Origin: Allosaccharopolyspora coralli
GTDB taxonomy: Bacteria > Actinomycetota > Actinomycetes > Mycobacteriales > Pseudonocardiaceae
Direction: 5' to 3'
NCBI RefSeq assembly: GCF_009664835.1
Contig: NZ_CP045929.1
Location: forward strand, 2,728,001-2,792,000
DNA: 64,000 nt
Below are positions 1 through 64,000 of this stretch, in pieces. The position numbers were made by a program, and so were the translations under genes. Below the pieces are notes generated by a model that was given only the letters and a program-made list of their open reading frames with translations, searched no databases and had not been told where the DNA came from. The stretch's first letter is position 1. Each line of letters begins with the position of its first letter.

Positions 1-472
1 TGGCCTCGGTGGTGGTGGTGTGCGCGCCGGGCCAAGCGGCCTCCACCGCCCGCTCGACCATCTGCGGGGGCACCGTTCCGGGCACCCACAACCGAATCTG
101 CACACCGTCGTGACTGAACACATACTCCCACGCCAAGTGCGGCTGACCGTGCGCGAGCCGGGCCCACAGTGGCCGGAGCAGACCGACGAGGTTCGACCAC
201 ACAGCCTTCGCTCCGTCCGGGTCGACCTCCGGCGGCGCCAGGATCGTCACCAGGCGCGCCTGGGGGTGCAGTGCGTTCTGGCAGCGCAAGAACCACCACC
301 GCCGCACGGCCAGCACGGCGACGACAGCCAGCACCACACCGGGCAGCGCCAACGGGGCCCACGCCTGCCACCAGGAACAGACGGCGTTAACCAGGTGACG
401 GAACGGTGCGGACGGGTCGGTCAGCAGTTCACCGAGCGGACTCTCGGTGGAAGGAGAGGCGAACGAAATCAC
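1..472 (-). CDS. VirD4/TraM-like conjugative coupling ATPase, N-terminal part (runs off window)
   Basis: A GTG start at 470-472 is preceded by an AGGGAGA ribosome binding site. About 157 codons are visible before the window edge. The protein begins with a short polar stretch, then one hydrophobic segment at about residues 38-55 (PLALPGVVLAVVAVLAV), then Arg/Trp-rich cytoplasmic sequence. N-terminal membrane anchors of this kind are typical of actinobacterial type IV secretory DNA-transfer ATPases found directly after VirB4 and GP88-like genes. The ATPase motifs themselves would lie outside the window, so the assignment rests on the anchor, the length of open frame and the neighbours. It is the last visible gene of the minus-strand transfer operon. 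Confidence 0.55.
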   Translation of the reverse strand, partial: MISFASPSTESPLGELLTDPSAPFRHLVNAVCSWWQAWAPLALPGVVLAVVAVLAVRRWWFLRCQNALHPQARLVTILAPPEVDPDGAKAVWSNLVGLLRPLWARLAHGQPHLAWEYVFSHDGVQIRLWVPGTVPPQMVERAVEAAWPGAHTTTTEA

Positions 473-518
473 GGAATCTCCCTACGAGGAAGGGATATCG
501 AGGAACGGGACGGCTCGG

Positions 519-1352
519 TCAGGCGGCGTCGTCGTGGGCGCTGGGCTCGCGCGCGGCCGGGGCGCTGGAGATCGACCGCACCGAACCGTGGCGGCGAGCA
601 CGACGGGCGGTGTCGACTTCGGCCTGCCACTCGGAGAACCGGCGGCCGTGCAGCCGTCGAAGGAAGTGGGGGATGCGGTTGGCGGGCACACCGACCAGTC
701 GGGGGCCGAGGACGGCCAGCAGATCGGATGCTTCTTGCGAGTCCCACCCGGCATCGGTGATGGCCTGGCTGTCGGGAAAGACGTCGGCGACCCGGTCGAC
801 CGCGGGGTTCAGGGCGTGGTCCTGGGTGCCGCCGTAGGAATAGACCCACAACAGGTTCGGCGGCGGATCGGGCTCGACGAGGCGCCGGAACCTGTCGACT
901 TCCTTGGTGTAGCAGTAGAAATTCACATCCGGGCGCGCGCGGATGATGCGCAACCAAGCGTGGGTGTAGGCATCCGAGAAGAAGTCCCCGGCGTCGTGAA
1001 TCCGGATCCAGCCGCCGTGGAACTTCGTCGCGGCGAGTTCGGCGAGCATGGCGTGTTCCCAGCCGGGCAGGTCGTCGAGGACGAACGCGAGGTTGGCGTG
1101 GTGCTTGCCGCGCACCGCGGGCCAGGTGTAGGTGCCGTGCAGGGCGTAGCAGACCTGGCGGCATACCCCAGCCGACGGGCAGGTGTTGTAGCTGCGCCCG
1201 TCGGGCAGCCGCCCGGCCCAGGCGGGCAGGGTCCAGTTATGCACCCCGATCTCACGCATCTGGCGGTTCTGCGTCAGCAACCGTCGCGGACGGACCACCG
1301 GGTCGGGGCGTGCGGGATCGCAAGAAGGCATACGGGTAACTCCGAACGTCAC
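519..1352 (-). CDS. GP88 family protein (phage gene product 88-like)
   Basis: A 277-residue protein with the hallmark cysteine cluster CPSAGVCRQVCYA at about residues 58-70, followed by conserved KFHGGWIRIHDAGDFFS and NFYCYTKE blocks. This matches the GP88 family known from mycobacteriophages and actinobacterial plasmids and ICEs; its biochemical role is not established. The three cysteines and the alpha/beta pattern recall metal- or cluster-binding proteins, but that is inference. The start is a GTG at 1352; an ATG seven codons in (1331) is equally possible, since neither has a strong ribosome binding site. It sits between a small membrane protein and the coupling ATPase in the transfer operon. 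Confidence 0.8.
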   Translation of the reverse strand: MTFGVTRMPSCDPARPDPVVRPRRLLTQNRQMREIGVHNWTLPAWAGRLPDGRSYNTCPSAGVCRQVCYALHGTYTWPAVRGKHHANLAFVLDDLPGWEHAMLAELAATKFHGGWIRIHDAGDFFSDAYTHAWLRIIRARPDVNFYCYTKEVDRFRRLVEPDPPPNLLWVYSYGGTQDHALNPAVDRVADVFPDSQAITDAGWDSQEASDLLAVLGPRLVGVPANRIPHFLRRLHGRRFSEWQAEVDTARRARRHGSVRSISSAPAAREPSAHDDAA

Positions 1353-1418
1353 GCAGGGGACACCGCGTGAAGCGGCGCGAGAAGCGAGTACCTGTCTGTC
1401 CTATATGGACTGATAAGG

Positions 1419-1685
1419 TTAGGCGGGTTCGTCGCCCGAGGAGTGGTTCGTCCGGTTGCGGCGTCGCTGGCGGGCGTCGTCGAGGCGCGGAAGATCGGGC
1501 GAGGGCGCGACATGGCGCGGAGCGCGCGGGCGGCGCGGTCGACTACGGCGCAGGTGCGCGAGTGCGTAGAACACGGCCAGCACACCCAGGGCTAGCGCGG
1601 TGAGGGCGAGGGCGAGGGTGGTGGTCCACAGCAGTGCCAACGCGGTCTGGGCCCAGGCGAGGAGGGTTTCGGAGGTGGGGTCCAC
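1419..1685 (-). CDS. Small single-pass membrane protein of the transfer operon
   Basis: An 88-residue protein starting at a GTG (1683-1685) with a strong GGAGGAA ribosome binding site just upstream, only 13 bases after the VirB4 stop codon. It has one long hydrophobic stretch at about residues 12-40, rich in Ala, Leu and Thr, followed by an Arg-rich cytoplasmic tail. A longer in-frame extension exists but overlaps the VirB4 gene and lacks a ribosome binding site. No family is recognised. Its place between VirB4 and GP88/VirD4 suggests an accessory subunit of the secretion channel. Confidence 0.6.
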   Translation of the reverse strand: MDPTSETLLAWAQTALALLWTTTLALALTALALGVLAVFYALAHLRRSRPRRPRAPRHVAPSPDLPRLDDARQRRRNRTNHSSGDEPA

Positions 1686-1698
1686 GGCGTTCCTCCGG

Positions 1699-3510
1699 TC
1701 AGTGGTCGAGCACGATGTCGTCTGAGACTTCGTGCTCGTCGTCGGATGTGGCAAGGGCGGCAAGTTCGGCGGGGTCGGTGGTGATGAGCTGGTGCTCGGC
1801 GTCGGAGGCGATGGCCTGGAAGGCGACGCGCTGGGTGCCGGTGGACAGCAGTCCCTGGCCGGTGTCGGCTGCGAGCAGGTATTGGCGTTCGCCGTCGGAG
1901 AGTGCGAAAGTGCGCGCGATCTGGTCGATGGCTTGGGGTGCTTGGCGCAGCAGGATTTGGGTGGCGGCGTTGGCGATCACCGCCTTGCCCAACTCGGAGC
2001 CCAGGACGTCGCCGACGTCTTGGGTGGCCACGGTGAGTCCGGTCCAGTGTTTGCGGGCGGATTTGGCCATGCGCCATAAGAACTCCGCGCCCGCGTGTTG
2101 CTGCATGAGCAGCCAGGCTTCGTCGACGACGCACAACCGGGGTGTGCGCTCGGCGGTATTCGCAACCTGGCGCCACATCGCGTCCAGGGTCAGTAGTGTT
2201 CCGGCGGGTTTGAGTTCGTCGGGCAGGTGCCGCAGGGAGAACACCAGCAGGTGCCCTGCCGGGGGTGTGGTGGTGGGGCCGTCGAACAGCCCGGAGAAGG
2301 CGCCGTCGGTGAACGGATGCAACCTGCTGGCCAGCTCGCGCGCGGTGTCGTTGTCGGTGTGGTGCAGGGTGGTGCGCAGGTCGGCCAGCAGTGGGGCGTG
2401 GCGGGTCCAGGTGCGGGGGTCGTCGGTGATCCCTGCCCGCTGGTAGGTGGCGGCCACGGCCTGGTCGAGTACCGCGCGTTCGTCGGCGTTCAGGGCTTGT
2501 CCGAACAGGACGGACAGCAGGGTGTGGCAGAACAGGCTGCGGCGGCGCAGCGCGTCGGCGGGGGCCGAGCGGCGCCCGTCGGGGCGGGTGTGCAGGGGCA
2601 GGTCGAGGGGGTTGAGCCGGATGCCGTCGACACCGAGCGGCACGTAGGTGCCGCCGACCGCACCAGCGAGGCGGGCGTATTCGTCCTCGGGGTCGATGAT
2701 GGCGACCTGCACGCCGCGATACAGCGAGCGCAGCGCTTCGAGCTTGACCAGATAGGACTTCCCAGCGCCGGAGCGGCCGAGGATGACGGAGTTGTAGTTG
2801 GCGCAGGCGAACCGGTCCCAGTGCACCAATCCCTGGGAGCCGAGGTTGAAGCCGTAGAGCACCCCGTGCGCCGCCGACGTGGAGGCAGGGTCGGGGGGTG
2901 GCAGGTCGGGGCTGGTGAAGGGGAACGCGGCGGCCAGGGCGGCGGTGTCGAAGGTTCGGGTCATGCCGATCTGGTCCAACCCCATCGGCAACGCCGTGAC
3001 CCAGCCTTGCAAGGACCTGTAGGTGGTGGGTTTGGCGTCCATGAGCAGGCTGGAAGTCAATGCGCGCACGGCGCTGACTGCCTCGACCAATTCCTGTTCG
3101 CTTTCGGCGTGGACGGTGAGGTACAGGCCGACGCGGAACAGGCGGCCTTCGCCGCGGGCGAGGCGGTCGGAGAGGTCGTAGGCGTCTTCGGTGGCGGCCT
3201 CGACCTCGGGGTTGGCGAGCCGTCCGTGGGTGGCGTTGTGGCGGCGGTCGGATTCGAGTTTGCCGAGCTGCTTGCGCAACCGGTCGGCGGCGATCGTGGG
3301 GGCGATGGGTGCGATGTGCACCGACACGTCCAGGCGGCCGGGGTAGGTCAGCAGGGGTTGCAGCCAGCCCGGGTGGACCTCGCGGGGAAACCCGGTGACG
3401 GCGAAGGAGGCGACCCAGTCCTGCCCGATCTGGAGGTGGCGGGCGCCGACCTCGATCGCCTCCGGGGCGAACCCACTGCTCGCTACGTGGTCGTTGTGGT
3501 GGTGGGGCAT
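1699..3510 (-). CDS. VirB4/TraC-type conjugation ATPase
   Basis: A 603-residue protein. It has an N-terminal VirB4-like domain, then a Walker A motif GRSGAGKS at about residues 245-252, an acidic IDPEDEY block typical of this family, and a Walker B region CVVDEAW in the C-terminal third, followed by ATQDVGD and a late LLRQ segment. VirB4 ATPases energise pilus assembly and substrate transfer at the inner membrane. The ATG at 3510 is chosen because it forms a TGATG overlap with the PrgI stop; an upstream in-frame extension to 4107 is only read-through of the PrgI gene in another frame. It is translationally coupled to PrgI. Confidence 0.9.
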   Translation of the reverse strand: MPHHHNDHVASSGFAPEAIEVGARHLQIGQDWVASFAVTGFPREVHPGWLQPLLTYPGRLDVSVHIAPIAPTIAADRLRKQLGKLESDRRHNATHGRLANPEVEAATEDAYDLSDRLARGEGRLFRVGLYLTVHAESEQELVEAVSAVRALTSSLLMDAKPTTYRSLQGWVTALPMGLDQIGMTRTFDTAALAAAFPFTSPDLPPPDPASTSAAHGVLYGFNLGSQGLVHWDRFACANYNSVILGRSGAGKSYLVKLEALRSLYRGVQVAIIDPEDEYARLAGAVGGTYVPLGVDGIRLNPLDLPLHTRPDGRRSAPADALRRRSLFCHTLLSVLFGQALNADERAVLDQAVAATYQRAGITDDPRTWTRHAPLLADLRTTLHHTDNDTARELASRLHPFTDGAFSGLFDGPTTTPPAGHLLVFSLRHLPDELKPAGTLLTLDAMWRQVANTAERTPRLCVVDEAWLLMQQHAGAEFLWRMAKSARKHWTGLTVATQDVGDVLGSELGKAVIANAATQILLRQAPQAIDQIARTFALSDGERQYLLAADTGQGLLSTGTQRVAFQAIASDAEHQLITTDPAELAALATSDDEHEVSDDIVLDH

Positions 3511-4547
3511 CAGGGTGTGTCCTCGGTGTCGTCGGGTTCGGGTGCGGTGGTGATGACCTCGTGCGCGGCGGCCATCCCTGCGGTCGGCACGAGCGGGGCG
3601 TCGGGGTTGGTGGCGGCGGTGAGCACCGTGGTGGCCTGGTCGGCATCCAGCGGGCTCACGTCGATCCCGGCCGGGGCCAGCAGGTCCCCGGCCTCCTGGA
3701 CGCGCCGCGTCAGCCGGGCTGTGGCCGCCCGCCGCACGGCATCCGGAGGCCCGCCGTTCCGGGCAGGGCGCCGCAACGGCAGCCGGAGTCGGGGGCCGGT
3801 GAGCGTGTCGGTCGGTGTGGTGACGGGTTCGCGGAGCACGAGCAGGATCTGTCGTCGCAGCAGCTCGACCTGGCCGCCCAGGTGGTCGAGATAGTCGGCG
3901 TGGTCCAGCGCGGCGGTCTCCAACGCCGGATGTGGCAACGCCGAAGCCTGCTGGCGCAACTCGCCGACGTGGGCGGAGAGATCCAGACGCTGGGCGCGGA
4001 CGAGGATCTGGATGCTGCCGGTGAGGCTGTGCAGGTAGCGGCCGAACCCGGCGGTGAGTGCGTCCTGCTCGTCCGGGGTGCGCAGCGCGAAGTTCACCGT
4101 GGAGCACGCCGCTACCAGCGCCACCCCGTCGCGGCCGAGGTCGACCACCCCCGCCTCACCGACACCCTGGGCGGGCAGGTCCAGCCCCCCGATGGCGGGT
4201 GCGGTGGTGTCGTCGGCGACCTCGGCCAACCACTCCGGCACCGCCCCGCCCGGCGAGGGCGTCGACACGCGGCGGCGGGGGTGCAGCCGTTGCCGCACGG
4301 CGGCCAGCAGCAGCCGGTCCAGGCTCACCGCGTCCCGGCGCAGCACCACCAGCAGCGCCACCCCGATCCCGAGCGGTACGGCCACCACCAGGTAGGCCAC
4401 GACCGGCAGCCAGGCACGGGTGACCTGCCACCCGGCATAGAGCACTCCGGCGGTCACCGCGAACACCGCGACCTGCCGGGGCGTGAAGCAAGCCAGGATC
4501 CGATCCTCCCGATCCACATCCGCCGGAATCCGCACACTGCGGGTCAT
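3510..4547 (-). CDS. PrgI family protein (VirB3-like conjugation subunit)
   Basis: A 345-residue protein opening with MTRSVRIPADVDREDRILA, then two adjacent membrane segments at about residues 24-75 (VAVFAVTAGVLYAGW and VVAYLVVAVPLGIGVALLVV). This short N-terminal pair of helices is the PrgI/VirB3 fold. A roughly 240-residue cytoplasmic domain follows, with predicted helices and a RRQILLVLREP segment. PrgI proteins dock VirB4 to the inner-membrane complex, which agrees with VirB4 being the next gene. The start overlaps the previous stop as ATGA (4544-4547) and its stop overlaps the VirB4 start as TGATG, so three genes are translationally coupled. Confidence 0.8.
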   Translation of the reverse strand: MTRSVRIPADVDREDRILACFTPRQVAVFAVTAGVLYAGWQVTRAWLPVVAYLVVAVPLGIGVALLVVLRRDAVSLDRLLLAAVRQRLHPRRRVSTPSPGGAVPEWLAEVADDTTAPAIGGLDLPAQGVGEAGVVDLGRDGVALVAACSTVNFALRTPDEQDALTAGFGRYLHSLTGSIQILVRAQRLDLSAHVGELRQQASALPHPALETAALDHADYLDHLGGQVELLRRQILLVLREPVTTPTDTLTGPRLRLPLRRPARNGGPPDAVRRAATARLTRRVQEAGDLLAPAGIDVSPLDADQATTVLTAATNPDAPLVPTAGMAAAHEVITTAPEPDDTEDTP

Positions 4548-5464
4548 CGCTTCTCACCACCCTTTCCGCGCTTCGTCGACCGGGTTTGGGGTTTCGGCTG
4601 GGTCTTCGGGGGCGGCGGGGTCACGTTCGGCAGGTTCAGCGGCGGCTGCTGCGCCCGACGCTGCGGACGCTTCGGCGGCGGCTGCTGCGGCACGCCACGT
4701 GAGCGCGCGCCGGGGTCCTGGCTGGCCGGGGACCGCTTGGTGTTCCCCTTCGCCTCCGGTGCTGGCCGCGCGGGCAGGTTCAACGGCAGCGGTTCTTGCC
4801 GGTCCGGTCCCCGGCGTCGGGTCGCCGGTGCCGGGGGCTGCTCGGGGCGGGAGACGCGAGGGGCTCGGATCGGCAGCCGGTATTGGCCGGTGCTGGTGGG
4901 CACCGGGCGGTGCACAGGCCAGTCCCCGGTACGCGGCAACCGCGTCTGCTCACTCCGCTGCGGCCTCGACGTCGAGGGGTCCGCACCGCTGTCGGCGGCC
5001 GGTTCGGTGGGTTTCGGACGGGGTTGGCGTTGCAACCCGAACGGGAACTCGTACTGGCGATTCCGGCCCACGCGCGGCTTGTTCTCCGGCCATTCCCCGT
5101 CCATCGGCAGCATCAACTGCTGACCCCGCGGCGCAGCACTGCGCCCGGAATCGGGCCCGCCAGCGGGTTCAGTCGGGGCTTTCTTGGGTTTGGGGCGGGG
5201 TTGGCGTTTCACGTCCAGCGGCAGCATGTACTGACCACTGGAGGTCGCCTTGACTTTCCGATACGGATCAGGCGCGGTGCGCCCTTGGCTGAAGGACAAC
5301 CGGCCCATCGCCGAACCCGCCAGGCCGAGTGTCTTGTAGGCGACGAAGGCTTTCACCATCGAGCCGATGTAGGACCGGCCGCCGCCACGGATCGCCGACA
5401 GCATCCAGAACGGGATTTTGATCAGGATGTAGCACAGCGCGATAGCAATAAGAAACTTGGCCAC
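4544..5464 (-). CDS. Membrane-anchored proline-rich repeat protein of the transfer module
   Basis: A 306-residue protein. The N-terminus is a hydrophobic anchor (MAKFLIAIALCYILIKIPFW) followed by a second weakly hydrophobic stretch to about residue 60. The rest is low-complexity, rich in Pro, Arg and Lys, and contains about five spaced copies of a short hydrophobic motif: QYMLPLD, QLMLPMD, QYEFPFG, QYRLPIR, then PLPLNLP and PPLNLP, two of them followed by RQPRPKP. No enzyme domain is visible. The architecture suggests a membrane-tethered flexible scaffold for other transfer proteins; this is inference. It lies between the VirB6-like gene and PrgI and overlaps PrgI by ATGA. Confidence 0.65.
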   Translation of the reverse strand: MAKFLIAIALCYILIKIPFWMLSAIRGGGRSYIGSMVKAFVAYKTLGLAGSAMGRLSFSQGRTAPDPYRKVKATSSGQYMLPLDVKRQPRPKPKKAPTEPAGGPDSGRSAAPRGQQLMLPMDGEWPENKPRVGRNRQYEFPFGLQRQPRPKPTEPAADSGADPSTSRPQRSEQTRLPRTGDWPVHRPVPTSTGQYRLPIRAPRVSRPEQPPAPATRRRGPDRQEPLPLNLPARPAPEAKGNTKRSPASQDPGARSRGVPQQPPPKRPQRRAQQPPLNLPNVTPPPPKTQPKPQTRSTKRGKGGEKR

Positions 5465-5488
5465 AACAATTCCCCTCGCGTGGTGGGG

Positions 5489-6397
5489 TCAGAACAGGGA
5501 GACGCCGCCCGGCAGATAGAACATGCGGATCGCGGCAGCGAAGGTGAGTGCCTGCGCGATCTGAATCGCCAGGACGGCGCCGAAGGCTTTCCACCACCAG
5601 AACGCGATGGCTTCGGTTTGCGGCAACGCGTGACACAAGAGCAGCAGCGGTGCCCCGGCCAGCAGAATGACGGTCAGCGTGATGCGCACGACGTAGGTCA
5701 ACACCACGCAGATGAGCATCACCACGAGCGCGAGAATCGTGAAGATCACATACAACTCGCCATAAGACCCCTCATCGGGAAAGCCTCCACGCAGCGTGTC
5801 GGTGAACGCTTTCGTCGCCTCATCCAGCCCGACCCTGTTGCCCAACACAGCCTGGGAGAGAGCGTTGGCGAACGTGATGGCCTTGCCGCCGAGAAACAAC
5901 GACAGATTCGCCGCGACAAACGCCACCACCAGGCGGGGTAGGGCTTCGCGCACCGTGGTGCGGGTCTGCATCGTCTGATACGCCATCACCACCAGTCCGG
6001 CGATGACGACCACCAGCGCGTAGACGGCGATCATGATGTCCCGCGAGGCGCCCCAGACCTGCCCCATCACCGGCACCTGATCCAGCGCCGGGGTCGCCAA
6101 CAGCGTGGTCCCCAGCATGTCCAGCATCCCGTTCAACGCCGACCGGGCCAGGTTCGCGAACAGGTCCCAGATCCAGTCGGTCATCCAGTGATACAGCCAG
6201 TCCCCGACCATTCCCCCACCACCGGAATCCTCGGCAGGCGGCGCCGGGGGCGGCGCTGTGGTGGTGGGTGGTGGGGCCACGGTGGGCGGGCTGACGACCT
6301 GGCACGCCGGGTTCTCAGAGCCCGGTGGGCAGTCCTCGCCCGGAGGCAACGGCAACGGCGGCGGTGGCTCCGGTGCGGTGGGTGCAGGCGCGGGCAT
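5489..6397 (-). CDS. TrbL/VirB6-like polytopic conjugation protein
   Basis: A 302-residue protein. The first 60 residues are Pro/Thr-rich with a Cys pair (GEDCPPGSENPACQ) and would be extracytoplasmic or disordered. After a Gly run there are about five membrane segments, including IMIAVYALVVVIAGLVVMAY, LVVAFVAANLSLFL, YVIFTILALVVMLICVVLTY and ILLAGAPLLLLCHALP. TrbL/VirB6 proteins form the inner-membrane core of type IV secretion systems. The start ATG at 6397 is 5 bases after the pilin stop. Order pilin, VirB6, accessory, VirB3, VirB4 is consistent with an operon. Confidence 0.75.
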   Translation of the reverse strand: MPAPAPTAPEPPPPLPLPPGEDCPPGSENPACQVVSPPTVAPPPTTTAPPPAPPAEDSGGGGMVGDWLYHWMTDWIWDLFANLARSALNGMLDMLGTTLLATPALDQVPVMGQVWGASRDIMIAVYALVVVIAGLVVMAYQTMQTRTTVREALPRLVVAFVAANLSLFLGGKAITFANALSQAVLGNRVGLDEATKAFTDTLRGGFPDEGSYGELYVIFTILALVVMLICVVLTYVVRITLTVILLAGAPLLLLCHALPQTEAIAFWWWKAFGAVLAIQIAQALTFAAAIRMFYLPGGVSLF

Positions 6398-6402
6398 GGT
6401 GA

Positions 6403-6858
6403 TCAGAGCCCGCCGACGAAGTAGGTGAGGATGTCGACCACGACCGGGGCGAGTGCGGCCAGGCCGAAGCCGATGGCGGCGTTCTTGAACGCCTCCTTGG
6501 CCTTGCCGATCTCGCCCGGATCACCATTGGCCGTGATGTAGCGGACGCCGCCGATGGTGAGGAACACCGTGGCGATCAGGGCCAGCAGCCCCATGACCCA
6601 GTTGCGGATGTTGTTCAACACCGTCTGAAGGTTCGGGGCCACCGCCAACACCTCGGTGGTCTCGGCATGGGCCGTGCCAGTGGCCGACACCAGCACACCG
6701 AAGACGACCACGGTCAGCAGCAGCGGGCGGGCCCACCGCCCCCGCCGGGCACGAGCCGGGCGGGGGCGGCGCACCGGGGAGGCCGCCTCCGGATGCTGGA
6801 GCAGCCGGTGGGTCGGGGAACAGGAACGGGCAATCGGGTCAACGTCGCTCATACCCAT
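6403..6858 (-). CDS. Pilin-like conjugation protein (VirB2/TrbC type)
   Basis: A 151-residue protein. A basic N-region of about 45 residues leads to a signal-like hydrophobic core (LLLTVVVFGVLVSATG) and a cleavage-like site TAHA/ET. The mature part is about 85 residues with two hydrophobic helices (VMGLLALIATVFLTIGGVRY and IGFGLAALAPVVVDILTYF) joined by a short charged loop GDPGEIGKAKEA. Signal plus two helices is the VirB2/TrbC pilin pattern. The ATG at 6858 lies inside a 37-bp element that is repeated at 8165-8201; an alternative ATG is at 6852. It is the first structural gene of the transfer module. Confidence 0.75.
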   Translation of the reverse strand: MGMSDVDPIARSCSPTHRLLQHPEAASPVRRPRPARARRGRWARPLLLTVVVFGVLVSATGTAHAETTEVLAVAPNLQTVLNNIRNWVMGLLALIATVFLTIGGVRYITANGDPGEIGKAKEAFKNAAIGFGLAALAPVVVDILTYFVGGL

Positions 6859-6887
6859 GAAAGCCGTTTTTTGTGTCCCGAGCGTTC
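6851..6887 (-). repeat. 37-bp conserved element, copy A (overlaps pilin start)
   Basis: Read on the minus strand this 37-mer starts GAACGCTCGGGACACA, continues with an A tract and CGGC, and ends with the pilin start codon context TTCATGGGTAT. It matches copy B at 8165-8201 at 35 of 37 positions; both differences are transitions near the 3' end. The two copies point outward into opposite arms of the element, each immediately before a start codon. A shared promoter, operator or leader signal coordinating the two arms is the likeliest reading. Confidence 0.75.
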
Positions 6888-6899
6888 TCCGTTTGTTCG

Positions 6900-7730
6900 C
6901 TACTTTCCGTGACCCTGATGTGTGCCCGGCATTTGTGTCGAGCCGCGGGCGGTCCCCGGGGCGTCCCGTTCGGCGGGGGTGTGCTCGCTGCCGTCGTCTT
7001 CGTCGAGAAGCCATGCGGCGAGTCGGGCTTCGGCCTCGCGCCGCGCATTGCGCAGGCCCTCGTAGCCCATCCCGTCCGGGCGGGGCCACTGGGCCAATGG
7101 CTTCTTGTCGAGCCGGGTGAAGCTGATCAACGCGGCTTCGGTCTCGGTCACGACCCCGCTTCGCACCGCCCGGATGAGCACCAGATCCGGGTGCCCACTG
7201 GGCCGGGCGGGCTCGTCCGAGAAGAAGCCCGGCGTGGTCGGTGTCGCCGACAGCAGCGTCCTCGACAGGGCGTGGTGTCCGGCCCGGTAGGCCGACCACC
7301 GCAGCCGGGCCGCGATCCCCGGTTCGTCGAGGTCAACGGTGTGCACCTCGTCGAGCAACCCGCGCAGCGCCTCCGCGCACAGGTCGTGGGGATCGTCGCT
7401 GTCGTCAGTGCGGGTCAACCAGCCCGCGATCGGCGTCAGCATCGGCAACGCCAACCCCACCGCGACCAACATCCACGTCCCCCGCTCCGCGCGGGCACGC
7501 TCGATCACATACCGCCAGACCTCATCCCGCGAGCGCTGCGGGCAGTCCTCACCGAGCAGCACGTCCCGCAGCTCGACCAAGCCCACCTCACGGTCAGGCA
7601 GGCACTCGAACAAGCGGCCGTTGACCGTCACCGGATGCGGCCCCGTCACCAGCCAGCCGAATGCCTCACGCGCAGCAGCAAGAGGGTTGGTGGGCCACTG
7701 CGACTGCTCGAAAACCTCGGAGTGCGTCAT
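6900..7730 (-). CDS. Hypothetical protein, possibly sigma-factor-like
   Basis: A 276-residue soluble protein with ATG at 7730. Only one hydrophobic stretch is seen (WMLVAVGLALPMLTPIAGW, about residues 96-114). The middle contains ARLRWSAYRAGHHALSR and the C-terminal part reads VRSGVVTETEAALISFTRLDKKPL followed by a helical NARREAEARLAAWL segment. That layout, an early helical core and a late helix-turn-helix-like block, faintly resembles sigma-70 region 2/region 4 proteins on actinobacterial mobile elements, but no diagnostic motif is present. It lies upstream of and in line with the pilin operon, 41 bases before it, so a regulatory role in transfer is plausible. Not firmly recognised. Confidence 0.55.
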   Translation of the reverse strand: MTHSEVFEQSQWPTNPLAAAREAFGWLVTGPHPVTVNGRLFECLPDREVGLVELRDVLLGEDCPQRSRDEVWRYVIERARAERGTWMLVAVGLALPMLTPIAGWLTRTDDSDDPHDLCAEALRGLLDEVHTVDLDEPGIAARLRWSAYRAGHHALSRTLLSATPTTPGFFSDEPARPSGHPDLVLIRAVRSGVVTETEAALISFTRLDKKPLAQWPRPDGMGYEGLRNARREAEARLAAWLLDEDDGSEHTPAERDAPGTARGSTQMPGTHQGHGK

Positions 7731-7825
7731 CAGAGATGTCCTTCCTCGATGGCGAATCGATGACGCCGCCGAGAAAGCCAGACACGACACAAAGAAATGC
7801 ACGCATTCGCACAAAAAATGCTGAA

Positions 7826-7859
7826 AACGATCTCCCTGTGCAGCCGCCCAGAGATCGTT
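7826..7859. repeat. Inverted repeat, 9-bp arms
   Basis: AACGATCTC at 7826-7834 is the exact reverse complement of GAGATCGTT at 7851-7859, with a 16-base loop. It is the first of a cluster of hairpins in the gap between the divergent arms. Confidence 0.7.
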
Positions 7860-7929
7860 GTCATCCCGACGTTCAACATCGGTAGCAGATGCACACAAAC
7901 GTCTGTGCGCTGGGGATGTGTGTGAGATT

Positions 7930-7971
7930 TGTGCGTGCTGTGTCGCGCCACCCAGGCACACAGCACGCACA
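7930..7971. repeat. Inverted repeat, 14-bp perfect arms
   Basis: TGTGCGTGCTGTGT at 7930-7943 pairs perfectly with ACACAGCACGCACA at 7958-7971 around a 14-base loop. No T tract follows on either strand, so an intrinsic terminator is less likely than a protein-binding or oriT-type hairpin. Confidence 0.8.
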
Positions 7972-8164
7972 CAGAAAAGAATCTTGAACCCGTCCCGAGT
8001 GATCTTCCGGGGGCACTCGCAAGAAGGCCCAAGCGAGGGTCGTGGAGATCCCCGCGTGTGGTGCGAACTGGGGAAATGTCCACAGCAAGGTCGAATGTGG
8101 CGGAATGTGTGTGCACCTGCTGGACGCGGTCGGGTTCGTTGTCGAAAAAATGTCGGCCGTCGGG

Positions 8165-8201
8165 GAACGCTCGGGACACAAAAAACGGCCTTCATGGGCA
8201 T
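8165..8201 (+). repeat. 37-bp conserved element, copy B
   Basis: Plus-strand copy of the element found in inverted orientation at 6851-6887, 35 of 37 bases identical. It also ends in an ATG (8194-8196), here opening a seven-residue reading frame rather than a full gene. Confidence 0.75.
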
Positions 8202-8217
8202 ACACCGATTCCCGTGA
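8194..8217 (+). other. Possible leader ORF of 7 codons (MGIHRFP) in copy B
   Basis: The ATG within copy B of the 37-bp element opens ATG GGC ATA CAC CGA TTC CCG TGA. The stop lies 18 bases before the ATG of the methyltransferase-like gene at 8236. In copy A the equivalent ATG starts the pilin. A translated leader peptide that couples to the downstream gene is possible but unproven. Confidence 0.3.
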
Positions 8218-8235
8218 CGATCATCGGAGCACCGC

Positions 8236-9066
8236 ATGGCGCCGCACCCCCACCGCACCCCGCCAGCCCAGCCCACTACCTCGACCAGCACCCCGGACGG
8301 GCCCGCGCCGGTGGGCCGCTCGACGGCCCCACCCGCCGAGCGGGAGACCGGCGCGGCAGCCAGCGTGCTGCTCTGCCCCACAGCCCCCGATGCCGGACGG
8401 TGGGCGCAGTTCGCTGCCGCGCTGCCCGCGCTCATCACCGCCTACACCGACCCCGGCGACCGCGTGCTCCTCGCACCCACCCCCGGACCCGACGACAGCA
8501 GGCCGAACACCGACGCCGACGAGAGGGACCGACTCGTCGAGACCGTGCTCCGACTCGGCCGCGGCGCCACCACCCACGCCACGCCCGACGCGCCGCGCTC
8601 GCCGCGGTCCGACACCCGCCCCCAACCCGAGTCCGAGACCGGACCCGGACTCAGACCCGCGACTCGCTCCGCCCCGGGACCAACCGCCCCGCCGGATTCC
8701 CCGAGTCCGGTGTCGGACCGGTTCGCGTTGATCGTGCTCGGCGACCCGACGACCCCGCAGCGACACGGCCATCTCGCCGAGCTGGCCCCACAGCTCGACG
8801 CCGACGGCACCCTCGTCGTGCTCACACACAGTGACGAACCGGGGTGGTTCTGCACCGGGCGATTCCGCCGCCGCGCGCACACCCGAGGAGCGGTCCGGGA
8901 CGGTCTCGTGCTCACCGACCGACTGATCATCGCCCACGAACACCCCGACCCGTCGCCGCCCGCGAACCCGTCCGAACGCCGGGCGGTCGCCGAGCACGGG
9001 CACCGCCCGGCCCACAGCACCGCGTTCGTCTTCCGCCCCCGCCCGACCCGTCAGGGAGGCCGCTGA
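8236..9066 (+). CDS. Degenerate SAM-methyltransferase-like protein (first of a tandem pair)
   Basis: A 276-residue protein. The Ala/Leu-rich block ALITAYTDPGDRVLLAPTPGP at about residues 68-88 lines up with TYTAPGDTVCDPQPGPG in the next gene, a motif I region of DNA or RNA methyltransferases (TRM11/N4/N6 type). The catalytic DPPY motif is absent; the corresponding strand reads FALIVLGDP. Between them is a Pro/Thr/Arg-rich linker. A later HGHLAELAPQL...DGTLVVLTHSDEPGWF block resembles the C-terminal strands of such folds. It may be catalytically dead or an accessory subunit. Its stop overlaps the next start as TGATG. Identification is by weak similarity to its neighbour. Confidence 0.5.
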   Translation: MAPHPHRTPPAQPTTSTSTPDGPAPVGRSTAPPAERETGAAASVLLCPTAPDAGRWAQFAAALPALITAYTDPGDRVLLAPTPGPDDSRPNTDADERDRLVETVLRLGRGATTHATPDAPRSPRSDTRPQPESETGPGLRPATRSAPGPTAPPDSPSPVSDRFALIVLGDPTTPQRHGHLAELAPQLDADGTLVVLTHSDEPGWFCTGRFRRRAHTRGAVRDGLVLTDRLIIAHEHPDPSPPANPSERRAVAEHGHRPAHSTAFVFRPRPTRQGGR

Positions 9067-9947
9067 TGCCCCACCCCGTCACCCGGCCCGCCAGCGTCTG
9101 GGACACCGGCCGCCACGACCTCCGCCACCAACTCGCACACCGCCACGTCACCGCCACCCGAGCAGGCAGCGCGCTCACACCCGCCGTCGCGCGGCGCATC
9201 ATCACCACCTACACCGCACCCGGCGACACCGTCTGCGACCCCCAACCCGGACCCGGACTCGTCCTCGCCGAAGCCATCCGCGCCGGACGCCACGCCCTCG
9301 GCGTGAAACCGGGTCCGGACTGGGTCTCGGCGCTGGAAGGCAACCTCGACCACGCCCGCCTCGCCGGACCCGTCGGCACCGTCCACCTGCTCAACACCCT
9401 CGACGACCCCCACACCGACGGCATCCCCACCCCGATCGACCTCCTCGTCACCGGAGTACATCCCGCAGCCCAGCGCCTCGCCGACGCGATGATCCAACTG
9501 ACCGACGCACTCGGCCCGATCGCCCGATGGGTCCGCCCCGGAGGCTTCGTCGTGCTCGCCAGCCGACCCTGGCGACACGAACACACGCTGCTGGACATGC
9601 CCAGGCTCCTGTGCCGCACCGCCACCACGATCGGGTTCACCCCCGTCGAGCACTGCGTGGCCCTGACCGCACCCATGCGCGACAACCAGATCCGGCCACG
9701 CTCCCGCACCCGCAGCGGTCAACGAACCGAACACCGCGACCCGCACGGCCGCCCCACCGCACAACCGACCCACCTCGACGTACTGGTCTTCCGGGCCGCG
9801 CCGACCGCCGCCAACCCCACTCCGAGGGATGAGCCGGTGACCGCGCCCCTCCACCACAACGATGACGTCACTCCGCACAACAGCGAATCCCTCGAATCGC
9901 CTAAGAGGCCCAGCCGACGTCTCTCAAACGGGGAGTCCGCCCGATGA
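9066..9947 (+). CDS. SAM-dependent DNA methyltransferase-like protein (second of a tandem pair)
   Basis: A 293-residue protein. SAM-binding motif I is recognisable as PGDTVCDPQPGPGLVLAEAI at about residues 58-77, followed by AGRHALGV. The motif IV position reads DLLVTGVHP instead of the DPPY/NPPY of active amino-methyltransferases. A C-terminal GPIARWVRPGGFVVLASRPW segment and a THLDVLVFRA strand complete a Rossmann-like fold. The tail is Pro/Arg-rich. It is translationally coupled to both neighbours (TGATG upstream, ATGA downstream into the C5-methyltransferase), so the three appear to form one modification operon of the conjugative element. Active-site loss makes the role uncertain. Confidence 0.6.
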   Translation: MPHPVTRPASVWDTGRHDLRHQLAHRHVTATRAGSALTPAVARRIITTYTAPGDTVCDPQPGPGLVLAEAIRAGRHALGVKPGPDWVSALEGNLDHARLAGPVGTVHLLNTLDDPHTDGIPTPIDLLVTGVHPAAQRLADAMIQLTDALGPIARWVRPGGFVVLASRPWRHEHTLLDMPRLLCRTATTIGFTPVEHCVALTAPMRDNQIRPRSRTRSGQRTEHRDPHGRPTAQPTHLDVLVFRAAPTAANPTPRDEPVTAPLHHNDDVTPHNSESLESPKRPSRRLSNGESAR

Positions 9948-11170
9948 TGGCCAACCACAAAAACGGCGCTGCTTTGCCCACGGTGGGTTCCTTGTGCACC
10001 GGATACGGCGGGCTGGACATGGGAACGATCGCCGCCTTCGGCGGCGGTCAATTGGCGTGGTTCGCCGAAACCGATCCACACATGGCTACCGTGCTCCAGC
10101 AGCGAATCCCCTCGGTGCCCAACCTCGGGGATATCACTGCCGTCGACTGGAGCGACCTTCCTCGCGTGAACGTCCTGACAGCCGGTTTCCCGTGCCAGGA
10201 CATCTCGGCGGCCGGAAAACGAGCAGGAATACGGAAAGGAAACCGGAGTGGACTGTTCTATCGAATCATGGACGCCGTTCGCGTTCTACGACCCGACTAC
10301 GTCGTGCTGGAAAACGTCGCCGCTCTCCGATGGAAAGACGGCGGCCTCGGCGACGTTCTCGCGCACCTGGCCGAAGCAGGGTATGACGCGTTCTGGACAA
10401 GCATCCGCGCCAGCGACATCGGAGCGCCGCACCGCCGCGAACGCATCTTCATCCTCGCCCACCCCCATCAACGCCTCCCCAACGACCACGCGCCAACAGC
10501 GGCGCACAAGCCGGAACGGAACACTTCGTTGTCCGGGATCGGCACAGCGGGCCTTTCCGACCCCCGACGTTTCCGACGCCACACGCACGGGATGCGACCC
10601 GCACCAGCGGAAGACAGCAGGTCGGCAAATCAACACCCTGTTCCCGCCACCCCAGGAACACCATCGCCGCACCTCACGCTCGTTACCGACACCGACGGCC
10701 TCGGACGCGACGAAAGGCTCTCCCAACGGCAGGGACTCGAACGGCAACCCCGGCCTCACCGCAGCGGTGATCGAATTCCTGCCCACACCGCTGGCGGGAG
10801 GCAATCGCAAGAGCCGCCCGGCAATCGTCCGGCATCGCTGCGGGCCGGGACTGGAACAGGCCATCGAAATGGCCCTCGGCATGATGCCGGAAGAACTGGC
10901 GACATGGTCGGAAGCCCCGGGCTCCTGGACTGGGGCGTCTACGAGGCGGCGATCCGACGATGGGAAACGATCCTAGGACGACCCGCTCCACCCCCCACCG
11001 AACGCGGACGAACCGGGCGACCTCGGCTCTCGCCGCTGTTCGTGGAATGGATGATGGGCCTTTCTGTCGGGAAATCGATCATTAATGACTGTATTTCTGC
11101 TGGTAAGCGCGGTCTTTATGTGCGCGACGTGTGTCGTGGACCGGCGCGGCGGTTGGGGGTGTGTCGCTGA
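9944..11170 (+). pseudogene. Resident C5-cytosine DNA methyltransferase, 5' part, split by a transposon
   Basis: The frame has motif I GSLCTGYGGLD, motif IV GFPCQDISAAG with the catalytic Cys, motif VI VLENVAAL and motif VIII RRERIFIL. It then loses family resemblance until DWGVYEAAIRRWE and FVEWMMGL. At 11053-11061 the gene is cut by the 5.33-kb insertion; the last 36 or so codons are insertion sequence, and the true C-terminus with motifs IX and X lies at 16382-16553. Between about 10,550 and 10,910 the family-like sequence (FPTPDVSDAT, SLPTPTASDATKGSPNGR, VIEFLPTP) is in another reading frame, so two compensating frameshifts are also suspected. As it stands the product lacks motifs IX and X and should be inactive. 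Start ATG overlaps the previous stop. Confidence 0.8.
11062..11071 (+). repeat. Left-end inverted repeat of the transposon
   Basis: TTCTGTCGGG directly abuts the left core GATGGGCCT and is the exact reverse complement of 16307-16316 near the right end, 65 bases inside the right core. Candidate recombinase binding site. Confidence 0.5.
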
Positions 11171-12030
11171 TGGGCGTGGTGGTCGGTTCGTTGTGCACTG
11201 GGTACGGCGGTTTGGATGCCGGGGCGTTGAACGCGCTCGGTGGTGGGCGGGTCGCCTGGGTGGCGGATCCCGATCGGCACGCGTGCGTGCTGTTGGAGGA
11301 CCGGTTGCCCGGTGTGCCCAACCTGGGCGACATCCGCGAGGTGGACTTCTCGACGGTCGAGCCGGTGGACGTGCTCACGGCGGGGTTTCCTTGCCAGGAC
11401 GTGTCGGCTGCGGGCAAACGTGTCGGTATCCGGCATGGCAATCGCAGCGGGCTGTGGTTCCACGTTGCCCGCGCAGTGCGCGAGCTGCGGCCCGCGCTGG
11501 TGGTGATCGAGAACGTTGCGGCGTTGCGGTGGCGCGATGGCGGGCTGCATATCGTGCTCGGCGATCTGCACGAGGCCGGCTACGACTGTGCGTGGACGAG
11601 CCTGAAGGCCAGTGATGTGGGTGCGGCTCATCGCCGCGAGCGGATCTTCATCCTCGGATGGCCGCGCGACGAGGAGGCGAGGACCGCGTCGCCTCCCGCG
11701 AACGGTGAGGACGTGGTCGACGAGCCGCCGGTCGACTGGGGGCCGTATGAGGCTGCGATCCGGCGCTGGGAAGCGGTCATGGGGCGGTCGGCGCCTTACC
11801 CGGTCCAGACCGGTCAGCGAGGACGACCGGTGTTGTCGAGTCGTTTCGTGGAGTTCTTGATGGGGCTCGAGGACGGCTACTTGTCCAGTTTGGACATTCG
11901 GCGTACCGCGCAGCTTCGTCTACTCGGCAACGGTGTCGTGCCGCAGCAAGCATCGCACGCCATTCGTTCGTTGCTGGCCGACGGCGCCGTCGCGGCGCGT
12001 GGCGACGTCGAGGAAGGCCGCGCGGCATGA
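11170..12030 (+). CDS. C5-cytosine DNA methyltransferase, transposon cargo, intact
   Basis: A compact 286-residue enzyme with all key motifs in order: I GSLCTGYGGLDAG (about residues 6-18), IV GFPCQDVSAAG with the catalytic Cys, VI VIENVAAL, VIII RRERIFIL, then DWGPYEAAIRRWE, FVEFLMGLEDGY, IX RRTAQLRLLGN and X NGVVPQQASHAI. The spacer between VIII and IX is short, so its target-recognition region is smaller than in the resident gene. The ATG at 11170 forms TGATG with the stop of the truncated resident gene, so translation may be coupled to it; a GTG at 11131 is an alternative. It transfers methyl groups to cytosine in an unknown DNA site. It is homologous to the gene the transposon interrupts. 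Confidence 0.9.
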   Translation: MGVVVGSLCTGYGGLDAGALNALGGGRVAWVADPDRHACVLLEDRLPGVPNLGDIREVDFSTVEPVDVLTAGFPCQDVSAAGKRVGIRHGNRSGLWFHVARAVRELRPALVVIENVAALRWRDGGLHIVLGDLHEAGYDCAWTSLKASDVGAAHRRERIFILGWPRDEEARTASPPANGEDVVDEPPVDWGPYEAAIRRWEAVMGRSAPYPVQTGQRGRPVLSSRFVEFLMGLEDGYLSSLDIRRTAQLRLLGNGVVPQQASHAIRSLLADGAVAARGDVEEGRAA

Positions 12031-12079
12031 CCGGACATCGTGCTTTCTCATTGCGCGGCAACGGGTTGGCCGCGGCAGG

Positions 12080-12631
12080 TCAGGGTCGGTTGAGCTCGGT
12101 CATGAGTCGTCGGGTGGCTTCGCGGGCGGCGGCGAGTTCTTCGTCGCGTTCGGCCAGGGCGCGTGTGAGGTCGGAGATCGTGTGCTGCTGGTGGTCGATC
12201 TCGGCTTGGAGCGTGGCGGTGTTGGTGGCGGCGCCGAGTCCGCTGCGCTGGAACGCCTGCTGGCCGAGCAGTTCGGAGAGCCGGTCTTCCAGGTCGCGGA
12301 TGTGCTGTGCCTGCCGCCGGTTCTGCGCGTGCAGGTTGGCGTTCTCGGCCAGCACCGACCGGTGGCTGATCGCGGCCGAGGCGGCCGAGGGCGCGGTGAG
12401 GGCTTGGCTGGCGGCGGTGAGCACGGCCCCGTGCAGGTCGGGGTGGCGGTGGATGAACGACCGGTGCACCCCGGCCCGCGCGGCGACCGAGGAGACGCTG
12501 ATCGGTGTCGCGTCGGTGGTCATGTCGGCCAGCGCCTGCTGGACTCGTTGGCGGCGGTGCTCGACGTCACGCTGCCGCGCCTTGACCAGCCCCGACGCCG
12601 CAGGCGCGTCAGGAGTGTGGGGTGCGGTCAT
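12080..12631 (-). CDS. DUF6262-type protein (TnpC-like, helix-turn-helix plus coiled coil)
   Basis: A 183-residue protein. Residues about 20-60 (RRQRVQQALADMTTDATPISVSSVAARAGVHRSFIHRH, in shorter parts) look like a winged or TetR-like helix-turn-helix: ISVSSVAARAGVHRSFI is a clear recognition motif. The second half, about residues 90-180, is a long amphipathic coiled coil rich in Glu, Gln, Arg and Leu. This combination is the DUF6262 family, found next to pairs of tyrosine recombinases in Tn554-like elements, where the third protein affects insertion efficiency and orientation. The gene overlaps the end of tnpB by 23 bases and converges on the cargo methyltransferase with a 49-base gap. Confidence 0.8.
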   Translation of the reverse strand: MTAPHTPDAPAASGLVKARQRDVEHRRQRVQQALADMTTDATPISVSSVAARAGVHRSFIHRHPDLHGAVLTAASQALTAPSAASAAISHRSVLAENANLHAQNRRQAQHIRDLEDRLSELLGQQAFQRSGLGAATNTATLQAEIDHQQHTISDLTRALAERDEELAAAREATRRLMTELNRP

Positions 12632-15089
12632 GGTGTGCTCGCCCGGTCTCGGCGGCGGGTGGGCGGACGCTGGGCATGCCGAGGCTGACTGTCTGCCGCG
12701 TGGTGCGGATAACGTTGATCGCTTCGGTGATCTGGGCGCGGTCGCGTTCGGTGAGGGTGTCCAGGTCGGTCTCGATCCGGCGGATCAGGGTGCGCAGCGT
12801 GCTGATTTCCTCCTCGGCTGGGGACAACCGGGCGCGCGCCCAGTCCTCGATGTCGGTGGCGGCCTGGACGCGCTCGTGGTCGGCGAGCAGTTGTTGCAGG
12901 TAGGACTTCAGCTCGGGCAGGTAGGACGGGTCGCTGCGGAAGTGCCCGCAGCCCAGGCAGGTGAACTTGTAGGGACATGCCTTGCCACCGGCCTTGACGT
13001 TGGACGGCTCGGTGCAGATACCGAACGGGACGGCGACCTGCCCGACGCGCAGGCGGGCGTGCTCGTGCGCGAGCAGGCTGCTGACTTGCCCGAACACCTG
13101 GCGACCGTGGCCGTCGACCTGGTGGGCGCTGACCCGATCCACTGCGGCCCGGACGCGTTTCTCTGTGACGCGGTAGTACCCGGTAGTGGTTCGGGTCGAG
13201 CGATGCCCGAGCAGCTCGCGCAGCACGTCGGGGTTGACGCCCTCGTCGGCGTGCCGCTGCGCGTAGGTGTGCCGGTAGGAGTAGGGCACTACGGTCGTCG
13301 AATCCAGCGGCTGCCCGTCCGGCCCGATCAGCAGGTGCTCGATGGTGTCGACGAAGACGCGGTGGGCGTTGGTGTAGCTGGACACCGGGATCGGCTTGGT
13401 GCCGTCCTTGTTGCCCTTGACCCGCGGGAACAACGCCAGCTCACCGACCGGCGTGTGCGGGAACCGAGCGCGAACGTCGGACTGCTGGGTGACCAGCAAC
13501 GCCGCGGTGGCCTCGGAGATCGGCAGCCGCCGGCCGGGCCGGTCGTTCTTCGAGTCGGTGTAGATCAGCGTCGGCTTGCCGTCGTGGTCGCGTTCCAGGC
13601 AGTCCCACGCGAGTGCGCACGCCTCGTCGGGCCGACGACCGGTGTCGATGAGCAGCTCGGTGATCCGCCGCTCGTCCAGGCCGGCGCGCGCTTCCAGCAG
13701 GCCCAGGTTCTCGGTGATCACCGTCGACGCGGCGGGCGGCAGGTCCCGGCCGCGTGCCTCCCGCTCTGCCTCCCGTGGCACGTCGCCGCGGCGGACTGTG
13801 CACTCCCCGGCCAGACCGGCGGCCGGATGGGGTGGTCGGGTCAGTCCGAGCGCGCGCAGGTCGTCCAGGAAGCGACGCACCCGCCGCAGTGTCTCCAACT
13901 GTTTCTTCTCGCTCATCTGCCCGGTGCGGCGCAGGTAGACCATCCGGTTGGTGAACGTGACCACGTCGCCCCGCCCCAGCCGGGTGGCGTCGGTGCCGTA
14001 GTCGTCGCGGGAGAGCCGCAGGCTCTCCGACAGACGAGTGACGGCGTTGATCGTGTCCCGCGAGGTAGTGGCGGCCTGCCGGCCGCGGTGCAGCGGCAGG
14101 TCTTCGGCGACCCAGTGCTTGGTGGCCGCGCGAAGCCACGGCTGGCTGATGCCGGTGAAGTCCAGGGTGCCGGTCAGGCCGAACACCACCAGGTGCCAGA
14201 TGTCCTTGGCGCGTTCGCGTTCCGGGTCCGACAGCGCGCAGTACAGCTCGGCCAGGATCGAGCGCAACACCGCGCCCGCGTCGTGTCGAATGTCGGTGCT
14301 GCGCACCTCGGCCAGGTCGAACACGCTGCCCGCCCGGCGCGCGTGCGCGAGCTTGACCAGATGCCGGATCGTGGTCGGCAGGGTCCGCAGGCTGGCGTCG
14401 GTGCGGCGCTGTATACCGAGCAGCAGTTCGAGCTGCACCCGGTCCGGGAGTCCCTTGAGGACGATCACGTGGCCGAGGCTGACCGGCACCGCGCTCCGTA
14501 CCCAGGCGGCGAGGTCGGCGTCGGGATCGCCGCGCCTGGCCTTCCGCCACTGTTTGACGTGCGGCTTGCACAACCCCGCCTGGTCGTCGGCGCGACGGAT
14601 GCACGCCGGCACCCGGCAGTCGCCGTAAGAGGGCAGCGGCACGACCTCCGGCCGCGCCAGCCACGCCTGCACCGTCAGGTCGAGGTGCTGCTTGCGATGC
14701 CAAGAGTGGGTGCCGCACAGCCGCTCCCGCACCCGCGTCGGGCGCGGGCAGCCGGCCACCCGGCACGGCTTCTCCCCGCGGCTGGCCTTGCCCGACGGGG
14801 TGCGCGTGAACGCCTCCAGCGCGATGCCGCTGGCCTTGTGCCGCTCCCAACAAGAGGTGCACAGCTCCGCCCATTTGGCGCGCGTGGCGGCTTGGCAGTC
14901 GATGACCACGCACTCACGCAACCCGAGCAGCGCGTCGTCGCGGGCCGGCGCGACCACCCCGACCTCGGCGTCCCAACCGACCCTGGCCAGAAACTCCGGT
15001 CGCAGCAACCGGCGCAACTCCTCGACCGGCCCACCACCGACCCCGGCACCGGGGTCACGTGGGGCCGTCGCGATCGCCGAGATCGACAT
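12609..15089 (-). CDS. tnpB: Large tyrosine recombinase (TnpB-like) with zinc-finger-like repeats
   Basis: An 826-residue integrase. The C-terminal catalytic domain shows the Arg in DTGRRPDEAC, a Lys in DSKNDRPGRR, the HxxR-type YSYRHTYAQRH, the LLGHRST box and the nucleophile Tyr in TTTGYYRV. After it comes a Cys motif CPYKFTCLGCGHF and a coiled coil. The N-terminal 180 residues hold at least three Cys/His units (CTSCWERH; CRVAGCPRPTRVRERLCGTH; CRVPACIRRADDQAGLCKPH), unlike the 630-residue TnpB of Tn554. The ATG at 15089 follows the tnpA stop by two bases. It acts with tnpA on the GATGGGCCT-type site by inference. Confidence 0.85.
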   Translation of the reverse strand: MSISAIATAPRDPGAGVGGGPVEELRRLLRPEFLARVGWDAEVGVVAPARDDALLGLRECVVIDCQAATRAKWAELCTSCWERHKASGIALEAFTRTPSGKASRGEKPCRVAGCPRPTRVRERLCGTHSWHRKQHLDLTVQAWLARPEVVPLPSYGDCRVPACIRRADDQAGLCKPHVKQWRKARRGDPDADLAAWVRSAVPVSLGHVIVLKGLPDRVQLELLLGIQRRTDASLRTLPTTIRHLVKLAHARRAGSVFDLAEVRSTDIRHDAGAVLRSILAELYCALSDPERERAKDIWHLVVFGLTGTLDFTGISQPWLRAATKHWVAEDLPLHRGRQAATTSRDTINAVTRLSESLRLSRDDYGTDATRLGRGDVVTFTNRMVYLRRTGQMSEKKQLETLRRVRRFLDDLRALGLTRPPHPAAGLAGECTVRRGDVPREAEREARGRDLPPAASTVITENLGLLEARAGLDERRITELLIDTGRRPDEACALAWDCLERDHDGKPTLIYTDSKNDRPGRRLPISEATAALLVTQQSDVRARFPHTPVGELALFPRVKGNKDGTKPIPVSSYTNAHRVFVDTIEHLLIGPDGQPLDSTTVVPYSYRHTYAQRHADEGVNPDVLRELLGHRSTRTTTGYYRVTEKRVRAAVDRVSAHQVDGHGRQVFGQVSSLLAHEHARLRVGQVAVPFGICTEPSNVKAGGKACPYKFTCLGCGHFRSDPSYLPELKSYLQQLLADHERVQAATDIEDWARARLSPAEEEISTLRTLIRRIETDLDTLTERDRAQITEAINVIRTTRQTVSLGMPSVRPPAAETGRAHHDRTPHS

Positions 15090-15092
15090 CTC

Positions 15093-16232
15093 TCACCCAC
15101 CCGCCGGCCGTGGGGTTCCGACCCGGTCCACCGCATCGCGCAACCGCTGCCGATCGGTGTGGACGTATACCTCGCTGGAGGTGAACGAAGAATGGCCCAG
15201 CAGCTCCTTCAACTCGTCCACCGTCGCCCCGGCGGCGATGATGTTCGTGGCGAACCCGTGGCGCAGCATGTGCGGGCGAACGGTGCGAGACAAACGCGCG
15301 CGGCGGGACAACGCCTCGAACAGCTCGTTGATCGCGGCTGGGCGCATCGGCGCGCCGATCTCGCCGCGGAACAGGTTCACCAGCACGAAATCGCACCGCC
15401 GCGCCGGACCACAGGCGTTGCGTTCGATCAGGTACTGATCGAACGCCTGCACCAGCAGCCAGTCCGCCGGCACCGCCCGAGAGCGGCGCGACTTCGCCAT
15501 CGCCTTGTTCGGGTTGTCCCGCCGCCGGACGTGCACGTGCTCGCCGCGCTCGGGGCAACCCAGCCGGGTGGAGTCCGGCACGAAGTGCACGTCCTCCAGC
15601 CGCAGCCCGGTCACCTCGCCGCGACGATGGCCGATCCGCCACAGCGCCAGCACGATGAACCGGTCACGGGCGCTGCGGCAGGCCCGCAGCAGCGCCAGCA
15701 CCTCCTCGTCGGTGGCCGCCTCGACCGTTCGTTCCGGCGCCGACAGCCGATGTCGAGGGCGGCTGCGCACCCCGGTCGGCCGTTCTCCCCGCACATCCGC
15801 CGGCAAGTCGGTGTCCTCGACCGTGTCGTACAAGGCGTCCAGCGCCCGGCTCGCAACCATGCCGACCGTGACCGCGTACCGGACGAACTCGCGCACCGCA
15901 GCCATCACCGCGTTGACCCGGCCCGCGTTGCGCACAACCCGGCGCGGCGCACCAGGTTCGCCATCCGGGTCGTAGTATCGCAGCCAGAACACGAACCGGC
16001 CCAGCTCGCCCATCACGGTGCGCCAGTCCCGGCCGGTCGCCGTGCACCACTGCAACAGCAACGCCAGCGCGGTGGCGTACGCCTGCGTGGTGCTCTCCGC
16101 CCGGTCCTGACCGAGCCGTACGTGCAGCAGCCACTCATCCGCCTCCGGTACCGGGCGGCAGGCCGAGTCCAGCACCGTCCAGTACCGCTCCCCGGACGGC
16201 AACCGAACCGCAAACGACCGGAATGCGCACAC
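15093..16232 (-). CDS. tnpA: Tyrosine recombinase (TnpA-like)
   Basis: A 379-residue integrase. The N-terminal SAM-like core-binding region (SWERYW-type to about residue 110) is followed by the catalytic domain with Arg in GHRRGEVTGL, Lys in NPNKAMAKSRR, HMLRHGFATN, ELLGHSSF and the final SEVYVHTDR carrying the nucleophile Tyr. The GTG at 16232 is chosen because GGGAGG stands just upstream; the frame is open to an ATG at 16340 but that extension is Cys/Arg-rich and unlike the family. Length is close to the 361-residue TnpA of Tn554. First gene of the tnp operon at the right end of the transposon. Confidence 0.85.
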   Translation of the reverse strand: MCAFRSFAVRLPSGERYWTVLDSACRPVPEADEWLLHVRLGQDRAESTTQAYATALALLLQWCTATGRDWRTVMGELGRFVFWLRYYDPDGEPGAPRRVVRNAGRVNAVMAAVREFVRYAVTVGMVASRALDALYDTVEDTDLPADVRGERPTGVRSRPRHRLSAPERTVEAATDEEVLALLRACRSARDRFIVLALWRIGHRRGEVTGLRLEDVHFVPDSTRLGCPERGEHVHVRRRDNPNKAMAKSRRSRAVPADWLLVQAFDQYLIERNACGPARRCDFVLVNLFRGEIGAPMRPAAINELFEALSRRARLSRTVRPHMLRHGFATNIIAAGATVDELKELLGHSSFTSSEVYVHTDRQRLRDAVDRVGTPRPAGG

Positions 16233-16306
16233 CCGCCCACCTCCCAAACACTGTCCACAACGGACCAGGACGATAGGCACGATCCGAACGCGACAATCCA
16301 CGACAC

Positions 16307-16316
16307 CCCGACAGAA
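16307..16316 (-). repeat. Right-end inverted repeat of the transposon
   Basis: CCCGACAGAA, the exact reverse complement of 11062-11071. It lies 65 bases inside the right core copy; a second partial CCCGAC occurs immediately before the core at about 16374-16380. Confidence 0.45.
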
Positions 16317-16381
16317 CCCGTCGCGCACCACGGAAATCACCCAGCCAAGCGACAGTGCGCCACACCGGAAAGACCCCGACG

Positions 16382-16553
16382 GATGGGCCTGCCCGAAGCA
16401 TGGGTCACCGCCGACGACCTCACCCTGCCACGGTCAGCGCAGCTTCAAGCGCTCGGCAACGGCGTCGTACCTCAGCAAGCCGCCCACGCGGTACGTGGCC
16501 TGCTCAGCGACAGCCTGCGCACGACCTCCTCTCTCGACCAGGAGGCCGCCTGA
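16382..16553 (+). pseudogene. Resident C5-DNA methyltransferase, displaced 3' part (motifs IX and X)
   Basis: Reads MGLPEAWVTADDL, then motif IX-like SAQLQALGN and motif X GNGVVPQQAAHAV, ending SLDQEAA and TGA. This is exactly what the gene at 9944 lacks: its frame breaks off at FVEWMMGL, and this piece resumes with MGLPEAW. The cargo enzyme has the collinear FVEFLMGLED...LGNGVVPQQASHAI. No start codon or ribosome binding site serves the fragment, so it is probably untranslated alone, although the MGL methionine (16383) could theoretically initiate. Confidence 0.85.
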
Positions 16554-16759
16554 TGCGCCAGCTCGGATTCCTCGGCGGACGCCGGGAGGGCGTCGGCGCT
16601 ACCTTCTTGGCACCGTCCGTTGCACAACGACCGCTGCCCGCTGGAGGCACAGGTCATCTCGTTTCACCACGGGCGCCTTCCGGTCCGTCCGCAACCGGTG
16701 CGGGGGTGGCGGGAGAACCCCACGCAGCAACACCAACACGCAGCCGCCGCGACCGATGA
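16553..16759 (+). CDS. Small hypothetical protein, 68 residues, in a coupled chain
   Basis: The ATG overlaps the methyltransferase stop as TGATG, and its own stop overlaps the next ATG (16756) as ATGA. The sequence is Gly/Ala/Pro/Arg-rich (MRQLGFLGGRREGVGATF onward) with no recognised domain. Evidence for it being a real gene is the pair of precise start/stop overlaps in a run leading to the recombinase. Before the transposon inserted, its translation would have been coupled to the resident methyltransferase. Confidence 0.4.
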   Translation: MRQLGFLGGRREGVGATFLAPSVAQRPLPAGGTGHLVSPRAPSGPSATGAGVAGEPHAATPTRSRRDR

Positions 16760-16932
16760 GGCGCCGTGACTCACCCGAACAATCTGACACCGAGCGGGCC
16801 GAACTGACTGTGTTCACCCCCGAGGAACCTCCGGCACTGAACCCGGCTGCGGCGAGGGCGCTTCTCAGGATTCTCACCAGCGCGGCGGACCACATCGACT
16901 CTAGCCAGACCAGTGAGGACAAAGCAGCATGA
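16756..16932 (+). CDS. Small acidic protein, 58 residues, directly before the recombinase
   Basis: Begins MRRRDSPEQSDTERAELTVF and ends SQTSEDKAA, with a central amphipathic helix AAARALLRILTSAADHI. It overlaps the recombinase start by ATGA (16929-16932). Small proteins in this position next to serine integrases are often directionality factors or simply coupling ORFs; nothing in this sequence decides between them. It is acidic, which would be unusual for a DNA-binding excisionase. Confidence 0.5.
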   Translation: MRRRDSPEQSDTERAELTVFTPEEPPALNPAAARALLRILTSAADHIDSSQTSEDKAA

Positions 16933-18632
16933 CCATCAGATTCGGCTTCTACGGCCGGGTGTCTACCGAGGACCAGCAGGACCCAGAAGCGTCCCGCAAC
17001 TGGCAACGCACCCGCGCCCTCGCCCTGGTCGAGTCCCACGGGCAGCTCGTCACCGAGTACTTCGACATCGGCCATTCCCGTTCATTACCGTGGAAACGCC
17101 GACCGGAGGCCACCCGCCTGCTCGAAGCCCTCAAGGACCCCCATCGCGGGTTTGATGCTGTGGTCATCGGCGAGCCACAGCGGGCCTTCTACGGCAACCA
17201 GTACAGCCTCACATTCCCCGTCTTCGAGCACTATGGGGTTGGCCTCTGGGTCCCCGAAGTCGGCGGGCCCATCGATCCCTCTTCCGAGGCGCACGACCTG
17301 ATCATGGGCGTGTTCGGCGGCATGTCCAAGGGCGAACGCAACCGGATCAAGATCCGCGTTCGAACGGCCATGGGCTCCCAAGCTCAGATCGAAGGTCGCT
17401 TCCTCGGCGGTCGACCTCCCTATGGCTACCGCCTGACGGACGCCGGACCACACCCCAACCCCGCGAAAGCCGCCGACGGCAAACGACTCCACCAACTGGA
17501 GTTGGACCCTGAAACGGCACCGGTCGTCGAACGGATCTTCCACGAGTATCTGCGAGGTACCGGAGTGTTCGCGATCGCGCAGCAACTCACCGCCGAAGGC
17601 ACCCCGTCGCCCGCAGCTCGTGACAGGCAACGCAACCCGCACCGGTGCGGCATCGCCTGGTCCAAGAGCGCCGTGCGCACCATCCTGACCAATCCCCGCT
17701 ACATGGGCCGCCAAGTCTGGGGCAAGCAGAGAAAGCACGAACAACTCCTTGACGTCGAGGACGTGGCGCTTGGTCACCAGACGCGGATGCGATGGAACGA
17801 GGCCGACGACTGGCTGTGGTCGACCGACATCGCTCACGCCCCCATCGTCAACACCGACACCTTCAACGCCGTCCAACAGCGCCTCGCCTCTCGGGGCCCA
17901 CGCTCAACGAAACGCGCCACAGCGCGCGCCAAGCACCCCTACGCCTTCAAAGGGCTGTTGTACTGCGGGCTCTGCAACCGGCGAATGCAGGGGACTTGGA
18001 ACCACGACAGAGCCCACTACCGGTGCCGCTTCCCGTCGGAGTACGCGATCGCGAACAAGCTGGACCACCCACGTTCGGTCTACCTGCGCGAGGACCAGCT
18101 CACCCCAGCCCTCGACTCCTGGCTAGCCGAGGTGTTCGCCCCCGATCGCGTCCGTTCGACTCTCGAACAACTCGCGGACAACCAAAAATGCAGCACCACC
18201 ACCGACGAAGAAGCGGTCACCGCGCTGCGACAGAAGGTCGCAGGATGCCGACGCAAGCTTGAACGCCACAAAGAGGCCCTCGAAGCAGGCGCCGACGCCA
18301 GCTTGGTTGCGGGCTGGAGTAGCGAGGTCCAGAACGAGAAAGCCGCCGCCGAGGCGCAGCTCGCGCAACTCCAATCAGCATCCCGCCGAACGAGACCGAT
18401 GACGGCAACACAGATCCACAAGACCGTGCGGGCGCTTGGCGGTCTACTCACGGTCCTGCAAAGGGCCTCGCCCGAAGACAAAGCCGAGGTCTACCGCCAG
18501 CTCGACTTGACGATGACATACGACCCAACACGCAAGATGGTCTTGGTCAAAACTCGACCAAGACCATCCGTGGACCAACTGGTTGTGTCCGAGGGGGGAC
18601 TTGAACCCCCACGCCCATTAGTAGGGCACTAG
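16929..18632 (+). CDS. Large serine recombinase (integrase of the conjugative element)
   Basis: A 567-residue recombinase. The resolvase domain starts FGFYGRVSTEDQQD with catalytic Ser12 and continues to SKGERNRIKIRVR; a recombinase domain (GGRPPYGYRL to MGRQVWGKQ) follows, then a zinc-ribbon CGLC...YRC at about residues 343-365 and a coiled coil at about 420-490. These are the parts of large serine integrases that cut and rejoin att sites. The last 15 or so codons (EGGLEPPRPLVGH) are antisense to the 3' half of tRNA-Leu, so the C-terminus is encoded by the attachment region itself. It is translationally coupled to the small ORF upstream. Confidence 0.9.
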   Translation: MTIRFGFYGRVSTEDQQDPEASRNWQRTRALALVESHGQLVTEYFDIGHSRSLPWKRRPEATRLLEALKDPHRGFDAVVIGEPQRAFYGNQYSLTFPVFEHYGVGLWVPEVGGPIDPSSEAHDLIMGVFGGMSKGERNRIKIRVRTAMGSQAQIEGRFLGGRPPYGYRLTDAGPHPNPAKAADGKRLHQLELDPETAPVVERIFHEYLRGTGVFAIAQQLTAEGTPSPAARDRQRNPHRCGIAWSKSAVRTILTNPRYMGRQVWGKQRKHEQLLDVEDVALGHQTRMRWNEADDWLWSTDIAHAPIVNTDTFNAVQQRLASRGPRSTKRATARAKHPYAFKGLLYCGLCNRRMQGTWNHDRAHYRCRFPSEYAIANKLDHPRSVYLREDQLTPALDSWLAEVFAPDRVRSTLEQLADNQKCSTTTDEEAVTALRQKVAGCRRKLERHKEALEAGADASLVAGWSSEVQNEKAAAEAQLAQLQSASRRTRPMTATQIHKTVRALGGLLTVLQRASPEDKAEVYRQLDLTMTYDPTRKMVLVKTRPRPSVDQLVVSEGGLEPPRPLVGH

Positions 18633-18671
18633 CACCTCAAGCTAGCGCGTCTGCCATTCCGCCACTCGGAC
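18586..18671 (-). tRNA. tRNA-Leu (anticodon GAG)
   Basis: Folded by eye on the minus strand: acceptor GTCCGAG pairs with CTCGGAC; anticodon arm GCTAGCTTGAGGTGCTAG has the loop CTTGAGG, giving anticodon GAG; a long variable arm (TGCCCTACTAATGGGCG) marks a class II tRNA; the T arm is GGGGGTTCAAGTCCCCC. No CCA is encoded. Its 3' half overlaps the end of the serine recombinase gene, marking the integration site of the conjugative element. Confidence 0.95.
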
Positions 18672-18722
18672 CCCTCAGGCCTCACCCGTTTCACCGGGTG
18701 CTGCCTGCTGTGTTGTGCGTAC

Positions 18723-18753
18723 AGATTAGCGGACGCCTTCCGGGGCGTTCCAA
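18723..18753 (-). promoter_or_regulatory. Possible tRNA-Leu promoter
   Basis: On the minus strand TTGGAA (18748-18753) and TAATCT (18723-18728) are separated by 19 bases, about 50 bases upstream of the tRNA 5' end. The spacer is longer than ideal, so this is tentative. Confidence 0.3.
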
Positions 18754-18792
18754 CCACCCCTCCTCGATCGACACGGATGGTAGAAATGCCTG

Positions 18793-20145
18793 GTGAACGA
18801 GCACACGGACACGCCCACCGAGGGTGAAACCGCAGGACTGCGCCAGGCCGAGGACGAGGTCGTCGAACTCACGAGCGATCTCATCCGGATCGACACCTCC
18901 AACACCGGCGACCCCGAGACCCTGAAGCCGGAGCGCCCCGCCGCCGAGTACGTCGCGGCCAAGCTCACCGAGGTCGGCTACGAGGTCACCTATGTCGAGT
19001 CGGGTGAGAATCCCGGCCGCGGGAACGTCATCGCACGCCTGCCGGGGGCCGATCGCTCGCGAGGTGCCCTGCTCGTGCACGGGCACCTCGACGTGGTACC
19101 CGCGGCGGCCGCCGACTGGTCGGTTCACCCCTTCTCCGGCGCGGTCCAGGACGGATACCTCTGGGGCCGGGGTGCGGTCGACATGAAGGACATGCTCGGG
19201 ATGATGCTCGCCGTCGCGCGGCGGCTGAAGCGCGACGGCCTCACCCCCGAACGCGACATCGTGTTCGCTTTCCTCTCCGATGAGGAAGCGGGCAGCTTCC
19301 ACGGGGCCCAGTGGCTCGTCGACCACCGCCCCGAACTGTTCGAAGGCTGCGTCGAAGCCATCAGCGAGGTCGGCGGGTTCTCCGTGACCCTCAAGGACGG
19401 TGTCCGCACCTACCTCGTGCAGACCGCCGAGAAGGGCATCCGCTGGCTGAAGATGCGCGCCCACGCCCGCGCCGGACACGGCTCGATGGTCCACGAGGAC
19501 AACGCGGTCACCCAGCTCGCGACCGCAGTGTCCCGTCTCGGGCAACACCGGTTCCCCATCGTCATGACCGACTCCGTGCAGGAGTTCCTCGACGGAGTCA
19601 CCGAGATGACCGGCTGGGACTTCCCGGCCGACGACCTCGACGGCGCCGTCGCGAAACTCGGGAACCTCTCCCGCATCGTCGGTGCGACCCTGCGCGACAT
19701 CGCGAATCCGACGATGCTCGACGCCGGATACAAACACAATGTCATCCCCGCCGTCGCGGAAGCCGCCGTCGACTGCCGCGTGCTGCCCGGACGCGAAGCC
19801 GCGTTCGAGCGGGAGGTCGCCGACCTCGTCGGCCCGGACATCGAACTCGACTGGGTCGGACTGCCCCCGGTGGAGACGAAGTTCGAGGGCAGGCTCGTCG
19901 ACTCGATGAGCGACTCCCTGCTGGCCGAAGACCCCGACGCACGGATGCTGCCGTACATGATGTCCGGCGGCACGGACGCGAAATCCTTCGCGCGACTGGG
20001 TATGAACTGTTATGGATTCGCACCGTTGAGGCTGCCGGCCGACCTGGATTTCAGCGCTTTGTTCCACGGTGTCGACGAACGCGTCCCCGTGGACGCGCTG
20101 CGCTTCGGCACGCGCGTTCTCGACCGCTTCATCCGCACCAGCTGA
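18793..20145 (+). CDS. M20/M25/M40 family metallo-peptidase/deacylase
   Basis: A 450-residue zinc hydrolase of the ArgE/DapE/carboxypeptidase G2 group. Metal and catalytic motifs are in order: HGHLDVVP (His and Asp near residues 97-101), GRGAVDMKD (bridging Asp), SDEEAGS (catalytic Glu pair), ARAGHGSM in the dimerisation domain and a late GGTDAKSF. Members remove N-acyl groups or C-terminal residues from peptides; the substrate cannot be told. It resembles the mycobacterial DapE2-type protein. The start is a GTG at 18793. It is the first chromosomal gene beyond the tRNA and converges on the MFS gene with a 28-base gap. Confidence 0.85.
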   Translation: MNEHTDTPTEGETAGLRQAEDEVVELTSDLIRIDTSNTGDPETLKPERPAAEYVAAKLTEVGYEVTYVESGENPGRGNVIARLPGADRSRGALLVHGHLDVVPAAAADWSVHPFSGAVQDGYLWGRGAVDMKDMLGMMLAVARRLKRDGLTPERDIVFAFLSDEEAGSFHGAQWLVDHRPELFEGCVEAISEVGGFSVTLKDGVRTYLVQTAEKGIRWLKMRAHARAGHGSMVHEDNAVTQLATAVSRLGQHRFPIVMTDSVQEFLDGVTEMTGWDFPADDLDGAVAKLGNLSRIVGATLRDIANPTMLDAGYKHNVIPAVAEAAVDCRVLPGREAAFEREVADLVGPDIELDWVGLPPVETKFEGRLVDSMSDSLLAEDPDARMLPYMMSGGTDAKSFARLGMNCYGFAPLRLPADLDFSALFHGVDERVPVDALRFGTRVLDRFIRTS

Positions 20146-20173
20146 CCGGGGCTCGCAACGACGAAAGGCCCGC

Positions 20174-21787
20174 TCACGTCTCGGCGAGTGCGTCGGCCTT
20201 CTCCTGCCTGAGTTGATCCTGCACCGCGTTCGTGGTGCGCAACGGAACCTCCTTGATTCCGGCGATGGCGACCAGCGACAGCGCGGCGAGCACGGACGCG
20301 ACGAGGAAGATCGTGGCGGTCCCGTCGCCGTAGGCCCCGCGCACGATGTCGGCGAGCACCGGGGGAAGTCGGTCGAGGGAACCGATGCCGACGGTGCCCT
20401 CGCCCCCACCAGGCGGAACGGGCACTCCCAGTGCGGCCAACCCGCTCGCGATGGACTCGGTCACGCGGGTCGCCAGGACGGCGCCGAGCACCGAGACACC
20501 AACGGTGCCGCCGAGTGACCGGAAGAACGCCACCATCGAACTCGCCGCACCGAGATCGGACGAGTCCACGGTGTTCTGCACGGCGAGCACCAGGTTCTGC
20601 ATCAGCATGCCCATCCCGAGCCCCATGAGGACGAGGTACGAACCGAGCAGCACCATGTTCGTGCGGTGATCGATCGTGCCGAGCAGCGCGAACGAAACAG
20701 ACAGCAGCACGCTGCCGGCGAGTAGGAACCCCTTCCACCGCCCGAAACGAGTGATCAACGCCCCGGAACCGGCCGAGCCCACCATCGAACCGACGACCAT
20801 CGGCAACGTGAGCAGGCCTGCCGCTGTCGGCGAGTAGCCTCGCGCGACCTGGAAGTACTGCCCGAGGAACACGGCGCCGCCGAACATCGCCGTTCCTACA
20901 GCGACACTCGCCAACGTTGCCAACGTCGTGGTGCGGTCGCGGAACAAGCGGAGCGGGATGATCGGCTCCGCAGCCCGGGTTTCGGCCACCACCGCGAGCG
21001 CCAGCGACACGACACCGAGCGCGAGCATCGTCCACGACGTGCGCGAACCCCATGCGAATTCGCTGCCGGCGAGAGTCACCCAGATCAGCAGCGTCGACAC
21101 GCCACCCGCGATGAGCACCGCACCCGGGTAGTCGATGCGAACCTCGCGCTTGACCACGGGCAGGTTCAGCGTGCGCTGGACGACGACCAGCGCCACCACG
21201 GCCAGGGGCACACCGGCGAAGAAGCACCAGCGCCAGCCGAGCGCACTGTCGACGATGACACCGCCCAGCAGCGGGCCCGCGACCGTCGCCACCGACATCA
21301 CGGCGGCGATCGGTCACATGTACTTGCCACGCTCGCGTGGGCTGATCATCGCCGCGACGACGATGACCACCAGCGACTGCAGTCCCCCGAGACCGAGTCC
21401 CTGGAACGCGCGCCAGGCGATGAGGGTGTCCATGGACTGCGCAAGGCCCGCCGCGATCGAGCCGAGGGTGAAGACGCTGATCGCCACCTGCACCAGCAGT
21501 TTCTTGCTCACCAGGTCCGCGAGCTTGCCCCAGATCGGCGTGCTCGCCGTGGACGCCAGCAGCGTGGCGGTCACCACCCACGTGTACTGGTCCTGGCTGC
21601 CGTTGAGCTCGGTGGTGATCGTCGGCAACGCGGTGGAGACGACGGTCGACGACAGCAGCGCGGTCATCATCGCCAGCAACATTCCTACGAGTGCCCGGAT
21701 GACCTGGGCATGCGTCATGCGGCCGGACTCTTCGGCCGTGGGGGCGTCCTCCCCGGTCTCGGCGCCGGGCGGCCCAGCGTTGGACAT
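20174..21787 (-). pseudogene. MFS drug exporter (DHA2/EmrB-QacA type) with one in-frame stop
   Basis: The full frame is 538 codons from ATG 21787 (ribosome site GGGGGA), the normal length of a 14-helix DHA2 exporter. Helix 1 (ALVGMLLAMMTALLSSTVVSTALP), motif A-like WGKLADLVSKK and motif C-like VAGPLLGGVI are present. At 21314-21316 a TGA interrupts GKYM-stop-PIAAVMSVATVAG, where the family has a small residue such as Gly (GGA to TGA is one change). The frame is otherwise intact on both sides. The product would be truncated after about helix 5. A sequencing error or a true nonsense mutation are both possible. Confidence 0.8.
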
Positions 21788-21869
21788 GAACGATCCCCCG
21801 AAAATGAACGAAAGTGCGCACTCGACTCCGGAGACAACGTGCCGCGACGCACGCAGGTCGATGTACACC

Positions 21870-21901
21870 GCAACCATATCGATGATGGTTGCTTTACGCA
21901 A
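21870..21901 (-). promoter_or_regulatory. Promoter and palindromic operator upstream of the MFS gene
   Basis: On the minus strand a -35 TTGCGT (21896-21901) and a -10 TATGGT (21873-21878) are 17 bases apart. An 8-bp inverted repeat GCAACCAT/ATGGTTGC with a 7-base spacer (21870-21892) overlaps the -10, and a smaller GTTGC/GCAAC pair adjoins the -35. This is the layout expected for a TetR- or MarR-type repressor site controlling an exporter; no such regulator is next to it. Confidence 0.55.
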
Positions 21902-21923
21902 CTATTTCGAGCGTAGTCGCCCG

Positions 21924-22754
21924 TCAACAGCGTGACGCCGGGAGGAACTCACGCAGCAGCCGGGCGACCGCGCCCGGCGCTTCGACAGTCGGCGAGTGCC
22001 CCGCATCCGGGAGGATTTCGACGCGAGCGCCTGCTGCCGCATAGCGATCGGCGGAACGAGCGCCGTAGAACCGGTCGCGGGAACCCAGGATCGCAAAGGA
22101 CGGCAGCCCGGTCCGCGCCAGCTGCACGTCGAGTGGGCACGTGGCCATTCGGTCGCGGCGCTCGGTCAGCACCACCCTGAACATGCCCGGATGCATCGCG
22201 CGGTGGTCGAGATACGTCTGCTCGTCCAGCGCGGCCCCGGGTCGGAATCCCGGCGCGAAAGCATAAGCCGCGACGGTCCGCACCACGGGTCGCGGCGCCA
22301 TGCGATGAGCGAAGGCTCCGAGGAACCTCTGTGCCATCAAGGCGTTCCCCGGCGGGAAAGTCGCTCCCTCGTAGTCCGGCGCCTGCGCGACGACGACCAC
22401 TTCGCCGATTCGGCGGGAGCGCTCGGCAAGCGCGATCGCGACGTCGGCACCGAACGAGTGCCCGACCGCCGCCGCCCCGTCGACACCGAGTACCCCCAGG
22501 ACCACCTCCACCATTCGAGCCTGTTCGCCGGCGTCGGCGGGTTCTCCACCGGTACTACCGTGGCCGAGCAGATCCACCCGGATCACCCGATACCGGTCGG
22601 CGAGCAAGGGCGTCAGCCGATCGAACCACTGCAACGACGCGCTGAAGCCGTGGAGCAACACCACCGGCTTGCCTTGTCTGCTCCCGTCCTCGCGGACGTG
22701 CACGCTCCTGCCGCCCGCGGTGAGGATTCTCCCGAGGCGCGGGCGCACCGGCAT
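21924..22754 (-). CDS. Alpha/beta hydrolase
   Basis: A 276-residue enzyme with oxyanion-hole LLHGFSAS, nucleophile elbow GHSFGAD (Ser near residue 118), acid in LGSRDRF and His in DAGHSPT: a complete catalytic triad. The start ATG at 22754 overlaps the SDR stop as TGATG; the frame continues upstream but that part is the SDR gene read out of frame. It ends an operon of FAD dehydrogenase, SDR and hydrolase. Likely an esterase, lipase or C-C hydrolase; substrate unknown. The RFLGAFAHRMAPRP region is the variable lid. Confidence 0.85.
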   Translation of the reverse strand: MPVRPRLGRILTAGGRSVHVREDGSRQGKPVVLLHGFSASLQWFDRLTPLLADRYRVIRVDLLGHGSTGGEPADAGEQARMVEVVLGVLGVDGAAAVGHSFGADVAIALAERSRRIGEVVVVAQAPDYEGATFPPGNALMAQRFLGAFAHRMAPRPVVRTVAAYAFAPGFRPGAALDEQTYLDHRAMHPGMFRVVLTERRDRMATCPLDVQLARTGLPSFAILGSRDRFYGARSADRYAAAGARVEILPDAGHSPTVEAPGAVARLLREFLPASRC

Positions 22755-23554
22755 CAGGACAACCCGTGTTTGCGGGCGACGATCCGCTCCACCACCGAGC
22801 GAGGCACCAGCCGACGCAGGGCGAACACGAACGGCGCGTTGCTGCCGACGGCGTACAGCGAGCGGGGCTTGCCTGCGTCGATCGCCTTCACCACCGTTCC
22901 CGCCACCGTGTCCGCCGAGATCCCGCGCCGCTCGTTGCGATCGAGATGCGCGAGCATGGTGCGGAATCGGCCGGCGTGTACGGAGCCGTCCGCGAGGTAC
23001 TTCGTGCGGCGCTCGCTGATGCCGGTGTTGATCGACCCGGGCTCGACGGTCGTGACCCACACGCCGAACGGTGCGAGCTCCCGGCGCGCCGCCGTCGCGA
23101 ACCCCTTGATCGCCGCCTTCGATGCCACGTAGGACGACCGGTAGGCCAGCGGGAAACTCGCGAGCATCGAACCGATCATCACCACGCGCCCGTGCCCGCG
23201 AGCGCGCATCCCCGGCAGCAGCGACTGGGTCAGCCGCACCGCCCCGAAGACGTTCAACCGGAAGAGTCGCTCGAGCACCTCTGTTGGCAGATCCTCCAAC
23301 GGCCCGGACTGACTCTCCCCCGCGTTGTTCACCACCACGTCGACCGCACCGACACGGTCGACCAGCGCATCGATCGAGGCATTGTCGGCGAGGTCGAGTT
23401 CTTCGTACCGCACTTCGGGAATCCGCATCGAGTCCGCAATGGACTCCGGCTTACGACTGGTGCCGATCACCCGGTAACCCCGCGCCACGAGAGCGCTCGC
23501 GACGGCGTGTCCGATGCCCGAGGAAGCGCCCGTCACGAGCGCCGTGCGGCTCAC
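22754..23554 (-). CDS. Short-chain dehydrogenase/reductase
   Basis: A 266-residue classical SDR. NAD(P)-binding TGASSGIG is at residues 8-15, NNAGES in place of NNAG, and the active-site Ser and YxxxK occur as MIGSM and SSYVASKAAIKG. Length and the pattern match the DltE/YdfG-like or retinol dehydrogenase-like group. It is coupled to the flavoprotein upstream (ATGA overlap) and to the hydrolase downstream. Substrate is not evident; the neighbours suggest lipid or steroid-type oxidation. Confidence 0.85.
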   Translation of the reverse strand: MSRTALVTGASSGIGHAVASALVARGYRVIGTSRKPESIADSMRIPEVRYEELDLADNASIDALVDRVGAVDVVVNNAGESQSGPLEDLPTEVLERLFRLNVFGAVRLTQSLLPGMRARGHGRVVMIGSMLASFPLAYRSSYVASKAAIKGFATAARRELAPFGVWVTTVEPGSINTGISERRTKYLADGSVHAGRFRTMLAHLDRNERRGISADTVAGTVVKAIDAGKPRSLYAVGSNAPFVFALRRLVPRSVVERIVARKHGLS

Positions 23555-25215
23555 GCTCGCCCTCGCGCGAGCGCGAGACCCGCCGCACGGCCGGAGAAGA
23601 TGCAGCCTCCGAGGAACGTGCCTTCCAGAGCGTTGTAGCCGTGCACACCGCCGCCGCCGAACCCGGCGACCTCCCCTGCCGCGTAGAGGCCGGGCATCGG
23701 CGTGCCGTCCGCGCGCATGACCTGTGAGTCGAGGTTCGTTTCGATCCCACCCAGAGTCTTACGGGTGAGGATGTTCAACCGCACGGCGATCAGCGGGCCG
23801 TGCGCGGGATCGAGGATCTTGTGCGGCTTCACCGCTCGAGCGAGCTTGTCCCCGAGGAACCGGCGGGCGGTGTCGATGGCCTTCAGCTGGGCGTCCTTGC
23901 CGTACTTGTTGTCGAGCTGCCGGTCCCGCGCGAGGATCTGGCGCTCGAGCTCGTCGTGATCGACCTTCGGCCCGCGGGCGATCGAGTTCATGCCGTCGAC
24001 CAGCTCGGCGAGACTGTCGGCGACCACGAAGTCCGCGCCGTGTCGCTTGAACGCCTCCACCGGTCCCGACGCGCCCTTCTGCAGCCTGCTGCTCAGGGTC
24101 AGCTTCGTGTCCTTGCCGGTGATGTCCGGGTTCTGTTCGGATCCGGAGAGGTTGAACTCCTTCTCGATGATCGACTGCGTGAGCACCAGCCACGAGTAGT
24201 CGTGCCCACCCGCCAGAATCGCCTTCATCGTGGAGTTCGTGTCGAAACCGGGAAAGTTCGGCGCAGGCAGCCGACGGCCGTCGGCGTCGAACCACATCGA
24301 GGACGGCCCAGGAATGATCCGGATGGCATGGTCCGGCCAGATCGGGTCCCAGTTCTCGATGCCCTCGGTGTAGTGCCACATGCGGTCGCGGTTGACGATG
24401 TTCGCGCCCGCCTGCTCGCTGATCTGCAGCATCCGGCCGTCGACGTGGGCGGGCACACCGGAAATCAGCTTGTCCGGGCACGGGCCGAGACGATCGGTTG
24501 GCCAGTTGCGCCGGATCAACTCGTGGTTGTGCCCGATGCCGCCTGTGGTCACCACGACCGCCGGAGCCCGCAGCTCGAAATCCTCGACCTTCGTCCGCGA
24601 GGACGCCTCACCCCGTTCGAGGTCGGTCGGTTCCAGCACGGACCCGCGAACGCCGACGACGGCACCGTCCTCGACGACCAGCTCGTCGACCTGGTGCCGG
24701 AACGCGAACGACACCAAACCCCGCGTCTCCCCCGCCAGCACCGGTTCGGCGAACACGCGGACGACTTCGGGACCGGTGCCCCACGTGATGTGGAATCGCG
24801 GCACCGAGTTGCCGTGCCCGTCGGCGGTGCCGTCGCCGCGTTCGGCCCAGCCGACCACCGGCGTCACTCGCAGTCCCAGATCGTGCAGATACTGCCGTTT
24901 CGTCGTCGCCGCGAACTCGACGTAGGCCTGCGCCCATCGACGCGGCCAGGTGTCCTCCCGCTCCCGATCGAACGCGGCGCTGCCCATCCAGTCCTGCATC
25001 GCGAGTTCGTAGGAATCCTTGACGCCGAGCCGCCGCTGCTCGGGTGAGTCCACGAGGAACAGGCCGCCCAACGACCAGTAGGCCTGGCCGCCGAGGTTGC
25101 TCCGGTTCTCCTGATCCACCACGACGACCCGTTTGCCCGCCTTCACGAGCTCGTGGGTCGCCACCAGGCCGGCCAGACCGGCGCCGACCACGATCACATC
25201 GGCTCGTTCCTTCAT
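23551..25215 (-). CDS. FAD-binding dehydrogenase of the ketosteroid dehydrogenase/fumarate reductase family
   Basis: A 554-residue flavoprotein. The N-terminus has the dinucleotide fold VIVVGAGLAGLVATHEL and DQE about 20 residues on; the C-terminus has GLYAAGEVAGFGGGGVHGYNALEGTF (in parts), the second FAD block with a Gly run. Between lies an unusual substrate domain containing WDPIWPDHAIRIIPGPSSMWF. It resembles the mycobacterial Rv0785-type FAD-binding dehydrogenases rather than true KstD. ATG 25215 is preferred over one 12 codons upstream because GGAGGTGGCG precedes it. First gene of an overlapping three-gene operon. Confidence 0.85.
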   Translation of the reverse strand: MKERADVIVVGAGLAGLVATHELVKAGKRVVVVDQENRSNLGGQAYWSLGGLFLVDSPEQRRLGVKDSYELAMQDWMGSAAFDREREDTWPRRWAQAYVEFAATTKRQYLHDLGLRVTPVVGWAERGDGTADGHGNSVPRFHITWGTGPEVVRVFAEPVLAGETRGLVSFAFRHQVDELVVEDGAVVGVRGSVLEPTDLERGEASSRTKVEDFELRAPAVVVTTGGIGHNHELIRRNWPTDRLGPCPDKLISGVPAHVDGRMLQISEQAGANIVNRDRMWHYTEGIENWDPIWPDHAIRIIPGPSSMWFDADGRRLPAPNFPGFDTNSTMKAILAGGHDYSWLVLTQSIIEKEFNLSGSEQNPDITGKDTKLTLSSRLQKGASGPVEAFKRHGADFVVADSLAELVDGMNSIARGPKVDHDELERQILARDRQLDNKYGKDAQLKAIDTARRFLGDKLARAVKPHKILDPAHGPLIAVRLNILTRKTLGGIETNLDSQVMRADGTPMPGLYAAGEVAGFGGGGVHGYNALEGTFLGGCIFSGRAAGLALARGRA

Positions 25216-25396
25216 CGCCACCTCCGGCGGACTCGGTGTGCAGGCAGGCACGACACCGAAGCGTCACCCTGCGCTTCGGCACCGTCGAGGCGATCAGCTT
25301 ATGGCACGAACCTGCCGTCGTGAACGCACAGACCACCGCGTCGGCGCATCCTCGTTACTCAACGATCACGGGCGTTGCCGGATGCGAGAGACGTGG

Positions 25397-27001
25397 TCAG
25401 CTCTGTCGGGCGGCCACGTCGCCGTGCCCCGACGCGGCGGGGCGTACCTCGTGCGCCGGGTCGCTCACGGTCTGACACGAACACGCGCGTTGTTTCTGCC
25501 GCAGCATCTGCCCGTCCGCGGCCTCCAGTGCCTCGGTGATGCTGGGCATGTCGGTCAGCCTCGCCAGCCCGATCGTCACCGACACCGGCGTCCCCGGCAC
25601 GAGCGCGCCCCAATTGCACTCGGCGATCGCCTGCTCCACCCGATGCCGCACTCCGTCCGCGTCCGCCAGTTCCACACCGGGGAGCACGACGACGAACTCG
25701 TCCCCACCGTAACGCGCCACGAAATCCCCGCCGCGGATCGTGCTCGCCAGAATCCCGGCGAGCCGTTGCAGCACGATGTCGCCCGCGAGATGGCCGTGGA
25801 CCGTGTTCACCGCCTTGAACCCGTCCACGTCAACCACGCCCACCACCGCCGTCGCGTCACGGGCGACGAGTTCGGCGACGTAGCGGTCGAAATGCCTGCG
25901 GTTGGGCAGACCGGTCAAGGGGTCGGTCATCGCCTGCGTCACGCACTGCGCGACGACCCGTTGCAGCGCGTCGTGGTCCAGCTGCGTGTTCGTCCCGTCC
26001 AGCAGACGAGCCCGCAACATCGGGGTGGCCTTGTTCGCGGTCCGTACCGCGGACCGGTCGGCCGTCATCGCCGATTTGTGGTCGCCCGCCGCCACGTGAG
26101 CCAGCGCCCGCACCCGATCCAGCTCGGCACCGCCCAGCGTGTACTCCTGCACGGACTCGCCGTGCAACCGGTCGAGCGCGTCGCGCGGCCGTCCGTTCAG
26201 GATCGCCACGCACGCCTCACCGAGCAATCGCAGATCCTGGCCTTCCCACCCGTGGAGATCGGCGAACCCGGTGGGCAGCGCGGCGGTCGCAGCCGAGTGG
26301 TCCTCGACGGAGCCCGTCAGCAGCGCAAGCCGCACCTGCGCGTAGTCGTAGTAGAGCCGCTCGATCGACCACAGCTCGGAGATCGGGAAGCGCCGCGGCC
26401 ACGCGGTCAGGACCTCGCGGAGAGCCGCGATGCAACCGTCGCTGTCGCCGAGCTGGTCCAAGGAGAGCGCGCGCCGGACCCCGATCTCGGGCAACGCATG
26501 GTCTCCTGGGCCGAGCCCGGCACCTCGCGCGCACCGATACGCCTGTTCGGCGGTCTCCAACGCGTGCCCGTGGAAGCCGATGTAGGAGTACGCGACGGCG
26601 AGGTTGTGCCACGCGTTGGCGGCTTCGACCGTCGGCGTTTCCACCTGGTTGAGTTCCCGGGAACTCTGCACGAGATGCCGCACCGCGCGGTCCATCGATT
26701 CCTGCGACGGGATCGTGCCCGCGAGGGCGTAGAGATCACCTCGGACCGTGGGAGCCTTGAGTCCGTCGATCAGCGCGAACGCCCGGTCGAGATGCGGGGG
26801 ACACTCGTCGTGCCGCCCCAGGTTCAGCAACGCGGCGATCACCATGACCAGGGCGCGGGCGCCCGTGTGCGGATCAACCGCCCGATCGGCCAGCCGCGAG
26901 GCGAAATGCACGACCCCCTCGTGGTCGCCGACGCTGAACAGTCGACGCGCCTCGCCGAACGCGTCCTCGTCTCGCTCGAACTCCTGGTGAAGTGGTGTCA
27001 C
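25397..27001 (-). CDS. Diguanylate cyclase (GGDEF) with TPR-like sensory region
   Basis: A 534-residue protein. Residues 1-360 are helical repeats in the style of tetratricopeptides (many Ala/Leu-rich helices, for example NAWHNLAVAYSYIGFHGHAL). The C-terminal 160 residues form a GGDEF domain: DPLTGLPNRRHFDR, VVDVDGFKAVNTVHGH and the signature ARYGGDEFVV. The active-site GGDEF sequence is intact, so c-di-GMP synthesis is expected; an inhibitory RxxD is not obvious. A C-terminal QKQRACSC adds two cysteines. The start is a GTG at 27001. Confidence 0.85.
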   Translation of the reverse strand: MTPLHQEFERDEDAFGEARRLFSVGDHEGVVHFASRLADRAVDPHTGARALVMVIAALLNLGRHDECPPHLDRAFALIDGLKAPTVRGDLYALAGTIPSQESMDRAVRHLVQSSRELNQVETPTVEAANAWHNLAVAYSYIGFHGHALETAEQAYRCARGAGLGPGDHALPEIGVRRALSLDQLGDSDGCIAALREVLTAWPRRFPISELWSIERLYYDYAQVRLALLTGSVEDHSAATAALPTGFADLHGWEGQDLRLLGEACVAILNGRPRDALDRLHGESVQEYTLGGAELDRVRALAHVAAGDHKSAMTADRSAVRTANKATPMLRARLLDGTNTQLDHDALQRVVAQCVTQAMTDPLTGLPNRRHFDRYVAELVARDATAVVGVVDVDGFKAVNTVHGHLAGDIVLQRLAGILASTIRGGDFVARYGGDEFVVVLPGVELADADGVRHRVEQAIAECNWGALVPGTPVSVTIGLARLTDMPSITEALEAADGQMLRQKQRACSCQTVSDPAHEVRPAASGHGDVAARQS

Positions 27002-27352
27002 ACGCCTGGTTCCCCTCAGCCCAGACCCACACCGTACTCCCGCGCGGTGCGGCGTTCAATGAACGCCGGAGCACCCAGGTAGGCAGAGTGATCAGGACGG
27101 TACGGATACGGCGTCACCCTCGGCGCAGGCAGTACCGGACCGTCCAGTGGCTCCGTGTGGCGTCTACGTGCGCGCAGTGAGCATTCGCAAGCGCGAGATC
27201 ATCGACTGAACATCGGTCGTGTCGAGAACTCCGAACCCACGCCGGAGTGCTTGCGGGACTCCGCACTCCGTCGAGATCGAACCGGTATTCCTCGCCTGAT
27301 CGTCTTCTCGTAGAGTGATGCCTCCAACACGCACCTGTGGAAGGACCGCCCC
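27002..27352. other. Intergenic region between divergent genes
   Basis: No gene is seen in 351 bases. A 7-bp inverted pair GGAGTGC (27244-27250) and GCACTCC (27263-27269) lies about 90 bases before the methyltransferase start, and TAGAGT near 27312 could be its -10 box. Confidence 0.4.
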
Positions 27353-28180
27353 ATGAGCGAACCCGCCCCGCGCGAGCCCGTGGGCGTTGACAGCACACGC
27401 GCCAGCATCGCCCGCGTCTACGATGCGATGCTCAACGGCAAGGACAACTACGCCATCGACCGCGAGGTCAAGCAGCAGCTGCTTGAGGCGGCACCTCAGA
27501 TGGAGACGATCGCCCGGGACAACCGGGAGTGGTTGATCCGGGTGACCCGGTTCCTCGCGGGCACCGTCGGCATCGAACAGTTCCTCGACTGCGGTTCGGG
27601 GCTGCCCGCCGCCGAGAACACCCACGAAGCCGCTGCGCGTCTCAACCTCGACACCAAAGTCGTCTACGTGGACAACGACCCCGTGGTGTCCGCGCACGGG
27701 CGTGCGTTGCTCGACGAGGGAACGAACGGGTTCTTCGCAACAGCCGATCTCACCCGTCCCGACGAGGTGTACGGGAACCCGCTCGTCGCGCGCACCCTCG
27801 ACCTCACGCAGCCGACCGCCTTGATGCAGGTCTCCACGCTGCACCATGTCGCCGACGACCACGACCCGGTCGCGATCATGCAATCCTACGTGGACAACCT
27901 TCCCTCCGGCAGCTACGTCGCGATCACCCACTTCTACGACCCAGAAGATGGCGGCCCGCTGTCGGCACTGGCCTCCGAACTGGAGGAGATCGCCAGCAGC
28001 GGGCCGATGGGCTCGGGTTTCTTCCGCACACGGGACCAGATCGAGGCGATGTTCTGCGGCCTCGAGTTCGTCAACCCCGGTTTGCAGTTACTGCCGGACT
28101 GGTGGCCGGACGGCCCGCGCACCAAGCCTCTGTTCGACGTACAACGGCTGATCCTCGGCGGAGTCGCCCGCAAACCCTGA
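27353..28180 (+). CDS. SAM-dependent methyltransferase, DUF574 (PF04672) family
   Basis: A 275-residue protein. The family signature is seen early: RASIARVYDAMLNGKDNYAIDRE (read in parts), then QFLDCGSGLP as the SAM motif I and VVYVDNDPVV as motif II; the later block ALMQVSTLHHVADDHDP is also conserved. This actinobacterial family is abundant in Streptomyces and relatives; targets are mostly unknown. The ATG has GGAAGG upstream. It stands alone and is followed by a strong terminator hairpin. Confidence 0.9.
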   Translation: MSEPAPREPVGVDSTRASIARVYDAMLNGKDNYAIDREVKQQLLEAAPQMETIARDNREWLIRVTRFLAGTVGIEQFLDCGSGLPAAENTHEAAARLNLDTKVVYVDNDPVVSAHGRALLDEGTNGFFATADLTRPDEVYGNPLVARTLDLTQPTALMQVSTLHHVADDHDPVAIMQSYVDNLPSGSYVAITHFYDPEDGGPLSALASELEEIASSGPMGSGFFRTRDQIEAMFCGLEFVNPGLQLLPDWWPDGPRTKPLFDVQRLILGGVARKP

Positions 28181-28199
28181 TGCGCGATCCGATCGCACA

Positions 28200-28243
28200 A
28201 CGAAGCGGCGGTGCCCTGCCTCTGGTCGGCACCGCCGCTTCGT
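28200..28243 (+). terminator. Intrinsic terminator hairpin after the DUF574 gene
   Basis: ACGAAGCGGCGGTGCC (28200-28215) pairs perfectly with GGCACCGCCGCTTCGT (28228-28243), a 16-bp stem and 12-base loop, starting 20 bases after the stop codon. There is no T tract, as is usual for high-GC actinobacteria. Confidence 0.8.
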
Positions 28244-28408
28244 GCGCGACGGCACAACTCTCGCTCCCTGCGCCGAACAGCGCAAATGGCGTCCCCCGTT
28301 CAGTCCACTGTGCTCGGCTCGTTGGTTTGTTTCTCACTGTATGCATTGTCGGTGTGTTGTCGACCTGGCAGCGTGACAGCTCGTCGTGACCGCACACGAG
28401 GAGCACCC

Positions 28409-29365
28409 ATGACACGCACCCGCACACTTCGATTACTCGCCCTGTCCGCCGCCGTCTCGCTCGGCCTGGTCGTGTCCCCTGCCCACGCTGCCGAATCGCC
28501 GGAACAGGCGGACCCGTTCAGCATCGTCGTCCTTCCGGACACCCAGTACTCGTCGGAGAGCTACCCCGCGGCGTTCGATGCCCAAGGCCGGTGGATCAAG
28601 GACAACAAGGACAGCCGCAACATCACCTACGCCCTGCACGCGGGAGACGTCGTCGACGACTCCGACCAGGACGGTCAATGGACGACGGCCTCCAACGCGA
28701 TGGGCTGGCTGGACGGCAACGTTCCCTACATCATCGGCGTCGGCAACCACGACATGGACGCCATGCCCAACGGTGACGATCCGGAAAACGTCCGCGACGC
28801 CACGGCATTCAACAAGAACTTCCCCGTGAGCAAGTTCGAGAGCCTGCCCTCCTTCGGCGGCTCTTACCCGGAAGGACAGAACGACAACAGCTACCACACC
28901 TTCTCGGCGGGCGGCACCGACTGGCTCGTGCTGTCACTGAAGTACGTGCCCACCGACAAGGAACTCGACTGGGGCAACCAGGTCATCGCCGACCACCCCA
29001 ACCACCAGGTCATGGTCCTCACGCACTCGTACCAGAAGGGCGAACAGAAGACCGAGGATGGCAAGCGAATCTGGTCGGAACTGGTCAGCAAGCACGCGAA
29101 CGTCTCGTTCGTCTTCTCCGGCCACCACGTCGCGGCCGGCATGATCGAGGAGAAGGGCGACAACGGCAACACCGTCTATCAGATCCAGGCCGACTACCAG
29201 GACAAGAACAAGCTCGACCCGAACAGCTTCTTCCGTGTCATGGACTTCGACCCCGCGGCCGAGACGGTGTCGGTGGAGACCTACTCCCCCTACCTCGACG
29301 CGAACAAGGACGACGCCGCCAACGAGTTCGTCATCAAGGACTTCGATTTCCTGCCCGCCAACTGA
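28409..29365 (+). CDS. Secreted calcineurin-like metallophosphoesterase
   Basis: A 318-residue protein. Residues 1-27 are a Sec signal peptide (basic MTRTRTLR, hydrophobic LLALSAAVSLGLVV, cleavage at AHA/AE). Metal-binding motifs follow in order: VLPDTQ, HAGDVVDDSDQ, GVGNHDMD, LTHSYQK and SGHHV, the dinuclear calcineurin-like centre. The ATG at 28409 has GAGGAG upstream; the longer frame begins inside the preceding terminator and is rejected. The product is extracellular or cell-wall associated and would hydrolyse phosphate esters; its substrate is not evident. Confidence 0.9.
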   Translation: MTRTRTLRLLALSAAVSLGLVVSPAHAAESPEQADPFSIVVLPDTQYSSESYPAAFDAQGRWIKDNKDSRNITYALHAGDVVDDSDQDGQWTTASNAMGWLDGNVPYIIGVGNHDMDAMPNGDDPENVRDATAFNKNFPVSKFESLPSFGGSYPEGQNDNSYHTFSAGGTDWLVLSLKYVPTDKELDWGNQVIADHPNHQVMVLTHSYQKGEQKTEDGKRIWSELVSKHANVSFVFSGHHVAAGMIEEKGDNGNTVYQIQADYQDKNKLDPNSFFRVMDFDPAAETVSVETYSPYLDANKDDAANEFVIKDFDFLPAN

Positions 29366-29407
29366 CGAGCCCACTCGCCACGCCGGAGCCGACGGTCCAC
29401 GATGATG

Positions 29408-29461
29408 AACGCCCCGGCGCGAAGCCCGGATCCCTCGGATCCTGCGTCGCGCCGGGGCGTT
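29408..29461. terminator. Bidirectional terminator between convergent genes
   Basis: AACGCCCCGGCGCGA (29408-29422) and TCGCGCCGGGGCGTT (29447-29461) form a 15-bp perfect stem between the phosphoesterase and korB ends. Confidence 0.8.
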
Positions 29462-29487
29462 CTGTTCGTTCGAGGATTCGGAACCGC

Positions 29488-30549
29488 TCAGATCGTCCAG
29501 GTGTCGCGACCCGTGAGCAGGCTCTGCAGGTCCGGCGGCGAACTCTGCGCCGCTTCCGCGGTCTGAGCCCGCACCAAGTCGTCGTAAACCGGGCGCTGCG
29601 TCGCGCGGAACACACCCGTCACCGTCGGGTCGAGATCCTGACCACCGAGACGGGACAGCGCGAACGCGAACGAGGAGTCCGCACGCTCGGCGTCGTGCAC
29701 CACGATCGCCGAGGAGTCGACGTCGGAGCTCTTGGCGATCGTGAGCTCACCGTCGTCGTCACGGACCACGCACCGCTGCTCGCCCTCGGGCCCGAACACG
29801 ATCGGCTCCCCGTGGCGCAGCGGAATGATGCGGCGCTGCTTCTCGTCGTTGTCCTTGAGGACGTCGAACGCGCCGTCGTTGAAGATCGGGCAGTTCTGGT
29901 AGATCTCCACCAGAGCGCTACCCCGGTGTTCGGCGGCGGCCTGCAACGTCTCCGTCACGTGCGCACGGTCGGAATCCAGCGTGCGCGCCACGAAACTCGC
30001 CTCGGCACCCAGCGCCAGGGACACCGGGTTGAACGGATGGTCGACCGAGCCTGCCGGGGTCGACTTGGTGACCTTGCCGACCTCACTGGTCGGCGAGTAC
30101 TGGCCCTTCGTCAGTCCGTAGATCCGGTTGTTGAACAACAGGATCTTGAGGTTGACGTTGCGCCGCAACGCGTGGATCAGGTGGTTGCCGCCGATGGAGA
30201 GCGCGTCGCCGTCACCGGTGACCACCCACACCGACAGGTCCTCCCGCGAGGCCGCCAGGCCGGTCGCGATGGCGGGCGCACGCCCGTGGATGGAGTGCAT
30301 CCCGTAGGTGTTCATGTAGTACGGGAACCGCGAGGAACAGCCGATCCCCGAGACGAACACGATGTTCTCGCGCTTGAGCCCGAGCGAGGGCAGGAAACTC
30401 TGCACCGCGTTGAGCACGATGTAGTCACCGCAGCCCGGGCACCAGCGCACTTCCTGGTCGGACTTGTAGTCCTTCGCCTTCTGCTGCTCGTCGGTGGTCG
30501 GAACACCGGCCAGGCCGCCCGGTGTGGGGAGTCCGAGGTCGGTCGTCAC
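29488..30549 (-). CDS. korB: 2-oxoacid:ferredoxin oxidoreductase, beta subunit
   Basis: A 353-residue protein. The CPGCGDY cluster near residue 38, SGIGCSSRFPYY, and the thiamine diphosphate/Mg motif GDGDALSIGGNH with NNRIYGLTKGQYSP define the beta subunit of 2-oxoglutarate (or other 2-oxoacid):ferredoxin oxidoreductase. It converts 2-oxoacid plus CoA to acyl-CoA with electrons to ferredoxin; in mycobacteria KorAB supplies an alternative to the 2-oxoglutarate dehydrogenase complex. The GTG start overlaps the korA stop as GTGA. Confidence 0.95.
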   Translation of the reverse strand: MTTDLGLPTPGGLAGVPTTDEQQKAKDYKSDQEVRWCPGCGDYIVLNAVQSFLPSLGLKRENIVFVSGIGCSSRFPYYMNTYGMHSIHGRAPAIATGLAASREDLSVWVVTGDGDALSIGGNHLIHALRRNVNLKILLFNNRIYGLTKGQYSPTSEVGKVTKSTPAGSVDHPFNPVSLALGAEASFVARTLDSDRAHVTETLQAAAEHRGSALVEIYQNCPIFNDGAFDVLKDNDEKQRRIIPLRHGEPIVFGPEGEQRCVVRDDDGELTIAKSSDVDSSAIVVHDAERADSSFAFALSRLGGQDLDPTVTGVFRATQRPVYDDLVRAQTAEAAQSSPPDLQSLLTGRDTWTI

Positions 30550-32447
30550 GCCGTCACCCCCTGAACGAAGTCGGTCAGCACGTTCTCCAGCTCCTCCGCG
30601 CGGAACGGCAGGCCTTCCACCTTGGTGTGACTGATCGCGTCCACCAGGTACCGGGCCCGCAGCAGCATCGCCAGCTGCCCCATGTTCATCTCCGGCACGA
30701 TCACTTTGTCGTAGCGCCGCAGCACCTCGCCGAGGTTGCCCGGCATCGGGTTCAGGTAGCGCAGGTGTGCTTGCGCGACACGCATGCCCTTGCTGCGCAC
30801 CCGCCTGCAGGCCGCGCCGATCGGGCCGAACGACGAGCCCCACCCGAGGACGAGCACGTCGGCGGCGCCGGACGGGTCGTCGACCTCGATGTCGGGGACC
30901 TCGATACCGTCCACCTTGGACTGACGGAGCCGCACCATGCGGTCGTGGTTGCTCGGGTCGTAGGAGATGTGGCCGGGGCCGTCGGCCTTCTCCAGACCGC
31001 CGACGCGGTGTTCCACCCCCGGCGTACCGGGCACGGCCCACTCCCGCGCAAGAGTCTCCGGGTCCCGCAGGTACGGCCAGAACTCACCCGAGCCATCCGG
31101 AGCGTTCGGCTCGGTCGCGAACGACACGCGAAGGTCGGGCAGGTCGGCCACGTCCGGGATCATCCACGGCTCCGAGCCGTTGGCGACCGCACCGTCCGAG
31201 AGCAGCAGCACCGGCGTCCGGTAGCGCAACGCGATCCGGGCGGCCTCGAGCGCCACGTCGAAGCAGTCCGACGGCGAGCAGGGTGCGATCACCGGCACCG
31301 GCGACTCGCCGTTGCGGCCGTAGAGCGCCTGCAACAGGTCGGCCTGCTCGGTCTTGGTCGGCAGACCGGTCGACGGGCCGCCCCGCTGGATGTCGCAGAT
31401 CAGCAGCGGCAGTTCGAGCGTGACCGCCAGACCGATCGTCTCCGACTTCAGCGCGAGGCCCGGTCCGGAGGTCGTCGTCACGCCCAACGCACCGCCGAAC
31501 GCGGCACCGAGCGCGGCACCGACCCCGGCGATCTCGTCCTCTGCCTGGAACGAGGTCACGCCGAAGTTCTTGTGCTTGGAGAGCTCGTGGAGCACGTCCG
31601 AGGCGGGGGTGATCGGATAGCTGCCCAGGAACAGATCGAGCCCGCTGCAGTGCCCGGCGGAGACCAGGCCGTAGGCGAGCGCCGCGTTGCCGGTGATCTG
31701 CCGGTAGGTGCCTTCCGGCAGCGTGGCCGGGGCGACCTCGTAGGTCACCGCGAACGACTCGGTGGTCTCGCCGTAGTTCCATCCGGCCCGGAACGCCAGC
31801 ACGTTCGCCTCGGCCACGTCCGGCTTCTTGGCGAACTTCTCGCGCAGGAACGCCTCGGTGCCCTCGGTGGGCCGGTGGTACATCCACGACAGCAGGCCGA
31901 GCGCGAACATGTTCTTCGCCCGCTCGGCCTCCTTGCGCGAGAGGCCGGTCGGCTCCACGGCGCCCTTGGTCAACTCCGTCATGGAGACCTGGTGCACCTG
32001 ATAGCGCTCCAGGTCGGGAGTCTCCAGCGGGTTCGACTCGTAGCCGACCTTGGTCAGGTTCCGCTTGGTGAACTCGTCGATGTTGACGATCAGGATCCCG
32101 CCGTGCGGCAGGTCGCCGATGTTGGCTTTGAGGGCCGCGGGGTTCATCGCCACGAGCACGTCCGGCCGGTCGCCGGGCGTGAGGATGTCGTAGTCGGCGA
32201 AGTGCAGCTGGAAGCTGGACACACCGGGCAGCGTCCCGGCGGGCGCGCGAATCTCCGCGGGGAAGTTCGGCAGCGTCGCCAGGTCGTTGCCGAACGCGGC
32301 CGCTTCCGAGGTGAACCGGTCGCCGGTCAGCTGCATGCCGTCGCCGGAGTCCCCGGCGAACCGAATCACCACGCGGCTGACCTGCACGGCTTCCTCGCCG
32401 GAGCCGTTCACCGGCTGAGCGGCGTGCTGCCCGTTCGTCGTCACCAC
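30546..32447 (-). CDS. korA: 2-oxoacid:ferredoxin oxidoreductase, alpha (fused gamma-alpha) subunit
   Basis: A 633-residue protein. The N-terminal gamma domain begins VVIRFAGDSGDGMQLTGDRF and the alpha domain has GNAALAYGLVSAGH, SYPITPASDVLHELS, FQAEDEIAGVGAALGA and TTTSGPGLALKSE, ending in a C-terminal domain with VPEMNMGQLAMLLR. Fused gamma-alpha is normal for actinobacterial KorA. Start: GTG at 32447 (or 32444), because the upstream frame is Arg-rich and unlike the family; no strong ribosome site is seen. Forms a complex with KorB immediately downstream. Confidence 0.9.
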   Translation of the reverse strand: MVTTNGQHAAQPVNGSGEEAVQVSRVVIRFAGDSGDGMQLTGDRFTSEAAAFGNDLATLPNFPAEIRAPAGTLPGVSSFQLHFADYDILTPGDRPDVLVAMNPAALKANIGDLPHGGILIVNIDEFTKRNLTKVGYESNPLETPDLERYQVHQVSMTELTKGAVEPTGLSRKEAERAKNMFALGLLSWMYHRPTEGTEAFLREKFAKKPDVAEANVLAFRAGWNYGETTESFAVTYEVAPATLPEGTYRQITGNAALAYGLVSAGHCSGLDLFLGSYPITPASDVLHELSKHKNFGVTSFQAEDEIAGVGAALGAAFGGALGVTTTSGPGLALKSETIGLAVTLELPLLICDIQRGGPSTGLPTKTEQADLLQALYGRNGESPVPVIAPCSPSDCFDVALEAARIALRYRTPVLLLSDGAVANGSEPWMIPDVADLPDLRVSFATEPNAPDGSGEFWPYLRDPETLAREWAVPGTPGVEHRVGGLEKADGPGHISYDPSNHDRMVRLRQSKVDGIEVPDIEVDDPSGAADVLVLGWGSSFGPIGAACRRVRSKGMRVAQAHLRYLNPMPGNLGEVLRRYDKVIVPEMNMGQLAMLLRARYLVDAISHTKVEGLPFRAEELENVLTDFVQGVTA

Positions 32448-33286
32448 TGGACCAGTGCCCTTTCGCCGTGCGGAGAAACTTCTTCTTCCACCACGCGCAC
32501 GATACAACCTCCCGCAGTCGCTCCTACTCGCAGTAGCCCCCGGGATCGACGCGTTGTCCGCTGACAGGATACGCGCGGTCCCGGGTCCGACGAGGAATTC
32601 TCCCCGGTCCATCGTGAGTCGATTTCGCGAGGTGATCGCGAAGTCGACTCGCCTCCGTTGTCGCGTTGTTCCGAAGAAATGCACCGAGGGAAACACTTTT
32701 CGACCATCCGTGAACCGCACAGGAACGAGGGAATGACCGACTCGCGAACGGATCGGCACGACCATCCCCGCATGGAACCGACGCGCGCGCCGGGATGACG
32801 ATCGCGACCGCACGTGGCTCTCGCACGCCCCTCCGTCTTCACGCCGCCTGCGGGACCGCACCGCAGCGCGCAGACTCGACCCGTTGATGCCCCGGCATAA
32901 CGAGGACGCGACCCGCCGGACAAACCGAGGGAGAATGATCGAGCGCGCTGCACCGTGTCTCCGGTTCCGTGCGCGCGACCGTCCACCCTCACATCGGAAA
33001 CCCCCGACCGGAACGTCGGGCAGCATTCCTCTGTGTTCCGGAAATTCATACCCGCCGCACCTCTCTCGTCATACTCTGTCTCGCCCACGAACTGTTCGCC
33101 CGGGAGGCCGACGAAATCAATTCCGCGTACGCTCGCTCAATTTTTCCCGAAGCCCTATGAGTTACGTCACAAAGCGGTCACATCCGCCTTCGTTCCCACT
33201 TCGCAGGATTTTCCGATGAAGTCCACACGATTCAGCGACGTCCACAGAGTGAGACCGCCTCGGTGCGGACCTCACCGGGTGGTGGT
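32448..33286. other. Long intergenic region without a convincing gene
   Basis: These 839 bases lie between the korA start and an SDR stop, both genes being on the minus strand. Open frames on either strand are Arg/Ser-rich and show no family features. The part around 33,000-33,230 is noticeably richer in A and T than its surroundings. It should hold the korAB promoter; I could not assign one. A hairpin at 33249-33275 may end the SDR transcript. Confidence 0.5.
33249..33275 (-). terminator. Possible terminator hairpin after the SDR gene
   Basis: GTGAG plus CCGC pair with GCGG plus CTCAC around a CTCGGT loop, with one and two unpaired bases between the stem halves. It lies 12 bases beyond the SDR stop at 33287. 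Confidence 0.5.
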
Positions 33287-34198
33287 TCACACGGCTCCGT
33301 ACACCGGCTCCGGCGCCGGCGCCTCGGCCACGAGGTCCTTGATCGCGGCGCCGAGCTCGGCGGCCTCCCAGCGACGCTCCGCCGTCCGCTCCGGACCATG
33401 CCGCCAGCCCGTGGCCAACGCGACCGCACCCCCCTCGACCTCGAACATCCGGCCGGTGACCTCCCGCGACTCCGCGCTGCCGAGCCAGACCACCAGCGGC
33501 GAGACGTTCTCGGGCGCCATCGCGTCGAAGGTCTGCGCGCCCGGGGCAGCCATCCTGTCCCGGAACACCTCCTCCGTCATACGCGTCCGCGCGGACGGTG
33601 CGATGGCGTTGACCGTCACCCCGTAGCGGCCCAGCTCGGCCGCCGTGTTGATCGTCAGAGCGGCGATCCCGGCCTTGGCCGCGGCGTAGTTGCTCTGGCC
33701 GATGCTGCCCAGCAGGCCCGCTCCGGAGGCCGTGTTCACCACCCGCGCGTCGACAGGCTCGCCGGCCCGCGAGCAACCGCGCCAGTACGCGGCGGCGTGG
33801 CGCATCGTCGCCGCGTGCCCCTTGAGGTGCACCCGGACCACGTCGTCCCACTCCTGTTCGGAGAGATTGACGAACATCCGGTCCCGGACCACGCCCGCGT
33901 TGTTCACCAGCACGTCGAGCCGCCCATAGGTCTCGACCGCGAAGTCGACGAGCTCGCGTGCCTGGTTCCAGTCGGCCACGTCGGCGCGGTGCACGACCGC
34001 CGAGCCACCGGCGTCGACGATCTCGCGCGCCACCTCGTCGCCGGGCGTGGTGGCACCACCCGACCCATCCAACTCGACGCCGACGTCGTTGACCACGACC
34101 TTCGCGCCGTGCGCCGCGAAAGCACGCGCGTGCGCGCGGCCGAGTCCGCGACCCGCTCCGGTGACGATGACGACCCGGTCCTCACAGATGCCGGACAC
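33287..34198 (-). CDS. Short-chain dehydrogenase/reductase of the KstR2 cluster (Rv3548c-like)
   Basis: A 303-residue SDR of the peroxisomal-multifunctional-enzyme type. It has VTGAGRGLGRAHA, NNAGVVRDRMF, the active-site Ser in VVNTASGAG and the catalytic YAAAKAGIAAL. The NNAGVVRDRM and DDVVRVHLKGH signatures are those of 3-hydroxyacyl-CoA dehydrogenases acting on steroid or branched acyl-CoAs. The GTG at 34198 has GGAGGAA just upstream; the long upstream frame is the neighbouring gene in another phase. Position next to a second SDR and echA20 matches Rv3548c-Rv3549c-Rv3550 of M. tuberculosis. Confidence 0.85.
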   Translation of the reverse strand: MSGICEDRVVIVTGAGRGLGRAHARAFAAHGAKVVVNDVGVELDGSGGATTPGDEVAREIVDAGGSAVVHRADVADWNQARELVDFAVETYGRLDVLVNNAGVVRDRMFVNLSEQEWDDVVRVHLKGHAATMRHAAAYWRGCSRAGEPVDARVVNTASGAGLLGSIGQSNYAAAKAGIAALTINTAAELGRYGVTVNAIAPSARTRMTEEVFRDRMAAPGAQTFDAMAPENVSPLVVWLGSAESREVTGRMFEVEGGAVALATGWRHGPERTAERRWEAAELGAAIKDLVAEAPAPEPVYGAV

Positions 34199-34263
34199 TG
34201 TTCCTCCTGTCGTTGCCGGTACTGCCGTCGTCGAGGCCACGGCCGCGAGCGCGACGCACCTCG

Positions 34264-35049
34264 TCAGCTCGTGGCGTGCGCTCGGTGATCGGACCTGGTG
34301 AACGCCGCCAGGTGTCCCGGCGACTCGCCGCCACCGTCCACTGCCAGCTGAGCACCGCTGACGTAGGCCGCCAACGGCGAGGCGAGGAACACGCAGGTGT
34401 TGCCGACGTCGACGGGGTCGGCGGCCCGGCCCAGCGGGATGGCCGCCGTCGCGCCTCCGTCGTCGGCGCCGTAGTGCTCCTCGAATGCTTCGGTCCTGGC
34501 CAGGCCCAACGTGATCGCGTTGACCCGCACGTGCGGCGCGAACTCCCAGGCGAGGGTCCGCGTCAGGTTGGCGAGTCCTGCTTTGGCCGCCCCGTACGAC
34601 GCCACGCCCGGTGCCGGGCGGGTCGCGGCGATACTGCTGATCATCACGATGGAACCACCGCTGTCCCGCAGCATCGGCCACGCGCACCGCGACGTCGTCA
34701 GTGGCGCCAGCAGATTCAGCTCCACGATCTTCGAGTGGAACCGCATCGACGCCGACAGCGTGTCGGTAGGCGGTGCTCCGCCCGCGTTGTTCACCAGCGT
34801 GTCCAACCGTCCCGATTCGTCCCGCACCGTCTCCACGACGGCGTCGACCTGATCCGGGTCGCGAACGTCGGCCGGGACGAAGCGGGCGGTGCGTCCCTCG
34901 ACGACAGGGAGCTCGTCCGGCTCGTGTCGCGAGCACACGTACACCTCGGCTCCCGCGCGCAGGAACACCGTGGCGATCCCCGCGCCCACTCCTTTCGTGC
35001 CGCCCGTGACGAGGGCGACCCGACCGGTCAGATCGATCTGCACACTCAC
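34264..35049 (-). CDS. Short-chain dehydrogenase/reductase of the KstR2 cluster (Rv3549c-like)
   Basis: A 261-residue SDR with VTGGTKGVGAGIA, LVNNAGGAPPTD, MISSIAATRP and the catalytic YGAAKAGLANL. The C-terminus carries the usual SGAQLAVDGGG cofactor-side strand. The GTG at 35049 with upstream GGGAGA is chosen. It heads a minus-strand pair divergent from echA20, and the shared 101-base promoter region contains a KstR2-type operator. Its role in ring C/D degradation is inferred from that context; the individual reaction is not established. Confidence 0.85.
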   Translation of the reverse strand: MSVQIDLTGRVALVTGGTKGVGAGIATVFLRAGAEVYVCSRHEPDELPVVEGRTARFVPADVRDPDQVDAVVETVRDESGRLDTLVNNAGGAPPTDTLSASMRFHSKIVELNLLAPLTTSRCAWPMLRDSGGSIVMISSIAATRPAPGVASYGAAKAGLANLTRTLAWEFAPHVRVNAITLGLARTEAFEEHYGADDGGATAAIPLGRAADPVDVGNTCVFLASPLAAYVSGAQLAVDGGGESPGHLAAFTRSDHRAHATS

Positions 35050-35124
35050 CGAATCTCCCTTCGCCGCGGCGAATTCCGACACTGGCGGTGGCCGCGTCGC
35101 GTTGCTACCGTACCAACCGAACCA

Positions 35125-35138
35125 AACAAGTGCTAGGT
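35125..35138. promoter_or_regulatory. KstR2 operator-like site (echA20 / SDR divergent promoter)
   Basis: AACAAGTGCTAGGT fits the KstR2 consensus AnCAAGnnCTTGnT at all but one fixed position (CTAG for CTTG). Outer bases CCAAAC and GTTTGG add dyad symmetry. It sits 13 bases before the echA20 ATG and 76 bases before the divergent SDR start. Confidence 0.75.
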
Positions 35139-35150
35139 TTGGCAGGTGGC

Positions 35151-35945
35151 ATGGGCACACGCATCGAGCGCCGCGACGACGGGGTCGTGATCCTCACCGT
35201 CGATCACCCTCCGGTGAACGCGCTGCCGGTCGACGGCTGGTTCGCACTCGCCGACGCGCTCCGGGAAAGCGGAGCCGACCCGCACACCCGCGTGGTCGTT
35301 CTCCGAGCAGAAGGACGCGGCTTCAACGCGGGGGTCGACATCAAGGAACTCGCCGCCGCCGAGGACCACTCCACGCTCGTCGCGGTCAATCACGGTTGTT
35401 ACGCGGCTTTCGCCGGCGTCTACGACTGCCCGGTTCCAGTCATCAGCGCGGTGCACGGGTTCTGCGTCGGCGGCGGCATCGGCCTGGTCGGCAACTCCGA
35501 CGTCGTCGTCGCCTCTGACGACGCCACGTTCGGTCTCCCCGAGATCGACCGCGGCGCACTCGGAGCCGCGACCCACCTCGCGAGGCTGGTTCCGCAGCAC
35601 CTGATGCGGACGCTGTTCTACACCGGCAGGACGGTGACCGCGCAGCAGCTCGAGCATTTCGGTTCGGTGTGGCGGGTCGTGGCCCGCGAGGACCTGCTCG
35701 ACACGGCACTCGAACTCGCCGGTGAGATCGCGGCGAAGGATCCGCTGATCATCCGCAAGGCCAAGGAGTCGCTCAACGGGATCGACCCGGTCGACGTGCA
35801 CCGCAGCTACCGCTTCGAGCAGGGATTCACCTTCGAGCTCAACCTCGACGGGGTCGCCGAACGCGTACGCAACACGTTCGGTCGTCGCGATGACTCGACC
35901 GCCGCGGTCCACACAGGACCGTCCAGGGACGGCAGGAGGAAATGA
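35151..35945 (+). CDS. echA20: Enoyl-CoA hydratase-like ring-opening hydrolase
   Basis: A 264-residue crotonase-fold protein. The oxyanion-hole segments are NAGVDIKEL and GFCVGGGIGLVGNSD, and the C-terminus is longer than the bare fold (SYRFEQGFTFELNLDG). The order echA20-ipdA-ipdB-ipdC is that of Rv3550-Rv3553, where EchA20 opens the last steroid ring (HIEC-CoA hydrolysis to COCHEA-CoA). ATG 35151 is preferred because the frame upstream runs through the operator. Its stop overlaps ipdA as ATGA, giving a tightly coupled four-gene operon. Confidence 0.9.
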   Translation: MGTRIERRDDGVVILTVDHPPVNALPVDGWFALADALRESGADPHTRVVVLRAEGRGFNAGVDIKELAAAEDHSTLVAVNHGCYAAFAGVYDCPVPVISAVHGFCVGGGIGLVGNSDVVVASDDATFGLPEIDRGALGAATHLARLVPQHLMRTLFYTGRTVTAQQLEHFGSVWRVVAREDLLDTALELAGEIAAKDPLIIRKAKESLNGIDPVDVHRSYRFEQGFTFELNLDGVAERVRNTFGRRDDSTAAVHTGPSRDGRRK

Positions 35946-36835
35946 CGGTGCAGGACAGATCCACGACCGTCGACGGAGTCGTGTCCCGGCTCCGGGACGG
36001 AATGACGATCGGCATCGGCGGCTGGGGGTCACGCCGCAAACCGATGGCGCTGGTGCGGGCGATCCTGCGCTCCGAACTCCGGGACCTGACACTGGTCTCC
36101 TACGGCGGTCCCGACGTCGGACTGCTCGCGGCGGCTGGGAAGCTCCGCAAAGTCGTGTACGGGTTCGTCTCGCTGGACTCCGTGCCACTCGACCCGCACT
36201 TCCGCGCCGCACGGCAGCGCGGTGAGCTCGACGTCGCCGAGTACGACGAGGGCATGGTGCTGGCTGGACTCCGTGCGGCCGCGGCGCGGCTTCCGTTCCT
36301 GCCGACCCGCGCCGGCCTCGGCTCGGACGTGATGGCACTCAACCCCGGGTTGACGACCGTCACTTCGCCGTACGCGGACGGCGAAGAACTCGTCGCGATG
36401 CCCGCATTGGAGCTCGACGTCGCGCTGGTGCACATGAATCGAGCGGATCGGGCAGGCAACGGCCAGTACCTCGGTCCCGACCCGTACTTCGACGATCTGT
36501 TCTGTGCGGCGGCCGCCGAGGCGTACGTGAGTTGTGAGCAGCTCGTGTCCACAGAGGAACTTCTGCACACCGGGCCGTTGCCCTCCCTGCTGCTCGATCG
36601 AACCCACACCACGGGGGTGGTGGAAACGCCGAACGGTGCCCATTTCACCAGTTGCGTTCCCGACCACGAGCGGGATGAGCCGTTCCAGAGGCAGTACGCC
36701 GCGAGCGGAAAGTCCGCCGAGGCGTGGCAGGAGTTTCGCGAACGCTTCCTCAGCGGCGACGAGTCCGACTACCAGCAGGCCGTCGACGCGTTCCACGCCG
36801 GCGCGACAGAACGGCAGGAGGCGAGGGTCCGATGA
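35942..36835 (+). CDS. ipdA: CoA-transferase-fold COCHEA-CoA hydrolase, alpha subunit
   Basis: A 297-residue class I CoA-transferase-like subunit: GMTIGIGGWGSRRKPMAL at about residues 20-37 is the typical glycine-rich start, with LTLVSYGGPDVGLL and NRADRAGNGQYLGPD further on. IpdA and IpdB together hydrolyse the ring-opened COCHEA-CoA in cholesterol and bile-acid ring C/D catabolism. Length agrees with Rv3551. ATGA overlaps join it to echA20 upstream and ipdB downstream, which suits equal production of the two subunits. Confidence 0.9.
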   Translation: MTVQDRSTTVDGVVSRLRDGMTIGIGGWGSRRKPMALVRAILRSELRDLTLVSYGGPDVGLLAAAGKLRKVVYGFVSLDSVPLDPHFRAARQRGELDVAEYDEGMVLAGLRAAAARLPFLPTRAGLGSDVMALNPGLTTVTSPYADGEELVAMPALELDVALVHMNRADRAGNGQYLGPDPYFDDLFCAAAAEAYVSCEQLVSTEELLHTGPLPSLLLDRTHTTGVVETPNGAHFTSCVPDHERDEPFQRQYAASGKSAEAWQEFRERFLSGDESDYQQAVDAFHAGATERQEARVR

Positions 36836-37581
36836 ACGACGTGACGCGGGCCGAGGTCTGTGCGGTCGCCTGCGCGGACTCGTGGGCCGACGCGGGGACG
36901 GTGCTCGCCTCCCCCATCGGCATCGTGCCGACCGTCGGCGCGCGGCTGGCCAAGCTCACCACGGCGCCGGAACTGCTGCTCACGGACGGCGAGGCACAAC
37001 TGCTGGCTGACGTCCCTCCGATGGGGTCCGGCGCGGACGGCGCCACCGTCGAAGGGTGGATGCCGTACCGCAAGGTGCTCGACATGCTGGCAGGCGGACA
37101 ACGCCGCGTGATGATGGGCGCGACCCAGATCGACCGCCACGGCAACCAGAACATCTCCCGGATCGGCACGTGGGACGCCCCGAAGGTGCAACTGATCGGC
37201 GTGCGCGGAGCGCCGGGGAACACGATCAACCACACCACGAACTACTGGATTCCCCAGCACGGCCCGCGCGTGTTCGTCGAGTCGGTCGACGTCGTCTCCG
37301 GGGTGGGTCACGACCGTGCCCGGCGGGTCGGCGCTCGCTATCACGACGTCAGCGTCGTCGTCACCGATCTCGCCGTTCTCGACTTCGCCGGACCCGAGGC
37401 GACCATGCGGCTGCGTTCGGTGCATCCGGGCGTCACGGTCGAGCAAGTACAGGAGAACACCGGGTTCCCGCTCGCGATCGACACGGTGGAACAGACGCGA
37501 CTTCCCACGAGCGAGGAACTCGACCTCATTCGAAGCACTGTCGACCCGAAGGACCTCCGCTCGCAGGAGGTGGCGCAGTGA
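36832..37581 (+). CDS. ipdB: CoA-transferase-fold COCHEA-CoA hydrolase, beta subunit
   Basis: A 249-residue partner of IpdA. Family sequence includes LASPIGIVPTVGARLAK, DGEAQLLADVPPMGS and GNQNISRIGTWDAPKVQLIG (in parts), as well as VVTDLAVLDF near the C-terminus. The ATG at 36832 overlaps the ipdA stop; a longer frame upstream is only ipdA in another phase. The stop overlaps the ipdC GTG as GTGA. Confidence 0.9.
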   Translation: MNDVTRAEVCAVACADSWADAGTVLASPIGIVPTVGARLAKLTTAPELLLTDGEAQLLADVPPMGSGADGATVEGWMPYRKVLDMLAGGQRRVMMGATQIDRHGNQNISRIGTWDAPKVQLIGVRGAPGNTINHTTNYWIPQHGPRVFVESVDVVSGVGHDRARRVGARYHDVSVVVTDLAVLDFAGPEATMRLRSVHPGVTVEQVQENTGFPLAIDTVEQTRLPTSEELDLIRSTVDPKDLRSQEVAQ

Positions 37582-38651
37582 CGGTGTCGCTTCGAACGCC
37601 ACTGTGCGACCTGGTCGGCGTGCGGCACCCGGTGGTGCAGACGGGCATGGGCTGGGTGGCGGGACCGCGGCTGGTCTCGGCGACGGCCAACGGTGGCGGG
37701 CTCGGCATTCTCGCCTCGGCCACGATGGGCATCGAGCAGCTCACCGACGCGATACACGAGGTCAAAGAGCGCACCGATGAACCGTTCGGCGTGAACCTCC
37801 GCGCCGACGCCGAGGACGCCGAGCAGCGCGTCGATCTGCTCATCCGCGAAGGAGTCCGGGTCGCGTCGTTCGCCCTGGCACCGAACCAACGACTCATCGG
37901 CAAGCTCAAGGACGCCGGGATCGTCGTGATCCCCTCGGTGGGTGCGCGCAGACACGCGGAGAAGGTGGCAGCGTGGGGTGCGGACGCGGTTCTGGTTCAG
38001 GGCGGCGAAGGCGGCGGCCACACCGGCCCGGTCGCCACGACGCTGCTCGTTCCCCAGGTCGTCGATGCCGTGGACATTCCGGTGATCGCCGCGGGTGGGT
38101 TCTTCGACGGACGCGGGTTGGCTGCCGCGCTGTGTTACGGCGCGGCGGGCGTCGCGATGGGAACACGATTCCTGATGACGCGGGACAGCGCGGTTCCGGA
38201 CGAGGTCAAGCAGCGCTACCTCGCGTCCGCATGCACGGACACGCTCGTGACGTCCCGAGTGGACGGACTGCCACACCGGATGATCCGAACCGACGTGTCC
38301 GATTCCGCCGAGCGTTCCGGGTCACTGCGGCGACTCCCCGGGGCAATTCGTCAAGCGGTCGGTTTCAAACGCATGATGGGGCTGTCGTGGCGCGGTCTCG
38401 TCACCGACGGGCTCGCGATGCGCAAGGCACAGCAGCTTCCGTGGCACCGGTTGTTGCTCGCGGCGAACACTCCGATGCTCATCAAGGCCGCGCTGGTCGA
38501 CGGCGATCCGGAGGCCGGAATCCTGCCCTCCGGTCAGGTCGTCGGCATGATCGACGACCTGCCCAGCTGCGCGGAACTGATCGACGGGTTGGTCACCGAG
38601 GCCGCCTCCGTGCTCCAGACGAACGCAACCACGCAGGTCACCGACGCGTGA
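37578..38651 (+). CDS. ipdC: Flavin reductase of nitronate-monooxygenase family, ring C/D pathway
   Basis: A 357-residue NPD/nitronate monooxygenase-like TIM barrel. FMN-binding blocks are visible: GGGLGILAS, GVNLRADAED, VQGGEGGGHTGP, VIAAGGFFDGRGLAAAL and GVAMGTRFLMT. IpdC (Rv3553) reduces the CoA thioester intermediate before EchA20 acts. The GTG at 37578 overlaps the ipdB stop. Its own stop codon lies inside a perfect terminator hairpin shared with kstR2 on the other strand. Confidence 0.9.
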   Translation: MTVSLRTPLCDLVGVRHPVVQTGMGWVAGPRLVSATANGGGLGILASATMGIEQLTDAIHEVKERTDEPFGVNLRADAEDAEQRVDLLIREGVRVASFALAPNQRLIGKLKDAGIVVIPSVGARRHAEKVAAWGADAVLVQGGEGGGHTGPVATTLLVPQVVDAVDIPVIAAGGFFDGRGLAAALCYGAAGVAMGTRFLMTRDSAVPDEVKQRYLASACTDTLVTSRVDGLPHRMIRTDVSDSAERSGSLRRLPGAIRQAVGFKRMMGLSWRGLVTDGLAMRKAQQLPWHRLLLAANTPMLIKAALVDGDPEAGILPSGQVVGMIDDLPSCAELIDGLVTEAASVLQTNATTQVTDA

Positions 38652-38687
38652 GCCTTTTTGGTGGCCCCAGCCACCAAAAAGGCTCAC
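38648..38687. terminator. Perfect bidirectional terminator holding both stop codons
   Basis: GTGAGCCTTTTTGGTGGC (38648-38665) and its exact complement at 38670-38687 form an 18-bp stem with a 4-base loop CCCA. The ipdC stop (38649-38651) and the kstR2 stop (38684-38686, minus) lie at mirror positions in the two arms. T5 within the stem gives a U run on each strand. Confidence 0.9.
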
Positions 38688-39316
38688 GCCTCCATGAGGC
38701 CGTGGCAGACGAGTTTGACGTACTCGTCGGCGATCACGTTCGCCGTCAGCCTGCCGCGCGGGTTGTACCAGTGCACAGCCGTCCACACGGTGTCCCGGAT
38801 GAACCGGTAGACCAGCTTCACGTTGAGATCCGGCCGGAACAGTCCTTGCTCCTGGCCGTCCTGCAACACGCGGATCCACATCCGCTCGAACTCGGCGGCG
38901 GCCTTGTCCAGGTAGGCGAATCGCTCGAACTGGGCGAGATGGTTCGCCTCGTTCTGGAAGATCGCGATCGCCGAGCGATACTGCGGCATCGCCCGGAAGG
39001 ACTGCCGCACGAGCTCGATGACCGCGGTCCGCGCGTCCTCGGCTTCTCCGAGGATGTCGTCGTAGCTGCGCTGTTGGTAGTCCAGGAACTCGCGGAGGAT
39101 CTCGTCGACCATCGACTCCTTCGAGTCGAAGTGGTGGTAGAGACTGCCCGAGAGGATTCCGGCTTCGTCGGCGATGTCGCGCACGGTGGTGGCGAGGAAA
39201 CCTCGGGTGGCGAACAGATTCGCGGCGATGGTCAGCAACTCCGCGCGCCGCTGCGAGCCACGAGCGTTCTCCCGTGTGCCGTTCGTCCGCGTCGACGCGC
39301 GCCTGGTTCCTGCCAC
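38684..39316 (-). CDS. kstR2: TetR-family repressor KstR2
   Basis: A 210-residue TetR regulator. After a disordered basic tail the helix-turn-helix is LFATRGFLATTVRDIADEAGILSGSLYHHF (in parts), and the ligand domain has YRSAIAIFQNEANHL. KstR2 represses the HIP (ring C/D) genes and is released by HIP-CoA. Two matching operators flank its cluster (35125 and 41410). It starts at a GTG with upstream GGGA and is the last gene of the minus-strand group fadE30-ipdF-kstR2, so it is probably autoregulated through the fadE30 operator. Confidence 0.85.
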   Translation of the reverse strand: MAGTRRASTRTNGTRENARGSQRRAELLTIAANLFATRGFLATTVRDIADEAGILSGSLYHHFDSKESMVDEILREFLDYQQRSYDDILGEAEDARTAVIELVRQSFRAMPQYRSAIAIFQNEANHLAQFERFAYLDKAAAEFERMWIRVLQDGQEQGLFRPDLNVKLVYRFIRDTVWTAVHWYNPRGRLTANVIADEYVKLVCHGLMEA

Positions 39317-39393
39317 GATGGACGTCCCTTCGACCTGCCCAGTGTCTCAAAGCCGATGCGGGCCGTGCGCCGGGCTCGCACGGTCCCGGCGCC

Positions 39394-40185
39394 TCACGCG
39401 TGCTGATTGCTCACCGAGACGACCTCTCCGGTGAGGTAGGTGGAGTACCCGCTGGCGAGGAACACGATGACATTGGCGACCTCCCACGGTTCCGCGGAAC
39501 GGCCGAACGCCTCACGGGAGGTGAGCTCCCCGAGCAGTTCGTCCGACGTCACCTTCGCGAGGTTCGCGTGCATCACCAGGCTCGGGGCGACCGCATTGAT
39601 CCGCACCCCCAACGGGGCCGCGTCGATCGCCGCACACCGGGTCAGGGCCATGACGCCCGCCTTCGCCGCCGCATAGTGCGCCTGCCCGGCCTGGGCACGC
39701 CACCCGACGACCGAGGCGTTGTTGACCACCACGCCCCCACCGCCCTGGTCCCGGAACCGGCGCACGGCCGCGCGGGTGCATCGGAACGTGCCGTTGAGCG
39801 TCACGTCGAGGACCTTGTTCCACTGGTCGTCGGTCATGTCCTGGATCGACGCCGTTCCACCGAGTCCGGCGTTGTTGACCAGCACGTCCACTCCGCCGAA
39901 CTCGACGGCCGCCGTGTCGAGCAGTCGCGTCACCTGGTCCTCGTCGGTCACGTCGCACGGCACCGACACGACTTCGGCCCCCGGGATCTCGCCGAGTTCC
40001 GCGTGCACGGCTTCGAGTCTGCGCTCGTGGTGGTCGCTGACGACGACGCGGGCGCCTTCCTCGACCATCCGGCGCGCCGTGGCCGAACCGATACCGCTGC
40101 CTGCGGCGGCCGTGACCACGGCCGTCTTGCCCGCGAGCAGGTTGTGCGCCGCGGTTCGTTCCGGCGCGGACGGACTGGCGGTCAC
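39394..40185 (-). CDS. ipdF: 5-hydroxy-HIP-CoA dehydrogenase-like SDR
   Basis: A 263-residue SDR with the unusual cofactor motif TAAAGSGIGSATA, NNAGLGG, the Ser in VNNASVVGW and the catalytic YAAAKAGVMAL. It matches IpdF (Rv3559c) by order: immediately after fadE30 and before kstR2. IpdF oxidises the 5-hydroxyl of the HIP-CoA intermediate. The GTG start overlaps the fadE30 stop as GTGA. Confidence 0.85.
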   Translation of the reverse strand: MTASPSAPERTAAHNLLAGKTAVVTAAAGSGIGSATARRMVEEGARVVVSDHHERRLEAVHAELGEIPGAEVVSVPCDVTDEDQVTRLLDTAAVEFGGVDVLVNNAGLGGTASIQDMTDDQWNKVLDVTLNGTFRCTRAAVRRFRDQGGGGVVVNNASVVGWRAQAGQAHYAAAKAGVMALTRCAAIDAAPLGVRINAVAPSLVMHANLAKVTSDELLGELTSREAFGRSAEPWEVANVIVFLASGYSTYLTGEVVSVSNQHA

Positions 40186-41363
40186 GGGCGAACCTCCTTG
40201 GGAAGTCCGAGCACTCGCTCGGCGATGATGTTGCGTTGGATCTCGTCGGAACCGCCGTAGATGGTGTCGGCCCGGGTGAACAGGAACAGCCGCTGGTGTT
40301 CGTCGAGTTCGTACGGCGGGCCGTCGGTGAGCAGACCGTCAGCCCCGGCGACCTCCATGGCCAGCTCCCCGAGACCGCGGTGAAAACGCGCCCAGTACAG
40401 CTTCGCGATCGAGGCTTCGGAGCCGGCGGTTCCGTTGGCGACGCCGGTCAAGGTGCGCAGCACGTTGAAGCGCATGATCTCCAGCCCGGTCCACGCGCGG
40501 ACGATCTTGTCGCGCAGCACGGGATCCTCGAGCGCCCCGTTGGCTCTCGCCAAGTCGGTGATGCCCTGGAGCTCCCGGCGAAAGACGACCTGCTGGTCGA
40601 CGGTGCCGATCCCGCGTTCGAAGCCGAGGGTGCCCATCGCGACCCGCCAGCCGTCCCCGACCTCGCCGACGACGTGATGGGCATCGGCACGGGCGCCGTC
40701 GAAGAAAACCTCGTTGAACTCCGACGTTCCGGTGAGCTGAGTGATCGGGCGCACCTCGATACCGGGCTGCTGCATGGGCACCAACAAGTAGGACAAGCCG
40801 TGGTGCCGGGTTTCCGCGGGATCGGTGCGGGCGAGCACGAAGCACCAATCGGCGAAATGCGCGTGCGAGGTCCACACCTTCTGGCCGTGCACGACCCATT
40901 CTCCGCCGTCCCGTTCCGCGCGGGTCGAGACGTTGGCGAGGTCCGAGCCCGCGCCTGGCTCGGAATAGCCCTGACACCACAGTTCGCGCACGGTGACGAT
41001 CGGTGGAAGGAAACGCTGCTGCTGTTGCGGTGTGCCGAACGCGATGACGGTCGGGCCGAGCAGTTCCTCCCCGATGTGGCTCAGCCGGACCGGAGCGTTC
41101 GCCTGGGCGTACTCCTCGTGAAAGATCACCTGTTCCTGGATGGAGGCGCCTCGGCCGCCGAACTCCGTCGGCCAGCCCAGGCAGGTCCACCCGTGGTCGG
41201 CGAGGTGGCGGTCCCACGCGAGTCGCGCGTCGAACGCCTCGTGCTCGCGTCCGGGGCCGCCGAGCCCCCGGACCTCGGCGAAGTCACCGGTGAGGTGATC
41301 ACCGAGCCATTCGCGCACCTGCGTGCGGAAGGCCGATTCCGCTGCGCTGTCGGTGAGATCCAC
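40182..41363 (-). CDS. fadE30: Acyl-CoA dehydrogenase, HIP-CoA side chain
   Basis: A 393-residue flavin dehydrogenase. Recognisable parts are GYSEPGAGSDLANVST, HGQKVWTSHAHFADWCF, GTLGFERG and TIYGGSDEIQRNIIAERVLG. At the position where usual acyl-CoA dehydrogenases have the catalytic Glu (YEGT) there is Gly, a feature of actinobacterial steroid-acting FadEs. Order fadE30-ipdF-kstR2 matches Rv3560c-Rv3559c-Rv3557c. GTG at 41363 is chosen; the upstream frame would run across the operator at 41410. Confidence 0.85.
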   Translation of the reverse strand: MDLTDSAAESAFRTQVREWLGDHLTGDFAEVRGLGGPGREHEAFDARLAWDRHLADHGWTCLGWPTEFGGRGASIQEQVIFHEEYAQANAPVRLSHIGEELLGPTVIAFGTPQQQQRFLPPIVTVRELWCQGYSEPGAGSDLANVSTRAERDGGEWVVHGQKVWTSHAHFADWCFVLARTDPAETRHHGLSYLLVPMQQPGIEVRPITQLTGTSEFNEVFFDGARADAHHVVGEVGDGWRVAMGTLGFERGIGTVDQQVVFRRELQGITDLARANGALEDPVLRDKIVRAWTGLEIMRFNVLRTLTGVANGTAGSEASIAKLYWARFHRGLGELAMEVAGADGLLTDGPPYELDEHQRLFLFTRADTIYGGSDEIQRNIIAERVLGLPKEVRP

Positions 41364-41409
41364 CTGCCCACCTCGCTCGCTCCGCCGGGATTCGGACCGC
41401 CGTGAGCCT

Positions 41410-41423
41410 ACCAAGCACTTGTT
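41410..41423. promoter_or_regulatory. KstR2 operator (fadE30 / enoyl-CoA hydratase divergent promoter)
   Basis: ACCAAGCACTTGTT matches every fixed position of the KstR2 consensus AnCAAGnnCTTGnT. It lies between the divergent starts, 46 bases from fadE30 and 61 bases from the hydratase gene, and so should control both operons. Confidence 0.85.
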
Positions 41424-41484
41424 TGTTCCGCTAACCTCGGCAAGGATCGGGAACGAACCGCAGCGACGAGCCGGAGGAGCACCG

Positions 41485-42372
41485 ATGGCACGGCAGGACG
41501 GCGAGACCATCACGGACGACGACGAGGTCGTTCGCTACGAACGGCGCGGTGAGATCGCGATGGTCACGATGAACCGGCCGCAGTACCGCAACGCACAGAA
41601 CTCGGTGATGACCTACGCGCTCGACGACGCCTTTTACCGAGCCTGCGCCGACCCCGAGGTGACGGTCATCGTGTTGGCGGCCGCAGGTGAGCACTTCTCG
41701 GCAGGGCACGACATCGGCTCACCCGGCAGGGACATCGACGTGGCGTACCAACGCCGCGCCGGGTTGTGGTGGGATCACACGGAGCGTCGCGGCGGCGAGT
41801 CCCGGTTCGCCAGGGAGCAAGAGGTCTACCTCGGCATGTGCCGGCGGTGGCGCGAGATGCCGAAGCCCGTCGTGGCGTCGGTACAGGGCGCCTGCGTAGC
41901 CGGGGGCCTGATGCTCGCCTGGATCTGCGATCTCATCGTCGCATCGGAGGACGCGTTCTTCGCCGATCCCGTTCTGCGGATGGGCATCCCTGGCGTGGAG
42001 TACTTCGCACACCCGTGGGTTCTCGGGCCGCGCATGGCCAAGGAGTTCCTGTTCACCGGCCGGCGGATCAGCGCTGCGCGCGCCTACGAAGTCGGGATGG
42101 TCAACACCGTCGTGGCCCGCGACGAACTCGAGACGGCGACGACCGAACTCGCCACCGACATCGCCGCGATGCCCCAGTTCGGTCTGTCCTTGGCGAAGAA
42201 GGCAGTGAACCAGGCCGAAGACCTCATGGGGCTGAGCAACGGCCTCGACTCCGTGTTCGGGCTGCACCACTTCGCCCACGCACACAACGCCGAGGTCGGT
42301 AAGGACTCACTGAGCGGGATGGACGCCCGCAGCATGAAGAAGTCCGGCTCCGACGGCACACAGGAGCAGTGA
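41485..42372 (+). CDS. Enoyl-CoA hydratase/isomerase in the KstR2 regulon
   Basis: A 295-residue crotonase-fold protein with N-terminal MVTMNRPQYRNAQNSVM, oxyanion-hole SAGHDIGSPG and GACVAGGLMLAWICDLI, and an extended C-terminus. A long insertion after the first oxyanion segment (YQRRAGLWWDHTERRGGESRF, in parts) distinguishes it from ordinary fatty-acid hydratases. GGAGGAG precedes the ATG. In M. tuberculosis this slot of the cluster holds fadD3; here a hydratase leads the fadE operon. Probably hydrates an enoyl-CoA made by one of the FadEs; the exact step is unknown. Confidence 0.8.
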   Translation: MARQDGETITDDDEVVRYERRGEIAMVTMNRPQYRNAQNSVMTYALDDAFYRACADPEVTVIVLAAAGEHFSAGHDIGSPGRDIDVAYQRRAGLWWDHTERRGGESRFAREQEVYLGMCRRWREMPKPVVASVQGACVAGGLMLAWICDLIVASEDAFFADPVLRMGIPGVEYFAHPWVLGPRMAKEFLFTGRRISAARAYEVGMVNTVVARDELETATTELATDIAAMPQFGLSLAKKAVNQAEDLMGLSNGLDSVFGLHHFAHAHNAEVGKDSLSGMDARSMKKSGSDGTQEQ

Positions 42373-42381
42373 GGCACCCCG

Positions 42382-43560
42382 ATGGATCTGTCGTTCGCAT
42401 CCGAGGATCTCGCATTCCGGGACGAAGTCCGAGCCTGGCTTGCCGAGCATGTCCCGAGAACGCCGCTGCCGTCGTTGGAGACCGAGGACGGCTTCGCCGC
42501 ACACCGCGAATGGGAGCGGCTGCTCCACGACGCACGGTTGTCGGTCGTGTCCTGGCCGCAGGAGTTCGGCGGACGAGAGGCATCCCTGGTGCGATGGTTG
42601 CTGTTCGAGGAGGAGTACTACGCGGCCGGAGCGCCGGCGCGGGTGGGACAGAACGGCATCTTCCTCCTGGCGCCCACCTTGTTCGAACACGGCACGATCG
42701 AGCAGCAACGACGCTTCCTGCCCCGGATGGCCAGCGGTGCGGACGTGTGGGCGCAGGCATGGTCCGAGCCGGAGGCGGGCAGCGACCTCGCGAGCCTGCG
42801 CAGCCGTGCGCGTCGCGTGGACGGTGGCTGGGTGTTGTCCGGACAGAAGACCTGGAGTTCCCGAGCGGCTTTCGCGGATCTGGCGTTCGGCTTGTTCCGC
42901 ACCGACCCTGACGCCCGGCGCCACAAAGGACTCACGTACTTCGTCTTCCCTCTCGACGCCACGGGGATCACGGTCCGGCCGATCGGCAGGCTGGACGGCA
43001 AACCCGCGTTCGCCGAGTTGTTCCTCGACGAGGTGTTCGTACCGGACGACGACGTACTCGGCGCCGTCGACGACGGCTGGCGCGTCGCGATGAGCACCGC
43101 GAGCAGCGAACGTGGCCTCTCGTTACGCAGTCCCGGCCGATTCCTCGCCGCCGCCGAACGACTCCTCGGCACGTGGCGAGAACGCGGGGACCATGACGTC
43201 GCCCACCCGCAGTCCGCGATCACCGACCGCGTGGTCGACGCGTGGATCGGCGCGCAGGCGTATCGGCTGGCGACCTTCGACACCGTCACGCGGGTGCTCG
43301 ACGGCGGCGAAATCGGGCCGGAAGCGAGTGTGAACAAGGTGTTCTGGTCCGAGTTGGACATCGCGCTGCACGAGACCGCGTGGGAACTGCTGGGGCCGCA
43401 CGGCGAACTCACTCCCGACGCGACGGAGGCACCGGAGTCGGGGGCGTGGCTCGACGGCTACCTGTTCTCCCTGGCGGGCCCGATCTACGCGGGCACCAAC
43501 GAAATCCAGCGCAACGTCATCGCCGAACGCGTCCTGGGGCTGCCGAGGGGGTCTCGATGA
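42382..43560 (+). CDS. Acyl-CoA dehydrogenase (FadE31-like)
   Basis: A 392-residue flavin dehydrogenase with AWSEPEAGSDLASLRS, SGQKTWSSRAAFADLAF, SERGLSLRSP and the C-terminal IYAGTNEIQRNVIAERVLGLP. Ala replaces the catalytic Glu of the YEGT motif seen in ordinary enzymes. The full FAD-binding NEIQR element is present, unlike in the two shorter FadEs that follow, so it may be one half of a heterotetramer with one of them. By order it corresponds to Rv3562. Nine bases separate it from the hydratase gene. Confidence 0.8.
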   Translation: MDLSFASEDLAFRDEVRAWLAEHVPRTPLPSLETEDGFAAHREWERLLHDARLSVVSWPQEFGGREASLVRWLLFEEEYYAAGAPARVGQNGIFLLAPTLFEHGTIEQQRRFLPRMASGADVWAQAWSEPEAGSDLASLRSRARRVDGGWVLSGQKTWSSRAAFADLAFGLFRTDPDARRHKGLTYFVFPLDATGITVRPIGRLDGKPAFAELFLDEVFVPDDDVLGAVDDGWRVAMSTASSERGLSLRSPGRFLAAAERLLGTWRERGDHDVAHPQSAITDRVVDAWIGAQAYRLATFDTVTRVLDGGEIGPEASVNKVFWSELDIALHETAWELLGPHGELTPDATEAPESGAWLDGYLFSLAGPIYAGTNEIQRNVIAERVLGLPRGSR

Positions 43561-44561
43561 GGTTCACACGCACCAGCGAGCAACAAGACATGGCCGAGGC
43601 CGTCGGTGATCTACTCGGCCGCGGCCACCTCCCGGCGCTCGCACGCGACTGGGCGCAAGGAGACGTCGCGTCCTGGTGGGCGCTGTGGCAGAAGCTCGCG
43701 TCGATGGGAGTCACCGGGGTCGCGATTCCCGAATCGCACGGCGGTCTCGGGACGGGTCCGGTGGAACTCGCGGCGTGTCTGGAGGAACTCGGTTACGCAG
43801 GGATGCCGGGTCCCGTCGTCGAAACGCTTGCCGCGATTCCGAAACTCGTGCAACACACCGGGGTCGCCGAGCCGGTTCTCTCGCGGGTCGGTTCCGGTGA
43901 GGCGATCGCCACGGTCGCGTTCACCGACCACGGAGGTCTCGCCCTCGACGCGGACCGGTCCGACTACCGCTACCTCTGCGTGGGCGACGCGGCCTACCGT
44001 GCGACACCCGATTCGGACGGACAACCGTCCTTCGACCCGGCACGACGGATGTTCGCACTGCGCCGGCGCGACGAGGCACTCGAGGGCGCCGACGCCGACG
44101 CGGCGTTCCTGCACGGTGCGTTCGGCTGCGCCGCCCAGCTGCTCGGCATCGGGCGTCGCCTACTCGACCTGAGCCTGCACCACGTTCGGCAACGACACCA
44201 GTTCGGCCGTCCCATCGGCGAGTTCCAAGCGGTCAAACACCATCTCGCCGACGTCCGCATCGCACTCGACTTCGCGCGTCCCGTGGTGAACGGGGCCGCA
44301 CTGGCCCTACGGGACGCCACCGGGCAGGCAGCTCGGGACGTGTCCGCCGCCAAGATCGTCACCGCCGACGCCGCTCACCGGGCGGCGAGAGTCGCACTGC
44401 AAGTACACGGGGCGATCGGCTACACGGTCGAGCACGACCTGCACCTGTGGTCCACCAAGGCGACCACGTTGCGCAGCGCATGGGGCACTCCGTCGTGGCA
44501 CCGCCACCGTGTCGCCGAAGCACTCGCGACCAGCTCGGAACTCCCCATCGGCGGAGCCTGA
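43557..44561 (+). CDS. Acyl-CoA dehydrogenase, short subunit (FadE32-like)
   Basis: A 334-residue protein of the short FadE type: GVAIPESHGGLGTGPVEL, RQRHQFGRPIGEFQAVKHHLAD and LQVHGAIGYTVEHDLHLW, with no NEIQR element at the end. Such subunits pair with a second FadE to make an alpha2-beta2 enzyme with shared FAD sites. By order it matches Rv3563, one of the IpdE partners that act on ring-derived acyl-CoAs. The ATG overlaps the previous stop (ATGA). Confidence 0.8.
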   Translation: MRFTRTSEQQDMAEAVGDLLGRGHLPALARDWAQGDVASWWALWQKLASMGVTGVAIPESHGGLGTGPVELAACLEELGYAGMPGPVVETLAAIPKLVQHTGVAEPVLSRVGSGEAIATVAFTDHGGLALDADRSDYRYLCVGDAAYRATPDSDGQPSFDPARRMFALRRRDEALEGADADAAFLHGAFGCAAQLLGIGRRLLDLSLHHVRQRHQFGRPIGEFQAVKHHLADVRIALDFARPVVNGAALALRDATGQAARDVSAAKIVTADAAHRAARVALQVHGAIGYTVEHDLHLWSTKATTLRSAWGTPSWHRHRVAEALATSSELPIGGA

Positions 44562-44590
44562 GCAGCCGCCCCGACTTCTCCGGAGGCACA

Positions 44591-45706
44591 GTGCATTTCG
44601 CGTTCACCGACGAGCAGGACGAATTGCGGACGGTTCTGCGTAGCCTTCTCGACCGCAGTGGTCCACCGCACCCGGGCTCACCCGACTCCCCGTCCGCAGG
44701 CTACGACCCCGAGCTGTGGCGCCGCCTCGCCGACGACATCGGCGCGTGCGGGCTGGCGATCCCCGAGACGTACGGGGGCGCCGGCTACACACTCGTCGAA
44801 ACGGGCGTGGCCGTCGAGGAACTCGGGCGCATGCTGAGTTCCGCACCCCTGTTCGGGAGCGCGGTGGTCGCCGCCGAGGCGCTACTCGCCTCCGGTGACG
44901 ACGCGGCGTGCAAGAGAGCGCTCCCGGGCATCAGCGACGGCAGCACGATCGCGACCTTGGCATGGGCGGAGGCGGCGCACCGGTGGAGCACCACGGACTG
45001 CGAGACGACCGCGGTACCGGACGCTCGACGAGGCTGGACGCTGCACGGGCGCAAGGACTTCGTGCTCGATGCGGCACACGCTGACCTCGTGCTGGTCGTC
45101 GCCCGCACCGACGCCGGCCTCACACTTTTCGAACTCGACCCCGCCGTGATTCCGGACACTCGCCTGGACGCCACCACTCTGGACGCCACACGGACACTGG
45201 GTGGGTTCGATCTCCGAGAGGCGCCGGCCAGGCTCATCGGCACCACGGGGGGCGCTCAGCCCGTACTCGAACGTGTCCGCGACGTCGCCGCAGCGGTCCT
45301 TGCCGCGGAACAGTTCGGTGCGGCACAACGCTGGCTCGGCGAGACGATCGAGTACACAAAGGTCCGCACACAGTTCAACCGCCCTATCGGCTCGTTTCAA
45401 GCACTCAAACACCGGCTCGCCGACCTCTACGTCGCTGTGGAGTCGGCGCGGTCGGTGTCGGCCGCGGCACTGTGGGCCGTCGCCACTCATGCCCCGGAAG
45501 CCCCGGAGTGGGCGGCCATGGCCAAGTCCTGGTGCAGCGACACCTATGCCGACGTCGCCGCCGAAGGAATCCAGCTTCACGGCGGTATCGGTGTCACGTG
45601 GGAACACGAGGCGCACCTGCACCTCAAACGAGCGCACTCCAGCGCCGCGCTCTTCGGCGGCCCCCGCGACCATCGGGCACGCTTGGCCGACCTCGTCGCA
45701 CGGTGA
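44591..45706 (+). CDS. Acyl-CoA dehydrogenase, short subunit (FadE33-like)
   Basis: A 371-residue FadE: GLAIPETYGGAGYTLVET, then RTQFNRPIGSFQALKHRLADLYV and the late LHGGIGVTWEHEAHLHLKRA. Like its neighbour it lacks the C-terminal NEIQR element. The GTG at 44591 has GGAGG upstream; the longer frame belongs to the previous gene. By order it matches Rv3564. Likely forms an IpdE1-IpdE2-type complex with a neighbour; which pair is not decidable here. Confidence 0.8.
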   Translation: MHFAFTDEQDELRTVLRSLLDRSGPPHPGSPDSPSAGYDPELWRRLADDIGACGLAIPETYGGAGYTLVETGVAVEELGRMLSSAPLFGSAVVAAEALLASGDDAACKRALPGISDGSTIATLAWAEAAHRWSTTDCETTAVPDARRGWTLHGRKDFVLDAAHADLVLVVARTDAGLTLFELDPAVIPDTRLDATTLDATRTLGGFDLREAPARLIGTTGGAQPVLERVRDVAAAVLAAEQFGAAQRWLGETIEYTKVRTQFNRPIGSFQALKHRLADLYVAVESARSVSAAALWAVATHAPEAPEWAAMAKSWCSDTYADVAAEGIQLHGGIGVTWEHEAHLHLKRAHSSAALFGGPRDHRARLADLVAR

Positions 45707-45707
45707 G

Positions 45708-45725
45708 CGCTGAACTCCTTCAGCG
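45708..45725 (+). terminator. Short terminator hairpin after the last fadE
   Basis: CGCTGAA and TTCAGCG pair around CTCC immediately after the stop codon. Weak alone, but the next 55 bases have no gene before the insertion sequence begins. Confidence 0.5.
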
Positions 45726-45779
45726 ACGACCTCGACGTCGCACGGTAGCCCGCCCCGGGCATCCCTTCAGGGGTCCTGA

Positions 45780-46753
45780 GAGGCTGTCTTGGATCCCGGT
45801 GGTGGGCATGTGAAGGGCCTCTGCTAGTGATCGTGATGCCAGTCATGATCACTAACAGCAGAGGCCCGACTCAGTTTGTACCCCACGACGCCTTCGTCCA
45901 GCGCATCGGCCCGCATTCGCCGCTACCCGTCGGACATGACGGACGCCGAGTGGGCAGTGATCGAACCACTGCTGCCCACGGCGGCGTGTGCCAGCCCGGC
46001 CGGGGGGCGTCCGGAGAAGCACCACCGCCGCGACATCGTCGACGCGATCCGCTACGTCACCGACAACGGAGTGAAATGGCGCGCGCTTCCCGTGGACTTT
46101 CCGCCCTGCAAGACCGTGTACGGCTTTTTCGCTCGCTGGCGCGAGAACGGCACGGTGGAAATAATGCGTGATGCGCTGCGTGAACAGGTCCGCCAGCAGG
46201 CCGGCCGGCGCCCGCGGCCCACCGCAGCCGCCATCGACGCGCAATCGGTGCGCGCCGCCGAAACAGTCGGTGACTCCACCCGCGGCTACGACGCCGGCAA
46301 GAAGGTCAACGGCCGCAAACGCCACATCGCCGTGGACACCATGGGACTGCTGCTGGTCGTCATGGTCACCGCCGCCAACTTGCAGGACCGGCCCGCCGGG
46401 CGCCCTCTGCTGTCGCTGCTGCACCGCGCCCACCACAGGGTGCGCCACATCTGGGCCGACGGCGGCTACACCGGAACCCTGCTGACCTGGGCGAAAACAA
46501 CCCTGGGCATCACCGTCGAGATCGTGAAAAAACTCGCCGAACAAACCGGGTTCGTGCCCCTGCACCGCCGATGGGTCGTCGAACGAACCTTCGCCTGGAT
46601 CAGCCAAGCCCGCCGCAACACCCGCGACTACGAACGCCTCCCCGAACACTCCGAGGCCTTCATCAACTGGGCCATGATCACTACGATGAGCCGACGACTG
46701 ACCCGCCCACAAACGCGGGCCCCCACCCCCTAACCAAGATCAAAGACAGGCTC
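45780..46753 (+). mobile_element. IS5-family insertion sequence
   Basis: Ends are imperfect inverted repeats: GAGGCTGTCTTGGATC (45780-45795) and the complement of GATCAAAGACAGGCTC (46738-46753), 14 of 16 matching. TGA stands directly outside each end, a likely 3-bp target duplication. A long imperfect palindrome (45815-45832 with 45847-45867) precedes the transposase. Total about 974 bp with one full-length transposase frame. It lies between the fadE operon and mce4F. Confidence 0.8.
45876..46733 (+). CDS. IS5-family transposase
   Basis: A 285-residue DDE transposase. YPSDMTDAEWAVIEPLLP and GVKWRALPVDFPPCKTVYGFFARW form the N-terminal domain; the catalytic region shows AAIDAQSV (first Asp), WADGGYTG (second Asp) and the RRWVVERTFAWISQARRNTRDYE block with the final Glu. 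No frame break is seen, so it may be active. The start at 45876 is a TTG and uncertain; MTDAEW (45936) is the first ATG. Confidence 0.85.
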   Translation: MYPTTPSSSASARIRRYPSDMTDAEWAVIEPLLPTAACASPAGGRPEKHHRRDIVDAIRYVTDNGVKWRALPVDFPPCKTVYGFFARWRENGTVEIMRDALREQVRQQAGRRPRPTAAAIDAQSVRAAETVGDSTRGYDAGKKVNGRKRHIAVDTMGLLLVVMVTAANLQDRPAGRPLLSLLHRAHHRVRHIWADGGYTGTLLTWAKTTLGITVEIVKKLAEQTGFVPLHRRWVVERTFAWISQARRNTRDYERLPEHSEAFINWAMITTMSRRLTRPQTRAPTP

Positions 46754-46886
46754 TGAGACGGCATCTCGGAACCCGGGGTGGGTTGTCCAGTAACCGCCGC
46801 CCCGGTTCCCAGACGCCCTTTTACGTGTCGTGTCAGCGGAGGAGCCGCTGAGCCGTCACCACGGAAGCGGCCCGAAGCGGCGGGTT

Positions 46887-46972
46887 CTCAGCGCCCTCCT
46901 CGCGAGGACTGCGATTCTCGTTGCGTAGGTGGCTACTCGAGAAATCGATCCCGCAGCGAGGAGGGCGCTGAG
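46887..46972. repeat. Inverted repeat with 17-bp arms
   Basis: CTCAGCGCCCTCCTCGC (46887-46903) and its exact complement (46956-46972) are 52 bases apart; a further GGCGG/CCGCC pair extends the arms beyond a short mismatch. Confidence 0.7.
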
Positions 46973-47011
46973 GTTCCGCCACCCGAGCCACCAAGCAACA
47001 CCGGCAGACAG

Positions 47012-47233
47012 GAGCTCTGAGAAGCAGTCTGTGATCTGCGGTGGTGGTCACCTACCGGCGTCCCAGCTTGCCGCTCGCGGCGTGGGGGTCGCCTCGAGTA
47101 CCAACACGTACGCAGCGGCGGCCCCGGCCTTGCGAGCGACAACCTGGAACGCCGGAGCTTCTCACCGTGCTCGGGCTGAGCACGCAAGACCATGCCCTGA
47201 CGGGCATCAGAACAAGATCACAGACCGGAGCTC
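47012..47233. repeat. Possible MITE-like element with terminal inverted repeats
   Basis: GAGCTC followed by GTCTGTGATCT (47012-47017, 47027-47037) is mirrored by AGATCACAGAC and GAGCTC (47215-47225, 47228-47233). The right end touches the mce4F stop codon. The interior of about 180 bases has no full gene. Confidence 0.4.
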
Positions 47234-48385
47234 TTACTCGCCGAACACCAGCGGTGGAGGCGCCTGCGCCGGCTCGGGGACGGGCTGGCGCGGCACGTTC
47301 TGCGAGCCGCGCACCCCGGTCGGGCTGCCCGGCGGCTCCGCACACCGAATGTTCGGATCGACCGGCTTGTCCGTCGTGTCGCTGGCGGGCCGCCGCTCGG
47401 TGACTTCGTAGCCCTTCTGGCAGTTGGGCGGATTCCCGAAGTTCAACACGACCGCGAGATGCCCGGTGTCGTCGGGCGCGAGGTTCTTGGTGAACGCCGA
47501 GATCACCGGCAACGCCACCAACATCTGTTCCACCGCGTCCGTACGAACCTTCAACACCTGGCTCGTGGACAGCAGATTCGCCGTCACAAGACCGAAATCG
47601 TTGGCGCTGTCCCGGAGGAGGGCGTTGATCTCGTTGCTCGCCTTCGGCGCGTCCCGGATCACCGTGCGTACGTCGCCGTCGGATTTCCTCAACTGGCCTG
47701 CGAGCTCCCGTAGGCCAGTGCTCATCGTGCGGATGTTGGCGTCCTGTTCCTGTTGCGTCGCCAGCACCCGATTCCCGTTCGCGAGAAGGCCCGTCGTCTG
47801 CGGCAGGTTCTCGTCCGCCGCCCGGATGAGCGTGTCGCCGTTGTCGAGCAAGCGCTGGAGGTCGTCACCGGTGCCGTTGAAGGCGGTGCCCAGCTCGTCG
47901 ACCACGGTGCGCAGCGAATCGGTCGGCACGCTCGTCACCAACCGGTCGAGGTTCACCAACAACGACTCCGGCGCCGGCGGGAGTTGTGTCCGCCCGCGTG
48001 GGATCACCGATCCGTCCGCGAGATACGGGCCGTCCTCGGTGACCGGTCGCAGATCCAGGTACTGCTCCCCCACCGCGGAACGGTTGGCCACCACGGCTTT
48101 CGTGTCCGACGGGATGTCCGGAGCGTCCGCGTCGACGTGGACCCGCGCTTCGATCCCGTCGTCGGTCAGGTCGATCGCGGTCACCCGGCCGACGGCGACA
48201 CCACGGTAGGTGGCTTCCGAGTTCACGAACAGGCCGCCCGACTCGGGCATGGGCACCCGGATCGTGTACCCGGAGCTCCCGAAGACGCGATTCAGACCCA
48301 CGTAGTTCGCACCCGTGTAACCGATCCCGACCACCGCGATCACTAAGAACAGCGCCAGTCGGACCTTCGTGGCCTTCGAGTACAT
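47234..48385 (-). CDS. mce4F: Mce family protein Mce4F
   Basis: A 383-residue mammalian-cell-entry protein: N-terminal anchor LALFLVIAVVGIGYTG, MCE domain beginning YTIRVPMPESGGLFVNSEATYRG (in parts) with VGEQYLDLRP at its end, a long helical region and a Pro-rich tail ending PPPLVFGE. Mce proteins line the periplasmic conduit that delivers sterols to the YrbE permease. It is last in the operon; its ATG overlaps the mce4E stop as TGATG. Confidence 0.9.
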   Translation of the reverse strand: MYSKATKVRLALFLVIAVVGIGYTGANYVGLNRVFGSSGYTIRVPMPESGGLFVNSEATYRGVAVGRVTAIDLTDDGIEARVHVDADAPDIPSDTKAVVANRSAVGEQYLDLRPVTEDGPYLADGSVIPRGRTQLPPAPESLLVNLDRLVTSVPTDSLRTVVDELGTAFNGTGDDLQRLLDNGDTLIRAADENLPQTTGLLANGNRVLATQQEQDANIRTMSTGLRELAGQLRKSDGDVRTVIRDAPKASNEINALLRDSANDFGLVTANLLSTSQVLKVRTDAVEQMLVALPVISAFTKNLAPDDTGHLAVVLNFGNPPNCQKGYEVTERRPASDTTDKPVDPNIRCAEPPGSPTGVRGSQNVPRQPVPEPAQAPPPLVFGE

Positions 48386-49647
48386 CAGTCACCTCCCAGG
48401 AGACCGTCGAGCAGCCCGCCGGACCCCTCGTCGCCCCCGGAGGGCGGTTCCGGCGTCGGAACGGGCGGGAGGTCGGGCGGTTTTTCGGTGCCGGGAAACG
48501 GGATCGGCGGAACATCCGGCGGGATGATCCCGGACTCGCCGTCGTCGGTCACGCCCGGAATCGGAATCAGGTCGCCCCGCGATCGTGTGATGTTACCGAT
48601 GATCGTGTCCAGGTTGAGGTCGATGTAGACGTCGGAGTTGACGAAGTCGCCCTTCAGCGCGTTCATCACGTACTCGGGGAACGGGTACGTCGCGAGGAAA
48701 CCGATCGCCTTCGGCAGCTTGTCGCCGGTCTCGGCGAGTTTCTCCAGCGTGGGCCCCACCGCTTCCAGGTCGGCGATCAGGTTCTGCTTGCTGCGGTCGA
48801 TCGTGTCCACCGAGACCTCGGAGAGTTCGTCCATGGAGCGCAGCATCTCGACGAGCTGGCCGCGTTGTTCCTCGATCACCTTGATCCCGGGCCCGAGGTC
48901 GTCGAGCGCGATCTCGACGCTGTCGGTCTGAGCACGCACCGACGCCGACAGGCGGTTCAGCCCGTCGATCGCGCGGGTGATGTTCTCCTTCTGTGCGTCG
49001 AGCCTGCCGACCACGTCGTTGAGCTGACGGAACAACGCCCGCAGCTCTTCCTCGTTGCCGGACAGAGCGTTGTTCAGTTCCTTGATGATCACCTGCAATT
49101 GCGCGACCCCGCCACCGTTGAGCAGCATCGACAGGGCTCCCAGTACTTCTTCCACCTGAGGGTTGCGGTTGGTGCGCTGCTACGGGATCCGGGAGCCGTC
49201 CGTGAGCATCGCGTCGGTTCCCGGCGACGCCGCCGGCTGCGGCTGCTCCGGGGCAGGCGCGGCGAGCTCGACGAACTTCTCGCCGAGCAGGCTGGACTGG
49301 CGCAGTTTCGCCGACGCCGTCTCCGGCATCCGAACGTTGCCGTTGACGAGCATCGTCACCAACGCCGTCGAGTTGTCGTCGCTGAGACCGACCCGTTCGA
49401 TGCGTCCGACCGGCACGTCGTTGACCTTCACCGCCGCTTGCGGCACCAGGTCCAGCACGTCCGCGAACTCGGCCTGGACCCGGTACGGATCGTCGCCGAG
49501 GTCGGCGCCGCCCGGAAGCGGGGCGTTGTAGAGCCCCGAGAAACCGCCGATCCCACACCCGGCGACCAAGGACGACGCCACCAGGCACGCCACCGTCACC
49601 CGTGCCGTGCGCGCCCACGACCGGCCCGTCGAGACCGCGGCGCTCAT
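48385..49647 (-). pseudogene. mce4E: Mce4E/LprN lipoprotein gene with in-frame amber stop
   Basis: The full frame is 421 codons. The N-terminal piece (155 residues) has a lipoprotein signal ending in the lipobox VAGC and most of the MCE domain (GADLGDDPYRVQAEFADV, LGEKFVELAAPA). At 49180-49182 a TAG interrupts DGSRIP-stop-QRTNRNPQVEEVLGAL, where relatives have Leu or another residue; TTG to TAG is one change. The remainder (LLNGGGVAQLQVIIKEL onward to a Pro/Gly tail) continues in the same frame without further damage. Either a real nonsense mutation or a sequence error; a GTG at 49155 could restart the C-terminal part without its anchor. Confidence 0.85.
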
Positions 49648-50846
49648 CGTGGGCCATCCTCGGCCGGTGCCCCGTCGAGCGAGCCGAGGTTCTCCAACAC
49701 CGGCAGCGGCAGCGGGGGCAACTCCCCCTGCTGCAGACTCGACACTGTCTCGTTCACCGACGGCAGCGGTACCGCGCCACTGAGCACGGGTTCGAGCTCC
49801 TCACAGGTCTCGGTGAGTTCGGGCGGGATCGGTCGGGGCGTGCTCGCCTGGATGAGCTTGCACACCATGAGTACGGGAGGTGCGGACAGTTCGTTGAACT
49901 CGCCGCGCACCGCCACCGCACCGGACGCGGCGTCGTAGGCGTTGGTGAAGTTCGCCGCTGCGGTGGGCGCGATGTCGATGACCTCGCCGAGTGCTTGCCG
50001 CTGGTCCACCAACGCCTGCGTCACCCCGGTCAGGTTCTCCACATTCGACGACAACTGCTGCCGGTTGTCCCGGACGAACCGCTCGACGTCACCGAGTGCG
50101 AGGGCCAGCGATTCCAGTGATGCCCCGATCTGATCTTTCTGCCCCGCCAGGGTCGTCGTCACGTCCGCCGTCCGGCCGTAGAAGTCGCGGATCTGGGCAT
50201 CGCTCTGCGCGAGCGTGGCCGTGAACGTGTTGAGGTTCTCGACGGTGGCAAACAGGTCACCCTCCGAACGAGCCAGGGTCGAGGACAGCTCCCCCAACCG
50301 CTGCACGGTCGTGTTGAGGTTCTCCCCGTTGCCTTCCAAATTGGCCGCGCCCGTGTCGAGCAGCGCGGACAACGCGCCCTGGTCGTTCGCTCCTTGCGGT
50401 CCGAGTGCCTCGGTCAGCGCGTTCGCACTGCGGTAGAGATCGTCCAGTTCCGCAGGCGTGACCGTGTGTTCCTTCGAGATGACCGCGCCCGACGCCATCA
50501 CGGGTCCGTCGGCGTAGGCAGGCGTGAGCTGCACGTAGCGGTCGCTGACCAGGCTCGGCGCGACCACGACCGCTTTGGCCTCCGCCGGTATGTCAACGCC
50601 CTCGTCGACCCGCAGATCCAGCTGCACGACCTCGCCCTTCGGCGCGACCGACTCGATCGTGCCGACCTGAATGCCCAGCACCCGCACGGCCGAGCCCTGG
50701 TACAGGCCGACCGCTTTGTCCACATAGGCCGTCACGCGGGTGCCGGTCATCTGACCGACCCACCACAGACCGGCGCTGACGAGCAGCGCCAGAACGCAGC
50801 CGACGACGAGCCACCGGGTGGCTGGCACCCGCACCGTGCGCTTCAT
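49644..50846 (-). CDS. mce4D: Mce family protein Mce4D
   Basis: A 400-residue Mce protein: anchor WLVVGCVLALLVSAGLWWVG, MCE domain TRVTAYVDKAVGLYQGSAVRVLG (in parts) to VSDRYVQLTPAY, then a long coiled region with repeated Asn/Gln-rich helices and a C-terminal Pro/Leu tail. ATG 50846 overlaps the mce4C stop as ATGA. A longer upstream frame is the mce4C gene in another phase. Confidence 0.9.
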   Translation of the reverse strand: MKRTVRVPATRWLVVGCVLALLVSAGLWWVGQMTGTRVTAYVDKAVGLYQGSAVRVLGIQVGTIESVAPKGEVVQLDLRVDEGVDIPAEAKAVVVAPSLVSDRYVQLTPAYADGPVMASGAVISKEHTVTPAELDDLYRSANALTEALGPQGANDQGALSALLDTGAANLEGNGENLNTTVQRLGELSSTLARSEGDLFATVENLNTFTATLAQSDAQIRDFYGRTADVTTTLAGQKDQIGASLESLALALGDVERFVRDNRQQLSSNVENLTGVTQALVDQRQALGEVIDIAPTAAANFTNAYDAASGAVAVRGEFNELSAPPVLMVCKLIQASTPRPIPPELTETCEELEPVLSGAVPLPSVNETVSSLQQGELPPLPLPVLENLGSLDGAPAEDGPR

Positions 50847-51901
50847 GATCCGCTCCCGGGTAGCTGCTGTAGGTCGCATCCCTTCGGGTTGACCTGGAGT
50901 GGCCCGGACTGCGAACTCGGCGGCAGCAGTCCGCAGAGATAGCCATCGAACCACCGGCCGTTGCCGACGGTGTTGTTGAAGCCCCGCACGTACGGCGCGA
51001 GCGCCTCGACGGTGCGACTGAGGTTGTCCTGATTGCGTTGCAGCATCTCGGTCACCCGGTTGAGCTTGTCCAGCGCGGGCCGAATCTGTTCCTGGTTGTC
51101 GGCGACCATGCCCCGCAGTTCGTCGGAGAGCTTCTCGGTGCCGACGAGCAGACCTGTGATCGCTTCCTTGCGGGCCTGTACCTCGCCGAGCAGCCGATTG
51201 CCGTCCTCGATCAGCAGGCGCACCTGCTCGTTGCGGTCGGCGACGACCTTGGTCACGTCGGCGGAGTTCTTCAGTAGCTCGCTGAGTTCCCGATCTCGCG
51301 AGGCGACCGTCTCCGAGAGCTTCGAGAGTCCCTCGAGCGCCTCACCCATGTGCTCGGGCGTTCCCTGGAACGTCTCGGAGATCGCCCGGAAACTCTGCGC
51401 CAGTTGCTGCGAGTCGATCTGGCCGGTGGTACTCGTGAGCTGGTTGATCGCCTCCGGGATGTCGAACGGCGCCGACGTCCGTTCCAGCGGGATCGGCTCG
51501 TCGGAGTCCAGTTCACCCGCACCGGCGGGCTGCAGCTCGACGAACTTCTCCCCCATCAACGTCCGGATCTTGATCGCCGCGGTGGTTCCGGTCCCGAGCG
51601 CGGTCCGGTCGTCCACGGTGAACTCCGCGAGGATCTTGGCGCCGTCCAACTCGACCGACTTGACCTCGCCCACCTTGATCCCGGCGATCTGCACCTGGTT
51701 TCCCGGGATCAAGCCGGCCGATTCGCTGAAGTTCGCCGAATACGTCTCGCCGTTACCGATGATCGGCAGCTCTCGGGCGAAGAACGCCAGGGTCGCGACC
51801 AGCGAGATCAACACGACCGTGACCACCCCGACCGCAGCCTGGTTGCGTTGGGCCAGCGGCGTGAACCCGCCGAGTCGTCCTCGTCCCGGGGCCCTGTTCA
51901 T
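50843..51901 (-). CDS. mce4C: Mce family protein Mce4C
   Basis: A 352-residue Mce protein with anchor AAVGVVTVVLISLVATLAFF, the MCE domain YSANFSESAGLIPGNQVQIAG to MGEKFVELQPAG (quoted in parts), a helical stalk and a short C-terminus with two Cys (DGYLCGLLPP, KGCDLQQLPG) typical of Mce C/B members. It overlaps mce4B (ATGA) and mce4D (ATGA). Confidence 0.9.
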   Translation of the reverse strand: MNRAPGRGRLGGFTPLAQRNQAAVGVVTVVLISLVATLAFFARELPIIGNGETYSANFSESAGLIPGNQVQIAGIKVGEVKSVELDGAKILAEFTVDDRTALGTGTTAAIKIRTLMGEKFVELQPAGAGELDSDEPIPLERTSAPFDIPEAINQLTSTTGQIDSQQLAQSFRAISETFQGTPEHMGEALEGLSKLSETVASRDRELSELLKNSADVTKVVADRNEQVRLLIEDGNRLLGEVQARKEAITGLLVGTEKLSDELRGMVADNQEQIRPALDKLNRVTEMLQRNQDNLSRTVEALAPYVRGFNNTVGNGRWFDGYLCGLLPPSSQSGPLQVNPKGCDLQQLPGSGS

Positions 51902-52932
51902 ACCTTGCACCTTTCCGAGACCTCGGCCGGTGGGATCGGATTGAGCGGGAGGTTGATCTCCAGCTCCCGGCTGCCGACGTTGCCCTGCATCTGGCACAGG
52001 TAGAAGTTGAACCAGCTTCCGTAGCTGACGGTCCTGGTCAACGAGTTCAACCGGTACGGCAGCGTCCGCAGGTCGTGCTCCAACTTCGGAATGCCCTTGT
52101 CGAGCACACCCGCCAGGTTGTTCAGCGCCGTGATGTCCCGCCGCAACGGCGGACGAGCCTCCTGCACCAGATCACCGGTCGTGTTGGTGAGCTCGTCCAA
52201 CGCCGTGACCGCGTCGCCGATCGGCTCGCGTTGCTCGGCGAGCCCGGTGACGAGCTGCTGCAGTGAGTCCAGGAGTTCCGACAGTTGCGGGCCGCGTGCG
52301 CTCACGGTGCCCATCACCTGGTTGAGGTTGTCGATGACCTGCCCGATCACCTCGTCCTTCTTCGCGATCGTCGACGTCAACGACGCGGTTCGTTCCAGCA
52401 AACCCTCCATGGTGCCGCCCTCACCCTGCAGCACCTGGATGAGTTCGAAGGACAGCTTGTTCACGTCCTCGGGGGACAAGGCTTGGAACAGCGGTTTGAA
52501 CCCGTTGAACAGTTCGGTCAGATCCAATGCGGGACGCGTCCGTTCCGCCGGGATCACGCCTTCCGGCGCCAGTACCGCGTTCGGGGCGTGCACCACCGCG
52601 TCCAGCGCGAGATACCGCTGGCCCGCGATGTTGCGATACTTCACCGTCGCCGACGCGTCCCTGCCGAGCTCGCGCCCTGCCGCGACCTCGAAGGTGACCT
52701 GTGCCTGCGCCTTCTCCGAGAGGTCGAGGGCGATCACCTTGCCGACTTTCACGCCGTTGATCCGCACGTCGTCGCCCTCGCCCAGCCCTGAGGCGTCCGC
52801 GAACTCCGCCGTGTAGTTGACGGTGTTCTGGGAGGTCGAATTCGCCACCGTCATGGCCAGCACCGTGGTCAACAGCAACGTGATCACGCTGAACAGCGCC
52901 ATCTTCGCCGCCGTGGTCCGAAAACCCCTCAT
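51898..52932 (-). CDS. mce4B: Mce family protein Mce4B
   Basis: A 344-residue Mce protein. Anchor MALFSVITLLLTTVLAMTVA, MCE domain YTAEFADASGLGEGDDVRING ending in AGQRYLALDAVV (parts), a helical region with many Leu/Gln heptads, and the conserved ending YGSWFNFYLCQMQ. ATG 52932 overlaps the mce4A stop. Part of the continuous yrbE4A-mce4F operon. Confidence 0.9.
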   Translation of the reverse strand: MRGFRTTAAKMALFSVITLLLTTVLAMTVANSTSQNTVNYTAEFADASGLGEGDDVRINGVKVGKVIALDLSEKAQAQVTFEVAAGRELGRDASATVKYRNIAGQRYLALDAVVHAPNAVLAPEGVIPAERTRPALDLTELFNGFKPLFQALSPEDVNKLSFELIQVLQGEGGTMEGLLERTASLTSTIAKKDEVIGQVIDNLNQVMGTVSARGPQLSELLDSLQQLVTGLAEQREPIGDAVTALDELTNTTGDLVQEARPPLRRDITALNNLAGVLDKGIPKLEHDLRTLPYRLNSLTRTVSYGSWFNFYLCQMQGNVGSRELEINLPLNPIPPAEVSERCKV

Positions 52933-54320
52933 CGCACGGTCACCTCCTGGCCGCGGAAGACCGGACCGACCAGCAGGTCGCTCCATCGTGGAACCTCGTC
53001 GGGTGCCACCCCCATCGACGGCGCCAGCAACATCCCCAGCAGGTCGCGCTCGGCCGCCGAGTGTTTGATCTGGGGTGCACTCGCCGAGTTCGGCGTCGTC
53101 GACGCGGGGTTGTCGCCGAAGTCCGGGGCGGGCTCGCCGTCGGTGGGAACGCCTTCGCCCGGTGGACGTACCGGCAGCGGAGACTCCCTCGGCGGCGGCG
53201 GCTTGTAGGAACCGTCGTCGACGGGGCCACCCGGCGGGTACTGCGGGAAGACGTCCGGGTTCTGCACCCACGGGTAGCAACGCGGACCCCGCTTGTCGTT
53301 GTACTCCGGATCGTCCCTGCCGGGTACGTACTTGCCACGGCTCGCGGTGAACTCGATGGTGAACCGGCCCATCTCGGGGTTCTTCTTGCCCTTGCCGAAG
53401 GAACGCTCACCCGTTTCGACCTGGTCGGCGAACTGGGTGAGCATGCACGGGTACTGGGGGGCGTACTTCTCCAGGACCTCCAGCGTGGCCCGGGATTCCG
53501 CGGTCACGTTGATGAAGTTCTCCCGGTTGGCCGCCAGGAACCGGGTGCCGTCCTGCGCGGTCGTCGTCAGCGATCCGAGCATGCCGGCGATCTGTTCCCT
53601 GTTCTCCACCACCGTCCGGCTCGTCGCGCTGAGGTCTTCGAGTGCCGTCAACAGTTCCGGTGCGGCGTCGGCGTAGGTGTTGGCCACGTCGTCGATGCGT
53701 CCCAGCACCGCTTCCAGGTCCGGTAGGGCCGGATCGAGCTTCTGCAAGTAGTCGTTGAGCCCTACGAGCGTCTCGCCCGCTTGCTCACCTCGCCCTTGCA
53801 AGGCGTTTGAGATCGCGCTCAACGTGGTCGACAACTTCTGCGGCTGCAGTGCCTGCAACACGGGCATCAGATCGTCGAGGACCTTCTCGATCTCGATGGT
53901 CCCCTCGCTGCGGTCCTGCGGGATCACGGCGCCCGCGGCGATCGGACCGGTGCCCCCACCGGAGGACGTGTCCAGCGCGACGTAGCGCTCGCCGAACAGG
54001 GTCTTCGGCAGCAGTTTCGCGGTGACCCCGGCGGGGACGAGGTCGGCCTTGTCCGGCTGGAGCGCGAGCTCGAGCACGGCACCGTCGTCGGACTGCCGGA
54101 TCTCGGTCACGTCGCCCACGACCGCACCGCGCACCTTCACGTCGGCCCCGACCCGCATCTGGTTGCCGACCCGGTCGGTTTCCAAACTGACGGGCACTTC
54201 CGAGCGGAACACCTTGGCGTAGATCCCGATGGTGGCCGCGATGAACACCGCGGCCACGATCAGCAGGACGGCACCGTAGAGCTGGTACCGGCCTCGACTC
54301 GGTTCCCTGCGTCTGTTCAT
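52929..54320 (-). CDS. mce4A: Mce family protein Mce4A
   Basis: A 463-residue Mce protein, the longest of the set. Anchor GAVLLIVAAVFIAATIGIYA, MCE domain VSLETDRVGNQMRVGADVKVRG ending FGERYVALDTSS (parts), helical stalk, then a Pro-rich region (PPGGPVDDGSYKPPP) and a GMLLAPSMGVAPDEVP tail typical of MceA proteins. It begins 10 bases after yrbE4B. As in M. tuberculosis Mce4A, it is the first Mce subunit of a cholesterol importer. Confidence 0.9.
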   Translation of the reverse strand: MNRRREPSRGRYQLYGAVLLIVAAVFIAATIGIYAKVFRSEVPVSLETDRVGNQMRVGADVKVRGAVVGDVTEIRQSDDGAVLELALQPDKADLVPAGVTAKLLPKTLFGERYVALDTSSGGGTGPIAAGAVIPQDRSEGTIEIEKVLDDLMPVLQALQPQKLSTTLSAISNALQGRGEQAGETLVGLNDYLQKLDPALPDLEAVLGRIDDVANTYADAAPELLTALEDLSATSRTVVENREQIAGMLGSLTTTAQDGTRFLAANRENFINVTAESRATLEVLEKYAPQYPCMLTQFADQVETGERSFGKGKKNPEMGRFTIEFTASRGKYVPGRDDPEYNDKRGPRCYPWVQNPDVFPQYPPGGPVDDGSYKPPPPRESPLPVRPPGEGVPTDGEPAPDFGDNPASTTPNSASAPQIKHSAAERDLLGMLLAPSMGVAPDEVPRWSDLLVGPVFRGQEVTVR

Positions 54321-54330
54321 CGGCGCATCC

Positions 54331-55212
54331 TCATCCCGCGATCCGGACGGTTGTGGTCGAGCCCCAGATCGCGAGGCTCAGGAAGAAGTCGATGATGACC
54401 ACGAGCACGATCGAGGTCTTGACGGCGCGACCCACCGCGACCCCGACGCCGGCCGGTCCGCCGCGCGCGGTGTAGCCGTAGTAGCAGTGCGTCAACACGA
54501 TGATGAAGCTGAACACCATCACCTTCGCGAACGACCACAACACGTCGACCGGTGGCAGGAACAGGTGGAAATAGTGGTCGTAGGTTCCCGCCGACTGGCC
54601 GTAGAAGGACACGGTGACCTGTCGCGAGGCGAAGTAGGCGCCGAGCAGACCCACCACGTACAGCGGGATCACAGCGACGACACCGGCGATCATCCGGCTC
54701 GTCACCAGGTACGGGATGGACCGCACGCCCATCACTTCCAGTGCGTCGATCTCCTCCGAGATCCGCATCGCGCCGAGCTGGGCGGTGAATCCGCACCCGA
54801 CCGTCGCCGACAACGCGAGCCCCGCCGACAGCGGTGCCACTTCACGGGTGTTGAAGTAGGCCGTGACGAATCCGGTCAGCGCCGAGGTACCGAGCTGGTT
54901 CAGTGACGCGTAACCCTGCAGACCGACAATGGCGCCGGTGCACACCGCCATTCCCACCATGACACCGAGCGTTCCGCCGATCACCGCGAGCGCACCGTTG
55001 CCGAACACGACCTCGGTAAGCAGCCGCACTGTTTCCTTCCGGTAGTGGCGCAGCGTCACCGGGACCGTCGAGACGGTGTAGACGTAGAAGGCGAGCTGAT
55101 AGCCGAGCACGGCGAGCGTGTCCCCCGGCCGGGACACCAGACGGGAGATCCGGCTCCGCCACATCGGTGCCGGCCGTTGCCTCGGGCTCAGCGTCGCGTC
55201 CACGGTACCCAC
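54331..55212 (-). CDS. yrbE4B: MlaE-type permease YrbE4B
   Basis: A 293-residue permease of the MCE transport system. About five membrane segments are seen, with the family block GCGFTAQLGAMRISEEIDALEVMG (parts) that carries the coupling EIDALEVMGV helix facing the ATPase. The partner ATPase (MceG/Mkl) is not in the window. A GTG at 55212 is the start, 4 bases after the yrbE4A stop. Confidence 0.9.
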   Translation of the reverse strand: MGTVDATLSPRQRPAPMWRSRISRLVSRPGDTLAVLGYQLAFYVYTVSTVPVTLRHYRKETVRLLTEVVFGNGALAVIGGTLGVMVGMAVCTGAIVGLQGYASLNQLGTSALTGFVTAYFNTREVAPLSAGLALSATVGCGFTAQLGAMRISEEIDALEVMGVRSIPYLVTSRMIAGVVAVIPLYVVGLLGAYFASRQVTVSFYGQSAGTYDHYFHLFLPPVDVLWSFAKVMVFSFIIVLTHCYYGYTARGGPAGVGVAVGRAVKTSIVLVVIIDFFLSLAIWGSTTTVRIAG

Positions 55213-55216
55213 GGGC

Positions 55217-56011
55217 TCACAACGCCTTCGGCGGAACGATTTGCAGGTAGATTCCCGTGATCACCAGGTTGATGACGAACAACAACAGGAACGTGATCAC
55301 CACGCCCTGGTTGACAGCATCGCCCACGCCCTTCGGCCCTCCGCTCGGGTTCAGCCCGCGGTAGGCGGCGACGACACCGGCGACGAAGCCGTAAAGCAGC
55401 GCCTTGAACTCGCTGACCCACAGGTCCGGCAGTTGTGCGAGCGCGTTGAAACTCGCCAGGTAGGCACCGGGAGTGCCACCCTGCAACACCACGTTGAAGA
55501 AGTAGCCGCCCATCACACCGACCACGCTGACGAGACCGTTGAGCAGCACCGCGGTCACCATCGCGCCGATCACACGGGGCACGATCAACCGGTGAATGGT
55601 GGGCACACCGAGGACTTCCATCGCGTCGATCTCTTCGCGGATCGTGCGTGCGCCGATGTCGGCGCACATCGCCGAACCACCCGCTCCCGCGACCAGCAAC
55701 GCGGTGATCAGTGGACTGGCCTGCTGCAGGATCGCGAGCGCACTCGCGGCCCCGGTGAACGACTGGGCACCGATCTGCTGGGTCAACGAGCCGAGCTGCA
55801 TCGAGATGACGGCACCGAACGGGATCGCGACCAGCGCGGTCGGCAGGATCGTCACGCTCGCCACGAACCAGGCCTGCGTGATCCATTCCCGTACGTGGTA
55901 CGGACGTTGGGGCATGGCGCGCAGCACTTTCCAGCTCAGCGTGGCCAAATGCCCGACCTGGGCGAAGGCAGCACTGAGCGGAACACTCGCGCTCGCACCC
56001 GGAGAACTCAC
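55217..56011 (-). CDS. yrbE4A: MlaE-type permease YrbE4A
   Basis: A 264-residue permease, paralogous to YrbE4B. It contains GGSAMCADIGARTIREEIDAMEVLG (parts), the conserved Glu/Asp coupling segment, and about five membrane helices. With YrbE4B it forms the inner-membrane channel of the Mce4 sterol importer. GTG start at 56011. First gene of the transport part of the operon; 82 bases separate it from an upstream SDR. Confidence 0.9.
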   Translation of the reverse strand: MSSPGASASVPLSAAFAQVGHLATLSWKVLRAMPQRPYHVREWITQAWFVASVTILPTALVAIPFGAVISMQLGSLTQQIGAQSFTGAASALAILQQASPLITALLVAGAGGSAMCADIGARTIREEIDAMEVLGVPTIHRLIVPRVIGAMVTAVLLNGLVSVVGVMGGYFFNVVLQGGTPGAYLASFNALAQLPDLWVSEFKALLYGFVAGVVAAYRGLNPSGGPKGVGDAVNQGVVITFLLLFVINLVITGIYLQIVPPKAL

Positions 56012-56093
56012 CCGACACCACCCGTACTCGAAGCGCGCCGATGTCGCACGCTCGTCACTTCCCTGGCCCGCCGCATCCGCACGATCGTCCGTC

Positions 56094-56846
56094 TCACCCG
56101 ATCAACGAGTGCGTCGCCGTCGCGCCACCGTCGGCGACGAATTCGGAACCGGTGCAGTAGGAACTCTCGTCACTGGCGAGAAACAGCACCAGCGACGCGA
56201 TCTCGCCTGCCTCGCCCACCCGGTTGAGAGCGACGCGCTTGCCCACCCAGGACATGTCGATCGGACCACCGGCGGCGTCGTGCACCATCTGGGTGTCGAT
56301 CATGCCCGGATGGACCGAGTTGACGCGGATTCGGCGCTCCCCGAGTTCCAGCGCGGCCACCTTCGTCATGCCCCGGATCGCGAACTTGCTCGCCGTGTAG
56401 GCCCCCACCAGCGGCATCCCGGCCAAACCCTCCACGGAGGACACGTTGATGATCGAGCCGCCGTCGGGCATCGTCCGCAGTGCGGCACGCATCCCGAGGA
56501 ACGTGCCGACCTGGTTGATCCGGACGACGCGTTCGAAGTCCTCCAGCCGCGTGTCGGCGATCGCGGAGAAGTGCAGGACGCCCGCGTTGTTGACCAGCAC
56601 GTCCACCGGCCCGAACTCCGCGGAGCACATCTCGATCGCCGCGTCCCACTCGTCCTCGACGGAGACGTCGAGGTGGCAGTACCGCGCCGCGTCGCCGAGT
56701 TCTTTCGCCAGCACGGTGCCGTCCGCGTCGGCGACGTCGGCGATCAGCACGCGCGCTCCTTCGGCGACGAACCGGCGCACCGCCGCCGCGCCCTGTCCTC
56801 GCGCACCACCGGTGATGATCGCGACCTTGCCGTCCAGGCGTGCCAT
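56094..56846 (-). CDS. SDR, probable hydroxysteroid dehydrogenase
   Basis: A 250-residue SDR: ITGGARGQGAA, NNAGVLHFSA, INVSSVEGLAG and the catalytic YTASKFAIRGM. The GARGQG and SSVEGLAGMP sequences resemble 3-alpha/20-beta-hydroxysteroid dehydrogenases (FabG3 type). ATG 56846 follows the aldehyde dehydrogenase stop region closely upstream. Its place between aldehyde dehydrogenase and yrbE4A suggests sterol hydroxyl oxidation; direct evidence is lacking. Confidence 0.8.
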   Translation of the reverse strand: MARLDGKVAIITGGARGQGAAAVRRFVAEGARVLIADVADADGTVLAKELGDAARYCHLDVSVEDEWDAAIEMCSAEFGPVDVLVNNAGVLHFSAIADTRLEDFERVVRINQVGTFLGMRAALRTMPDGGSIINVSSVEGLAGMPLVGAYTASKFAIRGMTKVAALELGERRIRVNSVHPGMIDTQMVHDAAGGPIDMSWVGKRVALNRVGEAGEIASLVLFLASDESSYCTGSEFVADGGATATHSLIG

Positions 56847-56857
56847 CCGCTGCGTCC

Positions 56858-58366
56858 TCACATCATCTCGTCGGTCAACGGCATGAGTACCGACTTGAGT
56901 TCGGTGTAGGACTCGAACGCGGCCAGGCCGCCCTCGCGTCCCAGGCCCGACTGCTTGTAACCGCCGAACGGCACGTGCGGCTCGACCTGGAACCCGTTGA
57001 CGCCCACCATTCCGCACCGGAGCCGCTTCGAGACCCGAAGAGCTCGCTGGGCGTCCCGGGTGAACACTCCGGCGCCCAGGCCGTACTCGGTGTCGTTGGC
57101 CATCGCGACCGCCTCGTCCTCGTCGTCGAACGGGACGACGGAGAGCACCGGACCGAAGATTTCCTCCCGTGCGATGGACATCCGGTTGTCGACGTCGGCG
57201 AACACGGCCGGCGTCACGTAGTTTCCCGCCGCGAGTTCGCCGTCGACGCGCTCGCCGCCGGTCACCAGACGGGCACCGGCGGCGCATCCCTGCTCCACGT
57301 AGCCGAGCACCTTCTCCAGCTGCGCCTCAGTGACGAGCGGGCCGGATAGCACTTCGGGGTCGAACGGGTCGCCGTAGGTGACCGAGCCCGCGATCATCTC
57401 GGCCGCGCCGACGAACTCGTCGTAGACGTCGCGATGCACGAGCGCGCGCGTGTGCGCGACGCAAGCCTGCCCGGACAGGCCGAGGGTGACCATCCCCATG
57501 GCGGTCATTCCGGCCAGTCCCGCGTCGGCGTCCGGGAACACCACGGCGGGGCTCTTGCCCCCGAGTTCCAACGACACCCGAGTGAACCCCTCCGCCGAGG
57601 CGGACACGATCCGTTGTCCGGTCGCCCGGCTGCCGGTGAAACTGATCTTGTCGACACCCGGGTGGTGAATGAGTGCGTCGCCCGTCGGTTCACCGGGGCC
57701 GCTGACGAGGTTCACGACGCCGTCCGGTACACCCGCTTCCGCCAGCAGCTCGACCATCCGCAGCACACAGAAGGTCGCGTGTTCGGAAGGCTTGATCACG
57801 ACCGTGCACCCGGCCGCCAACGCGGGCGCGATCTTCTGCGCGAACAGCAGGAACGGCGCGTTCCACGGCAGGATCGCCGCCACCACGCCGATCGGCTCGC
57901 GCAACGTCATCGCCATGTGGTCGCCACCCTGGAACGGTGGCAACGTCTGTCCGCCCGCCTTGTCGATCCATCCCGCATGGTGTTCGAACGCGTCGGCCGC
58001 GATGTCGACCGAACCGGCATAGACCGTGCCGAACGACAACGGCACGCCGTTGTCGAGTGCCTGCAGCGAGCGGAGTTCGTCGGCGTGTTCGCGCAGGAGG
58101 TCACCGCACCGTCGCACGATCCGCATCCGTTCACCCGCGCGCATCGACGGCCACGGCCCGTCGTCGAACGCCCGGCGGGCCGCGCGCACGGCGTCGTCGA
58201 CGTCCTCGGTGTCGGCGACGGCGACCGTGCCCACGGTTTCACCCGTCGCGGGGTGCCGGTGGGCCCACGTCGCGCCGGCCTTCGCTTGTCTCCACGTCCC
58301 GCTCACGAACAGCCGACCGTCCGCGAGTCCCACCTCGTCGAGGTGGTGCTTGATCGTGAGTGTCAT
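56858..58366 (-). CDS. Aldehyde dehydrogenase
   Basis: A 502-residue NAD-dependent aldehyde dehydrogenase. The catalytic Glu is in VSLELGGKSP and the Cys in GLSGQACVAHTR; the cofactor site has PWNAPFLLFAQKIAPALAAG and GVDKISFTGSRATGQ; the C-terminal EEIFGPVLSVVPFDDE and PFGGYKQSGLGRE blocks are complete. ATG 58366 with GGGAGG is chosen over one 14 codons upstream. With the alcohol dehydrogenase two genes upstream it could oxidise a terminal alcohol of the sterol side chain to the acid needed for CoA activation. Confidence 0.9.
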   Translation of the reverse strand: MTLTIKHHLDEVGLADGRLFVSGTWRQAKAGATWAHRHPATGETVGTVAVADTEDVDDAVRAARRAFDDGPWPSMRAGERMRIVRRCGDLLREHADELRSLQALDNGVPLSFGTVYAGSVDIAADAFEHHAGWIDKAGGQTLPPFQGGDHMAMTLREPIGVVAAILPWNAPFLLFAQKIAPALAAGCTVVIKPSEHATFCVLRMVELLAEAGVPDGVVNLVSGPGEPTGDALIHHPGVDKISFTGSRATGQRIVSASAEGFTRVSLELGGKSPAVVFPDADAGLAGMTAMGMVTLGLSGQACVAHTRALVHRDVYDEFVGAAEMIAGSVTYGDPFDPEVLSGPLVTEAQLEKVLGYVEQGCAAGARLVTGGERVDGELAAGNYVTPAVFADVDNRMSIAREEIFGPVLSVVPFDDEDEAVAMANDTEYGLGAGVFTRDAQRALRVSKRLRCGMVGVNGFQVEPHVPFGGYKQSGLGREGGLAAFESYTELKSVLMPLTDEMM

Positions 58367-58477
58367 GCCGAGCCTCCCACCGGCGCGTGGTTCGTCGATC
58401 CGTCGCACCGGCGGGGCCGAGTGCTGTGTGCCCCGGGCGCGAGCGTGTGTTCCCGGGGCGAGTCCTGCGGATTTCGG

Positions 58478-59404
58478 TCAGGGCAGGGATGCGAGTTGCA
58501 TGCTGGCGAACATCTGGTCCGGGTCACGGTCGACGAAGTGCTCGCCCACGACCTTGTGCAGTTCGTCGGTCGTCCACGTCCGGTCGGCCGCGTCGAAGCG
58601 TGCCTCGATGGCGGGCGCGGACATGAGCACGACCATCCCGCCGTGCACGACGAACAACTGCCCGTTGATCGCGTCCGCGGCGGGGCTCGCCAGGTAGGCG
58701 ACGAGCGGCGAGACGTGTTCCGTCGACAGCGCGTCGACACCGTCCGAGTCCCCGTCCAGCTCCCCGAAGACGTGTTCGGTCATCCCGGTTCTGGCGCGCG
58801 GGCAGATCACGTTCGCTCGTACCCCGTAGCGCGCCATCGCGCGTGCGGTGGAGACCGTCAGCGCGGTGATCCCCGCTTTCGCAGCGGCGTAGTTCGGCTG
58901 CCCGGCGGCGCCGAACAGGGACGCCTCCGATGCCGTGTTGACGATCCGGCCGTAGACCTGCTGTCCGGACTCTTTGGACAGTTGCCGCCAGTGCGCGCAC
59001 ACGCTGCGAGTGACGAGGAAGTGCCCGCGCAGGTGCACCCGCACGACGTCGTCCCATTCCTGGTCCGACATGGAGAACACCATGCGGTCGCGCAGCACGC
59101 CCGCGTTGTTCACCACGACGTCGACACCGCCGAAACGCTCGACGGCCGTGGCGACCAGTGTCTCCGCGATGCGTGCCTCGCCGACGTCGCCGACAACCGC
59201 GGCCGCTCTCACCCCGAGCTCCTCGATCTCCGCGACAACGGACTCGATCGAGTCCGAGACGTCGTTGACCACCACGTGCGCACCGGCACGCGCGAGTGCC
59301 AACGCCTCGGAACGGCCGAGGCCCGCACCGGCTCCGGTGACCAGTGCGACCTTCCCGTCGAGAGCGACCCCGTCTGCTGCGACGGCACCGTCGTGACCGG
59401 TCAT
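58478..59404 (-). CDS. hsd4A: SDR, 17-beta-HSD4/Hsd4A-like 3-hydroxyacyl-CoA dehydrogenase
   Basis: A 308-residue SDR with VTGAGAGLGRSEAL, NNAGVLRDRMVF, NTASEASLFG and the catalytic YAAAKAGITAL. The NNAGVLRDRM and WDDVVRVHLRGHF signatures are those of multifunctional-enzyme-type 3-hydroxyacyl-CoA dehydrogenases. In M. tuberculosis Rv3502c (Hsd4A) occupies this place beside yrbE4A and fdxD. ATG 59404 with GGAAAG upstream is used. Confidence 0.75.
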   Translation of the reverse strand: MTGHDGAVAADGVALDGKVALVTGAGAGLGRSEALALARAGAHVVVNDVSDSIESVVAEIEELGVRAAAVVGDVGEARIAETLVATAVERFGGVDVVVNNAGVLRDRMVFSMSDQEWDDVVRVHLRGHFLVTRSVCAHWRQLSKESGQQVYGRIVNTASEASLFGAAGQPNYAAAKAGITALTVSTARAMARYGVRANVICPRARTGMTEHVFGELDGDSDGVDALSTEHVSPLVAYLASPAADAINGQLFVVHGGMVVLMSAPAIEARFDAADRTWTTDELHKVVGEHFVDRDPDQMFASMQLASLP

Positions 59405-59453
59405 GATGTCTTTCCTTCCTCCCCGGACGTTCCACACAATCCCGTGCGGTCCG

Positions 59454-60542
59454 TCAGTCGAACGTGATCACCTGGCGGACGAGACCACCGTCCGGGGAGT
59501 GCAGTGCCTCGAGCCCGGCGTTGACGTCGGCGAGTCCGATCCGTTTGCTGACCATGCCTTCCAAATCGAGCCGGCCCGTGCGCCACAGCGACAGCACCAG
59601 GTCGACGTCCCGGCGCGGATCGACCGAGCCGTAGAACGACGGCAGGATCTTGCGTTCCATCATGAACAGTTCCTGCGCGCTGAACTCGACCTTCTCCTCC
59701 GGGCTGCCCGCGCCGACGACCACGGTCGTCCCACCGCGCCGGGTGGCGTCGTAAGCGGCTCGGATCGTGCTTCCCCGCCCCACGACCTCGAAGACGTAGT
59801 CGAAACCGGCGCCACCGGTGACGTCCTGACTCACGTCGGCCAAGCCGTCCGGCGTGGTCGCGTGCGTGGCGCCGAACCGCTCGGCCAGTTCGTGCTTGCC
59901 GACCACGGGATCGACCGCGACGATCGTCGTCGCGCCGACGGCGCGTGCCCCCTGGATCGCGGAGATTCCGACGCCTCCGCACCCGAGGACCGCAACCGAC
60001 GAGCCGGGACGCACCGCAGCCGTGTTGATCACGGCCCCGACACCGGTCACCACCGCGCACCCGACGAGTGCCGCCACCTCGTACGGCACGTCGTCCTCGA
60101 TCTTGACGACACCCGCGCGCGGGACGACGAGTTCCTCGGCGAACGTCCCGAGCCCCGCGAAGCCGAACGTCGGTTCACCACCGACGGAGAAGCGCGGAGT
60201 GGAGAGGCCTTCGATCACGTGCACGTCGCAGAGGTAGGCCTGGTTGCTGGCGCAGGCCTTGCAGTGGCCGCAGGGCGCGACGAAGGAGACGACGACGCGG
60301 TCGCCCGGCGCGAGGTCGGCGACCTGCTCACCGACCTCGACGACGTCGCCGGAGCCCTCATGCCCGATGACGCCGGGCGCCATCGCAGGCAGCGACCCGT
60401 CCATCGCCGCGAGATCGCTGTGGCAGATGCCTGCGACGCGGGTCCGGACGCGTACCTGGTCCGGCGCGAGTTCCGCTGTCGTGACGTCCGCACGCAGCTG
60501 CAACTCGCGGTCACCGATCTCGTTGAGCACCGCTGCTTTCAC
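59454..60542 (-). CDS. Zinc-dependent alcohol dehydrogenase (MDR family)
   Basis: A 362-residue medium-chain dehydrogenase. Catalytic zinc ligands are in GICHSDL, GHEGSG and VGCAVVTG; the structural zinc loop CGHCKACASNQAYLC is intact; the NAD fold is AVLGCGGVGISAIQGA followed by VAVDP. The GTG at 60542 has GAGGAG upstream. A KstR-type operator lies 51 bases upstream, so it probably starts the operon that runs through the aldehyde dehydrogenase into mce4. Substrate likely a sterol or side-chain alcohol. Confidence 0.85.
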   Translation of the reverse strand: MKAAVLNEIGDRELQLRADVTTAELAPDQVRVRTRVAGICHSDLAAMDGSLPAMAPGVIGHEGSGDVVEVGEQVADLAPGDRVVVSFVAPCGHCKACASNQAYLCDVHVIEGLSTPRFSVGGEPTFGFAGLGTFAEELVVPRAGVVKIEDDVPYEVAALVGCAVVTGVGAVINTAAVRPGSSVAVLGCGGVGISAIQGARAVGATTIVAVDPVVGKHELAERFGATHATTPDGLADVSQDVTGGAGFDYVFEVVGRGSTIRAAYDATRRGGTTVVVGAGSPEEKVEFSAQELFMMERKILPSFYGSVDPRRDVDLVLSLWRTGRLDLEGMVSKRIGLADVNAGLEALHSPDGGLVRQVITFD

Positions 60543-60593
60543 GGGGGGACTCCTCACTGCACCGCTGATCACCGCCTGTTATCTGCGACACAC

Positions 60594-60607
60594 TAGAACG
60601 TGTTCTC
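60594..60607. promoter_or_regulatory. KstR operator-like site before the alcohol dehydrogenase operon
   Basis: TAGAACGTGTTCTC matches the KstR consensus TnnAACnnGTTnnA except for the last base, and the CTAGAACGTGTTCT core is the classic form. It lies between fdxD and the alcohol dehydrogenase, both on the minus strand. Confidence 0.75.
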
Positions 60608-60646
60608 GATTCTTTCAAGCGTGACCGTCCGCCGCTTCCCGGATCG

Positions 60647-60841
60647 TCACTCCTCGTCGAGCCGGAGCGCTTGCTTCGGGCAGAGCTGGACCGCCTTGGA
60701 AACACGTTCCAGGTCGGTGGCCGACTCGTCCGGTTGGCGAATGTGCAGCAGTTCGTCGTCGTCGAGCGAGAACACCCCCGGCGCGAGGCCGACGCACACG
60801 CCGTTGGCCTCGCACAGATCCGGATCGACACTGACCTTCAT
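60647..60841 (-). CDS. fdxD: 3Fe-4S ferredoxin FdxD
   Basis: A 64-residue ferredoxin. Cluster ligands are C-x5-C in CEANGVC and a later CP in VQLCPKQAL, the pattern of 3Fe-4S ferredoxins that serve cytochromes P450 and oxygenases in actinobacteria. ATG 60841 with AAGGAG upstream is preferred to a longer frame. Matches Rv3503c beside hsd4A and fadE26. Likely electron donor for sterol side-chain or ring hydroxylation. Confidence 0.9.
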   Translation of the reverse strand: MKVSVDPDLCEANGVCVGLAPGVFSLDDDELLHIRQPDESATDLERVSKAVQLCPKQALRLDEE

Positions 60842-61190
60842 CGCTTTCTCCTTTTCTCGTGTCGCGGACCCTCGGCGCGCGAGACTCCGCACCGTCCGAC
60901 GCCGTCGTATGACGACCAACGAGTGGCGCCGAGCACACGACGTTGCCCTGAACGGCGGCCACGACTACTCCGTGCGGCCCAGCCGCTACACGGGATCATG
61001 CGTTCATCGAGAACGTGTTTCGCATGGCGTGAACCGTCCGCAATCGGCACAGAATCGACGTTCGCGACCGTGGACACTCGACCATCAGCACCGCGACGCG
61101 GTATCTTCACTGCAACATGTTCCACCAGTGACCGAGGTCGCGTCCAGTCCCGGCGTCCCGCCGCTGGCCGGCGCCGTCGACGGAGGACCG
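60842..61190. other. Divergent promoter region between fdxD and fadE26
   Basis: No gene is seen in these 349 bases. It holds one KstR-like operator (61008-61022). Frames that extend fadE26 upstream across it show no family sequence. Confidence 0.5.
61008..61022. promoter_or_regulatory. KstR operator-like site, fdxD / fadE26 divergent promoter
   Basis: CGAGAACGTGTTTCG has the AACnnGTT core of the KstR box with symmetric AGAAC/GTTTC flanks; the outermost T and A of the consensus are not met. Confidence 0.6.
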
Positions 61191-62369
61191 ATGCGCATCA
61201 CCTACACCGCAGAGCAGGAGGAACTCCGCCGCGAACTCCGCAGCTACTTCGCCGGACTCATGACGCCGGAGGTTCGTGCGGAGCTGCACCACGGCGGCGA
61301 GTACGGCGACGGACGCACCTACAAAGCGATCGTCCGGCAGATGGGCACCGACGGCTGGCTCGCTCTCGGATGGCCCGTCGAGCACGGCGGCCGAGGCCGC
61401 ACGATGCTCGATCAGTTGATCTTCACCGACGAGGCGGCCGTCGCAGGCGCACCCGTGCCGTTCCTGACCCTCAACAGCGTCGCTCCGACGATCATGCGAT
61501 ACGGAACCGACGCCCAGAAGGCCCACTTCCTGCCCCGCATCGCCGCAGGCGAACTGCACTTCTCCATCGGCTACTCCGAACCCGACGCGGGCACCGACCT
61601 GGCCGCGCTGCGCACCACCGCCGACCGCGACGGCGACGAGTTCGTCGTCAGCGGCCAGAAGATGTGGACCAGCCTCATCGCCCACGCCGACTACGTGTGG
61701 CTGGCCTGCCGTACGGACCGGGAGGCCCGCAAGCACAAGGGACTGAGCGTGCTCGCCGTGCCCACCGACAGCCCGGGATTCTCGTGGACACCGGTACACA
61801 CGGTCGCCGGTCCGAGCACGAGTGCCACCTACTACCAGGACGTGCGCGTCCCGTCCTCGGCGCTGATCGGTGACCTCAACGGCGGATGGCCGCTGATCAC
61901 CAATCAGCTCAATCACGAACGCGTCGCACTGACCTCGTCGGCGCCGTTGCGGCTCGCACTCGACGAAGTGCGCACGTGGGCGTCCGAGACCCGGCTGTCG
62001 GACGGGCGCCGGATCCTCGATCAGGAATGGGTGCAGACCCACCTTGCTCGCGTGCACGCGAGCGTCGAGGTGCTCAAGCTGATGAATTGGAAGATCGCCT
62101 GGACCTCCGAGCACCAACCGGCTCCGGCCGCCGCCTCCGCCACGAAGGTCTACGGCACAGAACTGGCGACCGAGGCCTACCGCCTGCTGATGGAGACACT
62201 CGGCTCCAGCGGCACCGTCCGAGACGGCTCGCGCGGCGCGGCGCTGCACGGGCGGGTCGAACGGATGCACCGCTCGTCGCTGATTCTGACCTTCGGTGGT
62301 GGCACCAACGAGGTGCAGCGCGACATCGTCGCCTCCGTCGGTCTCGGCATCCCCCTGGCCAAGCGCTGA
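61191..62369 (+). CDS. fadE26: Sterol side-chain acyl-CoA dehydrogenase FadE26 (ChsE4-like)
   Basis: A 392-residue FadE: GYSEPDAGTDLAALRT, SGQKMWTSLIAHADYVWL, HERVAL and LTFGGGTNEVQRDIVASVGLG. Gly replaces the usual YEGT Glu, as in the steroid-specific alpha2-beta2 FadEs. GGAGG stands before ATG 61191. Order fadE26-fadE27-fadD17 equals Rv3504-Rv3506; the FadE26-FadE27 pair dehydrogenates C26-oyl sterol CoA in the first side-chain cycle. Confidence 0.9.
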   Translation: MRITYTAEQEELRRELRSYFAGLMTPEVRAELHHGGEYGDGRTYKAIVRQMGTDGWLALGWPVEHGGRGRTMLDQLIFTDEAAVAGAPVPFLTLNSVAPTIMRYGTDAQKAHFLPRIAAGELHFSIGYSEPDAGTDLAALRTTADRDGDEFVVSGQKMWTSLIAHADYVWLACRTDREARKHKGLSVLAVPTDSPGFSWTPVHTVAGPSTSATYYQDVRVPSSALIGDLNGGWPLITNQLNHERVALTSSAPLRLALDEVRTWASETRLSDGRRILDQEWVQTHLARVHASVEVLKLMNWKIAWTSEHQPAPAAASATKVYGTELATEAYRLLMETLGSSGTVRDGSRGAALHGRVERMHRSSLILTFGGGTNEVQRDIVASVGLGIPLAKR

Positions 62370-62384
62370 TCCCGGAGGTCGACC

Positions 62385-63506
62385 GTGGACTTCTCGCTCA
62401 CCGACGCCCAGCAGGACCTCGCGGGCTTGACGCGGCGCATCGTCGGCGACCACGCCACACACGAGCGGCTCACCCATGTCGAGACGGGCCCGGATCGGCA
62501 CGATGCGCGGTTGTGGTCCGCCCTCGCCGACGCCGGCGTACTCGCCGCCGCACTCCCGCAGCGAGCGGGTGGCGACGGGTTCGGCCTGCTCGAACAGTGC
62601 AGCGTGCTGATCGAACTCGGACACGCCGTGGCGCCGGTGCCGTACACGAGCACGATCACGACCTGCGCCTCAACGCTGGCCGAGTTCGGCGACGAGCGAC
62701 AACAGAAGACATGGCTCACCCCTGTGCTGTCGGGAGAGAAGATCGTGACCGCGGCCCTCACCGAGCCGCACCAGCCACACGACGCTCCGCTCGCGACGCG
62801 GGCACGGCAGGACGACGGCGCATGGATTCTCGACGGAACGAAGACGTCGGTTCCGGTCGGGGGCTTCGCTGACGGATTCCTCGTTCCCGCGCAGACCACG
62901 GACGGTCCTGCTGTCTTTCTCCTCGGTCCGTCGGACGGTGGCGTGCACGTCGAACGCCAGGAAGTCGTCGACGGCAGCAGCGAGGCATGGCTCGACCTCG
63001 ACGGCGTTCGCCTCGACGACGACCGCCGACTCGACGGCGAGCCGGACGTGCTCCGGTGGCTGCGAACCCGCGCGACGGTGGGTGTGTGCGCCGAGCAGCT
63101 CGGTGTACTGGAACGGGCGTTGGAACTCACGGCCGAGTACGCCACCGAGCGCGTGCAGTTCGATCGGCCGATCGGGAGCTTCCAAGCCGTCTCCCAACGC
63201 CTCGCCGACGCCTACATCGACGTCGAGGCCGTCCGCTTGACGCTGTGGCAAGCGGCGTGGCTGGCCTCCGAAGGTCTGCCGTGCGCCGCCGAGACCGCCA
63301 CCGCGAAGTTCTGGGCCGGCGAGGCGGGACACCGCGTCGCCCATACCGCGGTGCACGTTCACGGCGGGATCGGCATCGACGTCGACCACGTGCTGCACCG
63401 ATACTTCGTCGCGGCGAAACGGGCGGAGTTCGCGCTCGGCGGGGCGACCCAGCAAGCACTGCACCTCGGATCCCTTCTCGCACGAGCACCGGAGGACCCG
63501 CGATGA
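62385..63506 (+). CDS. fadE27: Sterol side-chain acyl-CoA dehydrogenase FadE27 (ChsE5-like)
   Basis: A 373-residue short-type FadE with LAALPQRAGGDGFGL-like N-terminal segment (AAALPQRAGGDGFGLLE), RVQFDRPIGSFQAVSQRLADAY and VHVHGGIGIDVDHVLHRYF. It lacks the NEIQR element and therefore should pair with FadE26. GTG start with GGAGG-type site 15 bases after fadE26. Its stop overlaps fadD17 as ATGA. Confidence 0.9.
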   Translation: MDFSLTDAQQDLAGLTRRIVGDHATHERLTHVETGPDRHDARLWSALADAGVLAAALPQRAGGDGFGLLEQCSVLIELGHAVAPVPYTSTITTCASTLAEFGDERQQKTWLTPVLSGEKIVTAALTEPHQPHDAPLATRARQDDGAWILDGTKTSVPVGGFADGFLVPAQTTDGPAVFLLGPSDGGVHVERQEVVDGSSEAWLDLDGVRLDDDRRLDGEPDVLRWLRTRATVGVCAEQLGVLERALELTAEYATERVQFDRPIGSFQAVSQRLADAYIDVEAVRLTLWQAAWLASEGLPCAAETATAKFWAGEAGHRVAHTAVHVHGGIGIDVDHVLHRYFVAAKRAEFALGGATQQALHLGSLLARAPEDPR

Positions 63507-64000
63507 CCTATCAGGCCGAGATTCCGACCGTCACCGACCTGTTGCTCGCGCACACGGAGGCAGACCGTGCGGGGCTGCTCTTCGAGGACCAAGCATGGTC
63601 CTGGCGCGAGCACGTGCAGGCCGGTGCGGATCGGGCTGCTTTGGCACACACGCTGCTCGACAAGAAGGAGCGGCCCCACGTCGGCGTGCTGCTCGACAAT
63701 GTTCCGGAATTCTCCTTCCTCGTCGCCGCAGCGGCGTTCGGCGGATTCGTCCTCGTCGGACTCAACCCGTACCGCCGTGGCGAGGCGCTCGCGCGTGACG
63801 TCCGGACGGCCGATTGCAGCGTGGTCGTCACCGAGAACAAGTACGCGCCGTTGGTGGACGGACTGGACCTCGGGGGCGCCACCGTGCACGACATCGACAG
63901 TCCGGAGTGGGCCGCGCTCCTCGAAGCACACGCGGACAGCCCGCTGGCACCGGTGCCCGCCAAGCCGGACGACGTGCTGATGCTGGTCTTCACCTCCGGT
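63503..64000 (+). CDS. fadD17: Acyl-CoA synthetase FadD17-like, N-terminal part (runs off window)
   Basis: The first 166 codons of an AMP-binding enzyme: MTYQAEIPTVTDLLLAHT, RPHVGVLLDNVPEFSFLVAAAAFGG, VGLNPYRRG and finally LMLVFTSG, the start of the adenylate-binding P-loop. The gene is cut by the window edge. Order with fadE26-fadE27 matches Rv3506, which activates sterol side-chain acids as CoA thioesters. Confidence 0.85.
   Translation, partial: MTYQAEIPTVTDLLLAHTEADRAGLLFEDQAWSWREHVQAGADRAALAHTLLDKKERPHVGVLLDNVPEFSFLVAAAAFGGFVLVGLNPYRRGEALARDVRTADCSVVVTENKYAPLVDGLDLGGATVHDIDSPEWAALLEAHADSPLAPVPAKPDDVLMLVFTSG

Follow-up and report, generated by a model that had tools for sequence, protein, structure and literature searches.

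In the window (the whole 64,000-nucleotide stretch of Allosaccharopolyspora coralli DNA that was analysed), we identified a Tn554-like transposon of 5,329 bp that interrupts the gene of a C5-cytosine methyltransferase (MTase) at the codons for Met-Gly-Leu (MGL). We consider it likely, at a probability of about 0.63, that this is a site-specific element which has its attachment site in C5 MTase genes and carries a homologue of its targets that compensates for their loss.

The element and its insertion site

The interrupted gene and the element are composed of the following features (window positions, strand and supporting evidence).

9944–11061, plus strand: resident C5 MTase, 5' part (motifs I–IX), interrupted; PF00145, 5.1e-37
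11053–11061, plus: left (tnpA-distal) junction core GATGGGCCT; motif count and empty site in L166
11062–11071, plus: left element end TTCTGTCGGG; repeats the right end imperfectly in inverted orientation, L095 end similar
11062–11170, plus: continuation of the resident frame within the element for 35 codons beyond MGL, its TGA overlapping the cargo ATG (TGATG)
11131–11148, plus: subterminal repeat GTGTCGTGGACCGGCGCG; inverted copy at 16289–16306, 83%
11170–12030, plus: C5 MTase of 286 aa carried as cargo, which retains the catalytic motifs and lacks the long variable region; PF00145
12080–12631, minus: TnpC / DUF6262; PF19776, 3.3e-9
12609–15089, minus: TnpB, long tyrosine recombinase, 826 aa; PF00589, 4.1e-12
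15093–16340, minus: TnpA, tyrosine recombinase, 415 aa as called; PF00589, 3.2e-22
16374–16384, plus: right element end CCCCGACGGAT (reverse complement ATCCGTCGGGG); like the relatives' TTC...GGGG end upstream of tnpA
16382–16390, plus: right (tnpA-proximal) junction core GATGGGCCT; motif count
16382–16553, plus: resident C5 MTase, 3' part (motif X, LGNGVVPQQAAHAV); rejoined frame

The open reading frames and Pfam matches place an ordinary TnpA, a long TnpB and a TnpC-like gene in a single run on one strand. The two PF00589 matches and the PF19776 match bear out the preliminary description, made from the sequence alone, which had read the insert as encoding Tn554-like recombinases and a DUF6262 protein; the latter is taken for the TnpC counterpart on account of its position in the run. 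The true start of TnpA may lie further in, as many relatives align from about residue 37–45 and a few from residues 2–31. Element ends were placed by the conserved TTC...GGGG motif and partly by eye, with distal ends scripted for few loci.

As had been claimed, GATGGGCCT is present at both junctions, and these are its only copies in the window (exactly two, with 0.41 expected). Two copies were also reached in 5 of 100 shuffles, so the 9-mer alone is no strong proof. The insertion is more than a chance arrangement because a natural empty site exists: in L166 (genome G025), the nearest uninterrupted relative found, the site is intact and reads FVEWMMGLPDGFVTDPALGLPRNAQLRALGNGVVPQQAAHAI over GGATGATGGGCCTCCCC. 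Together with the junctions and the rejoined frame, this site places the cut at the MGL codons of the resident C5 MTase. The cut had been put between motifs VIII and IX; it lies instead at what we take to be the end of motif IX, before motif X. Removal of the 5,329 bp gives an open frame of 426 aa ending LGNGVVPQQAAHAV...; the "perfect in-frame protein" expected on deletion amounts to this open frame, the variable region of this gene family apparently being coded in the other frame. The spacing from RRER to WG.Y is 160 residues in the window resident and ranges from 144 to 225 over 17 measured rows, which comprise the window resident and 16 loci of relatives, one gene being represented twice; the remaining 4 of the 21 rows were unmeasurable. 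The resident open reading frame (9944–11170) overlaps that of an upstream N6/N4-type MTase (8844–9947) at ATGA.

We propose that the attachment site would be the DNA for the MGL end of motif IX in C5 MTases, with the core ATGGG[C/G]CT, and that TnpA and TnpB would recombine a circular form with a 7–9-bp core, as in Tn552-II and the strand-biased elements. In a Tn554-type footprint the distal core comes from the donor and the target is not duplicated; both window junctions read GATGGGCCT, which makes the two copies indistinguishable. On the proposed mechanism, the identical cores suggest that the element left a ATGGGCCT site at its previous location too, such as another MTase gene would provide. 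GGCC occurs in the window core, and methylation by the cargo enzyme might mark the attachment site; the core in L095, which is without GGCC, speaks against this.

A related element at the same codons

A related, decayed element in two genomes of another genus (L095 and L096) begins at the same MGL codons, the host MTase ending FVEWLMGL|S at codons homologous to the window site. Its cargo MTase is 70% and its TnpC 75–76% identical to those of the window element. Only the left junction is present in these genomes, which have lost tnpA, the greater part of tnpB and the right-hand half of the host gene. A 24-nt pattern overlapping the GTGTCGTGGACCGGCGCG repeat has an exact match at the left end of L095 and none at that of L096. 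The two loci are also the only ones among 27 element loci with C5 MTase matches. The claim of the preliminary description that a coding motif of C5 MTases is the target gains from this second member of the lineage, which was probably inserted independently and starts at the same codons.

A tree of the MTases grouped the window resident with the uninterrupted L166 gene (support 100/99) and recovered the window and L095-lineage cargo MTases as sisters (support 100/97). The sequences could also descend from one ancient insertion inherited by both hosts, in which case the shared site would reflect descent and carry no target specificity. In favour of this, an N6/N4-type MTase gene precedes the resident in both the window and L095, and an approximately unbiased (AU) test on the N domain alone (164 columns) did not reject descent from one interrupted gene (p 0.109). 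When the alignment included the motif IX part (207 columns), a single clade of interrupted residents was rejected (p-AU 0.0003); the corresponding 41-row tree had 13 of 54 rows dropped, which were without a readable motif IX part or, in two cases, very divergent. The sister relationship of the window resident to an uninterrupted gene also stands against inheritance, as does the N-domain identity of the two residents (61%), which are more diverged than the two cargo genes (75.5%). The neighbours differ as well, a serine recombinase gene adjoining the window resident and a tyrosine integrase gene that of L095. A common interrupted ancestor thus became less likely after testing, and we regard a single insertion as quite improbable. 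From these comparisons the same site was probably hit twice independently, and specificity of the lineage for the MGL end of motif IX in C5 MTases is very probable.

The cargo methyltransferase

The cargo translation contains GFPCQD, IENV and HRRERIF, in which the catalytic PCQ, ENV and motif VIII are present, and aligned with the HhaI MTase over query residues 10–167. It shares 65.6% identity with the window resident over 163 aligned N-domain residues, and PF00145 matches in both agree with the earlier reading of an intact homologous C5 MTase inside the insert. That reading had also given the cargo a different target-recognition region. A homologous enzyme is indeed supplied, but rather one without the long variable region, as RRER and WG.Y are 31 residues apart (counted on the translation, nearly the same measure as the 144–225 of the relatives). 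The dN/dS between the window and L095 cargo genes is about 0.22, by which measure the cargo MTase is under purifying selection. The cargo would most likely maintain C5-MTase activity despite the interruption of the host gene, and the insertion would then cost little.

In each of the three copies, the stop codon of the host frame overlaps the start codon of the cargo gene. In the window it does so at TGATG, as the preliminary description had stated for the truncated host gene; two of the three frames are open over this short stretch from MGL to the cargo, so TGATG there is weak evidence alone. In L095 and L096 the host frame runs 321 codons, opposite an antisense gene, before an ATGA at the cargo start, and in L095 the two remaining frames are closed by 10 and 3 stops between MGL and the cargo. 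By chance alone, one frame in three would meet a stop at an ATGA start. The overlap of stop and start, shared by all three copies, keeps the proposed translational coupling from host to cargo in consideration, although in L095 and L096 those 321 codons lie in between. As insertion would always occur in one codon phase, the element could afford an end through which the host frame continues to the cargo MTase. We slightly favour compensation for the broken host gene by the cargo MTase, a reading to which the open host frame up to the cargo start adds a little weight. The broader proposal, that carrying a working homologue of the cut gene is a recurrent Tn554-type strategy in which the element end hands host translation to the replacement, we consider rather unlikely.

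Target and cargo could also resemble each other by coincidence, if the core of an ordinary Tn554-like transposon simply matches a conserved codon run and C5 MTases, being common on actinobacterial mobile DNA, became target and cargo without a functional link. Such C5 MTases are frequent, occurring at E 1e-70 in 52 of 390 genomes of the family and at E 1e-5 in 1,347 phage records. The cargo of other lineages is unrelated (e.g., arsenic genes), and the MTase cargo was gained once and hence counts as one observation. Two insertions of one lineage at the same codons argue against coincidence, as do the cargo MTase of L095, kept under selection while tnpAB decayed, and the precedent of target-gene-like cargo in Tn552-II (PMC12486829). 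In 18 other loci no target homologue was found as cargo beyond the element's own recombinases, a limited control in which the target was known in 11 loci, 3 of these 11 had little or no visible cargo and the tnpA-side half of the target alone was used. Coincidence appears somewhat unlikely to us.

The MTase could instead be defence or anti-restriction cargo, carried as the modification part of a defence module. In L095 it is accompanied by a Hypoth_Ymh gene (2.8e-31) and a further gene, with weak PADLOC matches to PD-Lambda-3_B (E 0.00035) and Aga_HEPN (E 0.0039). However, the window element has no nuclease partner, the further L095 gene has no match in Pfam, PADLOC or NCBIfam, and PADLOC placed the cargo MTase merely as a generic C5 MTase. 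We find a defence role unlikely and retain compensation as the preferred reading.

Known systems and other relatives

The window element shares two recombinases and a TnpC-like gene in the same orientation with the actinobacterial Tn554-related transposons, which encode an ordinary and a long tyrosine recombinase besides a TnpC-like gene (Van Houdt et al, 2012; PMC3414803). Transposition in that class is characterized by a need for all Tnp proteins and by a circular intermediate. The word "methyltransferase" is absent from the main text of that report, and the passages considered mention neither a C5-MTase target nor MTase cargo. The preference of actinobacterial Tn554-like elements for specific conserved sites is seen here in two hosts at the same codons, and likewise in sister lineages. 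Tn554, Tn558, Tn559, Tn5406 and Tn6188 of the Firmicutes have tnpABC and a single conserved coding site in common with the window element; they strongly prefer radC and carry mostly resistance genes, whereas the window element combines motif IX of a C5 MTase with MTase cargo (PMC3788773). The strand-biased circularizing integrative elements, or GInts, also have two tyrosine recombinases, one of them large, a short core and a target preference, but their four conserved genes include a Tfp counterpart that the window element lacks (PMC10214605). More generally, RIT elements, SE and GInt have a third recombinase or a Tfp-like gene, whereas the window element has two recombinases and DUF6262 only.

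The closest parallel in cargo is Tn552-II, a staphylococcal tnpABC element from 2025 likened to Tn554 by its authors, which carries a "target-gene-like" gene, tgl (PMC12486829). The gene is homologous to the target and contains an internal att in a comparable position; its authors suggest rescue (PMC12486829). The window lineage likewise has a target homologue, with the core repeated at the equivalent point of the cargo: GATGGGCCT itself in L095 and L096, and in the window a near-copy, GATGGGGCT at 11859, with one mismatch. The att and internal att of Tn552-II differ (TAAATGC and CAAAAGG), and its target protein is CDS40 / YolD-like and not a C5 MTase (PMC12486829). Both actinobacterial Tn554-like elements and a tnpABC element with a target-gene-like gene are thus in print, in the portions of these reports drawn on here, whereas the combination of a motif IX target with an MTase homologue as cargo appears to be new. 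If our reading is true, this would be a second, unrelated tnpABC case of target-homologue cargo beside Tn552-II, and two cases would turn a one-off "rescue" remark into a testable rule. The motif IX end of C5 MTases would join the conserved coding motifs that serve as landing sites, among them the published radC and, from the present analysis, those in dprA, IS transposases and tyrosine integrases, and the element would offer a natural system for asking why mobile DNA needs orphan C5 MTases.

The nearest TnpA relatives, L079 (65%) and L157 (61%), are inserted at other sites, so the MTase specificity of the window TnpA rests on one intact copy. Relatives at unrelated sites, which the preliminary description had named as counter-evidence, occur among elements with TnpA identity of 65% or less and not in the closest lineage found. 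More distant relatives occupy other conserved coding sites in dprA, IS transposases and tyrosine integrases. In sister lineages the insertion points are rve_3 position 57–58 (three transposases), Phage_integrase position 35 (two) and, in two copies of one element, DprA position 153. The counts on the TnpA tree took in 11 labelled rows and left out 14; its two dprA rows are exact duplicates of each other and the two plasmid rows nearly so. Target assignment is loose for L046/L047 (plasmid gene), L087 (near tRNA-like sequence) and L048, and L079, L157, L158, L039, L045, L080, L088 and L089 are without one.

A search of genome contigs with TnpB yielded a single relative, at 30%; the peptide patterns that it used suit this task poorly. 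At order level, TnpC was found in 3 of 298 genomes including the window's own; the other two had no C5 MTase match in the stretch examined and no further copy. No further copy was found among the plasmid matches listed (best 30 of 221 and 20 of 71 records) or in viral contigs by TnpB, TnpC alignment, subterminal pattern and junction pattern. Seven viral matches to the junction pattern were rejected, as their translations look like unrelated genes. Alignment with the cargo MTase identified five viral loci; L161 and L162 have no motif X in frame after the site, and L159, L160 and L163 are uninterrupted there.

The element and its target in the methyltransferase gene

The resident C5-cytosine methyltransferase (MTase) gene starts at position 9944, is broken after ATG GGC CT, in the Met-Gly-Leu (MGL) codons, and resumes in frame at 16391. 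The insert carries the following genes.

11170–12030, plus strand: intact C5 MTase (cargo)
12080–12631, minus strand: DUF6262 gene (tnpC)
12609–15089, minus strand: tnpB
15093–16340, minus strand: tnpA

A sequence search of the window located the core GATGGGCCT at both the left (tnpA-distal) and right (tnpA-proximal) junctions, and in silico excision of the 5,329 bp yields a single open frame of 426 codons. MTase loci were gathered by searching related genomes (sets of 390 and 336). The closest to the window resident, L166 in genome G025 (74% identity over 205 columns), is uninterrupted; its site reads GGATGATGGGCCTCCCC and is followed by the expected C-terminus, and the insertion reading therefore has support beyond the rejoined frame. 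The preliminary description of an interrupted but rejoinable resident is thus confirmed. The window tnpA was found as one copy in its own genome, where eight other matches are 25–40% identical.

A DUF6262 gene 75–76% identical to that of the window identified two loci in another genus, L095 and L096 (genomes G043 and G076), which are 99.5% alike across 15.8 kb. Their resident-type C5 MTase departs from intact relatives at the same codons as the window resident, between FVEWLMGL and S; the earlier proposal that a coding motif of a C5 MTase is the target thus holds for a second member of the lineage. The junction core is ATGGGGCT in L095 and ATGGGCCT in L096. The element left end follows the cut, with a 24-nt subterminal pattern that is exact in the window and L095, not in L096. 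Beyond this end lie an antisense Ymh-family gene, a C5 MTase sharing 70% identity with the window cargo, a gene of unknown type and DUF6262. What remains at these loci shows only the left junction, because tnpA, the greater part of tnpB and the host gene’s right half have been lost. The Ymh-family gene (L095:5468–6427), located between the interrupted and cargo MTases, is possibly a defence gene.

Independence of the insertions and properties of the cargo

MTase trees were built from 54 N domains and repeated with 41 rows after adding the motif IX part. The window resident pairs with uninterrupted L166 (support 100/98 and 100/99, respectively) and the cargo MTases of the two elements are sisters (99/94 and 100/97), while the L095/L096 residents occupy a different branch from the window resident in the 54-row tree. 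Between the window and L095/L096, identity is 61% for residents and 75.5% for cargo genes. In AU tests, placing the interrupted residents in one clade gave a p-AU of 0.0003 with 207 columns and 0.109 with 164 columns; with the latter as a reservation, we take these phylogenies to represent two insertions. Judged from its substitutions, the cargo MTase is evolving under constraint, since dN/dS is ~0.22 between the window and L095, and L095 and L096 differ at four third positions with no amino-acid changes.

In translation, the window cargo retains the PCQ, ENV and RRER motifs, and it aligns to residues 10–167 of HhaI MTase. Only 31 residues, counted on the translation, separate RRER from WG.Y, versus 144–225 in 17 rows, 16 from relatives’ loci and one from the window resident (160 residues), measured by a method that skips the first two residues. 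The cargo is therefore not merely an enzyme with another recognition domain, as had been supposed.

The +1 frame, relative to that of the N- and C-terminal segments, apparently encodes the variable region of these C5 MTases (window 10460–10976; L137–L193). Differences at frame-0 positions 1, 2 and 3 number 1633, 838 and 887 across 36 overlapping MTase pairs (one gene occurs twice), GC peaks at frame-0 position 1 in 17 measured rows, and phrog_1008 matches the window and L095 MTases in the +1 frame. Yet among 61 scanned loci, 25 matched the motif I pattern, and in 24 of these (19 distinct genes) no stop interrupts frame 0 between motifs I and X. This combination suggests frameshifting, re-initiation or dual coding.

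The host frame in the window continues 35 codons beyond MGL and, as described previously, its TGA overlaps the cargo ATG (TGATG). The corresponding frame of L095 and L096 extends 321 codons past MGL, antisense to the Ymh-family gene, before a TGA that again overlaps the cargo ATG (ATGA); the other two frames of this stretch carry 10 and 3 stops in L095. The cargo start coincides with the end of the host frame in all three copies, representing two insertion events, and translation may be handed over from the host gene. The coincidence may also be due to chance: one frame in three will be stopped by an ATGA at the start codon, DNA of this G+C often has long open frames antisense to genes, and a purine-rich stretch of its own precedes every cargo start.

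Targets and cargo across the wider family

TnpA matches at E 1e-40 or better occur in 22 of 390 family genomes (own genome counted). For TnpB, 221 plasmid records contain relatives, with Streptomyces, Rhodococcus and Enterococcus among the matches listed. Upstream of tnpA, many relatives of the window element have terminal sequences that fit the pattern TTCTCTCGGGG.

Targets of related elements
L053, L084, L082: integrase-core transposase, cut at rve_3 profile position 57–58
L085, L086: DprA, cut at position 153
L090, L091: tyrosine integrase, cut at position 35
L083: ISL3 transposase
L092: DDE_5 transposase
L040: weak PIN-domain match, below Pfam cut-off
L081: dprA, flank judged by eye

The distal ends located in L085 and L086 have the same GCGGCG core. 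Their genome, G263, holds four TnpA copies of a Tn554-like element (L085, L086, L094), and in the two copies examined the same codons of two separate dprA genes are interrupted, each time at this core. The L053, L084 and L082 elements occupy the same C-terminal codons (YN..R) in three different IS transposases and may ride on abundant repeated DNA.

On the TnpA tree, five target-labelled groups require the fewest possible changes, which none of 200 shuffles reached (11 labelled rows counted, some near-copies; 14 uncounted). Because the dprA clade includes or adjoins an ISL3 site, an unknown site and one with a tRNA-like neighbour, target specificity is not absolute. In this tree, L079 and L157 cluster with the window TnpA. 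Relatives at unrelated sites, which had been named as evidence against MTase targeting, do exist in the wider family (IS transposases, dprA, integrases); L095/L096 share the same MTase codons.

C5 MTase matches were found in two of 27 element loci (L039 and L093 are one place; some loci end early), namely L095 and L096. Three more element loci (L157, L158, L120) gave no such match. For 18 other elements, up to 14 kb inward was searched for sequence homologous to the interrupted flank, using the tnpA-side half of each target as query. None carried any except L090 and L091, where the matches were their own tyrosine recombinases. This limited control covers 11 elements with a known target gene among the 18, counts one element twice (L085 and L086), and includes three (L053, L084, L091) whose remaining sequence is too short to reveal cargo. 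The association of MTase target with MTase cargo is possibly purely coincidental, and carriage as a defence gene is also possible. We consider that the cargo probably keeps one C5 MTase active, which would make insertion tolerable.

Comparison with known systems and genomic setting

Like the actinobacterial Tn554-related transposons defined by Van Houdt et al (2012; PMC3414803), the window element has one long recombinase. According to the Tn6188 paper (PMC3788773), Tn554 relatives strongly prefer a single conserved site in radC, whereas the window element targets a C5 MTase; searches of the open-access literature showed no C5-MTase target of a Tn554-like element among the matches listed. Wan et al (2025; PMC12486829) describe Tn552-II, a tnpABC element for which they draw a comparison with Tn554. 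It carries a “target-gene-like” gene whose att copy occupies a similar position, and so, like the window element, carries a homologue of its own target. Its authors suggest that this gene may rescue the disrupted target; the rescue idea is therefore already in print.

Most likely, the element would insert as a circular or single-strand copy that TnpA and TnpB, assisted by TnpC, recombine with the core in the MTase gene, as we infer from PMC10214605 and PMC12486829. Under the rule given in these sources, the tnpA-distal core derives from the previous donor. In the window this core is identical to the target’s own, which fits an earlier stay in another MTase.

The resident lies inside an ICE-like region (3510–18671) with PrgI and T4SS pilin genes, which also holds the following features.

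16929–18632: serine recombinase, 3′ end overlapping tRNA-Leu(gag)
18585–18671: tRNA-Leu(gag)

A near-copy of the tRNA 3′ end (96% over 28 nt) lies ~154 kb distant at G000:C1:2592502 in the same genome, and a weaker copy at 2575575. An N6/N4-type MTase ORF (8844–9947; weak Pfam match, below cut-off) overlaps the resident start (ATGA), and an N6/N4-type gene also precedes the L095 resident.
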